This document shows, piece after piece, positions 1-64,000 of a stretch of 64,000 nt of DNA. Made by a program: the position numbers and the translations under genes. The DNA is from Candidatus Chloroploca asiatica (GTDB lineage: Bacteria; Chloroflexota; Chloroflexia; Chloroflexales; Chloroflexaceae): positions 1 to 64,000 of the forward strand of contig NZ_LYXE01000062.1 in NCBI RefSeq assembly GCF_002532075.1. Reading direction: 5' to 3'. The notes below the pieces were generated by a model. That model made no database searches and had not been told where the DNA came from. It worked only from the letters and a program-made list of their open reading frames with translations. How positions within the stretch are numbered: the first letter of the stretch is position 1; the number at the start of each line of letters is the position of its first letter.

Positions 1-230
1 TTCCGATCTCGGCCGGGGCGACTTGGCCCCGACCAACCCCCAGCCATTGGCCCTGGCACGCTGTCTGGACTCTGGTGTCAAGGCTTTCAGCAGGTGAAGG
101 AAGGCATCTGCACGGAAAACTGGCCCAAAACGTGTGCTTGACATTGGGTCCACCTTACTGAACGCGTCATGACCTGATCACGCAACGTGCGCCAGAGCCT
201 GACAAATGGATCCACCTTAAGGGGAGCCTT
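1..230. other. Flank of IS element, no assigned gene
   Basis: No complete gene is visible. On the minus strand a frame is open from about position 135 to the window edge (it includes PVFRADAFLHLLKALTPES), and could be the start of a gene cut by the edge; I do not recognise it. Two imperfect direct copies of a TTGACATTGGGTCCACCTTA-like string lie at about 138-157 and 199-218. Such a terminal direct repeat could be the end of another insertion element. Confidence 0.3.
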
Positions 231-1481
231 CCTCACCGGCTTTCACTTTTTGATTCGAGGTGGACAGGATGCCTTCCTTCGGTATGATATGCGTGCCAGC
301 ACCAATCACACTGTATGGAGGATTCACGATGTCCACCTCGACCCGGTATGATACCATAGCCGCTCGCTTGACCACTGCGCTGCCTGAACTGCGCCCCCGC
401 TTGCGTGACCCGTTGGCCTGCGTGTTGACGGGGATGAGCCAGTCCGTCGCATCCCATCAGCAACGGGTGGCGGACGCGATGCCCCTCGACACCGCCCAAG
501 CGAGCAAGATCCAACGCTTCCGCCGCCTGTTGGAGAATGCCAAACTCACCGCCGAGGACATCTATCAGCCGATCGTGCAAGCGGCGTTGACGGGCTTGCG
601 CCGCCAGCGCGTCCACCTGCTGCTGGATCGGGTGGTGCTCACCGGCGACCAAAACGTTCTGGTCGCCAGCCTGGGCTTTCGCCGCCGCTCTCTCCCTTTG
701 GTCTGGCGCATCCTGGACCACGGAGGCTCCAGTGCGTTGGCCGATCAGCACGCCGTGTTGACTGCCGCTGTGGCCCTCCTGCCCGCCGAGGTGCGCGTGC
801 TGGTCCATGCCGACAGCGAATTTCGCTCGCAGGCCCTCTTTACCTGGATCCGCAGCCACGGCTGGGACGCCATCCTGGGCATCCGGGGGAACGTGACGGT
901 CACCACCGACCCTGCGCAGGCGGCTCAGGCGTTGCACACCTGGCTGCCGGATCGCGAGACGGTCGTCTACCTGAATCAGGTCTGGCTGACCGAAGACCAG
1001 CACGGCCCGGTGAACGTCCTGGCCTGGTGGGACAAGGACGACCGTGGCGTGCTGACCTGTTACGCCGTGATGACCAACCTGCCCGCGACCTGGCGAACGT
1101 ACCGGATTGGCAGCCGCCGGATGTGGAGTGAGACGATGTTCCGCGACTGGCAAAGTGGGGGCTTTGCATTGGGGAAAACGGCGATCACGGATCATGAGCG
1201 GTTCCATCGGCTGATCATCCTGGTGTGTCTCATCTACCTGTGGTTTGTCAGCCTTGGGCGGTGGCTGGTCAAGCGTGGCTATCGTCACCTCCTCGATACG
1301 GGACCATCCGATGCGTGGCACCGCAGTTTGTTTACGCTGGCCGTCGCATGGCAGAACCGCTGCCGCACCTTCGACCGTCCGCTGGCCGTCTTCTGGTTTG
1401 TGTACCTCTGACCCCACCAGAAAGTGAAAGGTTGGCAATTTGTGTACATATGACACCATAAGAAAGTGAAAGCCGGTGAGG
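231..1481 (+). mobile_element. IS4-like insertion sequence with 19-bp terminal inverted repeats
   Basis: A perfect 19-bp inverted repeat bounds the element: CCTCACCGGCTTTCACTTT at 231-249 and its reverse complement at 1463-1481. A single transposase gene lies between. The right end carries an extra imperfect direct copy of the terminal region (about 1397-1432 against 1440-1474), so the AAAGTGAAAG motif occurs twice there. I see no clear target-site duplication. The left and right flanks do not rejoin into one reading frame, so the site was rearranged after or during insertion. Confidence 0.8.
329..1411 (+). CDS. IS4-family-like DDE transposase
   Basis: Predicted cut-and-paste transposase of about 360 residues. 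The ATG at 329 is preceded by GGAGG at 317-321, so I prefer it to the upstream in-frame ATG at 260. Family-like blocks are visible: LLLDRVVLTGDQ and VLVHADSEFRSQALF supply candidate first and second catalytic Asp residues, and RMWSETMFRDWQSGGF supplies the Glu in an R-x3-E context typical of IS4 elements, although the Lys usually found seven residues after the Glu is Gln here. The gene fills the space between the two terminal inverted repeats and looks intact. The assignment rests on motif pattern only; the exact subgroup is unknown. Confidence 0.8.
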   Translation: MSTSTRYDTIAARLTTALPELRPRLRDPLACVLTGMSQSVASHQQRVADAMPLDTAQASKIQRFRRLLENAKLTAEDIYQPIVQAALTGLRRQRVHLLLDRVVLTGDQNVLVASLGFRRRSLPLVWRILDHGGSSALADQHAVLTAAVALLPAEVRVLVHADSEFRSQALFTWIRSHGWDAILGIRGNVTVTTDPAQAAQALHTWLPDRETVVYLNQVWLTEDQHGPVNVLAWWDKDDRGVLTCYAVMTNLPATWRTYRIGSRRMWSETMFRDWQSGGFALGKTAITDHERFHRLIILVCLIYLWFVSLGRWLVKRGYRHLLDTGPSDAWHRSLFTLAVAWQNRCRTFDRPLAVFWFVYL

Positions 1482-1877
1482 GCCCATGCCCTGGCGCCGG
1501 GCCAGACGTGCCCCTGGTTCGCCGCCCACATCCAGGGCGAGTTGGCGCTGTTCTGCCCGCAGTCGGGTGGTTCGGCGCGCAGAAGGAATGGCCAGCCCCG
1601 GCACCGGCTCAGTGAAGGTGGTGCGACCACAGCCGAGAGTCGCACCGCGAAAGCGCCGAACGTGGAGGTGGATGCGGACGGGCAGTTGGGCCAGGGGCAG
1701 ATCCGCCAAACGGCGCTGGTAATGGCTATGCACCTGGTGCGTGGTCACCGCGCAGGTGGGGCAGTCGGCGGTCTGGGTGGTCGTGTGGAGGTCAACCCGG
1801 ATGCCTTCGGGTGTGAAGTCGGCAGCGGTCATCTGGAGGGCGGCACCAACAGGGATGAACAGATTCTCGATCAACAT
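1482..1877 (-). pseudogene. ISL3-family transposase, N-terminal remnant
   Basis: From the ATG at 1877 the minus strand encodes about 130 residues resembling the N-terminus of ISL3 transposases: a zinc-finger-like start with CPTC near residue 39, then HSHYQRRLADLP, and a second basic segment ending GEPGARLARRQGM. The frame runs straight into the right inverted repeat of the neighbouring IS at 1481, and the remaining two thirds, including the DDE domain, are absent. The sequence left of the IS at 1-230 does not continue it. This is therefore an old element broken by the IS4-like insertion plus a deletion or rearrangement. Confidence 0.7.
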
Positions 1878-1984
1878 CAGATTCTTGCCTTACGACAAAC
1901 ATGTTCTTAAACCTCCTCTTCGAGCATGTTGGTTCTCGTCCTGCCTGCACGGAAAGTGCGGGAGAGCCACTTTTCACTTGACAA

Positions 1985-2345
1985 AAACACAGGGGCACCC
2001 CTGCTGCGCCCGCCGTGGCACCCCGAGCGGAGCGAGGGGTCTTCCATGCGCCGCAGTGAAGATTCCTCACTGCGTTCGGAATGACATGGATGGCGTTGGC
2101 ATCCCGCTGCGCCCGCCTTGCCACCCCAAGGCATCCTCCGTCACCCCGCCGCGCCCGCCGTGGCACCCCGCCGCACCCGCCGTGGCACCCGCCGCGCCAG
2201 CATTGTCACCCCGAGCGCAGCGAGGGGTCTTCCATGCGCCGCAGTGAAGATTCCTCACTGCGTTCGGAATGACATGGATGGCGTTGGCACCCCGCTGCGC
2301 CCACCTTGTCACCCCGAGCGCAGCGAGGGGTCTTCTATGCACAGC
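1985..2345. repeat. Repeat A cluster 1 (imperfect palindromes)
   Basis: Two full copies (2019-2085, 2205-2274) and one half copy (2307-2341) of an imperfect palindrome of about 68 bp. The left arm reads CACCCCGAGCGCAGCGAGG and the right arm is close to its reverse complement (CTCACTGCGTTCGGAATGAC). Copies are joined by degenerate GCGTTGGCACCCCGCTGCGCC spacers. Apparent reading frames through this unit (with SERSEE- or PERSEG-like peptides) are repeat translations, not genes. Confidence 0.85.
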
Positions 2346-2440
2346 ACGGAAAATTGCCTTTTGTGCATCCTGAGCCAGCAGGCGAAGTCGCGACAGCCAT
2401 TCCCCGCAAAATCTCGTCTTGAACCTTTGCGCCTCTGCGC
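2344..2440. repeat. Repeat E copy 1
   Basis: A segment of about 80 bp starting CACGGAAAATTGCC and ending GTCTTGAACC recurs at about 5077-5157 and 7328-7410. Each copy follows a half copy of repeat A and leads directly into the CTTTGCGCC arm of repeat B. It may be a fragment of an unidentified gene. Confidence 0.7.
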
Positions 2441-2447
2441 CCTTGCG

Positions 2448-2735
2448 TCAAAATGCGCGCCGCACGACCGCTACCACGCGCTCGAGGTCTTCCAGGGTGA
2501 GGTTCGAGCCCGAGGGGAGGCAGAGGCCGTCGCGGAAGAAGCTTTCGGCGACGCTGCCCCCGCTGCGTTCGTAGCGTTCAAAGATGGGCTGGAGGTGCAT
2601 TGGTTTCCACCCTGGGCGCGCTTCGATGTGCTCGGCTTCCAGGGCCACGCGGATTGCCTCGCGATCAGTGCCGCTTTGCGCCGGGTCAATGGTGATCACC
2701 GTGAGCCAGCGCGTGTGCCGCCCCCACGAGGGTGT
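2448..2735 (-). pseudogene. PglE-like aminotransferase, C-terminal fragment 1
   Basis: The minus strand encodes about 90 residues matching the end of a DegT/DnrJ/EryC1/StrS sugar aminotransferase: RWLTVITIDP, then DREAIRVALEAEHIEARP, WKPMHLQPIFERYER and the terminal GLCLPSGSNLT block. No N-terminal or PLP-lysine region is present. The stop codon TGA is supplied by the adjoining repeat B (TTTTGACGC). Nearly identical tails occur at 7431-7722 and 8886-9029, so this is a duplicated 3' fragment. It is not derived from the intact wbpE-like gene at 23-24 kb, whose C-terminus differs. Confidence 0.75.
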
Positions 2736-2905
2736 TTTGACGCCAAGACGCAAGGGCGCAAAGGTTGATTTGAACCTTTGCGCCTTCGCGTCAAAAACAG
2801 CCGGTCCCCCCGCCGCCCACACCAAAAACGCCGGGGCACCCAGGCGAGGCCCTGGCAACACGGCGTTTGATAGACGCCAAGACGCAAAGATATAACATTT
2901 GCGTC
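2736..2905. repeat. Composite of repeats B-C-B
   Basis: Repeat B is an imperfect palindrome of the form TTTTGACGCCAAGACGCAAG ... CCTTTGCGCCTTCGCGTCAAAA. Repeat C lies between two B copies and is itself palindromic (AAAAACGCCGGGGCACCCAG ... CAACACGGCGTTT, about 2815-2870). The same B-C-B order is reused at several places up to 9.9 kb. Confidence 0.75.
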
Positions 2906-2958
2906 TTGGCTCTCAGCTTCGGGCGAGAAGGATCTCGCCAGATCACACGATGCTCTTG

Positions 2959-2964
2959 TATAAT
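2959..2964 (+). promoter_or_regulatory. Candidate -10 box for vapB/vapC-like pair
   Basis: TATAAT occurs 39 bases upstream of the antitoxin ATG. The -35 region is weak, so this is a candidate only. Confidence 0.35.
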
Positions 2965-3002
2965 ACCTGCAACCACACAAGTCAGTGAACAAGAGGCCGC
3001 CG

Positions 3003-3218
3003 ATGCAAGCTTATCGTGTAGAAACGACCATTGCGCCTGATGGCTCAATCAAAATTGTCAATCTCCCCTTTCCGCGTGGCGAAGCCGTTGAAGTCATTAT
3101 CCTGCTGCCAGAATCACGCACGACGACAACTGAGCGCTATCCCCTCCGGGGCACACCAGTTGTCTATCATGCCCCCTTTGAGCCCGTGAGTGAAGATGAC
3201 TGGAGCATCCTTCCATGA
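3003..3218 (+). CDS. Small antitoxin-like protein upstream of PIN toxin
   Basis: Short protein of 71 residues starting MQAYRVETTIAPDGSIKI. The N-terminal third looks like the beta-rich start of small Chloroflexota/cyanobacterial antitoxin partners (a PDG-x-I then LPF-x-x-GE-x-VEVIIL pattern). A GTG at 2985 in frame is an alternative start. Its stop overlaps the ATG of the following PIN gene (ATGA at 3215-3218), the typical arrangement of an antitoxin-toxin operon. Its role, neutralising and probably co-repressing the downstream toxin, is inferred from this arrangement. Confidence 0.65.
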   Translation: MQAYRVETTIAPDGSIKIVNLPFPRGEAVEVIILLPESRTTTTERYPLRGTPVVYHAPFEPVSEDDWSILP

Positions 3219-3706
3219 TCATCCTCGATACGCACATCTGGGTCTGGTGGATCCACCAAGATCAGCAACTCCCAACAGGCTACGAGGAATATATTCGTCA
3301 TCACGAAGCACAAGGTTTGGGCATTAGTGCCATATCCTGTTGGGAAGTTGCTAAATTGGTTGAGTATGGCCGACTGACGCTGCCAATGGGCATCGCGGAT
3401 TGGATGCAACGTGCGCTCTCCTACCCTGGTATGCGCTTGTTACCACTCACACCAGAGATTGCGATTGCGTCTACCCAGTTGCCACCACCTTTTCATAGAG
3501 ACCCTGCCGATCAGCTTATCGTCGCAACAGCTCGTACCTATGATTGTCCATTAGTTTCACTTGATGGCAAGATACGTACATACCCATACGTTCGTACTGA
3601 GCCTCAGAGCAACAGCCCTGCCGATGCCGCAGCAGGCAACATTCATGCGTCGGGACAAGGCTCGGCAGGAACAGCGCATGACACCCATCCTGTGCAACCA
3701 GATTGA
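3215..3706 (+). CDS. VapC-like PIN-domain toxin
   Basis: Predicted PIN-domain ribonuclease of 163 residues. The acidic residues of the fold are present: Asp in MIILDTHIWVWW, Glu in SCWEVAKL, Asp in HRDPADQLIVATAR and Asp in LVSLDGKI. The PIN fold should end near residue 130, but the frame continues for about 30 low-complexity residues (SNSPADAAAGNIHASG), an unusual tail that may come from sequence joined to the gene end during local rearrangement. It is translationally coupled to the small gene before it. Known relatives cleave RNA and are held inactive by the antitoxin. Confidence 0.8.
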   Translation: MIILDTHIWVWWIHQDQQLPTGYEEYIRHHEAQGLGISAISCWEVAKLVEYGRLTLPMGIADWMQRALSYPGMRLLPLTPEIAIASTQLPPPFHRDPADQLIVATARTYDCPLVSLDGKIRTYPYVRTEPQSNSPADAAAGNIHASGQGSAGTAHDTHPVQPD

Positions 3707-3739
3707 TCAAGTTGCACGATGCTCCGTCGCGTGAGGGTA

Positions 3740-3893
3740 AACCTGGGATCCCCGCCACCCACACCAAAAACGCCGTGTCGACTAGGGATGTGCCCTGGCA
3801 ACACGGCGTTTGATAGACGCAAAGACGCAGAGGCGCCAAGATCTTTTTTTACCTTTGCGCCTTCGCGCCTTGGCGTCAAAATGTCCCCCCGCG
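3740..3893. repeat. Composite of repeats C and B
   Basis: Repeat C (about 3745-3812, CCGCCACCCACACCAAAAAC ... ACACGGCGTTTGATAGACGC) runs into a B palindrome (about 3812-3880). The composite ends exactly where a wecA tail fragment begins at its stop codon. Confidence 0.7.
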
Positions 3894-4062
3894 CTACACC
3901 GCGTTGCGCTGACCAACGGTGCGTTCGGTGACGACGACGGTGCGCCACAGCAGGGCGGCGCTCAGCAGCGGGACGAGGCTTGCGGCGATCTCACGGCCAG
4001 GCACGGCACGCATCCAGAGCAGGGCGCGCTTCGATGTGCTCGGCTTCCAGGGCCACGCTGTT
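3894..4062 (-). pseudogene. Chimeric remnant: wecA-like tail joined to pglE-like piece
   Basis: On the minus strand, 3894-4027 encodes the last 40 or so residues of a WecA-like transferase (PLLSAALLWRTVVVTERTVG ... QRNAV stop), nearly the same as the end of the intact gene at 9906 but diverged just upstream (AVPGREIAASL against AVPGSASAASI). Immediately next to it, 4030-4062 matches an internal piece of the pglE-like fragment (VALEAEHIEARPG) in another frame. Two unrelated gene tails have been joined without a gap, evidence of illegitimate recombination in this region. Confidence 0.7.
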
Positions 4063-4318
4063 TTGACGCCAAGACGCAAGGGCGCAAAGATCTTTTTTTA
4101 CCTTTGCGCCTTCGCGCCTTTGCGTCAAAATGACAGGTGTTCCGGAGGGTTTAACTCAGAGGCACGGAGACGCGGAGGCGCAGAGATTCAAGAGGAGCCA
4201 CGATCTTCCGGTTGTTTGTTGGAAACCAGGGCCTGCAAATCTCGCGTCAACGGAACGAAACGCCGAGCGGATCGCAATGCATCATCAGCACTTTGTTGCG
4301 TAGATAAAGCCCAAGGCA
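4060..4318. repeat. Repeat B copies and repeat F copy 1
   Basis: A B palindrome (about 4063-4130) is followed by a half B starting GTTCCGGAGGGTTTAACTC and then by repeat F (about 4196-4318; it contains GTTGGAAACCAGGGC and CGTCAACGGAACGAAACGCC). F recurs at about 6716-6838, again between B and A, so a block of about 180 bp was duplicated. F may be a gene fragment, but I do not recognise it. Confidence 0.65.
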
Positions 4319-5076
4319 TCCTCCTTGTCACCCCGATGCGCCAGCCATGTCACCCCGAGCGGAGCGAGGGGTCTTCCATGCGTAGCAATGAAGATTCCTC
4401 ACGCCGTTCGGAATGACATGGATGGCGTTGGTAGCCCCGCTGCGCCAGCCATGTCACCCCAAGGCATCCTCCGCCACCCCAAGGCATCCTCCGTGTCATC
4501 CCGCCGCGCCCGCCGTGTCACCCCGCCGCGCCAGCCATGTCACCCCGAGCGCAGCGAGGGGTCTTCCATGCGCCGCAGGGAAGATTCCTCACTCCGTTCG
4601 GAATGACATGGATGGCGTTGGTAGCCCGCTGCGCCCGCCGTGGGCCCCCATCGCGCACCCCTGCCCCCCACTGCGCCAGCACTGTCACCCCGAGCGCAGC
4701 GAGGGGTCTTCCATGCGTAGCGAGGGGGCTTCGATGCGCCGCAGGGAAGATTCCTCACTCCGTTCGGAATGACATGGCTGGCGTTGGTAGCCCGCTGCGC
4801 CCGCCGTGGCCCCCCATCGCGCACCCCTGCCCCCCGCCGCGCCAACAATGTCACCCCGAGCGCAGCGAGGGGTCTTCCATGCGCAGCGAGGGGTCTTCCA
4901 TGCGCCGCAGGGAAGATTCCTCACTCCGTTCGGAATGACATGGATGGCGTTGGCACCCCGCTGCGCCCGCCGTGGCACCCCAAGGCATCCTCCTTGTCAC
5001 CCCGCCGCACCAGCCATGTCACCCCGCTGCGCCAGCCATGTCACCCCGAGCGCAGCGAGGGGTCTTTTATGCGCGG
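4318..5076. repeat. Repeat A cluster 2
   Basis: Four full or expanded palindromes (4349-4418, 4539-4608, 4683-4773, 4849-4940) and a half copy (5038-5072). The copies at 4683 and 4849 have an internal duplication of the GCGAGGGGTCTTCCATGCG loop segment. Spacers consist of CACCCCGCCGCGCC-type units and CCAAGGCATCCTCC units. No gene is supported here. Confidence 0.85.
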
Positions 5077-5384
5077 CACGGAAACTTGCCTTTGGTGCAT
5101 CCTGAGCCAGCAGGCGAAGTCGCGACAGCCATGCCCCGCAAAATCGCGTCTTGAACCTTTGCGCCGTTGCGCCTTGGCGTCAAGATCACCGCCGTTCCCC
5201 CCGCCACCCACACCAAAAACGCCGTGTTGCCCAGGGACTTGCCCTGGCAACACGGCGTTCCGGAGGTTGTAACGCAGAGGCGCGGAGTTTCCTCTTGAAT
5301 CTCTGCGCCTTGGCGCCTTGGCGTCAAAATGCGCACCGCACCACCACCGGCACGCGCTCCAGGTCGGCACCATATGCTGCCAGA
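5077..5384. repeat. Repeats E, B, C and a short pglE-like scrap
   Basis: Repeat E copy 2 (5077-5157) leads into a half B, repeat C (about 5197-5265) and another B (about 5268-5330). The piece at about 5330-5382 reads on the minus strand as a degraded pglE tail (DLERVPVVVRCA). The whole block repeats the order seen at 2.3-2.75 kb. Confidence 0.6.
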
Positions 5385-5885
5385 TCAAGCGTCTTTCTCA
5401 CCTGCCAATTTCAGCGTCTCCTCGTATAAATCAAGCGCAAGATGAAACCCGCATCGCTGTAAGTCATCTAAGAGTGGCTGAACTGCTACAATCAGACCGG
5501 CCTTTTTTGCCCTTATCAGGATACCAATAACTCCTACAACGCTCACTTCCAAACGCTCGGCGAACAGACGCGCCTGGCGATCATCCAGCCCAGCCACATA
5601 GCCCACATGCGACCTGGCATAGGCTATCACAGCTTGCTCACCTGGCCCCAGCCGATTAGGTGGTAAGGCAGCTTGTTCACTGTGATCAACAGAGACCGCC
5701 AGCATCCAATTGAACTTGCCAGGATTGATCGTATCTGGCCGCATCAAGCGCCCCATGTCCAACTCTAAGCAAACCAACTCCGGCACATAGACCGGTTCAA
5801 AAAGAGCGTGAAGCAGACCGATCTGACCGATGCGATCCAGATACAGCAACAGGGTGGTATCGCAAACCAAAGGCCGTCTACTCAT
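5385..5885 (-). CDS. DUF3368-like PIN nuclease, toxin of UPF0175 pair
   Basis: Protein of 166 residues starting MSRRPLVCDTTLLLYLDRIG, with the early Asp and hydrophobic strand of a PIN-like fold, then LGPGEQAVIAYA and AGLDDRQARLFAERL, where the Glu and Asp pair lies in the place expected for DUF3368 proteins, and VVGVIGILIRAKKAGLI in the second half. It starts inside the end of the preceding UPF0175 gene (8-base overlap), the standard arrangement of this toxin-antitoxin type. The expected role is an RNA-cutting toxin silenced by its partner. It appears complete. Confidence 0.75.
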   Translation of the reverse strand: MSRRPLVCDTTLLLYLDRIGQIGLLHALFEPVYVPELVCLELDMGRLMRPDTINPGKFNWMLAVSVDHSEQAALPPNRLGPGEQAVIAYARSHVGYVAGLDDRQARLFAERLEVSVVGVIGILIRAKKAGLIVAVQPLLDDLQRCGFHLALDLYEETLKLAGEKDA

Positions 5886-6132
5886 CGGCTAACTCGCGGT
5901 GCAGATCTTCCCCCGTGATTGCCGACACAGGAATATCGTAGTCAGCACACAAATCCAAAAACATCATGCGTGGCACACCTGCCATATGGGCCGCAGCACC
6001 GGATGAGAGTTTACCTATACGAAAGAGCATCAGCGCCGCGTACAGCCGCATATCACGCGCCAGTTCTTCCGGTGTCCGATTAAGCATCTGCGGAATATCC
6101 CCTGGCAACTGTATTTCCACTACATCGTACAT
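5878..6132 (-). CDS. UPF0175-family antitoxin
   Basis: Protein of 84 residues starting MYDVVEIQLPGDIPQML. I chose the ATG at 6132 because it has GAGGAG just upstream and because UPF0175 proteins start in this way; a longer in-frame extension to 6213 has no good ribosome site. The order ELARDMRLYAALMLFRIGKL then AAHMAGVPRMMFLDLC is the family's predicted helix-turn-helix-like core, normally used to bind the operon's own promoter and the PIN partner. It is coupled by overlap to the DUF3368-like gene downstream. Confidence 0.75.
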   Translation of the reverse strand: MYDVVEIQLPGDIPQMLNRTPEELARDMRLYAALMLFRIGKLSSGAAAHMAGVPRMMFLDLCADYDIPVSAITGEDLHRELADE

Positions 6133-6425
6133 CGTTGTCTCCTCTGCCAAGCGATGGCCCTGCCCATCCATCGTGTAGCCTATCGCCCACTGCCGAGCAA
6201 ACGGGCGCGACATGTGCGTGTTTACGCTTTTCCTGGGAATGAGGGCAGCTTGCCCTCATACGCACGACGAGGGCGGGACGCCCTCGCGCCAAGGCTTGTA
6301 GGTTCCCCCAAGCTGGCACCGGGGCGGCACACCCTACACCTAAACATCCGTCAGCAAGTGCGATAGCAAAGCTATGGGGGTAGTGTACCGCACCACGAGC
6401 AGAAAATCCACCCGTCGCGCAAGGC
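6133..6425. other. Intergenic stretch, no gene seen
   Basis: No convincing gene. It holds the leader of the UPF0175 operon and a GC-rich inverted element around 6240-6290 (GAGGGCAGCTTGCCCTC and GAGGGCGGGACGCCCTC), two short hairpins in tandem that may end or insulate transcription. Confidence 0.5.
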
Positions 6426-6838
6426 CGACGCCACGGCGTTCCGGAGGTTGTAACGCAGAGGCACAGAGACGCGGAGGCGCAGCGTTTCTTTTTCGACCTT
6501 CGCGCCTTGGCGCCTTTGCGTCAAGATCACAGCCGTTCCCCCGCCACCCACACCACAAACGCCGTGGCACCCAGGCGAGGCCTTGGTACCACGGCGTTTT
6601 GGGGTGTACCACAGAGGCACGGAGACGCAGAGTTTCTTTCTTTACCTTTGCGCCTTTGCGTCAAGATGATAGGCGTTCCGGAGGTTGTAACGCAGAGGCG
6701 CGGAGGCGCGGAGGTTCAAGAGGAATCCGGTTCTTTGTTGGAAACCAGGGCTTGCACATCGCGCGTCAACGGAACGAAACGCCGAGCGGATGGCAATGCA
6801 TCATCAGCACGTTGTTGCGTAGATAAAGCCCAAGGCAT
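6426..6838. repeat. Composite of repeats B-C-B and repeat F copy 2
   Basis: A B palindrome (about 6435-6535) is followed by C (about 6540-6600), B (about 6610-6668), a half B (6670-6716) and F (6716-6838). The block B-F-A is the same order and nearly the same sequence as 4138-4330, a segmental duplication. Confidence 0.7.
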
Positions 6839-7327
6839 CCGCCGTGTCACCCGCCGCGCCCGCCATGTCACCCCGCTGCGCTCTCCCTGTCACCCCACTG
6901 CGCCAGCACTGTCACCCCGAGCGCAGCGAGGGGTCTTCCATGCGCCGCAGGGAAGATTCCTCACTGCGTTCGGAATGACATGGATGGCGTTGGTAGCCCG
7001 CTGCGCCAGCCATGTCACCCCGCCGCGCCCGCCGTGGCCCCCCATCGCGCACCCCTGCCCCCCGCTGCGCCAGCACTGTCACCCCGAGCGCAGCGAGGGG
7101 TCTTCGATGCGTAGCAATGAAGATTCCTCACTCCGTTCGGAATGACATGGATGGCGTTGGCACCCCCGCTGCGCCCGCCGTGGCACCCCAAGGCATCCTC
7201 CTTGTCACCCCGCCGCGCCAGCAATGTCACCCCGCTGCGCCAGCCATGTCACCCCGAGCGTAGCGAGGGGTCTTCCATGCGCCGCAATGAAGATTCCTCA
7301 CTCCGTTCGGAATGACATGGCTGGCGG
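6838..7327. repeat. Repeat A cluster 3
   Basis: Three full palindromes at 6910-6980, 7077-7147 and 7247-7317, in the same orientation as the other clusters and separated by the same CCGCTGCGCC-type spacers. No coding function is supported. Confidence 0.85.
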
Positions 7328-7430
7328 CACGGAAAATTGCCTTTTGTGCATCCTGAGCCAGCAGGCGAAGTCGCGACAGCCATTCCCCACAAAATCTCGT
7401 CTTGAATCTTTGCGCCTCTGCGCCTTGGCG
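7328..7430. repeat. Repeat E copy 3 and half B
   Basis: Repeat E (7328-7410) and the CTTTGCGCCTCTGCGCC arm of B bridge cluster A to the second pglE tail. The whole run 7300-7722 is a near copy of 2330-2735. Confidence 0.65.
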
Positions 7431-7722
7431 TCAACATGCGCGCCGCACGACCGCTACCACGCTCTCCAGGTCTTGCTCGGTGAGGTTTGAGCCCGAGGGG
7501 AGGCAGAGGCCGTCGCGGAAGAAGGCTTCGGCGACGCTGCCCCCACTGCGTTCGTAGCGTTCAAAGATGGGCTGGAGGTGCATTGGTTTCCACCCTGGGC
7601 GCGCTTCGATGTGCTCCGCTTCCAGCGCTACGCGGATTGCCTCGCGATCAGTGCCGCTTTGCGCCGGGTCAATGGTGATCACCGTGAGCCAGCGCGTGTG
7701 CCGCCCCCACGAGGGTGTTTTG
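7431..7722 (-). pseudogene. PglE-like aminotransferase, C-terminal fragment 2
   Basis: Second tail of the DegT/DnrJ-type aminotransferase, about 95 residues, with the same start (TPSWGRHTRWLTVITIDP) and end as fragment 1 and a few substitutions (LTEQDLESVVAVV instead of LTLEDLERVVAVV). It lacks the PLP-binding half. It again ends in a TGA formed by the neighbouring repeat. A further scrap of the same end (DLERVVAVVRLLID) lies at about 7793-7843 after a B copy. Confidence 0.75.
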
Positions 7723-7865
7723 ACGCCAAGACGCCGAGGCGCAAAGATCTTTTTTCGACCTTCGCGCCGCTGCGCCTTGGCGTCAATCAACAGCCGTACC
7801 ACTGCGACGACGCGCTCCAGATCAGTGAGGCGGTTACGTAGGTGGCATGAGCATGGAGATCGCGG
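7723..7865. repeat. Repeat B copy and aminotransferase scrap
   Basis: B palindrome at about 7720-7788, then about 50 bp of degraded pglE tail on the minus strand, ending just before the tumE-like gene. Confidence 0.55.
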
Positions 7866-8252
7866 TTATGCGTCAAGTTCTTGTTGAATCAGGTCAATTA
7901 GTTCCAGAATGCTCAGTACCTGACCCGGTTCAATGCTGCCAGTTTCGCCAATATGCACATGATCGGGAAAATTGGGCAAGTTGGGATAATGCGGGGCATT
8001 ATCCCAGCGTTTTCTCAGCAGGCGGCGTTCAGCATCCATCCACTGATATCGGTATTCCGTCGTTTGGATCCGTGCTTGCCTGCTCTGGAAGAATTCGGCA
8101 ACTTCGAGAAAGTCATGGTTGCAGAGCGTCAGTCTTGCTCGGAAGAAGCCCTGGGTGGGGGTGGCATATTCCTGTATGATATCAATATGCACAACGAGGG
8201 AACTGCTCGCAAGCTTGGCTTTCAAGTCAGCCAGGTAGTCTTGTGTGTCCAC
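7866..8252 (-). CDS. TumE-like (DUF6516) toxin
   Basis: Protein of 128 residues with a GTG start that directly follows the stop codon of the upstream partner (TAG then GTG). The pattern SSLVVHIDIIQEYATPTQGF, then FFRARLTLCNHDFLEVAEFF, YRYQWMD and the C-terminal RWDNAPHYP with FPDHVHIG matches DUF6516/TumE proteins, described as toxins of a small two-gene system. It appears full length. The upstream gene TumA is the likely antitoxin. I have only sequence pattern for this, not a search. Confidence 0.7.
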   Translation of the reverse strand: MDTQDYLADLKAKLASSSLVVHIDIIQEYATPTQGFFRARLTLCNHDFLEVAEFFQSRQARIQTTEYRYQWMDAERRLLRKRWDNAPHYPNLPNFPDHVHIGETGSIEPGQVLSILELIDLIQQELDA

Positions 8253-8576
8253 CTAGCCACCCGCTGCGTTCAGGAGGTTGATCTGCTCCTGGGTCGCTAA
8301 CCACATCTGGTAGAACGCACTCCATTCAAAGAAATCGGCTTCATCACCCAGTTCCCCTGCTTGAAACTGGCGATAGAAATCCTCAGAAGAGAACTGATAC
8401 CGCTCCTCAAATTCATGAAGAGTCGCTGTCAGTCGTGCGAAGGCTTGTTTGGCTTGTGTCTGTTCTCGAGCGATAAGTTGCTCAATCGTGGTATCAATCA
8501 TGTCACTGTGGTATCCACGACGATAGAGTTGTTCCAACGATTGGATCTTACGTAAGGTCTGTTGGCCGGAGGTCAT
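8253..8576 (-). CDS. TumA-like antitoxin
   Basis: Protein of 107 residues, predicted almost entirely helical, starting MTSGQQTLRKIQSLEQLYRR and ending NLLNAAGG. The motif RYQFSSEDFYRQFQAGELG followed by DFFEWSAFYQMW is typical of the partner genes found next to DUF6516 toxins. It has a strong ribosome site, AAGGAGGG, just before its ATG. Upstream on the same strand TTCACA and TATGAT near 8610-8630 may be the operon promoter. Confidence 0.65.
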   Translation of the reverse strand: MTSGQQTLRKIQSLEQLYRRGYHSDMIDTTIEQLIAREQTQAKQAFARLTATLHEFEERYQFSSEDFYRQFQAGELGDEADFFEWSAFYQMWLATQEQINLLNAAGG

Positions 8577-8885
8577 AGACGCCCTCCTTGGGTCACGGCT
8601 TCATACCATCTATGCCTTCCAGGATATCATATCTTTGTGAACCATACCAGGGATGCGCTTTGAACCTTGGCGCCGTTGCGTCAAAATGACAGGCGTTCCG
8701 GAGGTTTTAACGCAGAGGCGCAGGGTTTCTTTTTCTACCTTTGCGCCTTTGCGTCAAAACGCCCCCGCCACATACCAAAAACGCCGTGGCACCCAGGCGA
8801 GGCCCTGGTACCACGGCGTTTGATAGACGCAAAGACGCAGAGGCGCAAAGATCTTTTTGAATCTTTGCGCCTCTGCGCCTTTGCG
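8577..8885. repeat. Composite of repeats B-B-C-B
   Basis: After about 70 bases of tumA leader the stretch holds half B copies (8650-8760), C (about 8765-8825) and a full B palindrome (8825-8885). No gene is supported. Confidence 0.65.
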
Positions 8886-9029
8886 TCAAAATGCGCGCCG
8901 CACGACCGCTACCACGCGCTCGAGGTCTTGCTCGGTGAGGTTCGAGCCCGAGGGGAGGGAGAGGCCGTCGCGGAAGAAGGCTTCGGCGACGCTGCCCCCG
9001 CTGCGTTCGTAGCGTTCAAAGATGGGCTG
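8886..9029 (-). pseudogene. PglE-like aminotransferase, C-terminal fragment 3
   Basis: Third and shortest copy of the aminotransferase tail, about 46 residues (from IFERYERSGGSVAEAFF to the end). It breaks off at 9029 where sequence from the hepT-like remnant region begins. The nucleotide match to fragments 1 and 2 is very high. Confidence 0.7.
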
Positions 9030-9061
9030 AATAACAATGACCACCCTGAATCGCTGCTCGC

Positions 9062-9196
9062 TTACTCCTCTTCCTCCAGAATAAAGAGGATATGTTGGTG
9101 AAGTACGGGTATCTTATTGATTATGACATCGTACACGATATCATAATCAATTCCAAAATAAGCATGAATGAGGCGATCACGTACGACGCGAGACAT
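9062..9196 (-). pseudogene. HepT-like HEPN toxin, C-terminal remnant
   Basis: A 44-codon frame, MSRVVRDRLIHAYFGIDYD ... LEEEE, overlaps the end of mntA. It contains RDRLIHAYFG, the R-x4-6-H active-site motif of HEPN nucleases, plus the short tail that normally follows. About 60-70 N-terminal residues of a normal HepT are missing, so a deletion has probably joined the 3' end of mntA to the last third of hepT. It is unlikely to fold as a HEPN four-helix bundle by itself. An alternative is a very short HEPN variant. Confidence 0.65.
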
Positions 9197-9488
9197 ATTC
9201 AACCTCTTGGAGAATACGCGGCCCGAGATAGGGACTTAATGAGTCAGCGGTAATCAGGTCAACCGGTCGTCCAAAAAGGTCTTCGAGATACCAGGCGAGT
9301 TGGATAAAATTATCAAATGTTTTCTGAGCTGGGTCAAACTCCACAAGCACATCAATATCGCTCTCGGCATGCGCTTCATTCCGGACAAACGAGCCAAAGA
9401 GTCCGTAGCGGGTCACACCATAGCGCCGAATAGGGGCTTCGTGCGCGGCAAGCAGGGTCAGGATTTCCTGTTTTGAGGTCACGGGCAT
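9177..9488 (-). CDS. mntA: MntA-like minimal nucleotidyltransferase antitoxin
   Basis: Protein of 103 residues of the minimal nucleotidyltransferase family. The signature GSFVRNEAHAESDIDVLVEF carries the GSxxR and DxD residues that bind nucleotide and metal. I chose the ATG at 9488 because GGAGG lies ten bases upstream; an ATG at 9506 is possible. In known HepT-MntA pairs this enzyme adds AMP groups to the HEPN toxin and so silences it. Here only a fragment of hepT remains, so the antitoxin may be a relic or may act on a toxin elsewhere. Confidence 0.75.
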   Translation of the reverse strand: MPVTSKQEILTLLAAHEAPIRRYGVTRYGLFGSFVRNEAHAESDIDVLVEFDPAQKTFDNFIQLAWYLEDLFGRPVDLITADSLSPYLGPRILQEVEYVSRRT

Positions 9489-9905
9489 CTCTTTTTGCCT
9501 CCGCATGCGCCGACGGTCTCCCAGGGTTTCTGGTGAGATAGTATAGCATAGCGGCCATCGTCCTGGGGTGTTTTGCAGGTACCACGGCGTTCCGGAGGTT
9601 TTAACGCAGAGGCGCGGAGACGCGAAGGCGCAAAGATCCTTTTTGAACCTTTGCGTCTCTGCGCCTTTGCGTCAACCCCCCCGCCACCCACACCAAAAAC
9701 GCCGTGTCGCCTAGGGATGTGCCCTGACCACACGGCGTTTGATAGACGCAAAGACGCAAAGATCTTTTTTACCCCTTTGCGCCTTTGCATCAAAATGACA
9801 GGCGTTCCGGAGGTTTAACGCAGAGGCGCGGAGGCGCGGAGGCGCAGCGTTTCTTTTTTTACCTCTGCGCCTCTGCGTCTCTGCGTTAAAAAATGTCCTC
9901 CCGCG
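9489..9905. repeat. Composite of repeats B-C-B-B at the wecA 3' end
   Basis: After the mntA leader (to about 9580) the stretch holds B (about 9585-9675), C (about 9680-9745), B (9745-9795) and a last B palindrome (9810-9892), which ends beside the stop codon of the intact WecA-like gene. It may act as a terminator for the polysaccharide locus. Confidence 0.65.
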
Positions 9906-10967
9906 CTACACCGCGTTGCGCTGACCAACGGTGCGTTCGGTGACGACAACGGTGCGCCACAGCAGGGCGGCGCTCAGCAGCGGGACGATGCTTGCGGCGC
10001 TCGCACTGCCAGGCACGGCGCTCATCCAGAGCAGGGCGATGATCACGCTGAGCACGGCCCATCCAAGGTAGAGCAGAGTGACGCTGCGGTGACTCCATCC
10101 GGCGATGACGAGGCGTTGGTAGAGGTGCGAACGGTGCGCGGCGAAGATGTTTTCGCGGCGCTGGAGACGGCGTAGGATGGTGAAGGTGGTGTCAAAGACA
10201 AACGGCCAGACGACGAGCACGCCCGCTGCGGCTAGGCGGGGATCTTCGACGGCCCCAAAGACGGCCACGGCTGCCAGGGTGAAGCCAAGGAAGGCACTGC
10301 CAACATCGCCCATAAAGATGCGCGCTGGCGGCCAGTTGTGCCCGAGAAAACCAAGGCTGCTGCCTGCGATCAGGGCACCCATCAACGTGAGCAAGGGTAC
10401 GTCAACGATGAGGCCAAGGGCAAACCATCCCAAACCCGCTACGACCGCCTGCCCGCCGGCGAGCCCATCAATGCCGTCCATAAAGTTGTAGGCGTTTGTG
10501 AGGCCAGCGAGCCAGAGGAAGGTAATCGGGAGGCCTAACCATCCGAGGGTGAAAGAGGGCAACAGGGGCACATCAAGAACGCGCCAGAAGCCAACAAAGA
10601 TCAAGATGAGCAGCGCACCAATGGCATGGGCACCAAAACGCACCCGGTTCGCGACAGGGCGCAGGTCGTCAAGCCAACTGATCCACGCGATCAACGCCGC
10701 ACCCACAGTGAACGCACTGATTTCGAGGAGCAAGTCACGCAAATCAAATAGCACAACAGCAAGCCACAACCCAGCAAACGTCACTAGCACAATCAGCAAA
10801 CCACCCCCGCGCGGGGTTGGCCGGGTATGCGAACTACGCTCGTTGGGAATATCAAGCATGCGCTGCTCAGCCCAGCGACGAAAGAGCATCACACCTACAT
10901 ATGAAAGCGTTGCTGCAATAAAGAATGGAACAAGCCTCCAAAAAATCTCAGTCACTACTGGCCCCAC
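9906..10967 (-). CDS. WecA/MraY-like undecaprenyl-phosphate sugar-1-phosphate transferase
   Basis: Integral membrane enzyme of 353 residues, with about ten membrane segments, that should start repeat-unit synthesis by moving a HexNAc-1-phosphate from a UDP-sugar to undecaprenyl phosphate on the inner face of the membrane. Family motifs are intact: DDLRP near residue 100, NAYNFMDGIDGLAGG near 158-172, FMGDVGSAFLG near 218 and HRSHLYQR near 278. It is the last gene of the long minus-strand locus, 45 bases after the SDR gene. A copy of its last 40 codons lies at 3894-4027, showing that a close paralogue or duplicate existed. Confidence 0.85.
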   Translation of the reverse strand: MGPVVTEIFWRLVPFFIAATLSYVGVMLFRRWAEQRMLDIPNERSSHTRPTPRGGGLLIVLVTFAGLWLAVVLFDLRDLLLEISAFTVGAALIAWISWLDDLRPVANRVRFGAHAIGALLILIFVGFWRVLDVPLLPSFTLGWLGLPITFLWLAGLTNAYNFMDGIDGLAGGQAVVAGLGWFALGLIVDVPLLTLMGALIAGSSLGFLGHNWPPARIFMGDVGSAFLGFTLAAVAVFGAVEDPRLAAAGVLVVWPFVFDTTFTILRRLQRRENIFAAHRSHLYQRLVIAGWSHRSVTLLYLGWAVLSVIIALLWMSAVPGSASAASIVPLLSAALLWRTVVVTERTVGQRNAV

Positions 10968-11011
10968 TAAACATATTCAGGGTTATGATATCTGCAGAAA
11001 TCATAACGATG

Positions 11012-11881
11012 CTAAAGGAGGCCCATCTGCCGAAGTTGTAGGGTGACACCTTCTTTGAAGGAGTAGGGCGCGTAACCAAAATCTCGTTGTGCATCTGTAT
11101 AATCAAAAGCTTTATCTTCGTTAAGACGTTGAATTTGCTCTGACTTCACAGGAATCGAAACGGACATCCGCTCGAAAAACTGCAACATACCAATAACAGG
11201 TGATGACGGCAGATAAACTTTATAGATGCGTTTGTTTAACAAATTTGAGATAGTATCAATAACTTGATTAAATGTAAGACTTGCAGCCCCGCTAATATTA
11301 TAGGATTTACGTAGAGTACTTTCAGTCAAGAGGCTATCTACGATAGCTTGTGCAACATTGTCAACATAGACAGGCTGTTGGAGGTTTTTACCATTTCCGA
11401 CAATGGGTAGGCAAGGAAAACGACGGATATAGTTAATAAGACGACACATATTACGATCACGAGAACTCCCGTAAATCATTGTAGGTCGTATAATTGTATA
11501 TTGAAGATCGCTCTTTTGAATTACCTCTTCAGCTGCTAAGCGAACTTTTTTACTACTAGCTTTCAATGAGGTAAAAATTGCCGTTGTACTTACAAATACG
11601 CCCCGTTGAACACCCGCTTCCAGAGCAGCCTGCACAATACCTGGCGCGTGTCCAAAACCTATTGAAGCTACATTAATAATTGCATCAACACCTTGCAAAG
11701 CCAATTTTAAGCTATGGAGATCACTTAAATCGCCATATACTAACTCCACCTGCCCCTGAGGAAGTATCGAAGTGTCACTCGTAGAGCGCACCAGGCAACG
11801 TACTTCAGTGCTTTTTTCTAACAACTTTGGGACTACGTATGAACCCGTGAAACCAGTACTACCTGTTACTAATACTTTCAT
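11012..11881 (-). CDS. Atypical NAD(P)-binding SDR, nucleotide-sugar epimerase-like
   Basis: Protein of 289 residues with the N-terminal dinucleotide fold TGSTGFTGSYVVPKLL, YGDLSDLHSLKLAL for adenine binding, and YTIIRPTMIYGSSRD. The usual Tyr-x3-Lys pair of extended SDRs is not clear (the region reads STTAIFTSLKASSKKVRLA), so it may be an atypical reductase or a chaperone-like NAD-binding protein rather than an epimerase. Its start overlaps the end of the preceding glycosyltransferase (ATGA). It is AT-richer than the flanking wecA-like gene, as are its neighbours up to 17.3 kb. Confidence 0.65.
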   Translation of the reverse strand: MKVLVTGSTGFTGSYVVPKLLEKSTEVRCLVRSTSDTSILPQGQVELVYGDLSDLHSLKLALQGVDAIINVASIGFGHAPGIVQAALEAGVQRGVFVSTTAIFTSLKASSKKVRLAAEEVIQKSDLQYTIIRPTMIYGSSRDRNMCRLINYIRRFPCLPIVGNGKNLQQPVYVDNVAQAIVDSLLTESTLRKSYNISGAASLTFNQVIDTISNLLNKRIYKVYLPSSPVIGMLQFFERMSVSIPVKSEQIQRLNEDKAFDYTDAQRDFGYAPYSFKEGVTLQLRQMGLL

Positions 11882-13122
11882 GTTCTCTTATAGTGATAAA
11901 CTTGGCGTGCTTCGTGTAAAACCTCAAGATATTGATCAGCAAGGAGTGATCGTGAAAAATGATTGACAACAAAAGCTCGTGCCTGCTCACCCATCTTATA
12001 CCGTTGGGCCTGATGTTGATACAATTGCAGGACTGATCGTGCGATCGCATCCGCATCTTCAGGATTAACTACAATAGCACCTTCAGAACGGTTTAAAATT
12101 GTTGCAGCCTCTCCAGCGACACTGGCTACAATGGGGCGACCCATAGCCATAATTTCAAACATCTTTGAAGGAATAAAAAACTTGAACAGAGGAATATCAC
12201 GCAATGGAACAAGACATATATCGGCCAGAGCATAAAATTGCTGCACCTCAAGCTTGGTGACAGGATCATGAAAATGGACATTGGATAAATTCTGCTCTTG
12301 AGCACGTTGCATTAACAGATCTTTTTCAGCTCCTTCACCAACAAAGAGAAATTGTATCTCAGGATGAGGTTGTAATTGAGCAGCACTAGTCAAGATTGTG
12401 GTTAATGCCTGAGAAATTCCATGTGCCCCGATATAGAGGACGATGAATTTACCCTGGAGCCCCAGCTTCTTACGGAGATCTTCTGGAGAGGGTTGTGGCT
12501 GCCAATATTGGATATCAGCACCATTATACACGGTCACAATTTTGTCGGCTGGTACCCCTCTCGCAATAAGATTATTACGAAACTCATTGGTGACAGTAAC
12601 TATACGCGTTGCCCTTCGGTACATCCACAATTCTAATGTTTCCAGCAAAGCAAGCATTTGTCGATTTGTAAGAATACCTAGATCCTCAAAAGAGGCAGGC
12701 CACAAATCACGTACCTCCATGACAAAGGGGATTTTGCGCTGTATTCCTGTGGCAATTGCAGCCATGGCAGCAAAAAAAGTTGGCGAAGTTCCAATGGCAA
12801 CATCCGGTCTGCTTATATGAGGATTGCTATACAACAATGTAGCAGGTAGATAAGAAATATGGCCAAGAGTTTTCTTTGCAATACCTTTATTTGGTGTTAT
12901 ATATGTCCAATGGCGATGCACTTCAATGCGATCTAAAATCTCATACATGTACCGCTGAAGTTTATAACCAGGATAGACTTGGCCAGTAGGATGATTGGGA
13001 AAACAAGTAATTACTTGCACTTGATGATTTTTCTCAAGCCACTGCTGAGCTAAATCATAGATGCGGGCAGACGGAGCACCAATTTCGGGAGCAAAGTAGT
13101 GCGAATAAACAGCAATATTCAT
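11878..13122 (-). CDS. GT4-family glycosyltransferase (WbuB-like)
   Basis: GT-B glycosyltransferase of 414 residues. The start MNIAVYSHYFAPEIGAPSAR and the block YPGYKLQRYMYEILDRIEVH resemble WbuB-type transferases that add a deoxy- or acetamido-sugar to the lipid-linked repeat. The donor-binding half shows FIVLYIGAHGISQALTTIL, HFHDPVTKLEVQQFYALAD and the E-x7-E-like PSKMFEIMAMGRPIVAS. It overlaps the heparinase-like gene upstream by four bases. The sugar transferred cannot be read from the sequence. Confidence 0.8.
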   Translation of the reverse strand: MNIAVYSHYFAPEIGAPSARIYDLAQQWLEKNHQVQVITCFPNHPTGQVYPGYKLQRYMYEILDRIEVHRHWTYITPNKGIAKKTLGHISYLPATLLYSNPHISRPDVAIGTSPTFFAAMAAIATGIQRKIPFVMEVRDLWPASFEDLGILTNRQMLALLETLELWMYRRATRIVTVTNEFRNNLIARGVPADKIVTVYNGADIQYWQPQPSPEDLRKKLGLQGKFIVLYIGAHGISQALTTILTSAAQLQPHPEIQFLFVGEGAEKDLLMQRAQEQNLSNVHFHDPVTKLEVQQFYALADICLVPLRDIPLFKFFIPSKMFEIMAMGRPIVASVAGEAATILNRSEGAIVVNPEDADAIARSVLQLYQHQAQRYKMGEQARAFVVNHFSRSLLADQYLEVLHEARQVYHYKRT

Positions 13123-15098
13123 AGAAAAACCGGGGGAACTTGTGGTGATAATTCAAGCATGTAGGAGTTATCCGCATAAGAAACCACAATTCTCGGCACC
13201 GAAAAACCAGATACCATCTCTATGCTTCCAGGAACATCATAAAAGATACCATAACCATGCACACAAGAAAGAACAGCGTCCTTCTGTAAAGTTAACACCT
13301 GGTTTGATAGAAGGTTCCCAAATTTTTCGGAATACCATCCTTGATAAAACGGCTCTTTCTGGCCTTTACTATAAAGATATGAGTCATGCCCAAAACCCAG
13401 CAGATAAAGGCTTCGTTTTGTATTAATGAACTGCCAGGTGGTTTGATTGACAGGTTGAAGATCAACATCAGGATGCAAATGAATATGGTTACTAGACTGA
13501 ACCTTACCATCTCCCCATAATTCATCAACAAATAACCAGAATTTTTGCTGGCACCAGACAATCGTACGTCTGTGAGTAACAGGTGGATGTTGACGACAAT
13601 AGCCATTATGTGAAGCCTGAGCTAACACACACTCTGACGATTGATGAAAAAAAACCGAGTCTGGTTGAGCGCGATGCGCAACGCGGAAACTTGACCAGAC
13701 ATCCGATTGATTGGTTGCATTTATTTCTACTGTGTTGTGAGCCCGTGTTGATCGGAAATAGTCTCGCCAATGACCACGAGTATACTCATAAACACCAGAG
13801 TCAACAATGATACGTTGACCATCAATGGTAAGTTCATAGCTAAGCAGATCCGCATGGGCATGAGCAGGAAGATAGTCTGGGCAAGGTTTTCCGACATCAA
13901 TGATGCAAAAATCATCTTTAGAAGGGTTACAGATAAGCGCCCAACCACTATGCTTGAACAGGCATGATGTTTGCGAAGATTTGCTTACAGGCCAGGTTTG
14001 AAACTTATCCCACCCCCTCTGACCAAATAGCAAGAAGGGATAAAGACCAAATTCTTCGGTTAGTTTATATCTCGGGTCATCAAAATATATGGCACCAACA
14101 TTCAATAGGTCAAAGGGATTAGGCGAAATATCCCAGGCTGTATCTTTGAATAAAGGCACAAGACCATTTTGAGGCAGCAGGGCCAGTAAGAAATCCAGCA
14201 TTCGGTGAATAGCTTGATGCAGTTCATCGGGGCAAGAACGATGATTTCGCTTCAGCCACAGCGCAATTTCGAGGAGATCTTTCAAGACAACCAGATGGTA
14301 ACCCGGGGTACGTTCAAAATGTCCCCCATCCTCAAGAACCTGTTCCTCGATCTCTTTCGTAAGTAAATCAATGCCACGCTGATACCAACGCTGTGGCTCA
14401 GAACCGTCGAATGCAATGCCAAGCCAGCACAACGCACGTATGTTTTCTAGCAAATGATTGCCACGGACATCAAGTTCTAGGTTACGAAATAAATATTGTG
14501 CTTGAGTATACAGACTGCCAATTAACTCGAAGCGAAATAGATCATCTTCCTGTACATATTGCTTAAAGCCAATAATAGCATGAAGCCAGTTCACACTTCG
14601 TAGAGCAATGGTATAAGGATGCCATCCATCCCCTTGGTATGCTTGATTGGCATCATTCCATGATCTGACTAACTGACGGAACGTTGCATATGCAGCGTTC
14701 GCAGGGTCGGTACATTCCCAAATGAGTAAATCTTGCACATAATTGAAATAGTGCAATTGATAGCGCCACAATTGACTTACCGTCGGGCTGTGCCAACCGA
14801 TTTTATCTATTTCTTCGGTCTGATGCAGAAATAAGAAGCGACCTTCAGCAATTTCTCTGGCAACATCGTTCCTACTTTCGATATGCCGCGAGATTTGATG
14901 AGCTACATCTAGCTCGGCGAGGCCTTCAAAAAGAGGGTTTGGTGAGGTGTATTGCCATTGCGTAGCATACGCGAGTTGCGCACCAGAATATTGTAGCCAA
15001 CGCTGACGTGCTAAACGACGTCCACGATGCCATATCTGCGATGGCGTCAAGTAACGCATTGTTGTAAGTAGTAAAGAGAGTTGACGTAGTCTACTCAT
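13119..15098 (-). CDS. Heparinase II/III-like uronate lyase family protein
   Basis: Protein of 659 residues with the two-part layout of the family. The N-terminal alpha-helical half (from LTPSQIWHRGRRLARQRW to about residue 330) includes SVNWLHAIIGFKQY and RGNHLLENIRALCWLGIAF. The C-terminal beta-sandwich half includes PAHAHADLLSYEL and FRSTRAHNTVEI, where the family's catalytic His and Tyr region lies. I see no signal peptide. In polysaccharide loci such proteins are thought to trim or modify the growing glycan by eliminating at uronic acids, which fits the predicted uronic ManNAc3NAcA made here. Four-base overlaps with both neighbours indicate tight coupling. Confidence 0.75.
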   Translation of the reverse strand: MSRLRQLSLLLTTMRYLTPSQIWHRGRRLARQRWLQYSGAQLAYATQWQYTSPNPLFEGLAELDVAHQISRHIESRNDVAREIAEGRFLFLHQTEEIDKIGWHSPTVSQLWRYQLHYFNYVQDLLIWECTDPANAAYATFRQLVRSWNDANQAYQGDGWHPYTIALRSVNWLHAIIGFKQYVQEDDLFRFELIGSLYTQAQYLFRNLELDVRGNHLLENIRALCWLGIAFDGSEPQRWYQRGIDLLTKEIEEQVLEDGGHFERTPGYHLVVLKDLLEIALWLKRNHRSCPDELHQAIHRMLDFLLALLPQNGLVPLFKDTAWDISPNPFDLLNVGAIYFDDPRYKLTEEFGLYPFLLFGQRGWDKFQTWPVSKSSQTSCLFKHSGWALICNPSKDDFCIIDVGKPCPDYLPAHAHADLLSYELTIDGQRIIVDSGVYEYTRGHWRDYFRSTRAHNTVEINATNQSDVWSSFRVAHRAQPDSVFFHQSSECVLAQASHNGYCRQHPPVTHRRTIVWCQQKFWLFVDELWGDGKVQSSNHIHLHPDVDLQPVNQTTWQFINTKRSLYLLGFGHDSYLYSKGQKEPFYQGWYSEKFGNLLSNQVLTLQKDAVLSCVHGYGIFYDVPGSIEMVSGFSVPRIVVSYADNSYMLELSPQVPPVFL

Positions 15099-16177
15099 AA
15101 TGCATGCAGGATACTAGCAATGCGCTCACCCGTACGACCATCCCATAGCGGAGGGATAGCACCAAGTTTTGCTTCACCCTGCAAGATACGGGCAACCTCC
15201 TCAAGCAGACGCTCCATATCTCGCCCTACCAAGATATTGCTCCCTACATCAACAGTAACCGGACGCTCGGTATTTTCCCGCAAAGTGATGCAGGGAACCT
15301 GTAAATAGGTCGTCTCTTCCTGCACACCACCAGAATCCGTGAGCACGACAGAAGCATGGGCCTGTAATGCCAGAAAATCGAGATATCCTAGTGGATCACA
15401 GAACTGGATGCGTTGGGCAAGTTTGTCCAGGCCATGATGGTGGATGCGCTGGCGTGTACGTGGATGGATTGGAAAAAGCAGAGGCAAGTCTTTAGCTACA
15501 TCATTCAGAGTTGCTAAAATAGTACCAAGCATAGATGGCTCATCCACGTTGGAAGGCCTGTGTAGCGTAATCAGTCCATAAGAGGAGTGTAATTCAAAGC
15601 GAGTTTGTAACGCGGGCCATAACGCTTCAGCCTGTGGCTGCAACCGTACCAGCGTATCGATCATCACATTGCCAACACAGTGAATCTTCTCGGCAGCAAT
15701 GCCCTCACGCAACAGATTCTGATCGCCATCGACTGAAGGCGTAAACAGAAGATCGGCAAGCTGATCGGTCACCAACCGGTTGATCTCTTCTGGCATCGTG
15801 CGATCTCCTGAACGCAGGCCAGCCTCAACGTGAGCTACCGGTATGAGCAATTTGGCACAGACGAGGGTCGCCGCAACCGTGGAGTTTACGTCACCGTAGA
15901 CGAGCACCATGTCAGGCTTTTGCTCAAGCACGACCGGCTCGAAGCGGGCCATGATCTGGGCGGTCTGCTGAGCATGACTCGCCGAACCTATCTCCAGGTT
16001 CACGTCTGGCGCAGGAATGCCAAGTTGCTGGAAAAAGATGTCAGACATGTTGACGTCGTAGTGCTGTCCAGTGTGAACAATGATCTGCCTGACGGCATCA
16101 TAATGACCCAATGCATGTAACACTGGTGCGACTTTCATAAAGTTGGGACGAGCACCGACGACATGGATAAGCTTCAT
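15095..16177 (-). CDS. wecB: UDP-GlcNAc 2-epimerase, non-hydrolysing type
   Basis: Cytosolic epimerase of 360 residues, complete. Motifs: VGARPNFMKVAPVLHAL at the N-terminus, HTGQHYDVNMSDIFF, VYGDVNSTVAA, HVEAGLRSGDRTMPEEINR, TLHRPSNVD and LTDSGGVQEE. It interconverts UDP-GlcNAc and UDP-ManNAc. AGGAAA precedes the ATG. A second related epimerase lies at 21984-23051 with the wbpB-D-E genes, so this one is more likely the plain WecB and the other WbpI, though the split is inferred from position. Confidence 0.85.
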   Translation of the reverse strand: MKLIHVVGARPNFMKVAPVLHALGHYDAVRQIIVHTGQHYDVNMSDIFFQQLGIPAPDVNLEIGSASHAQQTAQIMARFEPVVLEQKPDMVLVYGDVNSTVAATLVCAKLLIPVAHVEAGLRSGDRTMPEEINRLVTDQLADLLFTPSVDGDQNLLREGIAAEKIHCVGNVMIDTLVRLQPQAEALWPALQTRFELHSSYGLITLHRPSNVDEPSMLGTILATLNDVAKDLPLLFPIHPRTRQRIHHHGLDKLAQRIQFCDPLGYLDFLALQAHASVVLTDSGGVQEETTYLQVPCITLRENTERPVTVDVGSNILVGRDMERLLEEVARILQGEAKLGAIPPLWDGRTGERIASILHAL

Positions 16178-16392
16178 TGTCTGTTTCCTAACCCAGTGAT
16201 TTTCAGGTATAGCAACCCTAGGAGGTATTTACTTGTTATATGATTCGCTTGACAGATCTTTTGCGAGTGATTAAACAAGAAACACAAGCCAAAAAATTAT
16301 TGAATTGACATGTATTAGCTTTGGGGATCAGAAATTCCATAGCGAAACACATGACTGTGCAGACTGTAGGCTTAAAATGGACACGTTTTAAA
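16178..16392. other. AT-rich intergenic gap
   Basis: No gene is visible. The 215-base gap is the longest inside this part of the locus and is AT-rich. It could hold an internal promoter for the wecB-to-wecA-like genes, but no clear box pair stands out. Confidence 0.35.
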
Positions 16393-17310
16393 CTATTTTT
16401 TACAACCAATGACCAACATTTTGTTTTTTACTGGAAATAACCAAAGCAAGACACTTACAACTGGCAAAGCTATGTTAACTAAGAGGTCTGATTTCAATAA
16501 TCTCTTCAAGTAAAAACTGTATGGAAAAGAAAGCTCATGAAATTTTGTTACAGACACGACTTCTAGTCCAACTCTTTCAAGTATACACCTTATTTCTGAA
16601 GACGAAAAAATTTGCTTATGACCAAACGGATGCGCTGAATACATGGCATTTAAAAATGTAGGAAATCTTCCGTTAGTATATTTGTACGTAATTTCCCCAA
16701 AACGATGATAAAAACTATCTCTACATGGAGTGTCAATAAAAAGACATCCCCCCGTTTTGAGCATCATTGCAGAATATCTCAGAGTCTGTTCCGGATAATT
16801 GACATGTTCGATTACATCCCATAATGTAACTACATCAAAGGATGACTGCTGATCCTTCCAGAAGTCATCCTCGATTGGGCGCTTAACGATTTCAAGGTTA
16901 TGTTTTGTTCTCGCATACTGAGCTCTTGGGTCACTTAATTCAATCCCTATCACTTGTGCGCCATCCTTTTTTAATTTTGAAAGAAATAATCCGCCACCAC
17001 AGCCAATATCCAAAATACGTTTCCCTCTGATTGAACGGAACCGCTGCTTCACCACGCCGGCTTGTTTCTCAAATCTTTCCGGGTTAGATTGTAGTTGGTT
17101 TTCAATGTAAACAGTTACCTGATCAGTCAATGCATTTGCATCTATCTCTGGGGAGAGTTTTTCAACTGGATCCAAATAATCGATGTAATGATAGCCATCC
17201 TGTGAGACAAAAACATTTGCATTTGTAAGACGATATTTAGGATTTCCTGTTGTATACTGCTTTAAATCGTCAATGCTTTGCATTTTATTTACCCTTTCTT
17301 GATTTGGCAT
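16393..17310 (-). CDS. Class I SAM-dependent methyltransferase
   Basis: Protein of 305 residues (or 296 if the ATG at 17283, which has AAAGGG upstream, is used). Motif I is LDIGCGGGLFLSKLKKDGA, followed by GIELSDPRAQYAR, FDVVTLWDVIEHV and LKTGGCLFIDTPC. The C-terminus is hydrophobic (NIALPVVSVLLWLFPV), which suggests membrane contact. Such enzymes in surface-polysaccharide loci often methylate sugars of the repeat or cap the chain. It is AT-rich compared with the next gene and separated by about 90 bases, so it may have been added as a separate piece. Confidence 0.75.
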   Translation of the reverse strand: MPNQERVNKMQSIDDLKQYTTGNPKYRLTNANVFVSQDGYHYIDYLDPVEKLSPEIDANALTDQVTVYIENQLQSNPERFEKQAGVVKQRFRSIRGKRILDIGCGGGLFLSKLKKDGAQVIGIELSDPRAQYARTKHNLEIVKRPIEDDFWKDQQSSFDVVTLWDVIEHVNYPEQTLRYSAMMLKTGGCLFIDTPCRDSFYHRFGEITYKYTNGRFPTFLNAMYSAHPFGHKQIFSSSEIRCILERVGLEVVSVTKFHELSFPYSFYLKRLLKSDLLVNIALPVVSVLLWLFPVKNKMLVIGCKK

Positions 17311-17403
17311 ACAAAAACAGTCATGAATTAACTGCGTTAATCAACCATGAATCACTCGAATTCACTGGTTTTGTTCGTGAAGTTTTTATAACATCCTTCA
17401 ATG

Positions 17404-19533
17404 TTACTGCACCTGTTCGACAGCAGCAAATGTCGCTTGCGTGACATCTGCCAGTTCTTCCCAGGGGATGAGCCACGAGCCACCATGCGCAACTCGTTCA
17501 ACAAATGCAGCCACTTCGGCGCCATGTCCTTTATCCTGCCGCCACAGCCGCTGGCCCTTGAAGCCTGCCCAGCCATAGCTGTGCAGCCGCTGGAAATTGT
17601 CGAGGGCCAGGATGCGCCCAGCACTGAAGACCTCTAGCCGCTCTTTGGGAAACTGCTTGCTGCCGTTGGCAAAGTAATGCACGGTGCCCAGGGAGCCGTC
17701 GGCAAAGGTGAGGGTGATGGTCATCTTGTCTTCACGCACCGCCAGGCCAGGCGCGGCACCGATGGCGTGCGCACTGACGTTGACAATAGGATGGCCCGCA
17801 AGAAAGCGGAGCAGATCGATGAAATGACAGCCTTCACCAATAATGCGCCCGCCCCCCACCAGAGGATCTTGTGTCCAGTGGTGCGCCGGGATTGCGCCTG
17901 CATTGACGGTATAAATCATGGTGAGTGGCTCGGTACGAGCACCAAGGAGCTTGCGCATCTCTACTGCAAGCGGAGCAAACCGACGGTTAAAACCGACCAG
18001 TAACTGAAGATTGGGGGCTTGTTGCCGCGCAGCATTGATCTGATCGAGCTCATCCTGGGTAAGCGCCAGAGGCTTTTCGACAAAGACATGCTTGCCTGCC
18101 GCCAGAGCCTCAACGATCAAGCGGGCATGCGTATTATGGCGAGTCAGAATGAAGACCGTATTGATCGCCGGATGCTCGAGGATCTTGCGATAATCAGAGA
18201 CAGCCTGGGCGAAGCCAAATTTACGTGCCGCAATCGCCGCATCACGACCAGTCGTGGTTGCAATCGCCTCAAGACGAGCACCGGTTTTGACAACTGCAGG
18301 AATCAGAACGAGCGAGGCAAAATTACCGGCTCCAATGACGCCTACAGCAACCTGATGCTGGGGGGTAGATCTGGCCAAAGGTGCTTTCGCAATGCGAGGT
18401 TGCACCTGAACGACTTGCTCGAGAGCAGGTTGCACATCGGGATAGGTGAGCAAGACCCCGAGCAGCGAACGATCCGTGACCAGTTCCTGATAGACGGCAG
18501 GAGCCTGAACCAGCGGGACACGGCGCGAGATAAGGGGAGTTGCATCCATGCGCCCACTTGCCATCAGATCGAGCACAGCCTCGAAGTTGCGCTGTTCGGT
18601 CCAGCGCACAAAGCCGAAGGGGTAATCTTGACCCTTTTGCTCGTAGAGTTCGTCGTAGCGTCCTGGCCCATACGAACAGGAGACCTGAAACGTCAACTCT
18701 TTCTCATAAAAATCAGCCCGCGAGAGTTCCAACCCAGTCACACCAACCAGCACAATGCGCCCACGCTTGCGGCTCATCTGCGCGGCCTGGTGAACAGGTT
18801 CACTGCTTTTCGTCGAGGCGGTGATCACGACAGCATCAACGCCGCGCCCCTCGGAAAAAGCCATGCCTGCTGCCACCGGGTCGGTACCATTGCTGAGGTC
18901 AACGGCCTCAGCGCCAAACTGGCGCGCCAGCGCACACTTCTGGCTGTCTAGGTCGATGCCCAGCACCTGACAGCCGTTTGCCAGCAGCATCTGCACAGTC
19001 ATCAACCCCAACAAACCCAGACCAACCACCACCACGCGCTCGCCCAGGGTGGGGTTGACCAGGCGAATGCCCTGCAAGCCCACAGCAGCCAACACCGTGA
19101 ACGCTGCGGCGTCATCGCTCACGCCATCAGGAATGCGGGCGCAGAGGTTCTGCGGCACAGCTACGACCTCGGCGTGGGGTCCATTGGAGACCACGCGGTC
19201 GCCGACCGCAAAGCCGGTCACGCCCTGGCCTACCTCCAACACCACGCCTGCATTGCAGTAGCCCAGCGGCAGTGGCTGATCGAGGCGAGCAAAGACAGCC
19301 TCCAAAGTAGGTAGCAACCCGTCAGTCTTGATCTTGTCAAGCACTTTTTGAGGCTGAGAACGCACCTTGGTGATCAGGTTGCCCTGGCCAAACTCGACAA
19401 GCATACGTTCGGTGCCAACAGAGATTAGACTGCGACGGGTAGCGATGAGAAATTGACCGGCGGCACAGGTGGGAGTTGGGGTATTGAGGAGTTCAGTTTC
19501 GCCGGTCTTTAGGTTATGAGCAATCTGTTTCAT
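17404..19533 (-). CDS. Two-domain oxidoreductase: Zn-type dehydrogenase fused to Gfo/Idh/MocA
   Basis: Fusion of 709 residues. Residues 1-350 form a medium-chain dehydrogenase (GDRVVSNGPHAEVVAVP, then the NAD fold VGLGLLGLM). Residues 370-709 form a Gfo/Idh/MocA dehydrogenase (VGVIGAGNFASLVL, EKPLALTQDE with the catalytic Lys, HHWTQDPLVGGGRIIGEGCHF). This bi-domain family recurs in exopolysaccharide clusters next to GT4 enzymes and heparinase-like proteins, as here. Its substrate is unknown; a nucleotide- or lipid-linked sugar oxidation is likely. It overlaps the following GT4 start by four bases. Confidence 0.8.
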   Translation of the reverse strand: MKQIAHNLKTGETELLNTPTPTCAAGQFLIATRRSLISVGTERMLVEFGQGNLITKVRSQPQKVLDKIKTDGLLPTLEAVFARLDQPLPLGYCNAGVVLEVGQGVTGFAVGDRVVSNGPHAEVVAVPQNLCARIPDGVSDDAAAFTVLAAVGLQGIRLVNPTLGERVVVVGLGLLGLMTVQMLLANGCQVLGIDLDSQKCALARQFGAEAVDLSNGTDPVAAGMAFSEGRGVDAVVITASTKSSEPVHQAAQMSRKRGRIVLVGVTGLELSRADFYEKELTFQVSCSYGPGRYDELYEQKGQDYPFGFVRWTEQRNFEAVLDLMASGRMDATPLISRRVPLVQAPAVYQELVTDRSLLGVLLTYPDVQPALEQVVQVQPRIAKAPLARSTPQHQVAVGVIGAGNFASLVLIPAVVKTGARLEAIATTTGRDAAIAARKFGFAQAVSDYRKILEHPAINTVFILTRHNTHARLIVEALAAGKHVFVEKPLALTQDELDQINAARQQAPNLQLLVGFNRRFAPLAVEMRKLLGARTEPLTMIYTVNAGAIPAHHWTQDPLVGGGRIIGEGCHFIDLLRFLAGHPIVNVSAHAIGAAPGLAVREDKMTITLTFADGSLGTVHYFANGSKQFPKERLEVFSAGRILALDNFQRLHSYGWAGFKGQRLWRQDKGHGAEVAAFVERVAHGGSWLIPWEELADVTQATFAAVEQVQ

Positions 19534-20684
19534 GTTGGCAGCAATAACTGACGGTAAACTTTGAGCAACTTTTCACCCTCGGAATCCCAGGTATAACTTT
19601 TCCTTGCAACTAACGACCTTCGTTTCATTGCTGCCATGGTCTCAGGATCCCGTGCGATTTGATTAACTGCTGCTGCAATTGCCACCGGATTTCCTGGTTC
19701 ACACAATACGCCCACTTGATGTGTATTAACGACTTCTCGAAAAATAGGCAAATCTGGCGCGACAAGTGCCAGACCCGCCATCACATATTCGAATAACTTG
19801 TTAGGTGATGCAAGCTGATTGTTCAGGTTATGAGGCAGATACATAATCAGGCCAATATCATACCTCGAAGCCGTCGAAACAACCTGATTTGAAGCAACCG
19901 GGGGTAGGAAAGAAACCTTATCCTCTAAACCTTCAACTGTCGCAATTGATCGTAAATCCTGTTCGACGTCTCCAGAACCGATAAAGGTCAGATGGATATT
20001 ACTATCCATATATCTTGCACTGCGCACTACATCTTCAAGCCCTCTATTTCGATGAAACATGCCAAGGTGCAAGACTTGTACTGTTTGTATACCGACACTT
20101 TCTAGGTTGTTCTCGTCCTCACTTGAATTAACAGATAGAGGAGCATTCATCACGACTGTAGGCAACGGGATTTTATATCTCTCTGCAAGCATTTCGGCGA
20201 TTAAGCGATTCACAGTTACTGTAGCATTGCAGCGACGAATCAGAAATGATTCCAAATACCCAACAATTTTTTTGGCGCGTCCTATATCACGACCCGCTTC
20301 TGGCCAATACTCATGCGAGTCATAGACAAGTTTGGCACCGGTAAGTCTGCTGATTAGATAGCCAGCGGGAAGGGTGTCAAGGTCATTTGCGTGAACAATG
20401 TCCGGCCGCATCACCGTTGCTATTCGTATCATTTCGAGATTTGAAAGAGTTCGCTCTACAAGCTTGGCAAGCCTAGAAGTCCTTCTTTTTGCCGCAAATT
20501 GTATGACTTTGTAGGGAAGAGGGGTTCCCGTATAGCTCCGGCAGACGACAGTAACATCAAACCCTGCATCTGAGGCAGACTTCGCCTCTTTCTGAACGCG
20601 AGGGTCAAGGTGGAGATCGGAGGTAACTAACATACAAACTGAAGAATGTGTCACAGCAGTCTTAGGCGATGGCATATCAAACAT
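19530..20684 (-). CDS. GT4-family glycosyltransferase
   Basis: Protein of 384 residues with a GT-B fold. N-terminal acceptor half: VCMLVTSDLHLDPRVQKEA, DIVHANDLDTLPAGYLIS and AKLVYDSHEYWPE. C-terminal donor half: VLHLGMFHRNRGLEDVVRSA and the SPNKLFEYVMAGLALVAPD block with the E-x7-like donor site. The HAND-L and YDSHE blocks are shared with the next gene, so the two are paralogues and probably add successive sugars. It overlaps both neighbours by a few bases. The ATG at 20684 is used; an ATG four codons in is possible. Confidence 0.8.
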   Translation of the reverse strand: MFDMPSPKTAVTHSSVCMLVTSDLHLDPRVQKEAKSASDAGFDVTVVCRSYTGTPLPYKVIQFAAKRRTSRLAKLVERTLSNLEMIRIATVMRPDIVHANDLDTLPAGYLISRLTGAKLVYDSHEYWPEAGRDIGRAKKIVGYLESFLIRRCNATVTVNRLIAEMLAERYKIPLPTVVMNAPLSVNSSEDENNLESVGIQTVQVLHLGMFHRNRGLEDVVRSARYMDSNIHLTFIGSGDVEQDLRSIATVEGLEDKVSFLPPVASNQVVSTASRYDIGLIMYLPHNLNNQLASPNKLFEYVMAGLALVAPDLPIFREVVNTHQVGVLCEPGNPVAIAAAVNQIARDPETMAAMKRRSLVARKSYTWDSEGEKLLKVYRQLLLPT

Positions 20685-21879
20685 TCCTTTGACGTAAATG
20701 TGTATACAGATCGAGCAATTTGATCGACTCCACTTCCCAACAATAATGAGCCGATGCCACCTGTTTCGAAAGAATGCCTATCTCCTGCATACGCTCTGGC
20801 GATATCAATAGCGCGGTTACCGCTCGTCCTATGTCCGCGGGATCCGTGGAATTCACCAACTCCCCGACAGCATGAGTTGACACCACCCGACGGAGTGGAG
20901 GAAAATCGCTAGCAACGACTGGTAGGCCTACCATCATGTATTCATAGAGTTTGTTGGGCGCACAGAGATAATTGTTGCGTGAAGTATTCTCGTAGAGTAC
21001 TAAACCAACAGTGGCCGAACTGGTGTATGCGAGAAGTTTACCATACGGTACAGGTCTATGAAAAAGTACCCGGTCTGCGACGCTCTGTTCCTTAGCTAAG
21101 ACGAGCAGTTTTTCCTTATACTCCTCAGTGATACGGCCTAAGAAAATCAACCCTGAAGTCGCTGGGGCATACCGCATTGCACGGATCACCGTCTCTGCCG
21201 ACCGCCCTGGAATAATACCACCTTGATAAAGCACAATCTGCGTCCACGAGCACCTTTGCTCGCGAACGTAGTCCGGAAGCAGGGAAGTTCTTTTACCTTG
21301 ATAGAGTGGCGGGCAATTTTCTATAGTTAGGGGCAAATTCCGTGCGCCATACTCCTCGTGCATGACTGTTGCGCGCTCGATGTTTGCAGCAATGACAGCG
21401 TCCACACCATGCAGCAAGAATCGTTCAATTAGCCGCCACATTGAGCGAAACTGCACATAGGCCGTTTCTGTAAACAATTCATGCGAATCATAGATTACCT
21501 TTGCACGACGCAATCGTGCGGCTAAATACATAGCTGGTAGCGTCGGGAGGTCGTGCGCATGATAGATCATCGATTGTTGTCTCAGTGCAACAACGAAAGT
21601 AGCTATCAGGAATTCGAGTAATTTCACAATGTTGAACACAGCGTGTCGAGGTAGTCGTCTCGATACAATGTCGAGTCGGCTGATTGTGTAGCCGTTACGC
21701 TCTTCTTGCTTAGGTTGGGATGGAGACTTACGAATGCAAAGGACAACAACCTGATATCCTGCTGCGGCTAGTGTGCTGGCCTCACGCTCCACGCGCGAAT
21801 CTTGTTGCATATCATTCGCCACGCACATTGTAACTGGCGTTGGCATATCAACTTTTAGTTGCTGATGTTGGCTTTCCAC
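20677..21879 (-). CDS. GT4-family glycosyltransferase
   Basis: Protein of about 400 residues, related to the previous gene: MCVANDMQQDSRVEREAS, IYHAHDLPTLPAMYLAARL, KVIYDSHELFTE and APNKLYEYMMVGLPVVAS. The open frame extends to 21912, but the GTG at 21879 has AGAGG at proper distance and the family starts nearby; the ATG at 21846 is a third option. It is eight bases overlapped with the next gene and about 100 bases after the wbpI-like gene. The sugar specificity is unknown. Confidence 0.75.
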   Translation of the reverse strand: MESQHQQLKVDMPTPVTMCVANDMQQDSRVEREASTLAAAGYQVVVLCIRKSPSQPKQEERNGYTISRLDIVSRRLPRHAVFNIVKLLEFLIATFVVALRQQSMIYHAHDLPTLPAMYLAARLRRAKVIYDSHELFTETAYVQFRSMWRLIERFLLHGVDAVIAANIERATVMHEEYGARNLPLTIENCPPLYQGKRTSLLPDYVREQRCSWTQIVLYQGGIIPGRSAETVIRAMRYAPATSGLIFLGRITEEYKEKLLVLAKEQSVADRVLFHRPVPYGKLLAYTSSATVGLVLYENTSRNNYLCAPNKLYEYMMVGLPVVASDFPPLRRVVSTHAVGELVNSTDPADIGRAVTALLISPERMQEIGILSKQVASAHYCWEVESIKLLDLYTHLRQRNV

Positions 21880-21983
21880 AACATTTTCCTCTACATCATG
21901 CCAAAACCACACCGCTGCCGACCAACACTTACAGCAAACCCTTCAACCTTGCTGGGTTGGTTATCTCTGTATGGCCCCTGTGT

Positions 21984-23051
21984 TCACTCGACTTTTGTGA
22001 GAATATTTACGATCTTTGCGGCGGAGTTACCGTCACCAAAGATTGGCGGTGGTGGTGTTATTGGCCAGGCGTGGTCGGAAACAGCTTGCAAGATGGCATC
22101 TGGTCTTGTCAGTATATTCCAGCCAGACTCGACGGTCTCCACCCATTCAGTCTCTGGACGCAAGGTTATGCAAGGCACAGCAAAAAAGAATGCCTCTTTT
22201 TGCACACCTCCAGAGTCAGTCAACACCATGCGTGCATTCTGCTCCAGGACAAGCATGTCAAGGTAACCAACTGGCTCAATGATGCGGAGCGACGCTCCGG
22301 CTAAATGTACATGCAAATCCATCATCTCCAATTTGCGCCGTGTTCGTGGGTGCACTGGGAAAATGACAGTTTGATCTATTGCGCACAGCGCCTGCCAAAT
22401 CGAAGACAATACAGACGGATCGTCGGTATTGTAAGGCCTGTGGATGGTTGCCAATATGTAATCTTGAGGTTTGATCTTCAGGGTGGACAAGATATCCGAC
22501 TTTGCACGAGCGGTATCGGAAAATTGCATCACCGCATCATACATTGTGTCCCCAACTTGATGAACATTTTTTGCGATGGCTTCCTGGAGAAGATTGTCGA
22601 CTGCGGTTTTGGTTGGACAAAACAAAATGTCTGACAGATGATCGGTCAATACCCGGTTATGTTCTTCTGGCATCTGGCGGTTGAATGAACGCAATCCTGC
22701 TTCTACATGGGCTACTGGCACATGTAATTTGGCGGCCGCCAATGCACCAGCCAGGGTTGAGTTTGTGTCGCCATACACCAGCACGCAGTCAGGTCTCTGA
22801 GCCAGAATCACTTTTTCAATTTCGATAAGCATCTGGCCGGTTTGATAGCCATGAGACCCTGAACCGATATCAAGATTAATAGAGGGTCTTGGAAGATGAA
22901 GCTGTTCAAAAAAGACTTGGGACATCCCGTAATCATAATGTTGTCCCGTATGTACTAGAAACTCCTCATATCCACCGTTGCGTAGTGCTCGAGTCACAGG
23001 CGCGGATTTGATGAATTGGGGACGTGCTCCTACAATAGTTAACACTCGCAT
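21984..23051 (-). CDS. wbpI: UDP-GlcNAc3NAcA 2-epimerase, WbpI/WlbD-like
   Basis: Non-hydrolysing sugar epimerase of 355 residues: GARPQFIKSAPVTRAL, HTGQHYDYGMSQVFFEQL, VYGDTNSTLAGALAAAKL, HVEAGLRSFNRQMPEEHNR, TIHRPYNTDD and LTDSGGVQKEAFF. The QFIK and YGMSQVFF variants fit the WbpI/WlbD branch better than plain WecB. It lies directly after the wbpE-like aminotransferase (7-base gap), as in the Pseudomonas and Bordetella loci, where it converts UDP-GlcNAc3NAcA to UDP-ManNAc3NAcA. Specificity is inferred from context and the motif variants. Confidence 0.8.
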   Translation of the reverse strand: MRVLTIVGARPQFIKSAPVTRALRNGGYEEFLVHTGQHYDYGMSQVFFEQLHLPRPSINLDIGSGSHGYQTGQMLIEIEKVILAQRPDCVLVYGDTNSTLAGALAAAKLHVPVAHVEAGLRSFNRQMPEEHNRVLTDHLSDILFCPTKTAVDNLLQEAIAKNVHQVGDTMYDAVMQFSDTARAKSDILSTLKIKPQDYILATIHRPYNTDDPSVLSSIWQALCAIDQTVIFPVHPRTRRKLEMMDLHVHLAGASLRIIEPVGYLDMLVLEQNARMVLTDSGGVQKEAFFFAVPCITLRPETEWVETVESGWNILTRPDAILQAVSDHAWPITPPPPIFGDGNSAAKIVNILTKVE

Positions 23052-23058
23052 AGTTGAC

Positions 23059-24198
23059 TCATGCTTCCCAGAATTGGCTAAATGCGGTAACTACAGCCTT
23101 AATCATATCGTCGGAGAGTTCTGGGTAAACTGGGATTGCTAACGTATGCAATGCAGCCGACTCACTGAATGAGAAATCCCCAGACCGATGACCAAGCTCA
23201 GCAAAACATTCTTGCAGATGCATCGGCACCGGATAGTATATCTCCGTCCCGATTTGGTGCGCCTTAAGATACGCCATCAACGCATCACGACGCTCACTGC
23301 GGATCACAAACTGGTTGTAGATATGGCGGCCAAAGCCGACATCGTAGGGCAGTCCGGCGTCAACGCTGGCGGCGGCGAACAACTGGCGGTAGCGCTCGGC
23401 GTTGCACTGGCGGGCGGCAGTCCATTCGTCCAGGTAATTGAGCTTGACGCGCAGCACCGCAGCTTGTAGCGCATCGAGCCGGAAGTTGCCGCCCACCACC
23501 TTGTGGTAGTACTTGGGGCGGGCACCGTGGCCGCGCAGCAGTTTTACCTTGTCGGCCAGGTCGGAGTCGTTGGTTGTCACCATGCCGCCATCGCCGAAGC
23601 CGCCCAGGTTCTTGGAGGGAAAAAAGCTGAAGCAGCCCAAATGTCCGATCGAACCGGCGCGGCGTCCCTTGTACTCGGCGCCAATCGCTTGCGCGGCGTC
23701 CTCGATGACAGTGAGACCGTGCTGTTCGGCAATCGCCATGATCGGATCCATATCCGCCATCTGCCCAAAGAGATGCACGGGCATGATCGCCTTCGTACGC
23801 GGTGTGATCACGGCCTCGATGCCGGCCGGGTCAATGTTATAGGTGCGCGGGTCGATATCGACAAAGACCGGTCGTCCGCCCAGCCGTACAATCGAGCCGG
23901 CCGTGGCAAAGAAGGTGTAGGGCGTGGTGATTACCTCGTCACCGGGCTGCAGGTCGATCGCCATCAGTGCCACCAGCAGGGCATCGGTGCCGGAGGAAAC
24001 GCCGATGCCGTACTTGCAGTGCGAATAGGCGGCGACTTCACGCTCCAGCGCCTCGACTTCCGGCCCAAGAATGAAGTGCTGCGACTCGATTACCCTGCCC
24101 ATGGCGGCATGGATTTCGTCGCGCAGGGCAGTATATTGGGCTTTGAGATCGAGCAAAGGAACGGGCGTCGCGGATTCATTTGTCTGCAGAGTATGCAT
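23059..24198 (-). CDS. wbpE: UDP-3-oxo-GlcNAcA aminotransferase, WbpE/WlbC-like
   Basis: PLP enzyme of about 379 residues from the DegT/DnrJ/EryC1/StrS family. The start at 24198 ([12 protein letters not shown]) has AAGG upstream. Visible blocks: [63 protein letters not shown] and [16 protein letters not shown], with the Lys that holds PLP, then [15 protein letters not shown]. The [13 protein letters not shown] and [10 protein letters not shown] blocks are typical of WbpE/WlbC. It should transfer an amino group to C3 of UDP-3-keto-GlcNAcA made by WbpB. It is intact, unlike the pglE-like scraps at 2-9 kb. Confidence 0.85.
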
Positions 24199-24242
24199 AA
24201 TGTGCCTTATTCTCGCCATACCAATGGGTAATTCACAGGATG

Positions 24243-24431
24243 TTACAGGGTATTCAACTCAATATTCACATCCAAATCAAACCACTGGAGTTGATCCATA
24301 CCAATATGTTTTACCTGAAAGATCTGTTCAACGGTCGCCTTCTTAAATCGTGGATAGTCGTTGAAAGCAAAAAAGTACTCCTCTACGTTGATCAGCAACC
24401 GAAATCCATGCATGTGAGCCGCTATAAACAA
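24243..24431 (-). CDS. DUF2442-like small protein between wbpE and wbpD
   Basis: A frame of up to 62 codons in the 237-base gap between the two wbp genes. Its end, [19 protein letters not shown] then [10 protein letters not shown], matches the PRL-x3-T-x2-Q ... WPDLDEDIS pattern of DUF2442 proteins, small partners of DUF4160 in presumed toxin-antitoxin pairs. The N-terminus is unclear: the frame opens at a TTG (24431), with an ATG at 24413. No DUF4160 partner is visible. It may be a relic or a real gene inserted in the operon. Confidence 0.45.
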
Positions 24432-24456
24432 GCATTGGTGACATTAAATTCACCCC

Positions 24457-25074
24457 TCAAATGGTCAGTGCCTGATCCTCCGGCCAATCCAGACAATGCA
24501 CGATACCTGGTTCCACTTCTTGGTAGCGCCAGCCGCTCTCCGGACAGACCATCAGGCCGTCAGTGTCCGCCGGTGCGAACAGGCGCTGGCCGTGCCGGCT
24601 CATCCAACCCTTCTGCACCGCCGACACACCTACCATCAGAGCGTAGTCGGGCACGTCACCGCGCACGACGGCGCCCGCCGCAATAAAGGCATAGCGACCG
24701 ATGGTGGCACCGCAGACAATTGTGGCGTTGGCACCGATGGTCGCGCCGCGGCGCACCAGTGTTCGCATATAGGCACCTTGGCGCACGATCTGCGAACGCG
24801 GGTTGATCACGTTGGTGAAGACGCAGGAAGGCCCACAGAAAACGTCCTCCTCCAATTCCACACCGGCGTAGACAGACACATTGTTCTGAATCTTGACATT
24901 GGCACCGATGACAACGCCGCCGGCGACAAATACATTCTGCCCAAGATTACAGTTTTCGCCAAGTCGGGCATGCGCCATGACATGGCAGAAGTGCCAGATT
25001 TTTGTGCCCGCACCAATCTCACATGGCTCGTCCACATAGGCACTAGGATGGACATAATAGATTCGCTCGTTCAT
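24457..25074 (-). CDS. wbpD: UDP-GlcNAc3NA N-acetyltransferase, WbpD/WlbB-like
   Basis: Left-handed beta-helix acetyltransferase of 205 residues. The N-terminal half is built of hexapeptide repeats ([67 protein letters not shown]). The family His lies in IWHFCHVM. The start has AAGAGGCG upstream. It should acetylate the 3-amino group of UDP-GlcNAc3NA with acetyl-CoA. The C-terminal 30 residues ([15 protein letters not shown]) are beyond the usual helix. It sits between wbpB and wbpE homologues. Confidence 0.85.
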
Positions 25075-25182
25075 TTAGCGCCTCTTATCACGCTTGTCTC
25101 ATATCCGTTTTGATCCACCCGCTCCGGAGCAACTGTGTCCCATTTTCGCACTTCATTTTCATCCACGCAACAAAGCTCCTTC

Positions 25183-26172
25183 TCAAAACGATTCGATCGG
25201 CAGATGCACTGGATGCCCGTTAGTCACCAACGAACGCTGCGCTGCCTGCAGCACACGCAGCACGCGCAACCCGCTCTGCCCATCGGTGAGCGGCGGTTGT
25301 CGTGTCGCCATGGCATCGAGAAACGCCTGACATTCGAGACGCAGCGGCTCATCGCTTGCGTAGTTGACAACGACGCCATCGTGGCGCACCGGCATTGGCT
25401 GCCCTTCCTGCCATTCCACCCGCTGATCGTACAACACCAAACGCTTGTTCACATCATCAAAACTCGCCATCTTGCGTGAACCGATGACAACCAATCGCTG
25501 TTCTTTAAAGGGATGGAGCCATGAGACATGAATGTGGGCGCGCACCCCATTATCGAAAAGCAGATTGGTCACCGTCACGTCGGCAATGTTAGGCTGTAGA
25601 TAGGCACCACCGCACGCAACGACCTGGAAAGGGAGGGCACCCAACAGGCGCAGTATTACCGCCACATCGTGCGGAGCAAAACTCCACAGAATGTTCTCTT
25701 CACGGCGTACTTTGCCCAAACTCAGCCGGTTGGAATAGATATAGTGAATCTTCCCCAGTTCGCCTTGCTCAATGAGACGGTACAGGGTCACGATGGCAGG
25801 ATGATACTCCAGTACATGACCAACCATAAGAATGCGCTGCGCTGCAACTGCCAACCGTACCAATTCCGCACCTTCCTCGTAGGTCAAAGCTAGCGGTTTT
25901 TCGACAAACACGTCCTTGCCTGCTAGCAGCGCCTGCCTTACCAATGAAAAATGCGTCTCGGCGGGCGTTGCAATCACCACACCGTCGAACTGAGGGCTAC
26001 TTAAGACATCGTCTGGGTGTTCGACGACATCACATTCAGGGGCTAGTTGACGCGCATCCGCACGTCCTTGCTCGGTCATGTCGCAGATCGAGTGTAGTAC
26101 ACCCAACTGTCGGAAATTGCGCACTAGGTTTTTGCCCCAGTACCCACAGCCTATTATGCCTACTTGCATCAT
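25183..26172 (-). CDS. wbpB: UDP-GlcNAcA 3-dehydrogenase, WbpB/WlbA-like
   Basis: Gfo/Idh/MocA oxidoreductase of about 330 residues. NAD fold VGIIGCGYWGKNLVRNF, then VIATPAETHFSLV, EKPLALTYEEGAE with the catalytic Lys, VGHVLEYHPAIVTLY and SNRLSLGKVRREENILWSFA, a block characteristic of WlbA. The ATG at 26172 (or the next codon) has GAGG upstream; the frame is open to 26211. It should oxidise C3 of UDP-GlcNAcA, giving the keto sugar used by the neighbouring aminotransferase. It is the first gene of the wbpB-D-E-I block. Confidence 0.85.
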   Translation of the reverse strand: MMQVGIIGCGYWGKNLVRNFRQLGVLHSICDMTEQGRADARQLAPECDVVEHPDDVLSSPQFDGVVIATPAETHFSLVRQALLAGKDVFVEKPLALTYEEGAELVRLAVAAQRILMVGHVLEYHPAIVTLYRLIEQGELGKIHYIYSNRLSLGKVRREENILWSFAPHDVAVILRLLGALPFQVVACGGAYLQPNIADVTVTNLLFDNGVRAHIHVSWLHPFKEQRLVVIGSRKMASFDDVNKRLVLYDQRVEWQEGQPMPVRHDGVVVNYASDEPLRLECQAFLDAMATRQPPLTDGQSGLRVLRVLQAAQRSLVTNGHPVHLPIESF

Positions 26173-26241
26173 TGTGGTTGCCTCAGAAATGTTGAGTCTT
26201 TTGTCTGGCAAGTCAAAACTGCATCCAGGGCGAAAGCCTAT

Positions 26242-28074
26242 CTATTGCTCACTGGGCCAGATTACCTGATCCCACTCTGGGAACACGTCGCCTTCTCCAA
26301 TGATGAGACTGTCATAGTTGACAGCATTGCTGTTCAATGACAGTCTGATTTGGGAACCGGCCTGAATATCAACGATTGCCTGTTCTCCGGGCGCGCCCGA
26401 CCGAAATACGATGTCGTCCATGACCCAGACACGAGCATTGGCTACGTTATTTTCTACACGAATATGAGCTGATTCAAGGAATGTCGTATTGCCTCTGGAG
26501 ATCAACTGCACAGCGCGCTGCGAGCGCAGGCGAATAAACTGACCGACCCAACGACCGCCGCTGTCTACATTCCAGCGCTTCATACCTTCGACGGTGTTAT
26601 TGCTTACGGTGACATAGGCGCCATCAGCAATGACAATTGCGGCAAGGTGTGTTCCCACGAAGCGATTGCCATGAACCGTGATAAAGTTTCCCCTTAGGAT
26701 CAGTCCACCGTTGCGCCCGCCGACCAGAAGATTATTCGAAAAGTCACAGTGTTCAGCAGTGCCATGTATCCCTGCAACGGTTGAACCTGCAATGCGGCTG
26801 CTCCCCTCAAGCAAATTGTCATATACACGGACGAGACGGCTTGGGTGAAGACCGCTGAGATCAATCGCCCTACGATGCTCTCTGATGATGCCGTCATGGA
26901 TGTTTACGGCTTGACAGCCGTAGGTTTGCAGTCCATACCCACTGCCTGTCTCCCGAGTCTGATCACCCTCTGCAATCAGGAACTGCGAAATGTCCCCATC
27001 AAGGCAGTTGTCCAACCGTATGCCGGCCCAACTTCCGCCATAGATGGCAATGCGTTCGATCAGGAAATCCTGCACGTTTGATACCAGCATACCGCGTGCA
27101 TCAACCCCATTAAAGCGGACACTAAAGTCTGCCAAATGGAGACCGTGAATTGCGTCTACAAGTTCAACCTGCACATGCGTAAATACCTCTGTGCCTGCAT
27201 TCATCTCTTGGGGGACAGGCTCGGACAACAGAATCGAGTCGTCGCCAACGCCGGTCACTGTCGCAAGGACAGGCGCGCTGCCGACAGGCAGCAGAACAAT
27301 ACTGCTACCTGTATAGAATTCTTCTGCGCTAATCACCGGTAACTGGAGTGCGCCTTCTACAACGTCTTCTGCCAGACTGGTCTTATGCACTTCGTATTCT
27401 ACAGATGACTGGACAGGGGTTACAAGGTGTAACATAGCGCTGATTGGTTTGCTTTGCTCAATACGTAGGAACTCGCCGTTGTGCAGGTTCGGGCGCGGAT
27501 CGTACGGCCATGAGCCGTTGCCAGCCATATCAGTGCTATAGTCAATTAACTTGACAACAGAATTTGATGAAAAACCTGTTGCATCGTAAACACGCAGACG
27601 GGTATCTGCACCACTGGCACCAGCGGTCAAAAAGGTTTTGGTGCCTTCTCCAGCGTACGTAATTTGGAAGCCCCATTCGCCCGGTGATGGTTGGAAGTGC
27701 AGCGTTGTAATACTTCGTCCCATCCCCCTGAGTGCAATCCGGTCCGGAAAATCATTAAGAACCAACTGAGAAACCTCGATATTGCCAGCCGGAAACTGCA
27801 CGACTCCGCCGCCCGCTGCTCCTGCATCGTCTATCGCACGGCGGATTGCATGGGCGTTTGCATTGCGCGTCGCATCATCCTTCCCCCTCCCCACTTGAAC
27901 CCCGTAATCCAACACACTAAAAATGTGCAACTCACTGGACGGCTCGATCCATTGGGTCGGTTGGAGCGTGTGTGCTGTAGGCGTGGAGAAAGCTGTGCTC
28001 AGGGGACACGCACCTAGCACTGCGCCAAAACTTAGCACCAATGCCATGATTAGTTGGGTCATAACGGCATTCAT
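26242..28074 (-). CDS. Secreted right-handed beta-helix protein (pectate-lyase-like)
   Basis: Protein of 610 residues. A hydrophobic N-terminus ends in VLGAC, a possible lipobox, so it may be a lipoprotein. From about residue 50 it shows the start of a pectate-lyase-3 type beta-helix (FSVLDYGVQVGRGKDDATRN, AIRRAIDDAGAAGGGVVQFP), then many short strand repeats with Asn ladders (VYDNLLEGS, CDFSNNLLVGGRNGGLILRG, VTVSNNTVEG). Such proteins bind or cut acidic polysaccharides; here it could process the exported polymer. No catalytic set could be assigned. It is transcribed with the locus and comes 70 bases before wbpB. Confidence 0.75.
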   Translation of the reverse strand: MNAVMTQLIMALVLSFGAVLGACPLSTAFSTPTAHTLQPTQWIEPSSELHIFSVLDYGVQVGRGKDDATRNANAHAIRRAIDDAGAAGGGVVQFPAGNIEVSQLVLNDFPDRIALRGMGRSITTLHFQPSPGEWGFQITYAGEGTKTFLTAGASGADTRLRVYDATGFSSNSVVKLIDYSTDMAGNGSWPYDPRPNLHNGEFLRIEQSKPISAMLHLVTPVQSSVEYEVHKTSLAEDVVEGALQLPVISAEEFYTGSSIVLLPVGSAPVLATVTGVGDDSILLSEPVPQEMNAGTEVFTHVQVELVDAIHGLHLADFSVRFNGVDARGMLVSNVQDFLIERIAIYGGSWAGIRLDNCLDGDISQFLIAEGDQTRETGSGYGLQTYGCQAVNIHDGIIREHRRAIDLSGLHPSRLVRVYDNLLEGSSRIAGSTVAGIHGTAEHCDFSNNLLVGGRNGGLILRGNFITVHGNRFVGTHLAAIVIADGAYVTVSNNTVEGMKRWNVDSGGRWVGQFIRLRSQRAVQLISRGNTTFLESAHIRVENNVANARVWVMDDIVFRSGAPGEQAIVDIQAGSQIRLSLNSNAVNYDSLIIGEGDVFPEWDQVIWPSEQ

Positions 28075-28130
28075 CTTTCGAATGTGAGCAGATGGTCAGG
28101 ATGCTTGGTCTTCATTGTCCATCACTTTGG

Positions 28131-28775
28131 TCACATGCCACAGATTGTTCTCAGGCGCAATAATTCAGCCTGGACGTCTGAATTCTCAGCTGCGGGCGGC
28201 AACATTCTGGCCAGGATACCGTCATCATCAGTACAAAGGTTGTGGTCGGCGCGCAGTTTCAACCAATCGATCCAGAATCGTGCATCTCGAAATGCGATTG
28301 TTGCTGCTTCTCGCAGAGCAACTTCTGCCTGTGTGATTTGCCCGCGACGGATATACTCGCGGCCAATGGCGCGCAGCAACCAATGAAGGTATCACCGTGT
28401 AGCATCGGATCAATGTCGGGTGAATCGCGCAGAGTGGCGTCGGCCAATTGCAGTTGCCAGATTGCGGCACGCAGTTTGTCTATGTCAGCTCGTTGACGGG
28501 CACTGTTGAGCCTACCTGTTGCCAATCGTGAGTTGCCAGCAAACAACAGTGTTTTCCGCAGGTACAGGAGTTTGGTCGGGCTGTTCTTTTGCTGTTGAAT
28601 ACTCCTCCGGTGCGCAGTTCAGATAACAATCAACCATTGCCGGCAGGTGATGGCTGATTGCACTGGTAAGCGCAAGATTGCCCGACCACCTGAAGGGGAT
28701 AATCGTAGACGCGCCAAATCTAAGCGCAACGAGAACTAGTCCCCAGAAGCTACAAACGCGGTTGCGTCTAAAAGA
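28131..28775 (-). pseudogene. Frameshifted TPR-like protein gene
   Basis: Coherent protein sequence runs through this stretch but changes frame twice. One frame gives RVCSFWGLVLVALRFGAS (membrane-segment-like) to about 28620, a second gives SPTKLLYLRKTLLFAG ... DSPDIDPMLHGDTFIG (to about 28385), and the first resumes with WLLRAIGREYIRRGQITQAE and ALREAATIAFRDARFWIDWL to a stop at 28131. The alternating helical pattern resembles a tetratricopeptide protein. It is either a decayed gene or two sequencing indels; neighbours are intact. It overlaps the end of the membrane protein gene upstream. Confidence 0.45.
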
Positions 28776-30261
28776 ATCCTTTATATACCAAGTAAACTAC
28801 ATAAGCAGTACTCAGAAGAATCGGCAGAGAAATGATCCACAAGGTAAACCATCGATAATGCTTTACAGCGCCAAACACCGCAAACAGCATCAGCAGCGGC
28901 ATATACTGCATAGCATGCCGCTCATTCAATGTTGTCAGGGCAACGCCCGCAAAATAGACAAGGATAGCAACAGCATATGTTGTACGTCTGGGATGTCGGA
29001 GGCCTTGCAACACCCCGATCACAGCAAAGGGAACAAGTGGATACCAGAGAAAGGCTGAGAAATTTGACCAGTTCGCATCAAATGCTCTACCAAAAATAGG
29101 AACGGGTAAAACCAAACGATAAAACAAGCGAGCCAACTGGCTGAATGGCGTTGGAAGACTTAGCAATAATCCAGCCACAGACCTGTCATCAGAGATATTA
29201 TACTCTAGTATCCGCTCTGTATAGAATATCATGCCGCGATCGATCACCAGCGCCTGAATGACGCCGTCCATGACAAGGAACAAAAGCGCTGCAAGTGCAA
29301 TGAGCCCAAGCGGGAAAAGCATAAGCACTTTGGGCGCTGAGATACGGTTTGTATGATTCCTATGCCCCAAGACGAGAGCCACAGAGACAACCACCACCAT
29401 CGGCAGCAGACTCTCCAGCCGAAATCCGACAAGAACAATTGTGAGCAACGCAAAAGAGACCAGGGGAGCGAACCAAAATCGTTGTGTGCGGAGATATTCA
29501 AAATTGACGACCAGGAGCAAGACGAGGAGTGCCACAATCGTATCACGCGTCACGTCAGCCGAGACCATGATTGAAGCGGGATAGATGGCAAACAAATAGG
29601 CAGCGCCGAGCGGTGCGTACCGCCCCATATCCAACTTCCGCATACCAAGCCTGGCAATGATCACTGCAACAAACCCTACGATGGCAGAATTCAGAATTCT
29701 GGCATTTAGTGAACTGCTGTCCCCCATAAAAAGGCCGGAGAAGCGCTCAACAAACCCCAAAGTATAAATATAACCATAGTAGCGACTCCTCACAATATCT
29801 TGAAGGCCTGCATAATCCCAGAAGGGCAGATCGCTCGCCATAATACCCCACCGATAGAAGTCTTCTCCATCAGTAAGGAAATCGCCATAATACTTGGCAC
29901 CATAAAAGGGAACACCACCGTAGAAACTCCAGGCGTAATAGAATAGTATCGAGCTAATCACTCGGATTGCAAAGACAGCCAGAAAAAGATTGCGGAGATA
30001 GATATAATCGGGCTGGCGGCGTTGTGTCTCAATGATGGACAGACCGACGACCAGCATCAATACGAAAAAGAAGGGGACAGAGACTGTGCTGTATTGAAAG
30101 GAAAAGACAACAATCATTACCAACGATAATGGTAATAGGAACACCCAAGATGTATTTGCGATGCGTAGCAGGCGCATCCAAATGCTGCTGTTCCTGCGTA
30201 TGCTTGGCAATGTTGAGGAAGTATTCGAATTTATGGAAGACAGAGAAGGTGTAAAATCCAT
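28768..30261 (-). CDS. Multispanning membrane protein, Wzy-like or lipid-sugar transferase candidate
   Basis: Protein of 497 residues with about ten hydrophobic segments (for example WVFLLPLSLVMIVVFSF, LFLAVFAIRVISSILFYYAW, LILNSAIVGFVAVIIARLG-like and IVALLVLLLVVNF). A long extracytoplasmic-type loop with YYGDFLTDGEDFYRWGIMA lies after the second or third segment. That acidic loop and the overall layout resemble GT39-type mannosyltransferases or O-antigen polymerases. No other Wzy is visible in the locus, so it is my candidate polymerase. The assignment is by topology and context only. Confidence 0.5.
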   Translation of the reverse strand: MDFTPSLSSINSNTSSTLPSIRRNSSIWMRLLRIANTSWVFLLPLSLVMIVVFSFQYSTVSVPFFFVLMLVVGLSIIETQRRQPDYIYLRNLFLAVFAIRVISSILFYYAWSFYGGVPFYGAKYYGDFLTDGEDFYRWGIMASDLPFWDYAGLQDIVRSRYYGYIYTLGFVERFSGLFMGDSSSLNARILNSAIVGFVAVIIARLGMRKLDMGRYAPLGAAYLFAIYPASIMVSADVTRDTIVALLVLLLVVNFEYLRTQRFWFAPLVSFALLTIVLVGFRLESLLPMVVVVSVALVLGHRNHTNRISAPKVLMLFPLGLIALAALLFLVMDGVIQALVIDRGMIFYTERILEYNISDDRSVAGLLLSLPTPFSQLARLFYRLVLPVPIFGRAFDANWSNFSAFLWYPLVPFAVIGVLQGLRHPRRTTYAVAILVYFAGVALTTLNERHAMQYMPLLMLFAVFGAVKHYRWFTLWIISLPILLSTAYVVYLVYKGFF

Positions 30262-30273
30262 ATTAAATATTTT

Positions 30274-32199
30274 TCATTGAAAGACAACATCGTCATGCTG
30301 CACTACCGATGCAATGCGTTTCATGACCTGACCATCACAATGGCACCATTTGTCGGCAAATGCTTGTTGCCGGAGTATTTCGGCTTTTTGCTGCGCCGGG
30401 TCAGCGAGCAGTCGAGACAACTCTGCCGCCAAACCAGTCAAACCGACGCCGACGCCTCCTCCGTCCCGAATATAGCCCACTGGATCCAGAGCGCCGGGGA
30501 ACTGCAAAATCAAGTTGGGGCGCTGGAGAGCGGCAGCTTCGATGATCGTGGTTGAGTTGAAGCTGATATGTACTGTGCTGGACAGGATGAGTGCATTCAG
30601 ATCGATCTCTTCGCGCAGCACAACGGCACGGTCGACAATTCCAGCAGAGGCAAATGCGTCGCGCCATGCATTCATATCACGCGAGGCTGGATGGACTTTG
30701 ACAACCAAGTACGCGTTGGTAAGTGACGGAGCCAACGCCGTGACAAGTTCAGATTTGCTGCAGAAGTGTTCTGTCTCAGGCGATGCCGTATGAAGTATGA
30801 TGGGGGTCGCAGCAGTAAGACCAAGTTGTTGACGCACTGCAGCAACGAGACGTGGTTGCAGCGTCGTCGTTTCCAGATAGACGTCCAGGCGAGGGTTGCC
30901 AACCACCGCTATCTCTGATGTGTCGTATCCACCTTGCTGAGTCAACAGATCGTGCGTTGCACTTCCCCAAACTAGCAACTTCGTTGCCTGCCCTAATGGA
31001 ATATTCGACGATGGCCGCATATAGCCCAGGTGATGCGCATGGATAATGCCATGTTGAAGTTCAAAGCTTGGGATGCCTAGTTTGCGTGCAGCCATAATCA
31101 GTGCATGGGCCTCAAAATAGTACGCACAAACCACTATGATCTGCCGTGGATGTAGCCAGGCCAACAGACGCAGCCATACTGCATAAAGATGAACAAAGCG
31201 TTCAACATCAACCCGCGCATATTTTAGTATAGGCACCACTATGAACCCGACAGCTACATCATTGTAGGTGGCATTGATCAGCGCCGCTTGCTCTATTGCC
31301 TCCCAGTCTAGCTGTGTTGGTGTACCTTTTTGAGGTCTTAACCTTCCCAATGTGGCTAAACCAGACAAGAGATCAGTCGAAACGAAGTTCAGCCCACGAT
31401 GCCGCAAAGAATAGCCGACGACATCGCTGTGCATATCTTTCTCAATCGTGCGCACCCGTCTGCCAGCAGCATTCAAGATAGACGTCACTGGGACACTGTA
31501 GACATCTTGTAACTGCGTCTGCTTGGTGCTCGATGGTGCCAACGCGCTGCGCCGCAAATAGTGCGACGAAGTGAACACAAGCACATCGGTCTTCGGTCTC
31601 AGCAACCAACCGGCCAGGACGAGCGCGCTGGTGACGACATTCAGTGCCCGTGCCGCTACCCGACGTATGAGTAATGAGCGACTTTGAAGCGCAGACACTG
31701 TATTAGGTTCAGCTATAACCTCTACAGCGGGCAGCATATTGCGGATCAAGGAGGTTTTGGCATAGTAGGGCTTGTCGACATAGACTGTTGCGATGGGGTG
31801 GGACTGGGCAATATCTGCAATCAGGTCTATGAGCGCAAACACTTGACCACGTTCGAGTCTGTCCAACAACATACGAGCGTAACGGAGCCACCAGAGGCTG
31901 ACGCCGTTCACCATGATCCGCCGATGGAGGTCTGCTTTGGTCGAATAATCGTCAATCCAGGCATGAACAGTTGTCAGGTAATCTTTGCCTGCGAGTTCAG
32001 GGGCGATAGGGCGCGAATGCCATACGCCTCTTTCATCATCCCACACATACGCGCGATATGCCTGAGCAAATACGATGCGAATGTCACCCGCTGAAAATGT
32101 CACCCCTGGCGGTTTCCAGTCGGCAGCGCCGAGAAACAGCCGGATGGCATCCACCGGGCTATCGAATCTGCGATCGTGGCCAGAAACTTTTGCTATCAT
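30274..32199 (-). CDS. Large GT-B-like surface-carbohydrate protein
   Basis: The open frame reaches 32514, but the first 105 codons overlap the flippase gene; the ATG at 32199 overlaps its stop (ATGA), giving 641 residues. The C-terminal half looks like a GT-B transferase of the capsule/polyglycerol-phosphate type: LGIPSFELQHGIIHAHHLGY, KLLVWGSATHDLL, AVVGNPRLDVY, YLVVKVHPASRD and VHISFNSTTIIEAA. The N-terminal half (about 300 residues) has no match I recognise. It might transfer a sugar acid or phospho-sugar to the chain. Its position between the flippase and the Wzy-like candidate supports a role in polymer assembly. Confidence 0.6.
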   Translation of the reverse strand: MIAKVSGHDRRFDSPVDAIRLFLGAADWKPPGVTFSAGDIRIVFAQAYRAYVWDDERGVWHSRPIAPELAGKDYLTTVHAWIDDYSTKADLHRRIMVNGVSLWWLRYARMLLDRLERGQVFALIDLIADIAQSHPIATVYVDKPYYAKTSLIRNMLPAVEVIAEPNTVSALQSRSLLIRRVAARALNVVTSALVLAGWLLRPKTDVLVFTSSHYLRRSALAPSSTKQTQLQDVYSVPVTSILNAAGRRVRTIEKDMHSDVVGYSLRHRGLNFVSTDLLSGLATLGRLRPQKGTPTQLDWEAIEQAALINATYNDVAVGFIVVPILKYARVDVERFVHLYAVWLRLLAWLHPRQIIVVCAYYFEAHALIMAARKLGIPSFELQHGIIHAHHLGYMRPSSNIPLGQATKLLVWGSATHDLLTQQGGYDTSEIAVVGNPRLDVYLETTTLQPRLVAAVRQQLGLTAATPIILHTASPETEHFCSKSELVTALAPSLTNAYLVVKVHPASRDMNAWRDAFASAGIVDRAVVLREEIDLNALILSSTVHISFNSTTIIEAAALQRPNLILQFPGALDPVGYIRDGGGVGVGLTGLAAELSRLLADPAQQKAEILRQQAFADKWCHCDGQVMKRIASVVQHDDVVFQ

Positions 32200-33716
32200 G
32201 CGCCAAGACCCTCTTTGCCAAATCTGGATGTCGCCAGCACGGGTCTGACCAACCACAGGTAGGCATAGATCGCATAGACTAAGAGGATTACTGCTTTGAG
32301 CGCAAGCGCACTGATAGGCACCTGGATCAATGGTGCCACATAAATTGCATATAAAACGCCCATGAAAACAAGTCCAACAGCAACCGCTAACGAAGGGTAT
32401 GGGAGTGGAATTTTCTGATACTTCCGCCCCCGTATAAAGGCAAGCGAAAACGAAAGGCCGTAGGCGCAAGCGGTCGCCCATGCCGCCCCTAAAGCACCAA
32501 TGAGGGGTATCCACCAGAGGTTGAGCACGATATTGAGGGCTGCCGCAACCAATGTGATCTGCGGAACAATGCGCGTGTGCTTGTAATAAAAGATGGGTGC
32601 AATGGAGAAGTTATACAGCCCCAATAGGAGGTAGCCGAACAAGATCGGTGGAACATAGACTTCCGCACCAGCATAATGGATGGGGGCGATCCAGCGCACA
32701 AACTCCGCAGCAAAGAGAATGCCAACAAGACAGAGTGCACCCATGCCCGCCACAAAGAGGCGGATGATGCGAGTGATAATGAACTCTGGCTGCTGCCTTG
32801 TTTTCATCAATCCGTAGTAGTACGGGGAATAGGCCTGGTTGAAACTGAAAATGAGGACATTCATGACCAGCGCCAACTGATAGCCAAGGTTATACAGACC
32901 GAGTTCTGTCAGCGACACGCGTGACTCAAGCATCAGCCGATCAATAGCACCAAGTGCCCATGCGGACAAAAGATGGGGCAGCAAGGGCAGGCTGTAGGCA
33001 AGCGTCATCGCAAGGTAATCGCGGTGTATATGCAGTGTCCCGTAGCGTCGCGCCAGCAACAGCAGCAACACGCCTGCCACAGCCGCCGAGGCCATGAGGT
33101 CACCGGTCATCTGCCCGGCAGCACCCATTCCCAGATAGACGACGAAATAGATCACTGCACCGGCACGGAGTACAAACATGCTGATCTGCGCAATCACAAA
33201 CGCTGCAGCCCGCTGCTCTGTGCGGTAGAGCACAAGCGGCAACTGCGCAAGGGCATCTACACCGGCGCCGAGCACCATCAATTGCACATATGGTTTGAAC
33301 GCAACCTGGCCTGAAGTCAACGAATCCCAGACTGGCTGCCCAAACATAAGCAGCATGGTCACGGACAAGACAGTAACGCCAAACAGAAAGAGGCTGTTTG
33401 TGCTAATATAGCGACGCAGGGTAACGGGATCGTCCAGGTAATCGTAAAACATGCGCGCCACACCACTGTAGATGCCCAGGCCGATCAACAGTGCCAGCAC
33501 ACCTGAAATCGCAGCACCCAGCCCGATGATGCCATAATCTGCTGGGGTTAAATAACGCGTATAGAGCGGGATCAATAGAAAACCGAAGGCTTTCTGCAGC
33601 ATCGTCCCACCGATATAGATTGTGGCATTGCTCAACAACTTGCTGCGGCGAAACCCTTGCAGGCTGAGTGCAACTTTGTGGTATATCGCTGTTAACCGCT
33701 GTGCCGCTTCACTCAT
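32196..33716 (-). CDS. Wzx-type polysaccharide flippase
   Basis: Membrane protein of about 506 residues (ATG 33716; the frame opens at a GTG 33746) with about 14 hydrophobic segments in the pattern of MOP-superfamily flippases. Typical features: SNATIYIGGTMLQKAFGFLL and PLYTRYLTPADYGIIGLG at the N-terminus, and LYNLGYQLALVMNVLIFSFN followed by YSPYYYGLM in the middle. It should flip undecaprenyl-linked repeat units to the outer face of the membrane. It is coupled by ATGA overlap to the large GT-B-like gene. Confidence 0.8.
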   Translation of the reverse strand: MSEAAQRLTAIYHKVALSLQGFRRSKLLSNATIYIGGTMLQKAFGFLLIPLYTRYLTPADYGIIGLGAAISGVLALLIGLGIYSGVARMFYDYLDDPVTLRRYISTNSLFLFGVTVLSVTMLLMFGQPVWDSLTSGQVAFKPYVQLMVLGAGVDALAQLPLVLYRTEQRAAAFVIAQISMFVLRAGAVIYFVVYLGMGAAGQMTGDLMASAAVAGVLLLLLARRYGTLHIHRDYLAMTLAYSLPLLPHLLSAWALGAIDRLMLESRVSLTELGLYNLGYQLALVMNVLIFSFNQAYSPYYYGLMKTRQQPEFIITRIIRLFVAGMGALCLVGILFAAEFVRWIAPIHYAGAEVYVPPILFGYLLLGLYNFSIAPIFYYKHTRIVPQITLVAAALNIVLNLWWIPLIGALGAAWATACAYGLSFSLAFIRGRKYQKIPLPYPSLAVAVGLVFMGVLYAIYVAPLIQVPISALALKAVILLVYAIYAYLWLVRPVLATSRFGKEGLGA

Positions 33717-33840
33717 TGCTGTGTATGTTCCTAGCAAGGATCGCACGAATTCTTCTCGGAAGCCGCAGTCTGTTCATGTTTTTTTCCTGGTTTGTCCGAC
33801 TTAGGCCTACCTGAAGAAAACGCTCGTGACATGAGCCTAT

Positions 33841-34140
33841 CTAGCCGATTAGCTCCCAAGAGAGCGGAGTACCTCGCTGGATGGCGGCGGTTGCATATCT
33901 GCCCAAGACATTGTCCATGTAGCGCGTATGCAACCCGTGTCCGGGGCGGATCGAGCGCACATTTTCTGCTGTAAACACATCGCCGGGTGCCATATCCTGC
34001 ACGACAAAGAGCGAGCGACGAAAGACCCGGCTGGCGGAGTCTTTTTCGGTCACTGCGTAGTTGACCTTGCCCAATGCCTTTTCTGTGATGCGCACGGCAT
34101 TGATCTGATCAGGAACATCCATAGGTCTAAATCCAGGAAA
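33841..34140 (-). pseudogene. pseI: pseI (pseudaminic acid synthase) C-terminal remnant
   Basis: About 90 residues match the end of PseI: VRITEKALGKVNYAVTEKD, SRVFRRSLFVVQDMAPGDVF, NVRSIRPGHGLHTRY and the final KGTPLSWEL-like block (RGTPLSWELIG). This is the SAF/antifreeze-like domain with the last linker; the TIM-barrel that does the chemistry is missing. Sequence upstream (to 34167) is unrelated. A NeuB-family synthase with its own, different SAF domain lies intact at 35422-36489, so this is the leftover of a second synthase gene. Confidence 0.75.
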
Positions 34141-34307
34141 AAAGCCAAATAACATCAACGCGGGCAATCTTCATCTGGCACCTCCAGGCGTAGCGGATGA
34201 CTGTTTTGCTATATTACACATGTCCCGTAATGCCCAGCATCACGGAAACTGGTGCAGTCGATCATCCACAACAATAGAAAACATCAAATTGACTGTAGAA
34301 AAGAGAG

Positions 34308-35414
34308 TTACATACATTGTTTAAGAAATCTTAGAAAGAAAAAGAAGTTCCTACTCCAGTCTGCTTTTGTTTGGACTAGAACCAGATTTTTCTGGATCAT
34401 CTGCTGCAGGCGTTCATGAGATGCCGAGGTTGCCTCTAACATAGTTGCCGCAAATTCGCTAGCACTTTCATGTTTCGCCAGCCACCCATTATCGTTATGA
34501 CGAACTAACTCTCGATTACCAGGAATATCACTTACTACAACTGGCAAACCCGAAGCCATTGCTTCAAGCAAAGAGATCGAGGTTCCATCGGAAGCAGAGC
34601 AACTGACATAAAAATCAGCGACAGCGAAAAAATTCAGCAAATGATCATGCTTCAAAAGCCCCAATAGCTCGACAGATTCATTAAGCTTATGGGCTTCAAT
34701 GAAATTATCTACAATGCATCGCAGAGAGCCATCACCTGCCCAGAATAATCGCAGATTGCGATTTTGCTTGTGCGCCAGACGAAAAGCTTCCAGAAGTATT
34801 TTAGTGCCGTATATTTCCTCCATATTTCGCGTACACAGCAGGATGGTATACGCCTCAATACCCAACTGACGGCGCAAACTATCTCTGTGTTTGTTACGGG
34901 AATACATATCAATAGACTCAAGACCCCATGGCATAACGAAATTTGCCGGAATGCTCAGACCAGTCAGAGATTGACATTCCTGAAGGAGTGCGTTACTGTC
35001 CAAGAACCATGCAGTTGCCGCCTCTAGAGCCACTCGTGTCCGATAACGAGAATCATGATCGCGCCGAGCTTCCCAGAGAAGGTCAAATGCCCATGATTGG
35101 GCTACAAAAGGAAGATTGGCATTGGAAACGCCAACGATAAAACCGCAATTGTGCAGTGGACCCGCCAATATTAAATCAGGCTCAAACTGATGCAAAATGC
35201 GTGTGAATAAAGGGATTGCATCCATCAAATCCTTGGCGTTAGCATTCGCCTGTACGTCCAGACTGCCTAGATACTTCACACCAGCCAAATCTTCACAAGG
35301 CACCTTTTGTGTCTCTAACGTTAAAAAGCCTACATAAACTCCGTATTTCACAAAGCTAGCTAGAAAGCGGCGATCGTGAACTGAGCAGTTCATCGAAAAA
35401 TAAAGGATTCGCAT
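34308..35414 (-). CDS. GT4-like glycosyltransferase
   Basis: Protein of 368 residues. The N-terminus starts MRILYFSMNCSVHDRRFLAS, the middle has FVAQSWAFDLLWEARRD and VMPWGLESIDMYSRN, and the donor half has ILLCTRNMEEIYGTKILLEA and VSCSASDGTSISLLEAMASG with the E-x-M-A-S-G block common in GT4. It is AT-richer than pseB and the flippase. It lies 7 bases after the NeuB-like synthase and probably came with it, so it may transfer the sugar acid made by that enzyme. Confidence 0.7.
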   Translation of the reverse strand: MRILYFSMNCSVHDRRFLASFVKYGVYVGFLTLETQKVPCEDLAGVKYLGSLDVQANANAKDLMDAIPLFTRILHQFEPDLILAGPLHNCGFIVGVSNANLPFVAQSWAFDLLWEARRDHDSRYRTRVALEAATAWFLDSNALLQECQSLTGLSIPANFVMPWGLESIDMYSRNKHRDSLRRQLGIEAYTILLCTRNMEEIYGTKILLEAFRLAHKQNRNLRLFWAGDGSLRCIVDNFIEAHKLNESVELLGLLKHDHLLNFFAVADFYVSCSASDGTSISLLEAMASGLPVVVSDIPGNRELVRHNDNGWLAKHESASEFAATMLEATSASHERLQQMIQKNLVLVQTKADWSRNFFFFLRFLKQCM

Positions 35415-35421
35415 GCCTCTA

Positions 35422-36489
35422 CTACTCTACCGAACTCCAAGTGAAATGCTCGTGTTTTTGAATTGCATGAAGAGTTCTACGGCCAACTAGTCCTCCTATT
35501 TCGTAAGGTTGAACAGCACCTCGTGGTGCAGGACGCAACACAACTAAGTCATCTCTAGTTAATATCGTTCCGGCAGCGAGGTTCCGCGCAGCTCGCACAC
35601 ATCGTCGTTGAATGATCACAGTGTCTAGCTCATTAGGAGCAATCTCTTTGGCTGAGGATCCTAGTGCAAACTCAAGCTCTCTCGTGTGTTCCACCATTTC
35701 ACGCCAAGAAGCAGGCGTCATGGAAAACGGATGATCTGGACCATCGCGAGATGTATCATCAGTGAAATGCTTCTCAATCATACGAGCCCCTAGCGCAACG
35801 GCACCCAGCACGGTCGTATGACCTGGTGTGTGGTCAGACAATCCAAGAACAATGTCTGGATACATAACCGCGTAGGTCTGAAGAACCCGCAGGTTTATAT
35901 ACCGAAAGTTATCCAAGCTGCCTGTATAGTTTGTATTACACTGCATTAAGCATAACTGTGGGTTCAGAGATAGTATCTCGCGCACTGCCTTGTGGACTTC
36001 TCCTATATCAGAAGCTCCCGTAGCCAAAATCACAGGCTTTCCTTTGCTTGCAATACGCTGACAAATTTCGTGCCAGGTAAGGTCACCCGAGCCTATCTTG
36101 TATGCTGGTACAAAAGATTCTAGCATATCGACCGCTGGAAGATCGTAGGGTGTCGAGAAATACGCTATGCCCACCTTGTCACATTCGTCTTTGAGGATAG
36201 GAGTCCACTCCCAAGGAATGCTGGCATCCTCATAAACTTCATAGACAGTCTTTTTCCACGTCGATTGATGAGATTTCTGGGTACCAATTTCCTCGAACCC
36301 CTTACTGGATACAATATGCTCAGCACGAAAATTCTGAAACTTTGCAGCATTCGCCCCCGCCTGTGCCGCCAAGTGTATCAATTCTTTAGCTCTTTCGATG
36401 TCCCCATCATGATTTGCTGAAATATCTGCAATGAAATAGGTAGGTTCATAAGTACCAATGAGCGTTCCTTTGACCTGAAAATTAGTCAT
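35422..36489 (-). CDS. NeuB-family sialic-acid-like synthase
   Basis: Protein of 355 residues with both domains of the family. TIM barrel: YFIADISANHDGDIERAKEL, AGANAAKFQNFRAEHIVSS, YKIGSGDLTWHEICQ, LATGASDIGEVHKAV and VLGLSDHTPGHTTVLGAVAL. SAF domain from about residue 290: CVRAARNLAAGTILTRDDLV, then PYEIGGLVGRRTLHAI. It should condense phosphoenolpyruvate with an amino sugar to give a nonulosonic acid. The sequence differs from the pseI remnant beside it, so the acid need not be pseudaminic. The start overlaps the end of the RmlD-like gene. Confidence 0.75.
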   Translation of the reverse strand: MTNFQVKGTLIGTYEPTYFIADISANHDGDIERAKELIHLAAQAGANAAKFQNFRAEHIVSSKGFEEIGTQKSHQSTWKKTVYEVYEDASIPWEWTPILKDECDKVGIAYFSTPYDLPAVDMLESFVPAYKIGSGDLTWHEICQRIASKGKPVILATGASDIGEVHKAVREILSLNPQLCLMQCNTNYTGSLDNFRYINLRVLQTYAVMYPDIVLGLSDHTPGHTTVLGAVALGARMIEKHFTDDTSRDGPDHPFSMTPASWREMVEHTRELEFALGSSAKEIAPNELDTVIIQRRCVRAARNLAAGTILTRDDLVVLRPAPRGAVQPYEIGGLVGRRTLHAIQKHEHFTWSSVE

Positions 36490-37463
36490 GTTACCACACT
36501 TCCTTTATAAGCATATTTAAGAGTTGTCGTATATCCAGTATCGCGTAGGCGCTTGAACTGAGTCAATTCCTGCCGAATTGTAGGTAAGTCAATCTTCAAA
36601 TGATGTGCCAACTTGTCTGCACAAAGCCAGGTGTGTAATGGACGGGGAGCGAGCAACTCGGAGTCTTCCAGTTTCGCAGTCAGCACAAGCCGTTCGCTAA
36701 GATTAAACGTCCGGGCAGTCTCCAGCGCAAATTCATGTTTACTGATAGGGGTAGTGCTAGCAGCATGAAAAACGCCTCGACAGCCTTGCTCAACCATGCG
36801 AATCAGCAAACCAGAGAGGGTATTTACCAGCAAAGGGGCAAAGGTTGTGTCAATAAATCCTGGAATTTCTTGTTTCGTCTCTAGCTTAGTTAGAATCCAT
36901 TCGGCTAGGCTAAGCTTGTTCTGCGCATTCCAGCCAAAGATATTAGCTCTCACCACAAGATACTCATCCAAAGCATCTATCACTATTTGCTCAGCCTGCC
37001 ATTTAGTGGCGGCATAATGATTGCATGGGTGAGGTGTTGAAGTCTCAATGTACGCCCCTGTCACACCATCAAATATTGAGTCCGTTGACATGAGGACAAA
37101 TAGACAACCATTAAGTTCCGCCCAGTTGACTAAGTTATGTGTTACATCAACATTCATTTTCGTAGCTTCATCCTGATGGGCTTGGCACCAATCAACATTG
37201 GTAGCAGCTGCGAAATGAAAAATGACATTTGGCTTTAGATCGTCTAGGCTATCAATAATTTGACGTGAGCAAAGAAGGTCAGCATGGATCGTTCTTGTTC
37301 CTGGTAATGCGAGGGGATGCTTATTGAATATACCAGTTAACAGTCGTTTTGGGTGCGCTGCAACGCGCAAGAAATTCGCTCCCAACAGACCGCTTGCACC
37401 AGTCACAACCCAATGGTCGAATTCGGAATAAATATCTGAACTTGGTGATACTTGAAAACCCAT
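36486..37463 (-). CDS. RmlD-like dTDP-sugar reductase family SDR
   Basis: Protein of about 325 residues from the ATG at 37463 (the frame is open to 37529). NAD fold WVVTGASGLLGANFLRVA, FHFAAATNVDWCQAHQDEA, LMSTDSIFDG and the Tyr-Lys pair in NHYAATKWQAEQ. Short-chain reductases of this RmlD-like type reduce 4-keto sugars. With a NeuB-like synthase next to it (four-base overlap), a role in making the amino-sugar precursor is possible, but RmlA, B and C are not in the window. The gene is AT-rich like its GT4 and synthase neighbours. Confidence 0.7.
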   Translation of the reverse strand: MGFQVSPSSDIYSEFDHWVVTGASGLLGANFLRVAAHPKRLLTGIFNKHPLALPGTRTIHADLLCSRQIIDSLDDLKPNVIFHFAAATNVDWCQAHQDEATKMNVDVTHNLVNWAELNGCLFVLMSTDSIFDGVTGAYIETSTPHPCNHYAATKWQAEQIVIDALDEYLVVRANIFGWNAQNKLSLAEWILTKLETKQEIPGFIDTTFAPLLVNTLSGLLIRMVEQGCRGVFHAASTTPISKHEFALETARTFNLSERLVLTAKLEDSELLAPRPLHTWLCADKLAHHLKIDLPTIRQELTQFKRLRDTGYTTTLKYAYKGSVVT

Positions 37464-37764
37464 ATTGGTTACTGTGATTGTGCCACTATAATATAGTGTA
37501 ACACCATTGCAGCAAGGTTTTATCTGCACATTTTGCTGCTACCATGGAAATTACTATCTTTACACTTTTCGGCACTACCTCTGAAGCATATGCACAGCGG
37601 CGACAGTCGCCACCTCTAGTGAAACTGAAAAAGTGCAAAGATGGTGTGGAAATGTTGTCAAACCGACGATTACCACGAGTGCAACTATACCACCCACAAA
37701 ATGACGGTTAACTGCTATAAACCTTGTTGTAGTAGAATCGCCATAGGTCGTAACACCATCTTAT
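37464..37764. other. Intergenic gap with repeat-like symmetry
   Basis: About 300 bases with no gene. TTTCAGTTTCACTAGAGGTG-like and GCACTACCTCTGAAG-like strings around 37570-37630 are loosely complementary. It separates the AT-rich synthase block from pseF and may carry a promoter for that block. Confidence 0.35.
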
Positions 37765-38463
37765 TCATTGGCATCCCTTTGCTGACCGGTAACAATATTT
37801 GAATTCAGCCATTTGCCAATCCTCAGGCGTGTCGATATCTTGAGCATCCCAATCCGAAATAACAATCGCCTTTGAACGATCAGTCCAAAGTTGCCTTTTC
37901 TGTCTGAGGGCAACGCAGTTGAACCAGTAGAATTGGCCGGCATCATGATACGCTGGCGTCAGATCCTGTGAGCGAAGGGTGTAATTTCCAGGCCAAAACA
38001 TTATGACCCGATCGTCCTCTATGCGCAGAGCTCGCTGAATTGGAGAAGAGTAACGCAGAACAGGAAATACAGTGTCGTAGTTATTCTCAAATAACATTCG
38101 CCATGCATGATGCAGCAACTCAACCTTAATGAACGGTGCTGTTGGATAGATGCAACACCCGTAATCAAAAAAACGCCCTAAACTTCCATAAGAATCCAAC
38201 ACTTCAAGCAACACCTCGGCCGTTCCAGCGTAATCATTTGCTGTCTGTTCGCTACGTCGAAAAGGTACTGTGGCACCACATTGAAGTGCTAGTTCTGCAA
38301 TTTCGTCATCCTCAGTAGAAACCATCACCTCCGAGAATAATTGAGACTCTAAAGCTGTCTCAATGGAATAGCTAAGAATCGGCTTACCAAGAAATGGTTT
38401 GATATTTTTGCGGGGAATACGCTTGCTTCCGCCCCGCGCAGGAATAATCGCTATACGGGTCAT
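37765..38463 (-). CDS. pseF: Pseudaminic acid cytidylyltransferase
   Basis: CMP-nonulosonate synthetase of 232 residues. The nucleotide-binding start IAIIPARGGSKRIPRKNIK is diagnostic for the family, followed by LGKPILSYSIETAL, VSTEDDEIAELALQCGA and CIYPTAPFI. The PseF-type block DAGQFYWFNCVAL replaces the NeuA form. It activates the sugar acid with CTP in the cytosol. GGGAG precedes the ATG. It is intact, although the pseC upstream is broken, so it may now act on the product of the NeuB-like synthase. Confidence 0.8.
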   Translation of the reverse strand: MTRIAIIPARGGSKRIPRKNIKPFLGKPILSYSIETALESQLFSEVMVSTEDDEIAELALQCGATVPFRRSEQTANDYAGTAEVLLEVLDSYGSLGRFFDYGCCIYPTAPFIKVELLHHAWRMLFENNYDTVFPVLRYSSPIQRALRIEDDRVIMFWPGNYTLRSQDLTPAYHDAGQFYWFNCVALRQKRQLWTDRSKAIVISDWDAQDIDTPEDWQMAEFKYCYRSAKGCQ

Positions 38464-38493
38464 AACGCTGCTCCCACTGATTGAGGTGTATTA

Positions 38494-40106
<1,613 letters not shown>

Positions 40107-40110
40107 TTAC

Positions 40111-40303
40111 CTATATCTGATGATTATAATACCAAGCAACTATATTTTTGAGACCCGTATCAAATGCGATCCTACTCTCAAACCCAAACCGCTCACGAGC
40201 CCGGCTCACCTCCAGTTTGCGCCGGGGTTGGCCGTTTGGTTTGCTGGTATCCCAGCGGACTTCGCCATCAAAGCCAACGACGCGGGCGATGGTTTCGGTG
40301 GGA
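40111..40303 (-). pseudogene. GDP-L-fucose synthase-like C-terminal remnant
   Basis: About 62 residues read ETIARVVGFDGEVRWDTSKP, NGQPRRKLEVSRARERFGF and a final GLKNIVAWYYNHQ before a TAG at 40111. This is the end of a GDP-fucose-synthase-type epimerase (GFxGxxxWDTSKPNGQPRR). The frame breaks off at a tandem repeat that begins at 40305, so the repeat and the loss of the upstream gene body share one junction. Confidence 0.75.
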
Positions 40304-40304
40304 T

Positions 40305-40620
40305 GCGGGCGCTGCGCCCCGCCCTGGGGGACTATGCTCCGCAGGGGGTCTTGCGATCAACAGACTGCTTGCGGGCGCTGCGCCCCGCACCCAACCCAAG
40401 GGTGGGTTGCTCCGCAGGGGGTCTTGCGATCAACAGACTGCTTGCGGGCGCTGCGCCCCGCACCCAGCCCAAGGGTGGGTTGCTCCGCAGGGGGTCTTGC
40501 GATCAACAGACTGCTTGCGGGCGCTGCGCCCCGCACCCCGCCCAAGGGGGGCTGCTCCGCAGGGGTTTGTGGGGGACAACAGACTGCTTGCGGGCGCTGC
40601 GCCCCGCACCCCGCCCAGGG
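40305..40620. repeat. Tandem repeat, 73-bp period, about 4.3 copies
   Basis: Units begin with GCGGGCGCTGCGCCCC at 40305, 40371, 40444, 40517 and 40590 (spacings 66, 73, 73, 73). Each ends in GGTCTTGCGATCAACAGACT or a variant. Every unit carries a GGGCGCTGCGCCC palindrome. Open frames across it are products of the repeat. Confidence 0.85.
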
Positions 40621-40823
40621 GGCGCTGCCCCCTGGACCCCCGCGAAGGGGCGTTGCCCCTTTCGAAACCCCAAGTTTGGCGCGGTGCTGGCGTTTTTAGG
40701 TGGTGGCGCATGCCTCGTGGCGATAGCCATGGCGGGCGGCGTGTTTCAGCTTTCTGCTTTCAGCTTTCAGCTTTCCCTCTTGCTGTTAGCTATGGCGGGC
40801 AGCAATTTGCGCGCACGACACGC
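40621..40823. other. Palindromic tail of tandem repeat and non-coding gap
   Basis: A GGGGCGCTGCCCCCTGGACC and GGGGCGTTGCCCCTTTCGAA pair of hairpins at about 40620-40675 continues the repeat. The rest, with CAGCTTTCTGCTTTCAGCTT short iterations near 40746-40780, shows no gene. Confidence 0.5.
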
Positions 40824-42797
40824 TTAATCACTTGGCCGAGTTTCTGCTTCTGGCGGCTCTTCACGCTTATCTGCACTAGCTACAGTCTCAACACCTTCAG
40901 CACTAGGGGTTTTCTTCCGGCCAAAGCGCTCGCGGTATTTGTCCAGGACGAAGGGTTTATAACCCTGGAAGTCGAGAACTAGGGCTGTTCCGACCGCCAG
41001 CATCACGCCGAGCATCCCCGAAGCCAGCAGTGGCAACAACAATGAACGGCCATTGGGCCGCTCTGGGGTTACGCCGGTCGTCGCCAGGCGCACTTCGCTG
41101 CTGCCTGCTGCGCGGGCGAGGCGTAGCTCGGTCAGTTTATTGTTGACCGAGTTCAGCGCCTCACGGGCTAGATTGCGCTCGTTGGTCAGACGCTCACCGC
41201 GGGAACGCTCGAGTTCGAGTTGGGCCCGCAACTGGCGCGCATCGTTCTCCATGCCTGCGATGAATTCGCGCAGCGCCAGCGCTTCTGCTGAGATGTCGCT
41301 CGGTTCACCCTCTGCTTCGGCAATGACAAAAGGCAACTCACTCGCCGTCTCCTCGCCCAGACGCTTGATGAGGTCATCCAGTTCAGCAATCAAGGGGAAG
41401 TCGGGCATCCGCAATTCGCCTTGTGGAGCCTGCAGTCCCAGGGCTGACGGAGGGGCCGACAGTTCGTCACGCAGTTCGAGTGCCGCCACCGCGAGCGGTC
41501 CGTTCAGATCAACTGTGGCACCCAGATTAGTATAGCCTTCGCCACTCAGCAACTCGTCACTCAACTCGTCAATCAATGCTGTTGTCTCTTCAATGCTCTG
41601 CTCGAGGCTGCTAATCAGCGAGTCGACTTCGGACAGCAGAGCTGTCCGGTTGACTGGTTGGGCACCACCCGCCGGGAACTCCAGGGCTGGCACTTCACCT
41701 GCCAGGGCGCGCAGGTTAAAAATCTGCACGGTCAGGCCGCTGCTAATCAGGGTATTTGTATCAGCACTGACGATCTGATTGCGCAACACCTGGGCATTGT
41801 TGAGGAACGTCTCGTGCCGGGTCAGGCGGCTATAGGCAGTCTCGTAGTCTTGCAGTTTGCGTTTGGCCTGTTCGTCAAAGATCGCGGCCTCACTGTTGTA
41901 GAGCGCACTCAGGTAGGCCGAGAACCTCGCTCGCCGACTGGCCTGCTCTTTCTCGTACGCCACCCGCGCATTCGAAATCTGCTCACCGAGGTAAGCCTGG
42001 AAGAGTTGCGTACGCGCATCAATGCTCTGATCGACCAGACGGATCAACGTATCAGTGCTCGTTCGCCGCAACTGGGCAATCAGCACATCAGTCTCGCCAA
42101 TCTGGCGCTGGATGCGCGAACTGGTATCCTGAGCGATAAAGGTCTCGAGGGCACGCTGGGTACGATCATACTCAACCTGCGCCAACTGCTGCTCTTCCTG
42201 CAATGAGGCAATGATGCCATCTGGTACCTGACCATACACGCCGTTGGCCGTCCGCACAAAAACTTCTGCCCACGCATTAGCAACGGCCGCTGACTTGACC
42301 GGATCGTCGGTTGTAGCGGTGATCACGAGCAAATCACTAGTCTGGCGACTACCTTCTGTGCCGAACTCAACCGTCATCGCACGGGCAAGGCTGACCGGAT
42401 CGGGCTGATTTTCTTCAAACAGATCGCCCAGTTGTTCAATGACCTCCGCTCCAATTGACGGACTCTGCGCCATGCCCAGCAGCGCATTACGCCGAGCATT
42501 TTGTGTGTCATTAGACGGTACTCCCTCAACACTCAGCGGATCATTCTGGACGGTGAAGCGTGCGTCAAAGCTGACATCACTCGTTGTCCGTACGATCACC
42601 ACCTGGGCTGAGGAGCTATAGGTTCGACTGAACATGCGGTTGAGGTAAGCAGCGCCCACAACGACGAAGACAATGACGCCAATGATCAGCAACTCTTCGC
42701 GCCACCAGCGCAACAGAGGCATCAGGTAGGGCCGAAGGTCAATCTCAATATCGTCAAAGTCCGGCCGGGCTGCCGACGGGGTTGGTGTTTCTTGCAT
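40824..42797 (-). CDS. Wzz-like chain-length determinant without kinase domain
   Basis: Protein of 657 residues. The Wzz domain starts at about residue 18 (DIEIDLRPYLMPLLRWW), followed by the first membrane segment (LLIIGVIVFVVVGAAYL). Residues 60-570 are periplasm/cell-wall-side with long coiled-coil stretches (for example SLQEEQQLAQVEYDRTQRAL and QLELERSRGERLTNERNL). The second membrane segment, LLLPLLASGMLGVMLAVGTA, lies near residue 600. The protein ends in a short basic-then-acidic tail with no Walker motif, so the tyrosine kinase part seen in Wzc is absent. It should set polymer length with the Wzy and Wzx candidates. Confidence 0.8.
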   Translation of the reverse strand: MQETPTPSAARPDFDDIEIDLRPYLMPLLRWWREELLIIGVIVFVVVGAAYLNRMFSRTYSSSAQVVIVRTTSDVSFDARFTVQNDPLSVEGVPSNDTQNARRNALLGMAQSPSIGAEVIEQLGDLFEENQPDPVSLARAMTVEFGTEGSRQTSDLLVITATTDDPVKSAAVANAWAEVFVRTANGVYGQVPDGIIASLQEEQQLAQVEYDRTQRALETFIAQDTSSRIQRQIGETDVLIAQLRRTSTDTLIRLVDQSIDARTQLFQAYLGEQISNARVAYEKEQASRRARFSAYLSALYNSEAAIFDEQAKRKLQDYETAYSRLTRHETFLNNAQVLRNQIVSADTNTLISSGLTVQIFNLRALAGEVPALEFPAGGAQPVNRTALLSEVDSLISSLEQSIEETTALIDELSDELLSGEGYTNLGATVDLNGPLAVAALELRDELSAPPSALGLQAPQGELRMPDFPLIAELDDLIKRLGEETASELPFVIAEAEGEPSDISAEALALREFIAGMENDARQLRAQLELERSRGERLTNERNLAREALNSVNNKLTELRLARAAGSSEVRLATTGVTPERPNGRSLLLPLLASGMLGVMLAVGTALVLDFQGYKPFVLDKYRERFGRKKTPSAEGVETVASADKREEPPEAETRPSD

Positions 42798-42921
42798 AGG
42801 TTTCGTTTTGTCCCTGAGGGTTCACATACGGACAGTATTTGGGTAGCTTTTGGCAGACTGTAGCCGGGGCATTATACAATAGGTTGAGGTTGGTGCAACA
42901 AGAGGAAGCGACGAGACCACA

Positions 42922-43881
42922 TCACAGCGCCGATGCAATATCACGAATCGTCTCTTCGAGGGTGATCGTGGGTGTCCAGCCGAGCAGGCGATGGATGCGG
43001 GTGGTGTCGGGGACGCGCCGGTGCATATCTTCAAAGCCGGGGGCATAGGCTTCGGCGTAGGGGACATAGGCAAGCTCGGCGCTGCTGCCGGTCAGGGTTT
43101 TGATGAGTTGAGCCAGGGCTGTGATCGTGATTTCGCGGGTATTGCCCAGGTTAAAGACGCGCTCGGGGCCAACTGAGTGGTGGTCGGCCAGCGCGGCAAC
43201 GGCACGCACAATGTCGCGCACATCGCAAAAACAGCGCGCCTGCTGCCCGTCACCATAGATCGTCAATGGTTCGTTGGCGAGCGCCTGGCGGACAAAACGG
43301 GGCACGACCATGCCATACCGGCCACTCTGGCGGGGGCCAATCGTATTGAAGAAGCGCATCACCAGCGCGTCCAGGCCGAACTCGCGGTGATAGGCAAGGG
43401 CCAGAAACTCATCGAGCATCTTGCTCGCCGCATAGCTCCAGCGGCTCTTGCTCGTCGCCCCCAGCAGAATATCGTCTTCCTCGGCAAAAGGCACCCGCGT
43501 CGCCTTGCCATAGACCTCCGAGGTACTCGCCACCAGCACCCGCGAGCCATACCTGAGCGCCGCCCGCAGCACCGTCTCGGTACCACGCACATTGGTCTCA
43601 ATCGTATGCACCGGGCGCTCAACGACCAGTTGCACCCCAACGGCGGCGGCGAGATGAATAATCACCTGTGCCTCTGACGCCAGTCGATCGAGCACGACCA
43701 GATCATTGACATCAGCCCTGGCGAAACGAAAATGCTCGTTGGGCAAGAGATGGGCAATATTCGCCATCGCCCCCGTCGAGAGATTATCAATTGCCAGCAC
43801 GCGCTGCCCCTGCGCCAGCAAATACTCAGCCAGATGTGAGCCAATGAAGCCGGCCCCGCCGGTGATCAGGTAGGTTTGCAT
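42922..43881 (-). CDS. Extended SDR nucleotide-sugar epimerase/decarboxylase
   Basis: Protein of 319 residues, complete extended SDR: YLITGGAGFIGSHLAEYLL, AIDNLSTGAMANI, VIIHLAAAVGVQLVVERPV, VASTSEVYGKA and SYAASKMLDEFLALAYHREF (Tyr-x3-Lys), then FFNTIGPRQSGRYGMVVPRF and GDGQQARCFCDVRDIV. These blocks fit UDP-glucose/UDP-GlcNAc 4-epimerases or UDP-glucuronate decarboxylase relatives; I cannot separate them without a search. It is transcribed after the wbpA-like gene, from which a long hairpin separates it. Confidence 0.75.
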   Translation of the reverse strand: MQTYLITGGAGFIGSHLAEYLLAQGQRVLAIDNLSTGAMANIAHLLPNEHFRFARADVNDLVVLDRLASEAQVIIHLAAAVGVQLVVERPVHTIETNVRGTETVLRAALRYGSRVLVASTSEVYGKATRVPFAEEDDILLGATSKSRWSYAASKMLDEFLALAYHREFGLDALVMRFFNTIGPRQSGRYGMVVPRFVRQALANEPLTIYGDGQQARCFCDVRDIVRAVAALADHHSVGPERVFNLGNTREITITALAQLIKTLTGSSAELAYVPYAEAYAPGFEDMHRRVPDTTRIHRLLGWTPTITLEETIRDIASAL

Positions 43882-43913
43882 ATTGTGTGTTGAGGGCTGT
43901 GCCCTAAAAACCT

Positions 43914-43970
43914 TTGCTTATGCTGGCGAAAACGGCCAGCAAAGCTGGCCGTTTTCGCCAGCATAAGCAA
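43914..43970. terminator. Perfect 27-bp hairpin between wbpA-like and epimerase genes
   Basis: Arms at 43914-43940 and 43944-43970 are exactly complementary (core GCTTATGCTGGCGAAAACGG) around an AAA loop. No run of T follows on either strand. It sits 12 bases after the wbpA-like stop. Confidence 0.6.
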
Positions 43971-43982
43971 GCTTTGCAACCA

Positions 43983-45278
43983 TTAACGCAGCGTCCGGCG
44001 TGTGTCAACGATGACACGGGCGGTGGCGTGGATCGTTGGCCAGTCGTAGGTGCTGTGGTCGGTGACGATGATGGCGCAGTCGGCGTCGGCGAGGGCTGCG
44101 TGCAGGTTGGGCACGCTGGTCATCGTGATGCCGTCGTGGTCAACGTCGGGCACATAGGGGTCGTGGTAGGTGACGCTGGCCCCTTTGTCTTGCAGCAGGT
44201 GGATGATGTCGAGCGCGGGCGATTCGCGCATGTCGCTGACATCTTTTTTGTAGGCAATGCCAACCACCAGCACGTTGCTGCCCTTGAGCGACTTGCTGGC
44301 CTCGTTGAGCGCGTCCTGCACTTTTTGCACCCAATAGCGTGGCATGCCGGTATTGATTTCGCTTGCCAATTCAATAAAGCGTGCGGTGTAATCAAGCGTA
44401 CGCAGTTTCCACGAAAGGTAGAGGGGGTCAATGGGAATGCAGTGCCCCCCGAGGCCGGGGCCGGGGGTGAATTTCATAAAGCCGAAGGGCTTGCTTGCCG
44501 CGGCTTCGATCACTTCCCACGCATCAAGGCCAAGCTTTTCGCACATCAAGAGCACTTCGTTGACCAGACCGATATTGACCGAGCGGAAGGTATTTTCGAG
44601 CAACTTGGTCATCTCGGCGGCGGCGGGCGACGAGACTGGCACCACCGTCTCAATCGCAACGCCATAGAGCGCCTGGCCTGCCTCAAGACAGGCGGGCGTC
44701 TGGCCGCCCATCACCTTCGGCGTATTCCTGGTTGTCCAGTCGGTACGACCCGGATCGACGCGCTCAGGCGAAAAGCAGAGGAAGAAATCCTCGCCGACGC
44801 GCAGTCCATCCTGATGGTCACTCAAACGGGGCAGAATCACCTCACTCGTTGTCCCAGGGTAGGTCGTACTCTCAAGCACCACCAGCATCCCGCGGTGCAG
44901 ATAGCGGGCAATCTGCTCGGTCGCATCAACAATATACGAAATATCGGGATCACCCGTCTTGCGCAGCGGCGTCGGCACACAGATGCTCACCGCATCGCAC
45001 TCGGCCAGCACTGCCACATCAGTAGTCGCCCGCAGGCGGCCAGCCTGCACCAGCGGGGCCAGCCTTGAGGTAGGGACATCCTCAATATAGGACTCACCGG
45101 CGTTCAGCAACTCCACCTTGCGCGGATCAAGATCGATCCCGACGACGGTCAAGCCCGCCTCGGCAAACACCACCGCCAGGGGCAGACCAACATAACCAAG
45201 GCCGATGATGGCAACGCTGACGTCGCGACGATGAACACGTTCGAGGAAGGCTTGCAAGAGAATGGTTTGTGAAGTCAT
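43983..45278 (-). CDS. wbpA: UDP-N-acetylglucosamine 6-dehydrogenase, WbpA-like
   Basis: Nucleotide-sugar dehydrogenase of 431 residues. NAD fold VAIIGLGYVGLPLAVVFAEA, CVPTPLRKTGDPDISYI, LESTTYPGTTSEVILP, FCFSPERVDPGRTD-like region, LLENTFRSVNIGLVNEV and PGPGLGGHCIPIDPLYLSWK, where the Cys is the catalytic nucleophile. The K-x-TG-DPD block and 431-residue length favour the UDP-HexNAc group (WbpA/WecC). It should make UDP-GlcNAcA, the substrate of the wbpB-like enzyme 18 kb downstream in the same transcription direction, completing the UDP-ManNAc3NAcA set. Confidence 0.85.
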   Translation of the reverse strand: MTSQTILLQAFLERVHRRDVSVAIIGLGYVGLPLAVVFAEAGLTVVGIDLDPRKVELLNAGESYIEDVPTSRLAPLVQAGRLRATTDVAVLAECDAVSICVPTPLRKTGDPDISYIVDATEQIARYLHRGMLVVLESTTYPGTTSEVILPRLSDHQDGLRVGEDFFLCFSPERVDPGRTDWTTRNTPKVMGGQTPACLEAGQALYGVAIETVVPVSSPAAAEMTKLLENTFRSVNIGLVNEVLLMCEKLGLDAWEVIEAAASKPFGFMKFTPGPGLGGHCIPIDPLYLSWKLRTLDYTARFIELASEINTGMPRYWVQKVQDALNEASKSLKGSNVLVVGIAYKKDVSDMRESPALDIIHLLQDKGASVTYHDPYVPDVDHDGITMTSVPNLHAALADADCAIIVTDHSTYDWPTIHATARVIVDTRRTLR

Positions 45279-45290
45279 ACAATGAAAATC

Positions 45291-45794
45291 CTACAACGGC
45301 CTGATCTGATTCACTTTGAGCTCAACGCGGATCTGGCGATCGCCAAGCAGATCAATTAAGACGCGCACGCGTTCGCTATCGCGGAGGCGGGCGTCAAAGA
45401 TCGCCTCGTACTGGGCAAACGGGCCGTGTTCAATGACAACGCGGTCGCCGGGGCGCAACTGAAAAAAGGTCTCGCCGCCAGCGGCGTTGATTTCAGTGAG
45501 GCGTTGATCAATCAGTTGGAGCAACGCATCATCAACGACCGCTGGCTCGCCGCCAAAACTGACGAGGCCAACGGCAAAGGGCAGATAGCGAAAGACCGAC
45601 GGGCCAAACTCACCGAGATCAGCCTTGACAAAGACATACGAGGGAAAGAAGGGGCGGATCGTGCGCGAACGCGGATTCACCGGCTTTACCACCAGGTGCG
45701 GGTAAAAGACCGGCACGCCCCGCTGCTCAAGCTGCTCGGTGATCAGCGCCTCTTTGCGGGCCTTTGTCTGCAATGCGTACCAGTGTGCTGCCAT
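45291..45794 (-). CDS. NusG/RfaH-like transcription antiterminator
   Basis: Protein of 167 residues from the ATG at 45794, which has AGAGGT upstream. NGN domain: HWYALQTKARKEALITEQLE, VPVFYPHLVVKPVNPRSR, PFFPSYVFVKADLG and VGLVSFGGEPAVVDD. KOW part from about residue 110: LRPGDRVVIEHGPFAQYEAI. Specialised NusG paralogues (RfaH, LoaP and similar) bind RNA polymerase and let it read through long polysaccharide operons. This one is at the head of about 36 kb of genes on the same strand, which fits that role. It is not the housekeeping NusG, whose secE/rplK neighbours are absent. Confidence 0.85.
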   Translation of the reverse strand: MAAHWYALQTKARKEALITEQLEQRGVPVFYPHLVVKPVNPRSRTIRPFFPSYVFVKADLGEFGPSVFRYLPFAVGLVSFGGEPAVVDDALLQLIDQRLTEINAAGGETFFQLRPGDRVVIEHGPFAQYEAIFDARLRDSERVRVLIDLLGDRQIRVELKVNQIRPL

Positions 45795-45808
45795 AGACCT
45801 CTTGCCAC

Positions 45809-46045
45809 CTACACCCCGCCACACGCCAACTCAGTGTCATCGTTCGGATGACCCTCTTCAGGTAGCGCGTGGTTGACCCGCCGATTCCACGACTGGATCA
45901 GCGTCACCATCAAATCGTCCACCGTCGTACACCGGACTGGGGGGGCTTTCCCTTCGGGATCAACTAGCCACAATACAAACTGTGGCCCCCCGGTCTCCTC
46001 ATCTTCCGAGCTCTGCATGAGCAACAGCCAGCGCAACTGTGCCAT
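45809..46045 (-). CDS. Small conserved-looking protein of unknown function
   Basis: Frame of 78 codons upstream of the NusG-like gene, ending 14 bases before it. It starts MAQLRWLLLMQSSEDEETGG and has WLVDPEGKAPPVRCTT and VTLIQSWNRRVNHALPEEG. The ATG at 46045 has no strong ribosome site. Composition looks coding: no low-complexity runs, and an acidic N-terminal turn. I do not recognise the family. It may be a leader gene of the polysaccharide operon. Moderate confidence that it is a real gene. Confidence 0.5.
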   Translation of the reverse strand: MAQLRWLLLMQSSEDEETGGPQFVLWLVDPEGKAPPVRCTTVDDLMVTLIQSWNRRVNHALPEEGHPNDDTELACGGV

Positions 46046-46317
46046 GAGTTATCCCTTGCGTAGTTTTGGTTTATAGGGTTGCGGCGCGCAAGCGCGCCGC
46101 AACCCTATGCATAGTTACCTTGCGGCGCTTGCGCCGCAACCCTATGCATAGGTACGGGTGCGGCGTAAAAGCTTCCCAGAAGCTTTTAGTATCTGGGCAC
46201 GCTCCGCCATTTCGACATCGCCCTACGATGCCGAGACAAGCGCTATCCTAGCAAGAGACCGTCACGTTACCTGGCAATTCCCTGACAACCGTGGGGACAT
46301 AACCACCGTCTGAACAC
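46046..46317. promoter_or_regulatory. Hairpin-rich leader of the polysaccharide locus
   Basis: Holds a 17-bp perfect hairpin with a 2-base loop (46073-46108, core TAGGGTTGCGGCGCGC), a second hairpin (46120-46139, TTGCGGCGCTTGCGCCGCAA), direct repeats of GCGCCGCAACCCTATGCATA at about 46094 and 46132, and a TAAAAGCTTC..GAAGCTTTTA hairpin at 46166-46188 that probably belongs to the end of one neighbouring transcript. It separates the NusG-headed locus from the SARP gene 3' end. Confidence 0.5.
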
Positions 46318-49300
46318 CTACCGTCCGCCAACCCGTGCGCTCGCTTTGAGGTCACCGCCTCGCGTCACAACCACAATGCCCTCTTCACGCAACAGCGCGA
46401 GGTCACGTTTGATCGTGCGCACATTGACCTCCAGGACACGCGCAAGCTCCTCAAGGGTCGCAAAACATCCTTGAGCGATGGCCTCACCAGAGAGGCGGAG
46501 CAGGCAGGTATGGCGGCGGGCAATGCGGTCAACAGGATCATCCGGGGCCTCAATTGTCCAGACGACCGGGTGCAACTCATCAGGTTGCAGGGGGCGTCCG
46601 GTTGGTGCATGTCGTAGGGGGAGCCAGGCGAGACAGCGCGGGCGCTGGACAACCGGCTGGCAAGCTAGCTCCAGGTCAAATGGTTGCAGAGCAAGCAATG
46701 TACGACGTACCTCAGGCTCTTTATTATACCCCAATTCAGTAAGCAATGTGTCAAGAGCATGGGCACGCACGGTTGCTGCCTCGGTGGGGGCGTGGCACGC
46801 GGCGAGCACGCCAGCGATCCGCCAGCGGGTCATTGCCGGGGACCAGTGCGGGAGGCTCGGCTCAACGAGGTTGGCCGCAGCGCGGGCATAGGCAAGGGCG
46901 CGGTCAGGCTCACCTGCTGCGGCATAGACTTCGGCAGCCAGCACGATGCCCTCAACTGGCAGCGGCGGGATACCAGATGCATCAAGCGGCAGCAAGGTCG
47001 CATAGGCTTCGCATGTCTGGCCCAGCCCCAACTGTGCCGCCGCGACCAGGGTCTCCTGAAATGCCGCACCAGGCAAGCTAGCCAGGCGACGGGTCAACGC
47101 AACCCCCTCGCGGGCCAGCGCGAGCGCCTGCTCATACTCGTGCAACGCCAGGAGGTTCAGGGTCATACTGGCAAGCAACAGCTTGAGCGGGGCAAGCAAG
47201 CCGGCCTCGCGTACCAACGGCAACGTCGTCGCCCCAAGCAAACGGCTCTCTTCAAACGCCCCAACCAGGGCAAGCGTATGCACAAGCCGGGCCCGCACCT
47301 CCAACTCAACGCGCTGATCGTCAGCCAGTTGCGCCTGGAAGAGCACCGCACGCAACAGCGCCAGCCCCTCGCCATACCGGCGCTGGCTCAGACAAACCAA
47401 TGCCTCCACCAGCAACGCCCGCGACGCCAGCAGTGGTATCGTCGCCAGCGCAGCAGCATCAACCAGGTGCGCCATCACCGCAGCCGCCTCTTCAACCCGG
47501 CTTGCCGCAAGCAAAGCGGCAACGAGGTTCAAGCGCGCTTCGGTCAAGCTCGTGGATTGAGCATGGAGGCCATTGTTGGAACGCACGCTGGCCCCGCATC
47601 CAACCTCCATCGCCGCAAGCTCAACAGCCCGCTGCGCATAGCGCACGCCCTCATCATACGCCTCACTGATCGCCAACACCTCCGCCAGCGCCAGTGACGC
47701 CTGCGCCTCAAGCCGCGTCAACCCGGCGCAACGCGCCTGGGCCAACGCCTCACGGAGCACCCGCTCGCCCTCCGCAGGATCAACCAGCGTCCCGCGGGCC
47801 AACCCGACGCAGATCAACGCCTCGATCTGCCAATCCTCCCGCCCGGCAGCCTGTACCTCTTCAAGGAGCAGGTCTGGTGCCGAAGCACCCCTCGACGTGA
47901 AGGTGGGATACGCTCTTGGGGCGAGGCCCCCCACCCCCAACCCCTCCCCCACGAGGGGGGCGGGGAGTGAGGACAGCGCCGCCGCACGCGGCGGCTCCCC
48001 GCCTCTCTCACCAGGAGAGAGGCGGGGCAGGGGGGGAGAAGGGGAAAAAGCCATCAAGCGCGCCACGTCCCAGCGTCGGGCATGGCCGACGGGGAGGTTC
48101 AGCGCTTGCACGGCGGCGCTGGCAAAGCCAAGGCTGCGTTGGGCCAGGGGCAACGACCCGGTGGCAAGGGCGGCATACGTTGCATCGAGGGCCTCGTCGA
48201 GCACGGCATCCCACAGGTGGCCTAGGGCGCTATGGGTAAGTCGCTCGAAGCGCAGCGCCACCGGACGATCCAGCGCAGGGCCAAGCGCCGTGGCGAGTTG
48301 GGCGTGCAAGGTACGCCGCGCTTCAGGGTCCAGGCGCTCAAGCAGATACACCCCGAGGTCAGGGTGGACCAGACGCAGATACTGGCCCCGTTCGATCAGC
48401 ACCCCGGCGATCAGCAGGTCAGACAGCAGGGCCACCCGCTGCCCCGGCTCAGGCCAGAGCGCCTCGATCAGGTTCTCATCGGCAGGGCGCCCAAGCAGCG
48501 CAAAGGTACACGCCATCATCCATGCCGCAGGCGCAAGCCGTGCGACTTGCCAGCGCATCAACGCGGGCATCGTTGTGGGGAGGGGAAAATCCGGCCTGAT
48601 GAGGCCCCATCCCGTCGGTGGGTCATACCAGAGCACCTGATGTTCATAGAGAACGTGGATCAGGCCCAGGAGCAACCCGGGATGACCACCACTGCTCGTG
48701 AGCAAGCGGTCGCGCAATGCAGGGGCAATGCGGCCACCTACGGCAGCCTGGGCCAGGCGCATCGTCGCCTGGGGGTCAAGCGGCTCAAGGGCCAGCAGGC
48801 GCAGGGGCAAAAGGATCGGTCGGCGCATCGTCGCCACAGGGAAACTCGCCTCACCGGGGGGCGCCGTCAAGACCACGCAGAGGGCTCGTGGGCCGGCGAG
48901 CAAGCGGATCACGAGTTGTCGCAGCGCCTGATGATCACCAGGAAAATCATCGATCACGAGCAGCAAGGCACCCTGTGCAGCCACGTGATCGAGCAACGCG
49001 ACCAGGGCCTGCAGCGGATCAAAACGAAAGCCCTGCGCACGACGCAGCGGCTGCGGCACACGCTCGGGCAGCATCTCGCGCAGACGGGGCATCTGGCGAC
49101 AGAGCAGATGCCACTGCTGGTCATCAAGACGCGCACAGGCGGCCCGCAGATAGACACGAGCCGTACGGCCAGCGCCGAGCACCCCATCTTCAAAGAGTTC
49201 CCAGATATCGTGCGCTCCCGTACGAGGCGTCAACCAGAGGACAGTCCACGAAGCGCGCAGGCGCACCTGGGCGGCAAACTCCTGCACCAGACGCGTCTTG

Positions 49301-50211
49301 CCTAGCCCACTCGCACCCTCGATCAACACCGCCGCAGGGCGGCGAACCAGCGCCTGCTGCCACGCCTCAGACAACCCCTCAAGTTCACGCACCCGCCCGA
49401 TCAAAGGCAACGCCGCTGCGAGGCCACTCTCGACCTCAACCGGCAACGCCAGCGGCAACATCGGCAGTTCAGCAAGGGGAGCTATCGGGGCGGAGGCCAC
49501 GGGCGGAGGCGTCCGTGCCAGCAAGCGAGCCAATTCATCCAGCGCAGGCCAGGTATGCTGTTGCCACTCGGCACGCAGCATCGAGCGGGCCTGACTCACC
49601 TGATCCAGGGCAGCCTCGTGCTCACCGAGGTCAAACAACGCCTGCACCGCCGCAACGTGGGCCTGCTCCTCCCACGGCTCCTCTATCACCCAGCGGCGAG
49701 CGGTGCGCAGCAAAAGCATCGCCGAACCACTGGCACGAGCGAGCGTCACCAGACGATGGAGCACCTCGAGGTAACGGACTTGCGTCACACTCGCCTCGTG
49801 GGCAGCCCAGGCATCAGCGAGCGAACCAAGGAACGGCCCCGTATAGAGCGTCATCGCATGCTCAAGCTCGGCCTGGGTCGCATCGGGGCGGCTCTGGTGC
49901 ATAAAGGCATGGTAATCGCTGAGCACCACCAGGTGCGGATCAAGGCCGAGGTGGTACTCGGAAGTGACGAGGATCGGACCAAGGGCTTGCCGAAGGTAAT
50001 GCCTTGCCGAGCGCAGGCGGCGCTGAACATGCGCCGGTTCCAGCGTCGGAAAGAGATCGTCACCGAGTAATGTCAGAGGGATCGGGGAAGGGAACGCACA
50101 GACGAGACGCGCCAGCAGAACCTTCGCCATACGGGTCGGCACCTGAACCAACTCACCATCGAGTTCAACCCGCCACTGTCCAAACATCCACAGACGCAAC
50201 GTATTATGCAT
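46318..50211 (-). CDS. Giant SARP-type regulator: BTAD, AAA ATPase, TPR, C-terminal HTH
   Basis: Protein of 1297 residues. Residues 1-95 resemble the winged helix of SARP regulators (LRLWMFGQWRVELDG, RLRSARHYLRQALGP) and 95-240 the BTAD helices. The ATPase follows (PLIGRVRELEGL; Walker A GASGLGKT near residue 300; LLLVIDDFPGD as Walker B). Then come helical TPR-like repeats, and at the end (from about 1210) a block with RHTCLLRLSGEAIAQGCFAT, LEELARVLEVNVRTIKRDLA and a G-rich tail that resembles the helix-turn-helix of DUF1670 proteins. A repeat of about 45 codons is inserted in frame near residues 720-765. Likely a signal-responsive activator; targets unknown. Confidence 0.75.
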   Translation of the reverse strand: MHNTLRLWMFGQWRVELDGELVQVPTRMAKVLLARLVCAFPSPIPLTLLGDDLFPTLEPAHVQRRLRSARHYLRQALGPILVTSEYHLGLDPHLVVLSDYHAFMHQSRPDATQAELEHAMTLYTGPFLGSLADAWAAHEASVTQVRYLEVLHRLVTLARASGSAMLLLRTARRWVIEEPWEEQAHVAAVQALFDLGEHEAALDQVSQARSMLRAEWQQHTWPALDELARLLARTPPPVASAPIAPLAELPMLPLALPVEVESGLAAALPLIGRVRELEGLSEAWQQALVRRPAAVLIEGASGLGKTRLVQEFAAQVRLRASWTVLWLTPRTGAHDIWELFEDGVLGAGRTARVYLRAACARLDDQQWHLLCRQMPRLREMLPERVPQPLRRAQGFRFDPLQALVALLDHVAAQGALLLVIDDFPGDHQALRQLVIRLLAGPRALCVVLTAPPGEASFPVATMRRPILLPLRLLALEPLDPQATMRLAQAAVGGRIAPALRDRLLTSSGGHPGLLLGLIHVLYEHQVLWYDPPTGWGLIRPDFPLPTTMPALMRWQVARLAPAAWMMACTFALLGRPADENLIEALWPEPGQRVALLSDLLIAGVLIERGQYLRLVHPDLGVYLLERLDPEARRTLHAQLATALGPALDRPVALRFERLTHSALGHLWDAVLDEALDATYAALATGSLPLAQRSLGFASAAVQALNLPVGHARRWDVARLMAFSPSPPLPRLSPGERGGEPPRAAALSSLPAPLVGEGLGVGGLAPRAYPTFTSRGASAPDLLLEEVQAAGREDWQIEALICVGLARGTLVDPAEGERVLREALAQARCAGLTRLEAQASLALAEVLAISEAYDEGVRYAQRAVELAAMEVGCGASVRSNNGLHAQSTSLTEARLNLVAALLAASRVEEAAAVMAHLVDAAALATIPLLASRALLVEALVCLSQRRYGEGLALLRAVLFQAQLADDQRVELEVRARLVHTLALVGAFEESRLLGATTLPLVREAGLLAPLKLLLASMTLNLLALHEYEQALALAREGVALTRRLASLPGAAFQETLVAAAQLGLGQTCEAYATLLPLDASGIPPLPVEGIVLAAEVYAAAGEPDRALAYARAAANLVEPSLPHWSPAMTRWRIAGVLAACHAPTEAATVRAHALDTLLTELGYNKEPEVRRTLLALQPFDLELACQPVVQRPRCLAWLPLRHAPTGRPLQPDELHPVVWTIEAPDDPVDRIARRHTCLLRLSGEAIAQGCFATLEELARVLEVNVRTIKRDLALLREEGIVVVTRGGDLKASARVGGR
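47915..48052 (-). repeat. In-frame palindromic repeat inside the SARP gene
   Basis: A stretch of about 138 bp, unlike the rest of the gene: CCCCCACCCCCAACCCCTCC-type and CCGCCTCTCTCACCAGGAGA-type segments that fold as hairpins (GCCTCTCTCACCAGGAGAGA at 48002). It keeps the frame and encodes a Pro/Gly-rich piece with SPSPPLPRLSPGERGG and SLPAPLVGEGLGVGG, peptides typical of translated bacterial interspersed repeats. Confidence 0.75.
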
Positions 50212-50276
50212 AGAAGAAGGAGGAAGGAGGAAACAGGGTGAGCGTATCAGAACGCCCTATACACCCCTATCGTCGC

Positions 50277-50301
50277 CATAAAGCTTCCCGGAAGCTTTAT
50301 G
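50277..50301. repeat. AAGCTTCCC hairpin upstream of SARP and sortase genes
   Basis: CATAAAGCTTCC and its complement around a single C. The same core occurs at 46166-46188 on the other side of the SARP gene. TACAAT at about 50303-50308 could be a -10 box for the sortase gene. Confidence 0.45.
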
Positions 50302-50435
50302 CTACAATAGACGCGAGGCATTATACCAGAAAATCGTACCCTGCTTCACAAAGTGTGAACAAACTCACCCGTTTTCTCCGCAGCTTTTCCATATCTTAAG
50401 TAAAAGTTAAGTAATCTGGGAATCCGAGGGAATCT

Positions 50436-51566
50436 ATGATGAAACATACGTACATAAGCGTCATAGCATTGTTCACACTGCTCGCGCTGTTTGGGGCAAT
50501 GCCAGCGCAGGCGCAGCAACGCGAACGCTGTTTCGCCGCGACGGGCTATTGCATTACCGGGCCGATTCAGCGTTTCTGGGAACAACATGGTGGCCTGGCG
50601 GTCTTTGGGTACCCGCTGACGCCATTGCAAACCGAGGTGATCGAGGGGCGGCGCGTGCAAGTGCAATGGTTCGAGCGGCACCGGCTCGAACTGCACCCCG
50701 AGCTTGCCTGGCCCTACACCGTGCAACTAGGCCGCCTGGGCATTGAACGGCTCGCCCGTGACGGGCGCAGCCCGGTGCTACCGGTCGCGGGGCAAGCAGC
50801 GGCGGGTTGCCGCTTCTTTGGCGACACAGGGCTCAACGTATGCGGCGACATCCTGCGCGCCTGGTCAGCGAACGGCATCGAAAACGACGGGCGCGCCGGG
50901 TACAGCGTCGCCGAAAGCCTGGCGCTCTGGGGGTTGCCAATTACCGAAGCCCGCCCGGAGACCTTGGCCGACGGACGCGAATACATCGTGCAATGGTTCG
51001 AACGAGCACGGCTCGAAATCCACCCCGAGCAACCGGCACAGTTTCGGGTGCTAGGCGGTCTACTGGGGGCCGAACTAAAACCGCAGGCCCAAGCTGCACC
51101 GCGGGCCGTACGCGCCGTACCGCAGCGGATCGTCGCCCCAGCGCAAGGCATCGATAGCCCCATCGTCTCAGTTGGCCTTGATCCCCAGGGCGTGCCCGTC
51201 GTACCCAGGCACGACGTCGGCTGGTACAACCTCAGCGCCACCCCCGGCGAAGGCGAAAACATCGTGCTCTGGGGACACGTCCTGCGCTTCCGGGACACAC
51301 CATCAATTCCGGCCCCCTTCGCCCGCATCAAAGACCTCGTGCCAGGGGACATCATCACCTTGCACACCAGCACCGGCCAGCGCTTCGACTACATTGTCAG
51401 CCGCCAGATCTGGGTCAAACCGGAAGAAGTGCAGTACATCCTGCCGCAACAACAAGAACTGCTGACCCTCGTCTCGTGTATCGGCGACCAGGTGATCGTC
51501 CAGAACGAAGTGGTAGACATGACCCACCGCCTCATCACCATCGCCAGACCTGTGACGGGGAGATAA
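50436..51566 (+). CDS. Secreted sortase with two tandem FGYPLT-type modules
   Basis: Protein of 376 residues. A signal peptide ends near AMPAQAQQ. Residues 30-105 and 118-215 are two copies of a module found in two other proteins here (CFAATGYCITGPIQRFWEQ, GGLAVFGYPLT, WFERHRLELHPE; second copy GREYIVQWFERARLEIHPE). The sortase domain fills the C-terminus, with His 281 in LWGHV, Cys 348 in LVSCIG and Arg 365 in THRLITIARP. It should act on the outer face, cutting and joining surface proteins, but no LPxTG-type substrate is visible nearby. GAGGG precedes the ATG. Confidence 0.85.
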   Translation: MMKHTYISVIALFTLLALFGAMPAQAQQRERCFAATGYCITGPIQRFWEQHGGLAVFGYPLTPLQTEVIEGRRVQVQWFERHRLELHPELAWPYTVQLGRLGIERLARDGRSPVLPVAGQAAAGCRFFGDTGLNVCGDILRAWSANGIENDGRAGYSVAESLALWGLPITEARPETLADGREYIVQWFERARLEIHPEQPAQFRVLGGLLGAELKPQAQAAPRAVRAVPQRIVAPAQGIDSPIVSVGLDPQGVPVVPRHDVGWYNLSATPGEGENIVLWGHVLRFRDTPSIPAPFARIKDLVPGDIITLHTSTGQRFDYIVSRQIWVKPEEVQYILPQQQELLTLVSCIGDQVIVQNEVVDMTHRLITIARPVTGR

Positions 51567-51856
51567 GCAGCGTGCCAACAAAACTAGTACTTTGGTAACC
51601 GTACTAGCTTAGTACCAAAGGGCTAATCCGAAATAGTACTTTTTCCACTAACCTTTTCTGACACGAATGGGTATCTTTACGACTATTCAATGTCGAATTA
51701 TATGGTAAGTCTGGCGCACGCGTGAACGCACAAACATGCATCGCGGCAGCGTGTTGTTATGTGTGCATCAGGATCTTCCAAAGCTCACAACGAAGGGGAA
51801 GCATACAGAGGAGTATCAGCATATAAGTCATACGTACAAGAACAAGGAGTGGGTGT
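51567..51856. promoter_or_regulatory. Intergenic region before response regulator
   Basis: No gene. A CTTTGGTA..TACCAAAG inverted repeat lies at about 51588-51620, with a third TAGTACTTTTT soon after, and could end the sortase transcript. AAGGAGTGG at about 51845-51852 is the ribosome site of the next gene. Confidence 0.5.
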
Positions 51857-52651
51857 ATGGAAGATCAGAGGCTACTAGTGGTGGAGGACGAGCCAGTCAC
51901 GCGCATGATGCTTGATGCACAGTTGCGCACAGCTGGCTTTCTGGTTACAACAGTTGAGAGTGCAGAAGCAGCGCTCGGGTTACTCCATCACGAGCGTTTC
52001 CCCCTGATGATCACCGATCTTCTGTTGCTCCAGATGGACGGTTTAACCCTTCTGCGCGAGGCCAAAGCCCTGGATCCAGATCTCGAAGTGATCGTATTGA
52101 CCGGAGCCGCCAGCCTTGAGACAGCGATCGCGGCAGTCAACCTAGGGGCGGCCGGGTATCTGCGCAAGCCAGCGAGCATGCATGACCTGATTACACATGT
52201 AAAAGTGGTTATTGCGAAGCGCCGTCTACGGCTCGATCACCTAAAAGCCCTGCGACAACTTGGTACTCAGTTATTGCATCTGGCCGATCCTGCTGAGACA
52301 TCCTATGCGGCTACGCCCCCCGAACAGCGTTTGCGTGTTGGCCGCCTCGAAATTGACCCTCTCCGTCGCCGTGTTGTAGTTGATCAGCATCCTGTACGTC
52401 TTTCGCATGGCGAATTCGATCTAATCCTCTACCTCGCTCGGCACAGCAACTGCGTGGTGTCGGTTGAAAAGATCGCTCGCGAAGTCCTGGCTTACCATGG
52501 CTGTACCACCGACGAGGCACGGCAAATCGTCAAAGCGCTAGTCTATCGCGTCCGTCGTAAAGTAGAACCCGATCCGGAGCTCCCCTGTCTGCTCATCTCG
52601 GTTCGTGGTGCGGGCTATATGCTGACCTCTGATGACCCAGATTCCTTCTGA
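51857..52651 (+). CDS. OmpR-like response regulator
   Basis: Protein of 264 residues. Receiver domain (1-125): LLVVEDEPVTRMMLDAQL, phospho-acceptor Asp in MITDLLLLQMDG, Thr in IVLTGAAS and Lys in YLRKPAS. Coiled linker to about 150. C-terminal winged helix (160-258): LEIDPLRRRVVVDQHPVRLS and FDLILYLARHSNCVVS, with KALVYRVRRKVEPDPELP as the recognition part and SVRGAGYML as the wing. The MDG replaces the common MPG after the Asp. No histidine kinase is adjacent; the nearest is the hybrid kinase at 57-60 kb. Confidence 0.85.
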   Translation: MEDQRLLVVEDEPVTRMMLDAQLRTAGFLVTTVESAEAALGLLHHERFPLMITDLLLLQMDGLTLLREAKALDPDLEVIVLTGAASLETAIAAVNLGAAGYLRKPASMHDLITHVKVVIAKRRLRLDHLKALRQLGTQLLHLADPAETSYAATPPEQRLRVGRLEIDPLRRRVVVDQHPVRLSHGEFDLILYLARHSNCVVSVEKIAREVLAYHGCTTDEARQIVKALVYRVRRKVEPDPELPCLLISVRGAGYMLTSDDPDSF

Positions 52652-52657
52652 TGGGTT

Positions 52658-52680
52658 GGGGCACGGCGGTGCCGTGCCCC
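52658..52680. terminator. GGGGCACGGC hairpin after response regulator
   Basis: GGGGCACGGC and GCCGTGCCCC around a GGT loop. The same GGGCACGGC..GCCGTGCCC core is the building block of the minisatellite at 56.4-56.9 kb. Confidence 0.5.
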
Positions 52681-52841
52681 GACCAACAGTAACAAACCCT
52701 TCACTATAGGTACAACTCTCTCATCTGTACCAGGAACGACCTCAGGCTATCATGGATCTTGGCACCCCTTCTGGCAGCCTCATCTTGCGGTGCAATGCGC
52801 ACTGAGCCGGGGTGAACCCTAGTTTGGATGGATACGTCCCT

Positions 52842-54320
52842 ATGCAACAACAGATTGTGGTGATTGGTAGCGGCTTTGGCGGTTTGAGCGCAGCCATCAG
52901 GCTTGCCGCTAAAGGCCATCAGGTAACCCTTCTTGAAAAGCGTGATAAGCCCGGCGGGCGGGCCTATGTTTACAAGACCCAGGGCTTTACCTTTGACAGC
53001 GGGCCAACGGTAATTACGGCCCCGTTTATGTTCGATGATATCTGGCAGGCGGCGGGCAAACGTCGCGAAGATTATTTCGAACTTCAGCCCTGCAAGCCCT
53101 ACTATCGCCTCTTTGATGCCAAAGGCCGCCATTTTGAGTATGGCGATGATCCGGCGGCAATCCTGGAGGAGATCCGGCGCTGGAACCCTGGTGATGTCCA
53201 GGGCTACAAAAAGTTTATGGCTTCGACCCGGGCGATCTTCGAGAAGGGTTTTGTCGAACTCGCCGATCAGCCGTTCCTCCACTTTACCGATATGATGCGC
53301 GTGGCGCCCGATCTTATTCGGATGCAGTCGTACCTGAGTACCTATCGCTATGTCTCGCGCTTTATCAAGCACGACTTCCTCCGCCGCTGTTTCTCGTTCC
53401 ACCCGCTCTTTATCGGGGGCAATCCATTCGATTCATCGTCGATCTATGCGATGGTTCACTACCTCGAACGCGAGTGGGGGGTTCACCATGCGATGGGTGG
53501 CACGGGGACGATTGTCGCGGCGATGGCAAAGTTGTTCAAGGAGATCGGGGGCAAGCTCGAACTCAATGCCGAGGCAAGCGAGATCATGGTAGAGAATGGG
53601 CGCACTGTTGGGGTGCGGCTGGTGGATGGGCGGATCTTCAAGGCCGATACAGTGGTCTCGAATGCCGATGTGCCGTACACCTATCAGAAGCTGATCGCCC
53701 CCGAGCACCGGAAGTTCAACACGGATCGCCGCTTGCTCAGCAAGAAGTATAGTATGTCGCTGGTGGTGATCTATCTGGGGCTGAATCGTCGCTACGACGA
53801 TCACGGTCTGGTGCAACATAACATTATCTTTGGCAAGCGCTACAAGGGCCTGCTCAACGATATCTTCAACCGCAAGCACCTCAGCCGCGACTTCTCGCTC
53901 TATCTCCACCGCTCTTCGCACGCCGACCCGAGCATGGCCCCAGCAGGCGGCGAGGCAGTCTATGTGCTGTCGCCGGTGCCACACCTCGGGGCACGCACCG
54001 ATTGGTCGAAGGCGGCCAAAGGCTACCGGAACACGATCATCAATTTCCTCGAAGAGAACTATATGCCCGAACTCAGCAAGCATATCGTCGTCGAGCATAT
54101 GGTTGACCCGCGTTATTATCGCGACGCACTCAACACCCACCTTGGCTCAGGCTTCTCGATGCAGCCGCTGCTCACCCAGTCGGCCTGGTTCCGCCCGCAC
54201 AACCGCTCGGAGGACATCCCGAACCTCTACTTTGTTGGTGCGGGCACTCATCCCGGGGCCGGCCTGCCCGGGGTGCTTTCGTCGGCGATCATTGCGGAAC
54301 GCTTGATCGGCGAAGCGTAA
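52842..54320 (+). CDS. crtI: Phytoene desaturase-type carotenoid oxidoreductase
   Basis: FAD enzyme of 492 residues. N-terminal dinucleotide fold [74 protein letters not shown] and the C-terminal FAD block [19 protein letters not shown], all typical of CrtI. It introduces double bases into phytoene at the membrane, giving lycopene or neurosporene. The frame opens at a GTG at 52812; I prefer the ATG at 52842 where the family starts. No other carotenoid gene is in the window. A long hairpin follows at 54328-54368. Confidence 0.85.
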
Positions 54321-54327
54321 ATTGAGG

Positions 54328-54368
54328 GATGGATGTGCGTGCCAACTGCGTTGGCATGCACATCCATC
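54328..54368. terminator. 19-bp hairpin after crtI
   Basis: Arms GATGGATGTGCGTGCCAAC and GTTGGCATGCACATCCATC (one G-T pair) with a TGC loop, 8 bases after the crtI stop. No T-run follows. Confidence 0.6.
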
Positions 54369-54389
54369 TCTGAGAGTGTAAAGTAATGT

Positions 54390-56369
54390 ATGCGTAAATT
54401 CTATCTCCTGCTCCTCCTCGTTCTGCTCCTCATTGCACCACTGCTTTCCCTCCCTCGACCTACCACCGCCCAGGGCTTGCCCTGGCAAGATAAGAGCACG
54501 CCCTTTGGCGTGGTGGCCGCGTTGGGCAACCGGGTGCGTAGCGATGAGATCCCTGCTGCGGTTGCGCTCATGCGCGAGGCCGGGGTACAGTGGCAACGCG
54601 AGGAAATCTTCTGGCACGAGGTGCAGAAAGAGCCCGGTGGCCCCTATCGCTGGGACGGCAATGAGCAGGGGATGTACAATTACGATCTGGCCATCAGCGC
54701 GCAGCGACGGGCCGGCATCAACATTCTCGGGTTGCTCACCTACAATCCCGCCTGGTTCAAAGGGAAGAATCCCACCCCCGAGGAATGGATTACCGACTGG
54801 GGCGATTATGTCTACCAGACCGTCGCCCGTTATGGCCGGGAACGCAACCAGATCACCTACTGGGAACTCTGGAACGAACCGAATCTCGCCGCCTCCGGCT
54901 ACGAGAGCGGGCTTTATACGGTCGCCGATTTTGTGCGCATTCTGGAGGTCGGGCGAGCGGCGGCGCTGGCAGCGGATCCACGCGCAAAGATCGTGATGGG
55001 TGGGCTGTCGAGCATCTGGAGTGTGCCGCCCTCTGAGCATTACTACGACTATTTTGACTATCTCGACCGTGTGGGTCAGCTTGGTGGGTGGAAGCATGTC
55101 GACATTATCGCGATCCACCCGTATCGACCCGATGCACCGGAGGGCGACGCATGGCGGCGCGATCAATCGCTGACCTTCGGCCAAGAGATGCAACGGCTCG
55201 ACGCCATTCTGCGCACCTACGGGGCTAAACCGGTCTGGTTGACCGAGTGGGGTTGGACAACGACGCGCAGTTGGCAAGGCGTTGACGAGGATACACAGGC
55301 GTTTTTTTTGGTGCGATCGTACCTGCATGCCATTGCCCATCCAAGCATCGAAAAGGTCTTCTGGTACGATTTCCGCAACGACACCCAGCCCGAAGCGCCG
55401 TATGATCGTCCGGTCTACGACGAGGATGAAGCCGAATTCCACTACGGCCTGCTCCGTCGCAGCTATCCACTCGATCCCAATCGAGCCGATCTGCGCAAAC
55501 CAGCCTTTGTCGCATACCGGACGATGACCGAAATGCTGGGCGGGCTGAGTCTGCGGGAAGTGATCCGGCATGGCGACGAGGGGATCTACTGGCACCGTTA
55601 CAGCGGCAACGGGCGACGGGTGGATGTCATCTGGCGTACCGGCAATAGCATTCCAGCACTCGAGGTCGCGTGTGGATGTCGCCAGGCGCTCGTACGAAGT
55701 TGGAACGGCCAGGTGCAACACATTCTCACCAGCAGTGCGGGAATGCTCACCCTGCATCCTGACGCCCTGGGAGCGCCACTTTATGTCGAGTACGACCAAC
55801 CACCGCGGCATCCTGGCATCTTCGAGGCAACAGGACACAGCCTTGGGGGGGCCTTCCGCACCTTCTGGGAGCGGCGGGGCGGCTTAGCGCGATTCGGCTA
55901 CCCGTTGACGGAAGAAGTGATCGAACCAGAACCGGGCACCGGACGACCGCGGATCGTTCAGTATTTCGAGCGCGCCCGGTTCGAATACTTCCCCGAGCTA
56001 CGGGGGAGCGCGTACGAAGTGCAACTAGCGCGCCTCGGCGACACCGCGCTGCAACGCCAGGGCCTCGACTGGCGCAGCCTACCAAGCACTGAGAATCCCG
56101 ACCCAGGCTGCCAATGGTTTCCCGAAACGGGCAAACAGCTCTGCCCGCCGTTCCTGGAAGCGTGGCAACAGGCAGGCGGGCTTGATCTCGCGGGGCTCCC
56201 GCTGACCGATGCCTTCTTTGCCACCGGCGCGACCGGGGGAACCTACCGAATTCAATACTTCGAGCGCGCGCGTATCGAACACCACCCGGCCAATGCAGGA
56301 ACACCGTACGAAATGCAATTTGGCTTGCTCGGGCGGGAACAATTTATTCGGTACGATCGGATGCCATAA
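54390..56369 (+). CDS. Secreted clan-A glycoside hydrolase with two C-terminal FGYPLT-type modules
   Basis: Protein of 659 residues. A signal peptide ends near PTTAQG. Residues 35-340 form a TIM barrel of the GH5/GH39 type: VALMREAGVQWQREEIFWHE, ITYWELWNEPNLA with the acid/base Glu, HVDIIAIHPYRPD and KPVWLTEWGWTT with the nucleophile Glu. A beta-rich linker follows. From about residue 480 come two copies of the shared module (IFEATGHSLGGAFRTFWERR, GLARFGYPLTEEVIEPE, VQYFERARFEYFPE; then FPETGKQLCPPFLEAW, IQYFERARIEHHPA). It probably acts on glycans of the cell surface. Confidence 0.8.
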   Translation: MRKFYLLLLLVLLLIAPLLSLPRPTTAQGLPWQDKSTPFGVVAALGNRVRSDEIPAAVALMREAGVQWQREEIFWHEVQKEPGGPYRWDGNEQGMYNYDLAISAQRRAGINILGLLTYNPAWFKGKNPTPEEWITDWGDYVYQTVARYGRERNQITYWELWNEPNLAASGYESGLYTVADFVRILEVGRAAALAADPRAKIVMGGLSSIWSVPPSEHYYDYFDYLDRVGQLGGWKHVDIIAIHPYRPDAPEGDAWRRDQSLTFGQEMQRLDAILRTYGAKPVWLTEWGWTTTRSWQGVDEDTQAFFLVRSYLHAIAHPSIEKVFWYDFRNDTQPEAPYDRPVYDEDEAEFHYGLLRRSYPLDPNRADLRKPAFVAYRTMTEMLGGLSLREVIRHGDEGIYWHRYSGNGRRVDVIWRTGNSIPALEVACGCRQALVRSWNGQVQHILTSSAGMLTLHPDALGAPLYVEYDQPPRHPGIFEATGHSLGGAFRTFWERRGGLARFGYPLTEEVIEPEPGTGRPRIVQYFERARFEYFPELRGSAYEVQLARLGDTALQRQGLDWRSLPSTENPDPGCQWFPETGKQLCPPFLEAWQQAGGLDLAGLPLTDAFFATGATGGTYRIQYFERARIEHHPANAGTPYEMQFGLLGREQFIRYDRMP

Positions 56370-56936
56370 GGGGCACGGGCGGCGCCGTACGGGCACGGCG
56401 CCGCCGTGCCCCAACACGGAAGGGCACGGGCAAGCCGTGCCCCTACCACGCGCCCCCGTGCCCCACCTCGCCCGTGTCCCACCAACGCAGGGCACGGGCA
56501 AGCCGTGCCCCTACCACGCGCCCCCGTGCCCCACCACGCCCGTGTGCCACCACGCCCGTGCCCCACCAACGCAGGGCACGGGCAAGCCGTGCCCCACCAC
56601 GCCCGTGCCCCACCTCGCCCGTGTGCCACCAACGCAGGGCACGGGCAAGCCGTGCCCCTACCACGCGCCCCCGTGCCCCACCTCGCCCGTGTGCCACCAA
56701 CGCAGGGCACGGGCAAGCCGTGCCCCTACCACGCGCCCCCGTGCCCCACCTCGCCCGTGTGCCACCAACGCAGGGCACGGGCAAGCCGTGCCCCTACCAC
56801 GCGCCCCCGTGCCCCACCTCGCCCGTGTGCCACCAACGCAGGGCACGGGCAAGCCGTGCCCCTACCACGCGCCCCCGTGCCCCACCACGCCCGTGCCCCA
56901 CCAACGCAGGGCACGGGCAAGCCGTGCCCCTACAGC
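56370..56936. repeat. Minisatellite, 68-bp period, about eight copies
   Basis: Units carry GCAGGGCACGGGCAAGCCGT (a GGGCACGGG..CCGTGCCC palindrome), CCCCTACCACGCGCCCCCGT and CACCTCGCCCGTGTGCCACC. The last five are spaced exactly 68 bp (about 56629, 56697, 56765, 56833, 56901); earlier ones vary. It fills the whole space between the 3' ends of the hydrolase gene and the histidine kinase gene. Long open frames across it are repeat translations. Confidence 0.85.
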
Positions 56937-59900
56937 GAAACGCGGATCTCTTCTAATACGAGGATTGTCACGGCATGCAATTGCTCGATCCTGGCGAGGT
57001 GCCCTTGGATATCGTTGATTGCGTCGGCGCGGGCCTCTTCTTCCAGGATGCGCGATGCTTCTGCCAGGGGTTCGGCACCGACCAGTTTGCTGGTTGATTT
57101 CAATGTATGGGCCGCTCGGCGAATGCGGGCCAGATCGTCATCGACAATCGCCTGGCGCAACTGTGCGATCAGGCTGCTCGCTTCCGACGTGAAGAGCGTG
57201 ATGAACTGGACGATCATGGCAGGGTCACTGCCACCCTGAATAGTGCCGAGCAGTTCGAGCGTTGCGCGGTTGATATAGACCGAGGCCGATGGCATGTCAG
57301 GAACTGGCGCGACCACCGGCTCGGCAACTGGCTCATACGAGGAGCCCGCCAGGGACGCATACGAGGAGTCACCCAGTGACGCATACGAGGAGTCACCCAG
57401 TGACGCATACGAGGAGTCACTGTCAGGATCAGGCAAGAGTTGCCAGTCGCTCTCTGGTGCCGCAACGGGGCCAGGGTCAGGATGAACTTCGGGGGCATGC
57501 AGCGCTTCGTGCCGCATCAGGGCGGCATCGAGCGCTTCGATCCGTACTGGCTTGCTAATGTAGTCGTCCATGCCAACCGAGAGGCAAAGCTCGCGGTCGC
57601 CACTCATCGCATTCGCGGTCATGGCAATGATATATGGGCGCTGCGAGGGTTCCATCCGGCTGACAATGCGTTTCGTTGTCTCGATTCCGTCGAGCTCGGG
57701 CATTTGCAGGTCCATCAAGACCACATCGTAGGGCTGGCGCTCGAGCGCATCGAGGGCCTCGAGGCCATTAGCAGCTAGGTCGGCATGGTAGCCGAGGCGC
57801 TCAAGCATGCGCACAGCCACCAGTTGGTTGACGGCATTATCTTCGACCAACAGCAACCGGACACGGGCACGTACCTGCTGCCTGGGAACTTCAAGCGCAT
57901 CAAGCTCGTGGGTCTGCTCCTGGGGTGACACCAGACCCAGAGCTTCAAGCAAGGTACGATGCAGGGCGGCCCGTTTGATCGGGCGACGCAAGAAGAGATA
58001 TGTATGCTGCGTTGGCAAGGCCTGCGCGCCAGGGGCAACCATCAGGATCAAAGCCGTCTTGGATGCTTCTAGATGGTGACAGAGCTTTTGGAGCACCCTG
58101 GTACGCTCAGGTTCTTCACAGATAGTTCCAATCAGGGCGACATCAACGGGATGCCCCTCGACCAGCCAGGTGTGGACTTCTGACACGGAAGCGAGAGGGT
58201 GCGCAACCACACCCCAGTGCTCGCAGTGGTGCATCAGCATCTGGCGGGCCGCCGGATTGCGTTCGACAATCAGCGCCTCACGCCCAAAGAGACTCGGCCC
58301 ATCCTGGTCAAGCTCAGCCTGACGCGCATCACGCACAAGCGGGAGCGTAACGGTAAACCAGAAGGTACTACCAACCCCAACCTCGCTCGACACCCCAATC
58401 TGGCCCTGCATCAATTCACAGAGCCGTTTGGAGATCGCGAGCCCGAGGCCCGTGCCACCATAGCGCCGGGTCGTACTGGCATCAGCCTGGATGAACGCCT
58501 GGAAGAGCCGGTCAATCGTCTCGGGAGGAATGCCGATGCCGGTATCCTGGATCTCAAACGTCAACTGCATCTCGGTTGGCGTCGGTTGAGACCAGTCACC
58601 TGACCAATCAATGGTGTTCGGCAAGTGTTCGGCAGCGCGCACCGTCAGGGTAACATCACCTTGCGCCGTAAACTTGACCGCATTGCCAAGCAGATTCAGA
58701 AGGATTTGGCGAATCCGGGCAATATCGCCCAACAGCATCCGTGGCACACCTGGTTGGATCAGGCAGGTAAGATCGAGTTTCTTGGTCGCAGCGGTGGCCG
58801 CAACCATATCAAGCACCGTTTCGACACACTCTTCGAGATCAAACGGCATCTGTTCGAGTTCAAGCTTGCCCGACTCGATCTTGGAAAAGTCAAGGATATC
58901 GTTGATCAAACTGAGCAACGTTTCGCCGCCGTTGCGGATCGTCGTCACATATTCACGCTGCGCCTCGTTGAGTGGGGTCGAAGCGAGCATGCCAGCCATC
59001 CCGATCACCGCATTCAGCGGCGTCCGGATCTCGTGGCTCATATTGGTGAGGAACTCGCTGCGAGCCTGCGCGGCAGCCTCAGCGGCCTCTTTAAGTTGCA
59101 GGTTGGTCAGGGCCTGGCCCACGGCGGTGGCGACCCGCTCGGCCAGCGCAATCTCATCGGCATTGAAGACCCGTGTCTGGGGCGAAGAGAGCCCGATCGT
59201 CCCAATGACCATGTCGTTAATCAAGACCGGCACAATCAGCAACGAAACCTTGCGGCGCAACTTTGCGCCATTGGCATTGGGTTCACGTTGGGAACTGAGA
59301 TAGATGTCAGCAATCGCAACCGTCTCGCGGCGAGCGATCAGATCCTGGGTCAAGAGATTGCCCCGAATCGGAATCACCGAACCAATCACCGAAGGCCCGG
59401 TCTCATCACGATACTCGGCCACCACCGTCTGCGCCGTCCGGTCTTCATTCAACAGGGCGCAGAGCGCCTGGGGGACATCGAAGGCATTGGCAAGATCGAC
59501 ACAGATGCGTTGGAGCGCCTGCCGCATATCGGGGGCCGTCGCGATCACACTCATCATCCGGTTGAGCAACAAGGTTTCGCGTACAACACGCTGCTGATCA
59601 CCGCGGAAGCGGGTACGCTCAATCGCCTTGCCCACATCGTCGCAGAGCGTATTCAGAAAGCGGAGATCGCTCTCGGTCAAGGTATCAGCCTCGTGGCGCA
59701 CCACCGCAAGCACCCCAACGAGCCGATCAATCCCCCTGATCGGCAGTACCGCCAGCGAGAGTGGATCAGGGGAAGGAGCCGCACGCCATTGACAGGCATC
59801 AGGAATCAGCAACGGCTCGCCAGTGCGCACCACCGCTCCAATCGGACTCTCGGCGAGGCTATCGTCCCAGCAACTCACATCGGCCCCGAGACGATGTTCG

Positions 59901-60175
59901 ACGGCGAGAGTCTGAGCCTGATGCATATAGAGCGCCACCCCATCAAAACCTCCGACCTCAAAGACCGTGGCGGCAAAGGTCTGAAGGATCGCATCAAGGC
60001 CATCAGCGACACCGATGCGCGTACGTGCACGAGTTAGACGATTCTGATCCTCTTTGTTCCGTCTAACCCGTGCGTCTAGTTGTTCATAGCGCTGTTCAAG
60101 CACCTCAAGCTTACGGTGCAGGCGGTGAACGCGCCCACGGGGAACACGGAAAACAACCTTGGAAGACTCTGACAT
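56930..60175 (-). CDS. Hybrid histidine kinase: 2 GAF, HisKA, HATPase, 2 receivers, HPt
   Basis: Protein of about 1081 residues (ATG 60175 with GGAG upstream; a GTG at 60193 is also possible). A coiled coil (20-60) leads to two GAF-like sensor domains (about 60-195, 215-365), HisKA with His in [15 protein letters not shown] near 385, and HATPase ([29 protein letters not shown]). The first receiver (from [14 protein letters not shown]) lacks a normal Asp site (ALIGTICEE); the second is canonical ([29 protein letters not shown]). The HPt ends the protein ([18 protein letters not shown]). No membrane segment. It is 9 bases after the CpaE-like gene. Confidence 0.85.
57334..57424 (-). repeat. 24-bp tandem repeat in histidine kinase linker
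   Basis: Three and a half copies of CATACGAGGAGTCACCCAGT plus GACG (period 24) encode DSSYASLG units in the linker between receiver 2 and HPt. Copies two and three are identical in DNA, so the expansion is recent. Confidence 0.85.
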
Positions 60176-60202
60176 AAGACGGCTCCGTAGCACAGCCAGA
60201 CC

Positions 60203-61420
60203 TCAGGCTTTTGCCCCCTGCCGCTGAAGTTGGCGCTGATGAACACGTTTATGGGCGGGCGAACCAGTCGCCGCCGGGCGATGACGGTCAGCTTCGGTAC
60301 TCAAATGAAAAGCCCAGTCTTCGAGCAGAATACCGAGCGGCTTGGTCGGCATTTCGAGAACTGGAGGCGCACCGCGGTTGAGGGCACTCACAAAGAGATC
60401 GTGGGCAAAGGGGATGGCCGTATCAAGATTGCGCCCGAGCGTCTTCTCGATATCTTTGCGCGGCAAGCCCCCCCGCTCAAAGGTCACATTGATCAGCAAT
60501 TTAATCTTTTCGGGACCATAGCCCAACTGGGCAAACACATCCATTGCGCAGGTTGCGGCCACAACCGAACCAATTTCGGGGGCAATGAGCAGAATAATCT
60601 CATCCGCCGCATCAAGCGCCGCAAGCGAAGGCTCGCTAAAACTATGGGGCATATCGAGCACGACATAGTTGTAACAAGAGCGCAGCACCTTCAGCACCCG
60701 CGAGACGAGTTCGCCATTGATTGGCTCATTATCCTCGGGACGAGGGGCCGAAGGCAACACCCGCAGACCGCACGCATGACTCAGCATCATATGATCGAGC
60801 GTATCGGCGTCAATTTCTTCACTATTCTTCGTAGCAAGATCGCCCCAACTATAACGCAACGGTAGGTTCAACATCAAGCCACTATGCCCACCCGTAAAGA
60901 CCATATCAACGAGGGCCACGCCCCCATTCCAGAGTTGCGCCAGGCCCGCCGAGAGATTCACGGCCAGCGTCGAGACCCCCACGCCACCGCGGAGGGAGAA
61001 GAACGCGATCACCTTGCCACTCGACTGCTCTTGCGGTTGAATGCTGATCACGGAGCGGCGCAGAAGCGCCCGTGCCCGCGCAAGCAACTCCTCGGTCTCA
61101 AACGGCTTGCCCATATAATCATCGGCACCCGCCTCAAGACCCTGGATCTTCTCGTGCAACGACGTGTTCGCCGTCAACATCATCACCGGAAGCGTCGCGA
61201 GGGCAGACGAGCGACGAATACGCCGACAGACTTCGTAGCCATCCATCCCTGGCATTTCGACATCGAGAATGATCAAATCAGGGCGAATTGACTCAGCCAG
61301 ACGCAGGCCCTCACGGCCATCCGGGGCCAGGATGACCTCAAAACCACCCGACACCAGAGCCAACTCAATGGTCTTGAGGTTCATCATACTATCATCAACC
61401 ACCAGGATGCGCTGTGCCAT
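60203..61420 (-). CDS. Receiver-fused CpaE/MinD-like ATPase
   Basis: Protein of 405 residues. Receiver domain (1-125): ILVVDDSMMNLKTIELAL, LIILDVEMPGMDGYEVCRRI and DDYMGKPFETEE. From about 135 a MinD/CpaE P-loop ATPase: FFSLRGGVGVSTLAVNLS, where the deviant Walker A has Arg for the first Lys and Val for the usual Lys, VLDMPHSFSEPSLAALDAAD and AATCAMDVFAQLGYG. CpaE relatives position type IVc pili or other machines at the pole. It is co-transcribed with the hybrid kinase downstream (9-base gap), its likely phospho-donor. No pilus genes are in the window. Confidence 0.8.
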   Translation of the reverse strand: MAQRILVVDDSMMNLKTIELALVSGGFEVILAPDGREGLRLAESIRPDLIILDVEMPGMDGYEVCRRIRRSSALATLPVMMLTANTSLHEKIQGLEAGADDYMGKPFETEELLARARALLRRSVISIQPQEQSSGKVIAFFSLRGGVGVSTLAVNLSAGLAQLWNGGVALVDMVFTGGHSGLMLNLPLRYSWGDLATKNSEEIDADTLDHMMLSHACGLRVLPSAPRPEDNEPINGELVSRVLKVLRSCYNYVVLDMPHSFSEPSLAALDAADEIILLIAPEIGSVVAATCAMDVFAQLGYGPEKIKLLINVTFERGGLPRKDIEKTLGRNLDTAIPFAHDLFVSALNRGAPPVLEMPTKPLGILLEDWAFHLSTEADRHRPAATGSPAHKRVHQRQLQRQGAKA

Positions 61421-61506
61421 GCTCCACTCCCCAGATCTTTGTGTATCCTAGCTATACTGTAGCATATCGCTATTACCACTTTGTGATCTACTCAGGAAGC
61501 TTTCTT

Positions 61507-61549
61507 TCGCTTGACAAAACGCCCGCGACGCGGGCGTTTTGTCAAGCGA
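61507..61549. terminator. Perfect 21-bp hairpin upstream of CpaE-like and L,D-transpeptidase genes
   Basis: TCGCTTGACAAAACGCCCGC G and its exact complement around a single A. It lies between divergent genes at 61420 and 61704, so it is more likely a regulatory or protein-binding structure than a terminator. The rest of the 283-base gap shows no gene. Confidence 0.5.
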
Positions 61550-61703
61550 TGCAAGCGCCAGCCTTGCACAAGCACAGACCGCAGGCCCAACCACGCGCCG
61601 CAGGCAAAACCCTTGACAACCATCCACCAGAGGCTATAATCGAAGTATTAGAATACCCCCGCCGCACGCCTGACGCATATCTTCCCCTCGCAGGAGTCAC
61701 CCT

Positions 61704-62918
61704 ATGTTGCCACGGCTTACCCGATCGTTTCTTGTTGTCTGTTTGCTCAGCATATGTGCCGGTGTAGCCGTCGGGATGTTTGCCCTGCCCACGGCAGGAC
61801 GCGCCCAGGAAGATGTGCTCTATTTTGCGGCTACCGGGCACCGCTTGAGCAATGCGTATGGGTTTCTGAACCACTGGCGCAGCAGCAATGGCCCGCAAAC
61901 CCTCGGTGCCCCGCTGACCGAGCCCTTCGAGCAGCATGGGCTGATGGTGCAATACTTTGAGTATGGACGGCTCGAACATCATCCTGCGTATGAGGGTGCC
62001 ATCCTGCGCGGTCGGCTCGGGGCCGAGTATGCCGAAGCTTTGTGGAAAGAGTTTGCGCCCCCTGACCCGGTCGTGCTTGGGCATCGCGAGGCTCGTCTCT
62101 TTCCCGAGACTGGATATGCCGTTGGCGATTCCTTTTTGTCTTTCTGGGAGACCATGGGCGGGCTGGATGTTTTTGGCCTGCCGATCAGCAACCCGGCCTG
62201 GGAATATATTGGCACGCAGATGGCGATGGTGCAGTACTTTGAACGAGCCCGCCTCGAAGCTTACCCTGGAGCCAGTGAAGCGGGAACGTTGATCCAGATC
62301 GGGAGCCTTGGGCGCGACCTGGCGCTCTTGCGTGGCCTTCCGACGGCAGCGGTCGATCCGGCGGGGGCAAGCGTCGTTGATCACTACGGCCAGCCACTGC
62401 CGATCCCAACACCGCTGCCGCCAACAGCGGTTCCACCGACGGCTATCCCGCCGACAGCCATACCCGCACCCGCAGCCCCAGCACCCGCGAGCGCCCCGGC
62501 CCCTACCGCCGTCCCGGCCCCCGCGGCGCCGGCGCCAGCCCCGCGTGGCGGCAAAGCGATCATTGTTGACCTGAGTGACCAGTGGCTCTATGCCTACGAA
62601 GGCGACCGGATGGTCTTCGATGCCCCGGTCTCCACCGGACGCGACGGCTTCAATACGCCAGTTGGACGCTATGCGATCTACGCGAAAGTCCGGTCACAAA
62701 CCATGTCTGGCTGCATTGCCGGCGAATGCTGGAACGTCCCGAATGTCCCACACGCCATGTACATCGTCGGCGACGTGGCGCTGCACGGCACCTACTGGCA
62801 CAACCAGTTTGGCACCGGCGTACGGCGGAGTCACGGCTGCATCAACCTGCCGCTCAACGCAGCCGCCTGGGTCTACGAATGGGCCCCCACCGGCACCCCC
62901 GTCACCGTCCGTTGGTAA
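61704..62918 (+). CDS. Secreted L,D-transpeptidase with two FGYPLT-type modules
   Basis: Protein of 404 residues. A signal peptide ends near TAGRAQED. Residues 35-115 and 125-210 are two copies of the shared module (YFAATGHRLSNAYGFLNHW, VQYFEYGRLEHHPA; RLFPETGYAVGDSFLSFWE, GGLDVFGLPI, VQYFERARLEAYPG). A Pro/Ala/Thr-rich linker (230-280) leads to the YkuD catalytic domain: IIVDLSDQWLYAYEG, VSTGRDGFNTPVGRY, ALHGTYWHNQFG and RRSHGCINLPL with catalytic Cys 379. It should form 3-3 cross-links or anchor proteins in peptidoglycan. A long hairpin follows at once. Confidence 0.85.
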   Translation: MLPRLTRSFLVVCLLSICAGVAVGMFALPTAGRAQEDVLYFAATGHRLSNAYGFLNHWRSSNGPQTLGAPLTEPFEQHGLMVQYFEYGRLEHHPAYEGAILRGRLGAEYAEALWKEFAPPDPVVLGHREARLFPETGYAVGDSFLSFWETMGGLDVFGLPISNPAWEYIGTQMAMVQYFERARLEAYPGASEAGTLIQIGSLGRDLALLRGLPTAAVDPAGASVVDHYGQPLPIPTPLPPTAVPPTAIPPTAIPAPAAPAPASAPAPTAVPAPAAPAPAPRGGKAIIVDLSDQWLYAYEGDRMVFDAPVSTGRDGFNTPVGRYAIYAKVRSQTMSGCIAGECWNVPNVPHAMYIVGDVALHGTYWHNQFGTGVRRSHGCINLPLNAAAWVYEWAPTGTPVTVRW

Positions 62919-62923
62919 GGAAG

Positions 62924-62978
62924 CGCGCATAGTGACGCACACGGCAAGCTTCGCTTGCCGTGTGCGTCACTATGCGCG
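62924..62978. terminator. Perfect 26-bp hairpin between L,D-transpeptidase and R2lox genes
   Basis: Arms at 62924-62949 (core CGCATAGTGACGCACACGGC) and 62953-62978 are exactly complementary with a TTC loop, 5 bases after the stop. No T-run follows. Confidence 0.65.
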
Positions 62979-62998
62979 AGATACGAAAAGAGCATCCT

Positions 62999-63898
62999 AT
63001 GAACCATCAAAACTTTGTCACTACCACCCGCGGCCTGCGCCGTGACAGCCCACCGATGCGCCTCTTTGAAAAAGCGAAACGGCTGGGCATCTGGAACCCG
63101 AGTACGCTTGATCTGACCCGCGATGCCGCTGATTGGCAAAGGCTGAGCGCCCCCGAGCAGGATCTCTTGCTGCGTCTGACGGCGCTCTTCCAGGCGGGCG
63201 AAGAGGCGGTGACCCTCGATCTTTTGCCGCTGATCCAGATCATCGCCCGCGAAGGCCGGGTCGAAGAAGAGCTCTTTTTGACCACGTTTCTCTTTGAAGA
63301 GGCCAAACATACCGACTTCTTTGCCCGTTTTCTCGACGAGGTTGCGCAGAGTGACCACGATCTGAGCCGCTATCACTCACCGAGTTACCGCGCCCTGGTC
63401 TACGAAGCCTTGCCTACGGCGATGGGACGGCTCAATGACGATCCCTCGCCCTTTGCGCAGGCCGACGCCTCGTTGACCTACAACATGATTGTCGAAGGCG
63501 TGCTGGCCGAGACAGGGTACCACGCCTACTTCACGATGCTCGAAGCCAACGACCTAATGCCAGGCACGCGCCAGGGCATCTATCTGTTGAAGCAGGACGA
63601 ATCACGCCACATCGCCTACGGCGTCTACCTGCTCTCACGGCTGATTGCGGCCAACAACGAGATCTGGCCCTACATCGAAGCGCGGATGAACGACCTGGTG
63701 ATGTATGCCATGGGCGTCATTGACGAAATCTTTTCGAGCTACGAAACGATGCCCTTTGGCCTAGAGCTGGACACCTTCAGCACCTACGCACTGGGCCAAT
63801 TCCAAAAACGCCTTGATCGCGTCGAAGCCGCCTGTGGCAAAAGCCTCGCCGACATCGAACAGATCGCCGAACGCTACATCGCCGACGACGATGGGTAA
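62999..63898 (+). CDS. R2-like ligand-binding oxidase
   Basis: Protein of 299 residues from the ATG at 62999 (AAGAG upstream); an in-frame start at 62960 lies inside the hairpin and is unlikely. The di-metal ligands of the R2 fold are all present: Glu 68 in FQAGEEAVTLD, Glu 101 and His 104 in FEEAKHTDFF, Glu 166 in YNMIVEGVLAETGYH, Glu 201 and His 204 in DESRHIAYG. Val 71 and Tyr 161 are in place to form the ether cross-link known from R2lox, which separates it from true ribonucleotide reductase. It binds a Mn/Fe centre and a long-chain lipid; its substrate is unknown. Confidence 0.9.
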   Translation: MNHQNFVTTTRGLRRDSPPMRLFEKAKRLGIWNPSTLDLTRDAADWQRLSAPEQDLLLRLTALFQAGEEAVTLDLLPLIQIIAREGRVEEELFLTTFLFEEAKHTDFFARFLDEVAQSDHDLSRYHSPSYRALVYEALPTAMGRLNDDPSPFAQADASLTYNMIVEGVLAETGYHAYFTMLEANDLMPGTRQGIYLLKQDESRHIAYGVYLLSRLIAANNEIWPYIEARMNDLVMYAMGVIDEIFSSYETMPFGLELDTFSTYALGQFQKRLDRVEAACGKSLADIEQIAERYIADDDG

Positions 63899-64000
63899 GT
63901 GGGGGCCTGCGGCCCCCACGTAAAAGGGGTATGCTGGCGAACGATGCCAGCACAACCCTGGGTTTTTAGGGCGCCAGCCCTAAACAAAACGATACCCCAC
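63899..64000. terminator. Hairpins after R2lox gene
   Basis: GTGGGGGCC and GGCCCCCAC around TGC at 63899-63919, directly after the stop, then a weaker TGCTGGC..GCCAGCA pair at about 63932-63953. No gene is visible to the window edge. Confidence 0.5.

Follow-up and report, generated by a model that had tools for sequence, protein, structure and literature searches.

An AfsR-like STAND regulator of Candidatus Chloroploca asiatica with a probable second DNA-binding-type domain at its C-terminus

To our knowledge, the known relatives of large STAND-type transcription regulators carry a DNA-binding domain at one end, the N-terminus in AfsR and the C-terminus in MalT. An open reading frame in a 64,000-nucleotide stretch of Candidatus Chloroploca asiatica DNA, referred to here as the window, raises the question of whether both ends of one such protein can be occupied and what the second end would then do. 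The initial annotation of the window, made from its letters alone, had read two DNA-binding-type ends into this STAND-like protein of 1297 residues, and Pfam matches, profile alignment to AfsR and predicted folds bear that reading out. The regulator is therefore probably an AfsR-like STAND transcription regulator with a second DNA-binding-type domain at its C-terminus, whereas looping or bridging of two DNA sites by its two ends, which had also been proposed, is considered possible. The clade to which it belongs is apparently a recurring variant of the large SARPs that has not been described so far, and a search of the literature, mostly of papers open without subscription, yielded no SARP described as having a C-terminal helix-turn-helix (HTH).

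Domain layout of the regulator

The regulator gene (Table 1) consists of 1297 codons beginning with ATG and has orthologues in congeners of 1297 and 1388 aa, the longer frame lying on contig NZ_SIJK02000011.1 of Candidatus Chloroploca mongolica (L113, the same gene as L036). The first 100 residues match no Pfam model, and a profile of five sequences covering residues 1–265 aligns residues 5–246 with AfsR (E 1.4e-22) and residues 3–245 with EmbR (8.2e-17). A BTAD follows the winged helix, as is the rule in SARPs, and scores 46.2 bits against a Pfam cut-off of 22.1. The predicted structure of residues 1–265 (pLDDT 86.6) shows an OmpR-type winged helix and then a helical BTAD, superimposes on AfsR with Z 20.3 (rmsd 4.4, 234 residues), and, when residues 3–92 are taken alone, on VanR with Z 9.3 (86 residues, rmsd 1.7). 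Residues of AfsR that contact DNA or sigma, as named in the AfsR study (PMC10936776), were mapped by eye onto the regulator through the profile alignment. By this mapping Q48, W74, S91, R92, K95 and E76/E77 are altered to M28, F54, H71, Y72, Q75 and T56/L57, T88 corresponds to S68, and P79, R87 and R94 are retained as P59, R67 and R74. The altered residues suggest that the DNA sequence read and the sigma contact probably differ from those of AfsR.

Table 1. Features of the regulator gene and its surroundings (window positions; residues are those of the regulator)
Feature	Positions	Strand	Basis
Regulator ORF, 1297 aa: SARP, NTPase, repeat-derived linker, TPR-like repeats, DUF1670-like HTH	46318..50211	(-)	ORF call, orthologues
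Winged helix, residues 1-102	49906..50211	(-)	Five-sequence profile and predicted structure
BTAD, residues 106-228	49528..49896	(-)	Pfam 7.7e-12
AAA_16 NTPase, residues 269-440	48892..49407	(-)	Pfam 9.2e-10
Putative linker, in-frame palindromic repeat element, residues about 720-778	47878..48054	(-)	Repeats, sister comparison, fold
TPR-like helical repeats, residues 785-1180	46672..47859	(-)	Predicted model; TPR models in relatives
DUF1670-like C-domain (beta hairpin plus HTH), residues 1195-1286	46354..46629	(-)	Pfam, model, relatives
Divergent sortase gene	50436..51566	(+)	Pfam Sortase 9e-18; synteny
NusG-like gene, head of downstream polysaccharide cluster	45291..45824	(-)	Pfam NusG 5.8e-14; synteny in two congeners
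Candidate SARP operator TTAAGTA-AAAG-TTAAGTA, 7-4-7, 11-bp period, before sortase gene	50396..50413	(+)	Post hoc lead
TATAAT, possible -10 of regulator gene	50320..50325	(-)	By eye, identical in 3/3 congeners

In the middle of the protein, the NTPase has an intact Walker A motif (GASGLGKT, residues 299–306) and a Walker-B-like LLLVIDD from residue 416, and Walker A is present in all 13 family members checked, as expected of STAND ATPases. The superstructure-forming repeats that follow the NTPase of STAND proteins were recognized from the predicted model and from TPR families matched in relatives; in the Pfam scan no TPR model matches the regulator itself. Residues 785–1297, modelled with six sequences (mean pLDDT 76.3), form helical repeats and then the C-terminal strands and helices, and the Foldseek matches listed for this TPR-plus-HTH model are helical-repeat proteins.

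Between the NTPase and TPR halves lies a GC-rich palindromic element at residues ∼720–778 that the initial annotation had missed (RNA fold of 171 bases, z −2.94). The element matches four other places in its own genome over about 40 bases, and its 19-base core, with up to two mismatches, has 6, 20, and 5 copies in genomes G000, G001, and G002 against 0, 0, and 5 for the backward control, so that the count in G002 is no more than its control. The G001 protein is 91 residues longer, with all of the extra residues inside the repeat stretch and the frame kept, and its repeats of 51 and 47 bases are spaced by 45, 129, and 150 bases, each distance being divisible by three, whereas the stretch in G002 has the same length as in the window and a different sequence. 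Family members beyond the genus have ordinary helical-repeat-like sequence at this position (by eye). The expansion in multiples of three and the ordinary sequence outside the genus point to an amplifying repeat that is kept in frame, and the element can be read as an extensible linker between the two halves. In-frame palindromic elements have been described in Rickettsia.

At the C-terminus, the predicted model places strands at residues 1193–1199 and 1213–1218 and HTH helices at residues 1229–1246, 1253–1260, and 1264–1276, the confidence of the HTH being middling (10-residue blocks of 60–84, the last 11 residues under 50). HTH_DeoR passes its Pfam cut-off in the last 60 residues (21.7 bits against 21), while in the regulator HTH_11 (24.7 against 25) and DUF1670 (PF07900; 20.8 against 25) both stay just under. 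The DUF1670 cut-off is passed by four of the five full-length relatives scanned (30.8, 37.0, 34.2, and 42.1 bits in L088, L093, L097, and L101), L039 remaining below it at 23.3 bits. These matches cover part, not most, of the 220-position profile, namely positions 88–141 in the regulator and 25–142 at the widest among the scanned relatives. By sequence profile, the best solved relatives of the C-terminal HTH are a biotin-repressor-family regulator (E 0.0033) and NiaR (E 0.0057). The name DUF1670 was not found in the literature searched. An anti-phage STAND reading was also considered and set aside; the one match from PADLOC is weak and places a WYL model on the C-terminal HTH (0.00038).

The earlier claims on the individual parts thus hold: the SARP winged helix plus BTAD is confirmed by the AfsR alignment, the Pfam BTAD and the predicted fold, and the winged helix, whose absence from a predicted structure had been named as the decisive objection, is present in the N-terminal model. 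Between the ends, the AAA ATPase agrees with the AAA_16 match and the intact Walker A, and the TPRs stand as TPR-like repeats on the strength of the model and the matches in relatives. The likeness of the C-terminal HTH to DUF1670 proteins is upheld by the HTH_DeoR match, the modelled HTH and the four relatives that pass for DUF1670.

Recurrence and conservation of the C-terminal domain

The initial annotation understated its own observation, as the two-ended layout recurs and is not a one-off. A search with the last 108 residues across 301 genomes of the phylum gave 27 matches in 18 genomes at E 1e-5 or better, of which 19 lie in open frames over 1200 aa, five in frames of 260–286 aa and three in frames that are cut or broken; the two short frames that were scanned (L094 and L106) are both DUF1670 proteins. 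A pattern-based scan of genome contigs added at least six further loci, one of them the G001 gene again. When fetched ORFs of at least 250 aa were scored against a profile for each end, the SARP end was found in 23/23 ORFs over 1200 aa with the C-domain, which represent 22 distinct genes (L036 and L113 being one), the C-domain profile having been trained on many of the 23 rows that it then scored. The SARP training alignment includes rows for six of the 23, namely the window gene, L113 and its copy L036, L108, L109, and L111; the other 17, among them a 91%-identical orthologue (L037), are absent from it. Six further ORFs have the C-domain without a SARP end; two are the short DUF1670 proteins, and in the other four (L091, L098, L107, and L112) the frame is cut or broken. 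In turn, 20 ORFs have a SARP end without the C-domain.

On a tree of 42 rows built from 720 residues from the SARP start, with the C-domain excluded, the distribution of the C-domain requires two changes against a shuffle mean of 14.2, and none of 500 shuffles is as low. Because of open inner branches (13 of 39) and of near-copies, which favour any clustering, the deep order of this tree is unsure, and long branches meet. The pattern fits one old Chloroflexota clade with the C-domain and one loss within the sample, whereas repeated fusion of the C-domain was rejected, the two changes speaking against it. L049 is nested in the clade and lacks the C-domain, none being visible by eye in its end or in the next 400 bases.

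Mean pairwise identity, calculated over 13 representatives of a 19-row alignment after six near-copies were dropped, is 37% in the winged helix, 38% in the BTAD, 36% in residues 265–450, 31% in residues 450–710, 24% in the TPR part and 52% in the C-domain, the highest value among these regions. This domain is not a decaying tail. Conservation covers all of it with its beta hairpin (52%), not the HTH alone, and the third helix is the best conserved helix of the domain (59%, compared with 44% for the third helix of the SARP end and 70% for the short Walker A stretch). Such conservation could be explained equally by a common DNA site or by a common protein partner.

Genomic neighbourhood and candidate targets

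On the sortase side, the regulator is adjoined by the divergent sortase, a response regulator, an amine-oxidase-like gene and a glycoside-hydrolase-like gene, and on the other side by a 78-aa ORF, the NusG-like gene and a sugar-nucleotide and polysaccharide cluster. The gene order is retained in two congeners. In another genus (G009), a sortase that is 60% identical adjoins a broken copy of the regulator, and the C-domain was not found in that stretch. Judged by position only, the sortase and the polysaccharide cluster are likely targets, and the regulator could plausibly take part in controlling the envelope or exopolysaccharide.

A SARP-style 7-4-7 direct repeat stands before the sortase gene in 3/3 congeners, which are not independent samples, with TTAAGCA as the second heptamer in the two sisters. 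Searching the three congeneric genomes for the pattern TTAAGNANNNNTTAAGNA gave two, two, and one places, of which one per genome is the spot upstream of the sortase. Runs of at least eight identical bases at 11-base spacing number three in the window, one of them at the candidate operator; the same scan gives a single 6-base run in G009 and misses the imperfect repeat of the sisters. Boxes of PimR share the 7-4-7 form (PMC5930380). No good promoter element could be placed beside the candidate operator, and the repeat is taken as a lead, given a post hoc search and closely related congeners. Counts of direct repeats were set aside as operator evidence: the sortase–regulator gap has 15 overlapping matches (0/500 shuffles as many), but the stretch downstream of the gene has 7 (4/500), and overlaps and a palindrome inflate both. 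The palindrome AAAGCTTCYGGGAAGCTTT lies on either side of the regulator gene, and two of its five distinct places in the genome flank this gene. As a pair of bridged sites or a conserved operator it was rejected, the aligned intergenic stretches of both sisters being without it; it is found at one place in G001, not at this gene, and at none in G002 or G009.

A surface-protein regulon was likewise discarded, as neighbouring ORFs with a C-terminal [YF]LP motif are seen at 4/18 C-domain loci and at 2/14 SARP loci lacking the C-domain, which is no enrichment; this comparison dropped near-copies, namely 4/22 distinct C-domain genes (L099, L100, L102, and L104) and 6/20 genes without the C-domain (the 1049-aa genes from a single genus). 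By eye, several genes next to C-domain members look secreted. The neighbouring ORFs L089 4273–5517 and L105 898–3186 look like spurious antisense frames.

Function of the second end and comparison with known systems

AfsR occupies 11-bp direct repeats side by side and engages sigma region 4, and it is inhibited by its own NOD and TPR parts until ATP binds (PMC10936776). The shared domain order and the intact Walker A make a similar ATP switch likely in the regulator. We infer the switch, the operator, DNA binding by either end and bridging, which could fit together as follows. Without inducer, the NTPase and TPR parts would keep the regulator closed, and an inducer on the TPRs together with ATP on the NTPase would open it. 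The opened SARP end would then settle on 11-bp direct repeats, with the repeat before the divergent sortase gene as a candidate, and contact RNA polymerase, while the C-terminal HTH would make a second DNA contact, close to that promoter or far from it, and would thereby act as a tether or bridge. In its widest form, this proposal holds that an old Chloroflexota STAND clade reads DNA at both ends, the SARP end on gene-specific direct repeats and the DUF1670-like end on a clade-wide site, as an ATP-gated bridge in which DUF1670 is a DNA-binding domain; taken as a whole, it is speculative and rather unlikely.

The C-terminal HTH may instead be a protein-contact or self-locking module that caps the SARP end or makes contact with RNA polymerase or another partner, leaving the SARP end as the sole DNA binder. 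Such a role, which we hold to be a doubtful but serious possibility, would agree with the conservation of the entire C-domain including the hairpin, with a net charge of only +2 in the last 62 residues, and with conservation above that of the SARP end, which is as compatible with a fixed partner as with a fixed site; it sits less easily with the RTIKRD pattern of the third helix, the best conserved of the domain, which we take to be typical of DNA-reading DeoR/HTH_11 domains. A reading in which DNA is read mainly by the C-terminal HTH, the SARP end having turned in this lineage to regulation or polymerase contact, is improbable. The model gives the winged helix with high confidence, every one of the 23 C-domain ORFs has it, and its third helix still has 44% mean pairwise identity across the family. 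In favour of this reading are the alteration of several AfsR DNA-contact residues (by eye), the higher conservation of the C-domain relative to the SARP end, and the failure of Pfam to match the winged helix of the regulator.

MalT and the LAL regulators have a STAND NTPase, TPRs and a C-terminal HTH of LuxR type without a SARP end, whereas the HTH of the regulator is DeoR/HTH_11-like and a SARP end is present. AfsR of Streptomyces coelicolor, a large SARP of the STAND class, shares the domain order of the regulator (winged helix, BTAD, nucleotide-binding domain, TPRs). Unlike the regulator, AfsR has 993 aa and ends in its TPR domain with no C-terminal HTH (PMC10936776). The SARP-LAL regulators PimR, SanG, and FilR similarly combine an N-terminal SARP end with a large ATP-binding C-terminal half, which is without the C-terminal HTH of LAL regulators (PMC5930380; PMC10972967). 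The regulator departs from this group by its HTH at residues 1229–1286, which is of another family. Stand-alone DUF1670 proteins such as L094 and L106 have 266–278 aa and match the full or nearly full profile, whereas in the regulator the front part only is matched, at the end of a STAND protein, as it is in relatives, above the cut-off in 4/5 of those scanned. A clade with both ends occupied and one loss in the sample offers a test of the coupling between NTPase opening and DNA binding and of DNA bridging by STAND regulators, and would provide a first functional handle on DUF1670.

Two-ended and paired SARP regulators

The Chloroploca asiatica genome encodes a second regulator that joins a SARP end to the DUF1670-like C-terminal domain (C-domain); this 1216-aa protein has diverged from that of the window, and its gene neighbours one for a chromate transporter as well as a large ORF whose start looks signal-like, as judged by eye for secretion. 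In a genome of another genus (G009), a relative of the regulator is broken by internal stops, and the sortase gene next to it shares about 60% identity with that of the window. In genus g20, the C-domain regulator is located head to head with a second SARP gene, encoding 1049 aa without the C-domain, at all six fetched loci (L097, L099, L100, L102, L103, and L104).

Short repeats in the window

The regulator gene is flanked by palindrome AAAGCTTCYGGGAAGCTTT, which occurs at five distinct places in the genome, including these two, and was not found at the corresponding places of two congeners. The copy number of the GC-rich repeats around CTATGCATAGGGT differs across three congeners. Short direct repeats elsewhere in the window comprise several copies each of TGTCACCCC-type units with 22-base spacing and of CCGTGCCCC with 21-base spacing.

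Coordinates of regulator relatives and repeat features
Feature	Location	Strand	Remark
Second two-ended regulator	G000:C9 54417-58067 (L039 4417-8067)		own genome
Broken regulator relative	L038 (G009:C473) 3069-5197		
Palindrome AAAGCTTCYGGGAAGCTTT	window 46168-46186, 50280-50298		
GC-rich CTATGCATAGGGT repeats	window 46046-46166		between regulator and 78-aa ORF
Short direct repeats	window 2142-7224, 56435-56854		
Long frames with palindromic repeat	L084 3-2408	-	
	L085 3-2435	-	Peptidase_C25 protein
	L124 204-2336	-	
	L125 415-2886		L085 look-alike
	L132 591-3017		L085 look-alike

Palindromic repeat within long frames

The GC-rich palindromic repeat of the regulator (window 47878-48054) also occurs in Chloroploca genomes within further long ORFs, where the frame in which it is read differs and either strand is used. 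One of these ORFs (L085) encodes a Peptidase_C25 protein, whose look-alikes in the two sister genomes (L125 and L132) each carry a copy as well, and many further copies are located outside long frames. The repeat is reminiscent of the in-frame palindromic elements of Rickettsia.

Follow-up and report, generated by a model that had tools for sequence, protein, structure and literature searches.

How a regulator gene can carry a block of palindromic DNA within an open reading frame, and how such a block would come to be there, are the questions raised by a long ORF on the reverse strand of the window (the whole 64,000-nucleotide stretch of DNA analyzed). A preliminary description had reported about 45 Pro/Gly-rich codons with hairpin DNA inside an unbroken regulator, and the ORF, its composition, and its predicted fold bear this out. 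The regulator combines a BTAD (SARP-like) domain, an AAA_16/STAND ATPase domain, a helical C-terminal region, and a C-terminal helix-turn-helix (HTH), for which HTH_DeoR scores above and HTH_11 slightly below the cut-off (Table 1); despite the insert, the ORF is uninterrupted across its full length. The insert encodes MAFSPSPPLPRLSPGERGGEPPRAAALSSLPAPLVGEGLGVGGLAPR, with a Pro plus Gly content of 38% versus 13% for the whole regulator protein and a GC content of 76% versus 65%, and none of 200 dinucleotide shuffles of its coding strand is predicted to fold as stably (z = -3.5). The predicted structure of residues 480-1000 has a mean pLDDT of 47, a model too poor to show disorder. We think the best overall explanation, to which we assign a probability of roughly 60%, is that an in-frame pair of TM palindromes sits in a linker of the regulator, and that such palindromes spread through units carrying a DUF559 nuclease gene.

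Table 1. Features of the regulator gene and its insert (positions in the window)
Feature	Coordinates	Strand	Residues or basis
Host regulator gene, 1,297 aa	46318-50211	-	ORF and domain search
BTAD domain, PF03704	49528-49896	-	Residues 106-228
AAA_16 domain, PF13191	48892-49407	-	Residues 269-440
In-frame palindromic insert, about 46 codons	47915-48052	-	Residues ~720-766
TM/BoxC unit A, inverted partner of B	47997-48044	+	Sequence, congener copies, fold
Extra palindrome GCCGCCGC-AC-GCGGCGGC, between units A and B	47978-47995	.	
TM/BoxC unit B	47927-47965	-	Consensus match at 47930-47964 and copies elsewhere
C-terminal helix-turn-helix	46357-46458	-	Residues ~1252-1285

The insert and the BoxC/PIT/TM repeats

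BoxC/PIT/TM elements are intrastrand-triplex repeats known from more than 260 prokaryotes; the TM consensus, for repeats earlier named BoxC or PIT, is CCCTCNCCC N3-6 GGGNGAGGG N3 GGGNGAGGG (PMC4666352). Unit B departs from this consensus by two substitutions and is its sole match within the window. It comprises a hairpin, CCCCGCCCCCC-TCGT-GGGGGAGGGG, and a third strand, TTGGGGGTGGGGGG, and its encoded peptide is PAPLVGEGLGVGG. Unit A, a hairpin CCCCGCCTCTCTC-ACCA-GGAGAGAGGCGGGG with a G-rich tail, is degenerate in the window copy and well kept in the congener versions. Along the coding strand, unit A comes first, its C-rich tail ahead of its hairpin, followed by a GC palindrome GCCGCCGC-GT-GCGGCGGC, which is present in congener G001 and missing from congener G002, and then by unit B (hairpin, then third strand); the two units are inverted copies of each other, with both tails pointing outward. 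Congener copies read CCCTCCCCC, in which a change in the third block is the sole deviation from the consensus. The units thus belong to the TM consensus with some variation, and by its sequence the insert is an inverted pair of BoxC/PIT/TM palindromes plus a GC palindrome, with a predicted hairpin and a putative triplex.

Some version of the insert occurs in all three orthologues of the regulator, as would be expected if it were an ordinary linker, rich in Pro, Gly, and GC, whose palindromic look came from composition. However, the 40 simulated windows gave no match to the TM consensus at three or fewer substitutions, and only 7 of 2,000 simulated 138-mers with the insert's own composition gave one. 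Unit A is an inverted copy of unit B, and the same DNA units recur within and between other genes; we regard an ordinary linker as highly improbable. The window contains other repeats, including a dense direct-repeat mosaic at 1966-10038 (189-nt, 26-nt CCCCGCTGCGCCAGCCATGTCACCCC, and AAGGCGCAAAG..CCTTTGCGCC types), about four 73-bp units in tandem at 40309-40624, and tandem arrays of 68-bp and 24-bp units at 56336-56971 and 57329-57420, respectively.

Copies in other genes and the age of the insert

The repeat is dispersed. A DNA search of the window genome identified four more places matching the insert, additional copies were found in the congeners, and of 41 genomes searched, with the window genome counted, 36 have the TM unit in slightly differing versions. 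TM arrays lie at an end of several G001 contigs (e.g., C37 and C154). On sequence evidence, this genus hosts in-frame copies in at least two further genes, in different reading frames. The expectation that the same encoded peptide might be found in other genes was confirmed by GAGKRPSPLVGEGLGVGG in a PMT-like membrane protein (contig C105 of the window genome, and G001), three paralogues of which lack the unit. A C25 peptidase gene (contig C98 of the window genome), whose G001 and G002 orthologues differ in length, carries a copy in another reading frame, NSPPPSWGRGRGWGA, and this difference in frame between genes (PSPLVGEGLGVGG, PPPSWGRGRGWG) speaks against selection for a single peptide.

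Unlike the E. coli unit, the TM variant of this genus has no stops across all six frames. Seventeen of the 31 copies examined in the genus lie within long ORFs, in a sample partly chosen via host genes; a less biased count, restricted to loci found by DNA similarity in the window genome, gives three of five. The corresponding numbers in relatives are 2 of 29 in G012 and 0 of 22 in G022. Copies in G022 have 5.6 of the six frames open, yet none is in a gene, and we rejected freedom from stops as the sole cause of intragenic copies.

The regulator has orthologues in both congeners, at about 92-94% DNA identity, and each carries TM units at the insert site: one A-B pair in G002, and five units with extra sequence in G001. 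The insert therefore predates the split of these species, contrary to the suggestion that it might be very recent; every close orthologue identified carries it. The preliminary description had also weighed whether all orthologues might share the segment as a normal linker. All three do have it, but as a dispersed repeat whose copy number varies. The copies at this site are in frame in all three species, and their number and encoded length vary widely. dN/dS for the regulator is 0.13-0.18 upstream of the insert and 0.23-0.32 downstream, the latter indicating that the downstream, HTH-bearing half is under purifying selection, and the sequence is most simply read as one in which the frame through the insert is in use. 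It is very probable that a TM element entered the inter-domain linker before the genus diverged and has persisted in frame where it is tolerated.

Persistence might alternatively reflect a function in the regulator, with the insert retained as a flexible hinge or as a regulatory DNA/RNA structure in the mRNA. Its occurrence in three species, always in frame, and its strong predicted fold are as this would predict; set against them are the wide variation in copy number and encoded length between orthologues, the different frames of the copies in other genes, and the statement in PMC4666352 that earlier studies detected no promoter or terminator activity for TM motifs, which together leave a function improbable.

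We favor instead a tolerated TM pair, in which the insert would be a translated Pro/Gly-rich, probably disordered stretch of the regulator linker. It would be tolerated because the genus repeat is stop-free in six frames and the linker is permissive, and it would evolve as whole units are gained, lost, and duplicated, with only multiples of three surviving because the downstream HTH-bearing half is still needed. Translation of the insert, and its tolerance through disorder, are what we infer from these patterns; if it is translated, peptides such as AAALSSLPAPLVGEGLGVGGLAPR are expected in a congener. The window case would then illustrate how TM repeats can become protein sequence, lengthening a regulator without breaking it.

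DUF559 nuclease genes bracketed by TM palindromes

BoxC/PIT/TM repeats were first recognized decades ago, and we know of no established means by which they spread. In congener G001, an ORF holds a DUF559 domain among several TM units of the same variant as in the window. At G001 locus L056 (C93:41000-44783), a 711-aa ORF at the contig end has a DUF559 domain in frame amid many TM units, and the remainder of this ORF resembles a methyltransferase specificity part. DUF559 (PF04480; YcjD in E. coli) is a family of PD-(D/E)XK, Vsr-like nucleases (PMC1189080; PDB 3hrl), and the catalytic residues are present, D43, E54, D56, H60, and D67 being invariant in an alignment of 12 sequences.

DUF559 genes are associated with TM palindromes across many bacterial phyla. 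Around Chloroflexota DUF559 loci, palindrome density is about 3.4/kb within 150 bp and 0.1/kb beyond 500 bp. A set of 80 loci spans Proteobacteria, Chloroflexi, Dadabacteria, Planctomycetes, Gemmatimonadetes, and others; at 65 of them a palindrome lies no more than 200 bp from the gene (at 48, on both sides), and there are 6-7 palindromes/kb within 100 bp versus ~0.08/kb beyond 500 bp, about 80 times background; only 3 of 77 other intergenic gaps at these loci contain one. Uma2, a control nuclease-like family, has a palindrome at none of 30 loci in a phylum sample, versus 16 of 28 for DUF559 (p = 4e-7). TM-free DUF559 loci account for 15 of the 80 and, in one genus, for the majority of copies. 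A DUF559 tree of 115 sequences shows the association to be clustered yet widely recurrent (18 changes versus 28 when shuffled), and in Dyella the right palindrome encodes the C-terminus of the DUF559 reading frame.

The palindromes are also consistently arranged. Where orientation is readable, the tail points toward the DUF559 gene on the left by 40:7 and on the right by 36:7, and 25 TM pairs face inward with 1 facing outward; this fixed inward orientation suggests the ends of a unit. The left and right TMs of a locus resemble each other, with a mean longest match of 15.3 versus 10.4 ± 0.4 when permuted (0 of 2,000 permutations reach the observed value), and perfect terminal inverted repeats extend up to 55 bp.

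The unit can be present or absent at a single site. In genus g34, the unit at G113:C53 measures about 473 bp from left palindrome to right palindrome; comparing 19 genomes at this site, we found 4 filled and 15 empty, with the unit missing as one discrete block. In all but one or two empty sites the flanks are otherwise continuous over TM-free spacers of 23-115 bp, and G256 has a longer unrelated stretch in place of the short spacer. The flank tree needs four changes, at least three of which are forced by well-supported branches, so the unit came or went repeatedly at this site. The DUF559 gene of G266 is 68% identical to that of G113, with accompanying palindromes 95-98% identical. We saw no target-site duplication or clean excision, and the empty sites differ in their spacers; a DUF559 site in genus g9 (Chloroflexaceae-type) gave no informative flank matches. 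Palindromic runs of other kinds (GTTGAAGGTTGCAAG...CAACCTTCAACC; ACCGCTAAG...CTTAGCGGT) are frequent in the spacers of the g34 empty sites (L274-L293), which gives the impression that a single site accepts various small elements.

The association extends to E. coli K-12, where published TM no. 9 (1351204-1351239) is within the gap between fabI and ycjD, the latter a DUF559 gene. The full K-12 arrangement is missing from about 2,000 of 5,375 genomes. We rejected ycjD as the source of a clean empty site, as the ycjD-less strain examined has an RND pump operon there: where MG1655 has ycjD and the TM between fabI and sapF, strain ABU 83972 has a TetR/RND efflux operon.

We propose that a small mobile unit, of which the palindromes would be parts or remnants, accounts for their spread; it would consist of a gene for a DUF559 nuclease of the YcjD/Vsr-like PD-(D/E)XK or EDxHD type, enclosed by two TMs facing inward. 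Acting on TMs as folded single strands or as duplexes, the nuclease would cleave DNA at a TM or next to it, or introduce a nick into the folded palindrome, and repair or copying would then insert TM-DUF559-TM units, TM pairs, or single TMs. We consider it probable that TM-DUF559-TM is a mobile unit, with action of the enzyme on TMs and the steps of movement inferred from arrangement and distribution. That the window copy itself arose through such a unit is a more tentative proposal, about which we lean slightly to doubt; the window TM pair points outward whereas DUF559 pairs point inward, which counts against a DUF559 origin, and no DUF559 match was found in the window genome.

A serious rival is that DUF559 is a homing-type gene landing at pre-existing TMs, which would have spread by another route (replication slippage, recombination, or another factor), leaving the window insert unrelated to DUF559. 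The uncoupling of TM number from DUF559 presence fits such a scheme; we tried and rejected a dependence of TM number on DUF559 dose, finding no correlation (G012 has 258 copies without DUF559, and G003 four copies with two DUF559 hits), and the window genome has its copies without the gene. Vsr-like EDxHD homing nucleases are, moreover, a recognized group (PMC6083498), and two G009 DUF559 domains lie within intein-like insertions in DNA-methylase-like genes (L107:1767-2084 and L108:3205-3513; ...LTADHRVL ... VHNCGSGTT), a homing-endonuclease position. However, the TM-free empty sites of one genus indicate that there the TMs came or went with the gene, and the two TMs at each locus match each other in a fixed inward orientation. 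Homing into TM sites thus seems to us unlikely, and we prefer spread of the TMs by DUF559 units. Extending that reading, BoxC/PIT/TM repeats in general would represent the termini of a widespread DUF559-driven mobile unit and its non-autonomous relatives, in many phyla and including E. coli K-12, and the in-frame inserts of this genus its protein-coding by-products; we regard this wider claim as evenly balanced.

Comparison with known repeat systems

We found no report of the DUF559-TM link in the open-access papers searched, and earlier reports elsewhere are possible. Across phyla, the link gives both the repeat and the nuclease family, E. coli K-12 ycjD included, a testable role. The insert shares with the TM repeats of Holder et al. 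2015 (PMC4666352) the dispersed, three-block CCCTCNCCC-loop-GGGNGAGGG-loop-GGGNGAGGG structure, frequent inverted pairs, and instability between strains. The E. coli copies are all intergenic, a descriptive trait outside the consensus definition, whereas the window copy and others here are within long ORFs, several of them in frame, and the genus variant has TGG in place of TGA in its third block and is stop-free. That study, the largest on these repeats, also reports no mobility gene close to TMs and does not mention ycjD; the DUF559 nuclease association seen here is a further difference.

In-frame palindromes in genes are already known as Rickettsia palindromic elements (RPEs) and as tagged REPs in several phyla (PMC3733652). 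The analogy to RPEs that had been drawn for this insert is good for behavior, in that palindromic repeats lie in frame in unrelated genes and add tens of residues, but the family is different: this is BoxC/PIT/TM, the sequence and phylum differ, and the CGTC end tag of RPEs (PMC3733652) is missing from both unit ends. EDxHD/Vsr-like homing endonucleases, YcjD, and PDB 3hrl share a fold group and conserved D..ExD..H residues with the enzymes described here, most of which are free-standing between palindromes and not in introns or inteins. GTAG/CGTC-tagged REPs with their RAYT units (PMC3733652, PMC2817692) offer a close parallel in organization, with short palindromes in inverted orientation flanking a small gene, many loose copies, and reported intragenic copies. 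They differ in that the GTAG (GT(A/G)G) head and CGTC tag are missing here, and in that the gene between the palindromes encodes a DUF559 nuclease where RAYT units have a Y1 (PF01797) transposase; we rejected a RAYT/Y1 transposase as the mobilizer, there being five matches in the window genome but a palindrome at none of the eight Y1 loci examined in this group. We propose that the TM-DUF559-TM unit may be a second system of the RAYT/REP kind, with an enzyme unrelated to theirs.
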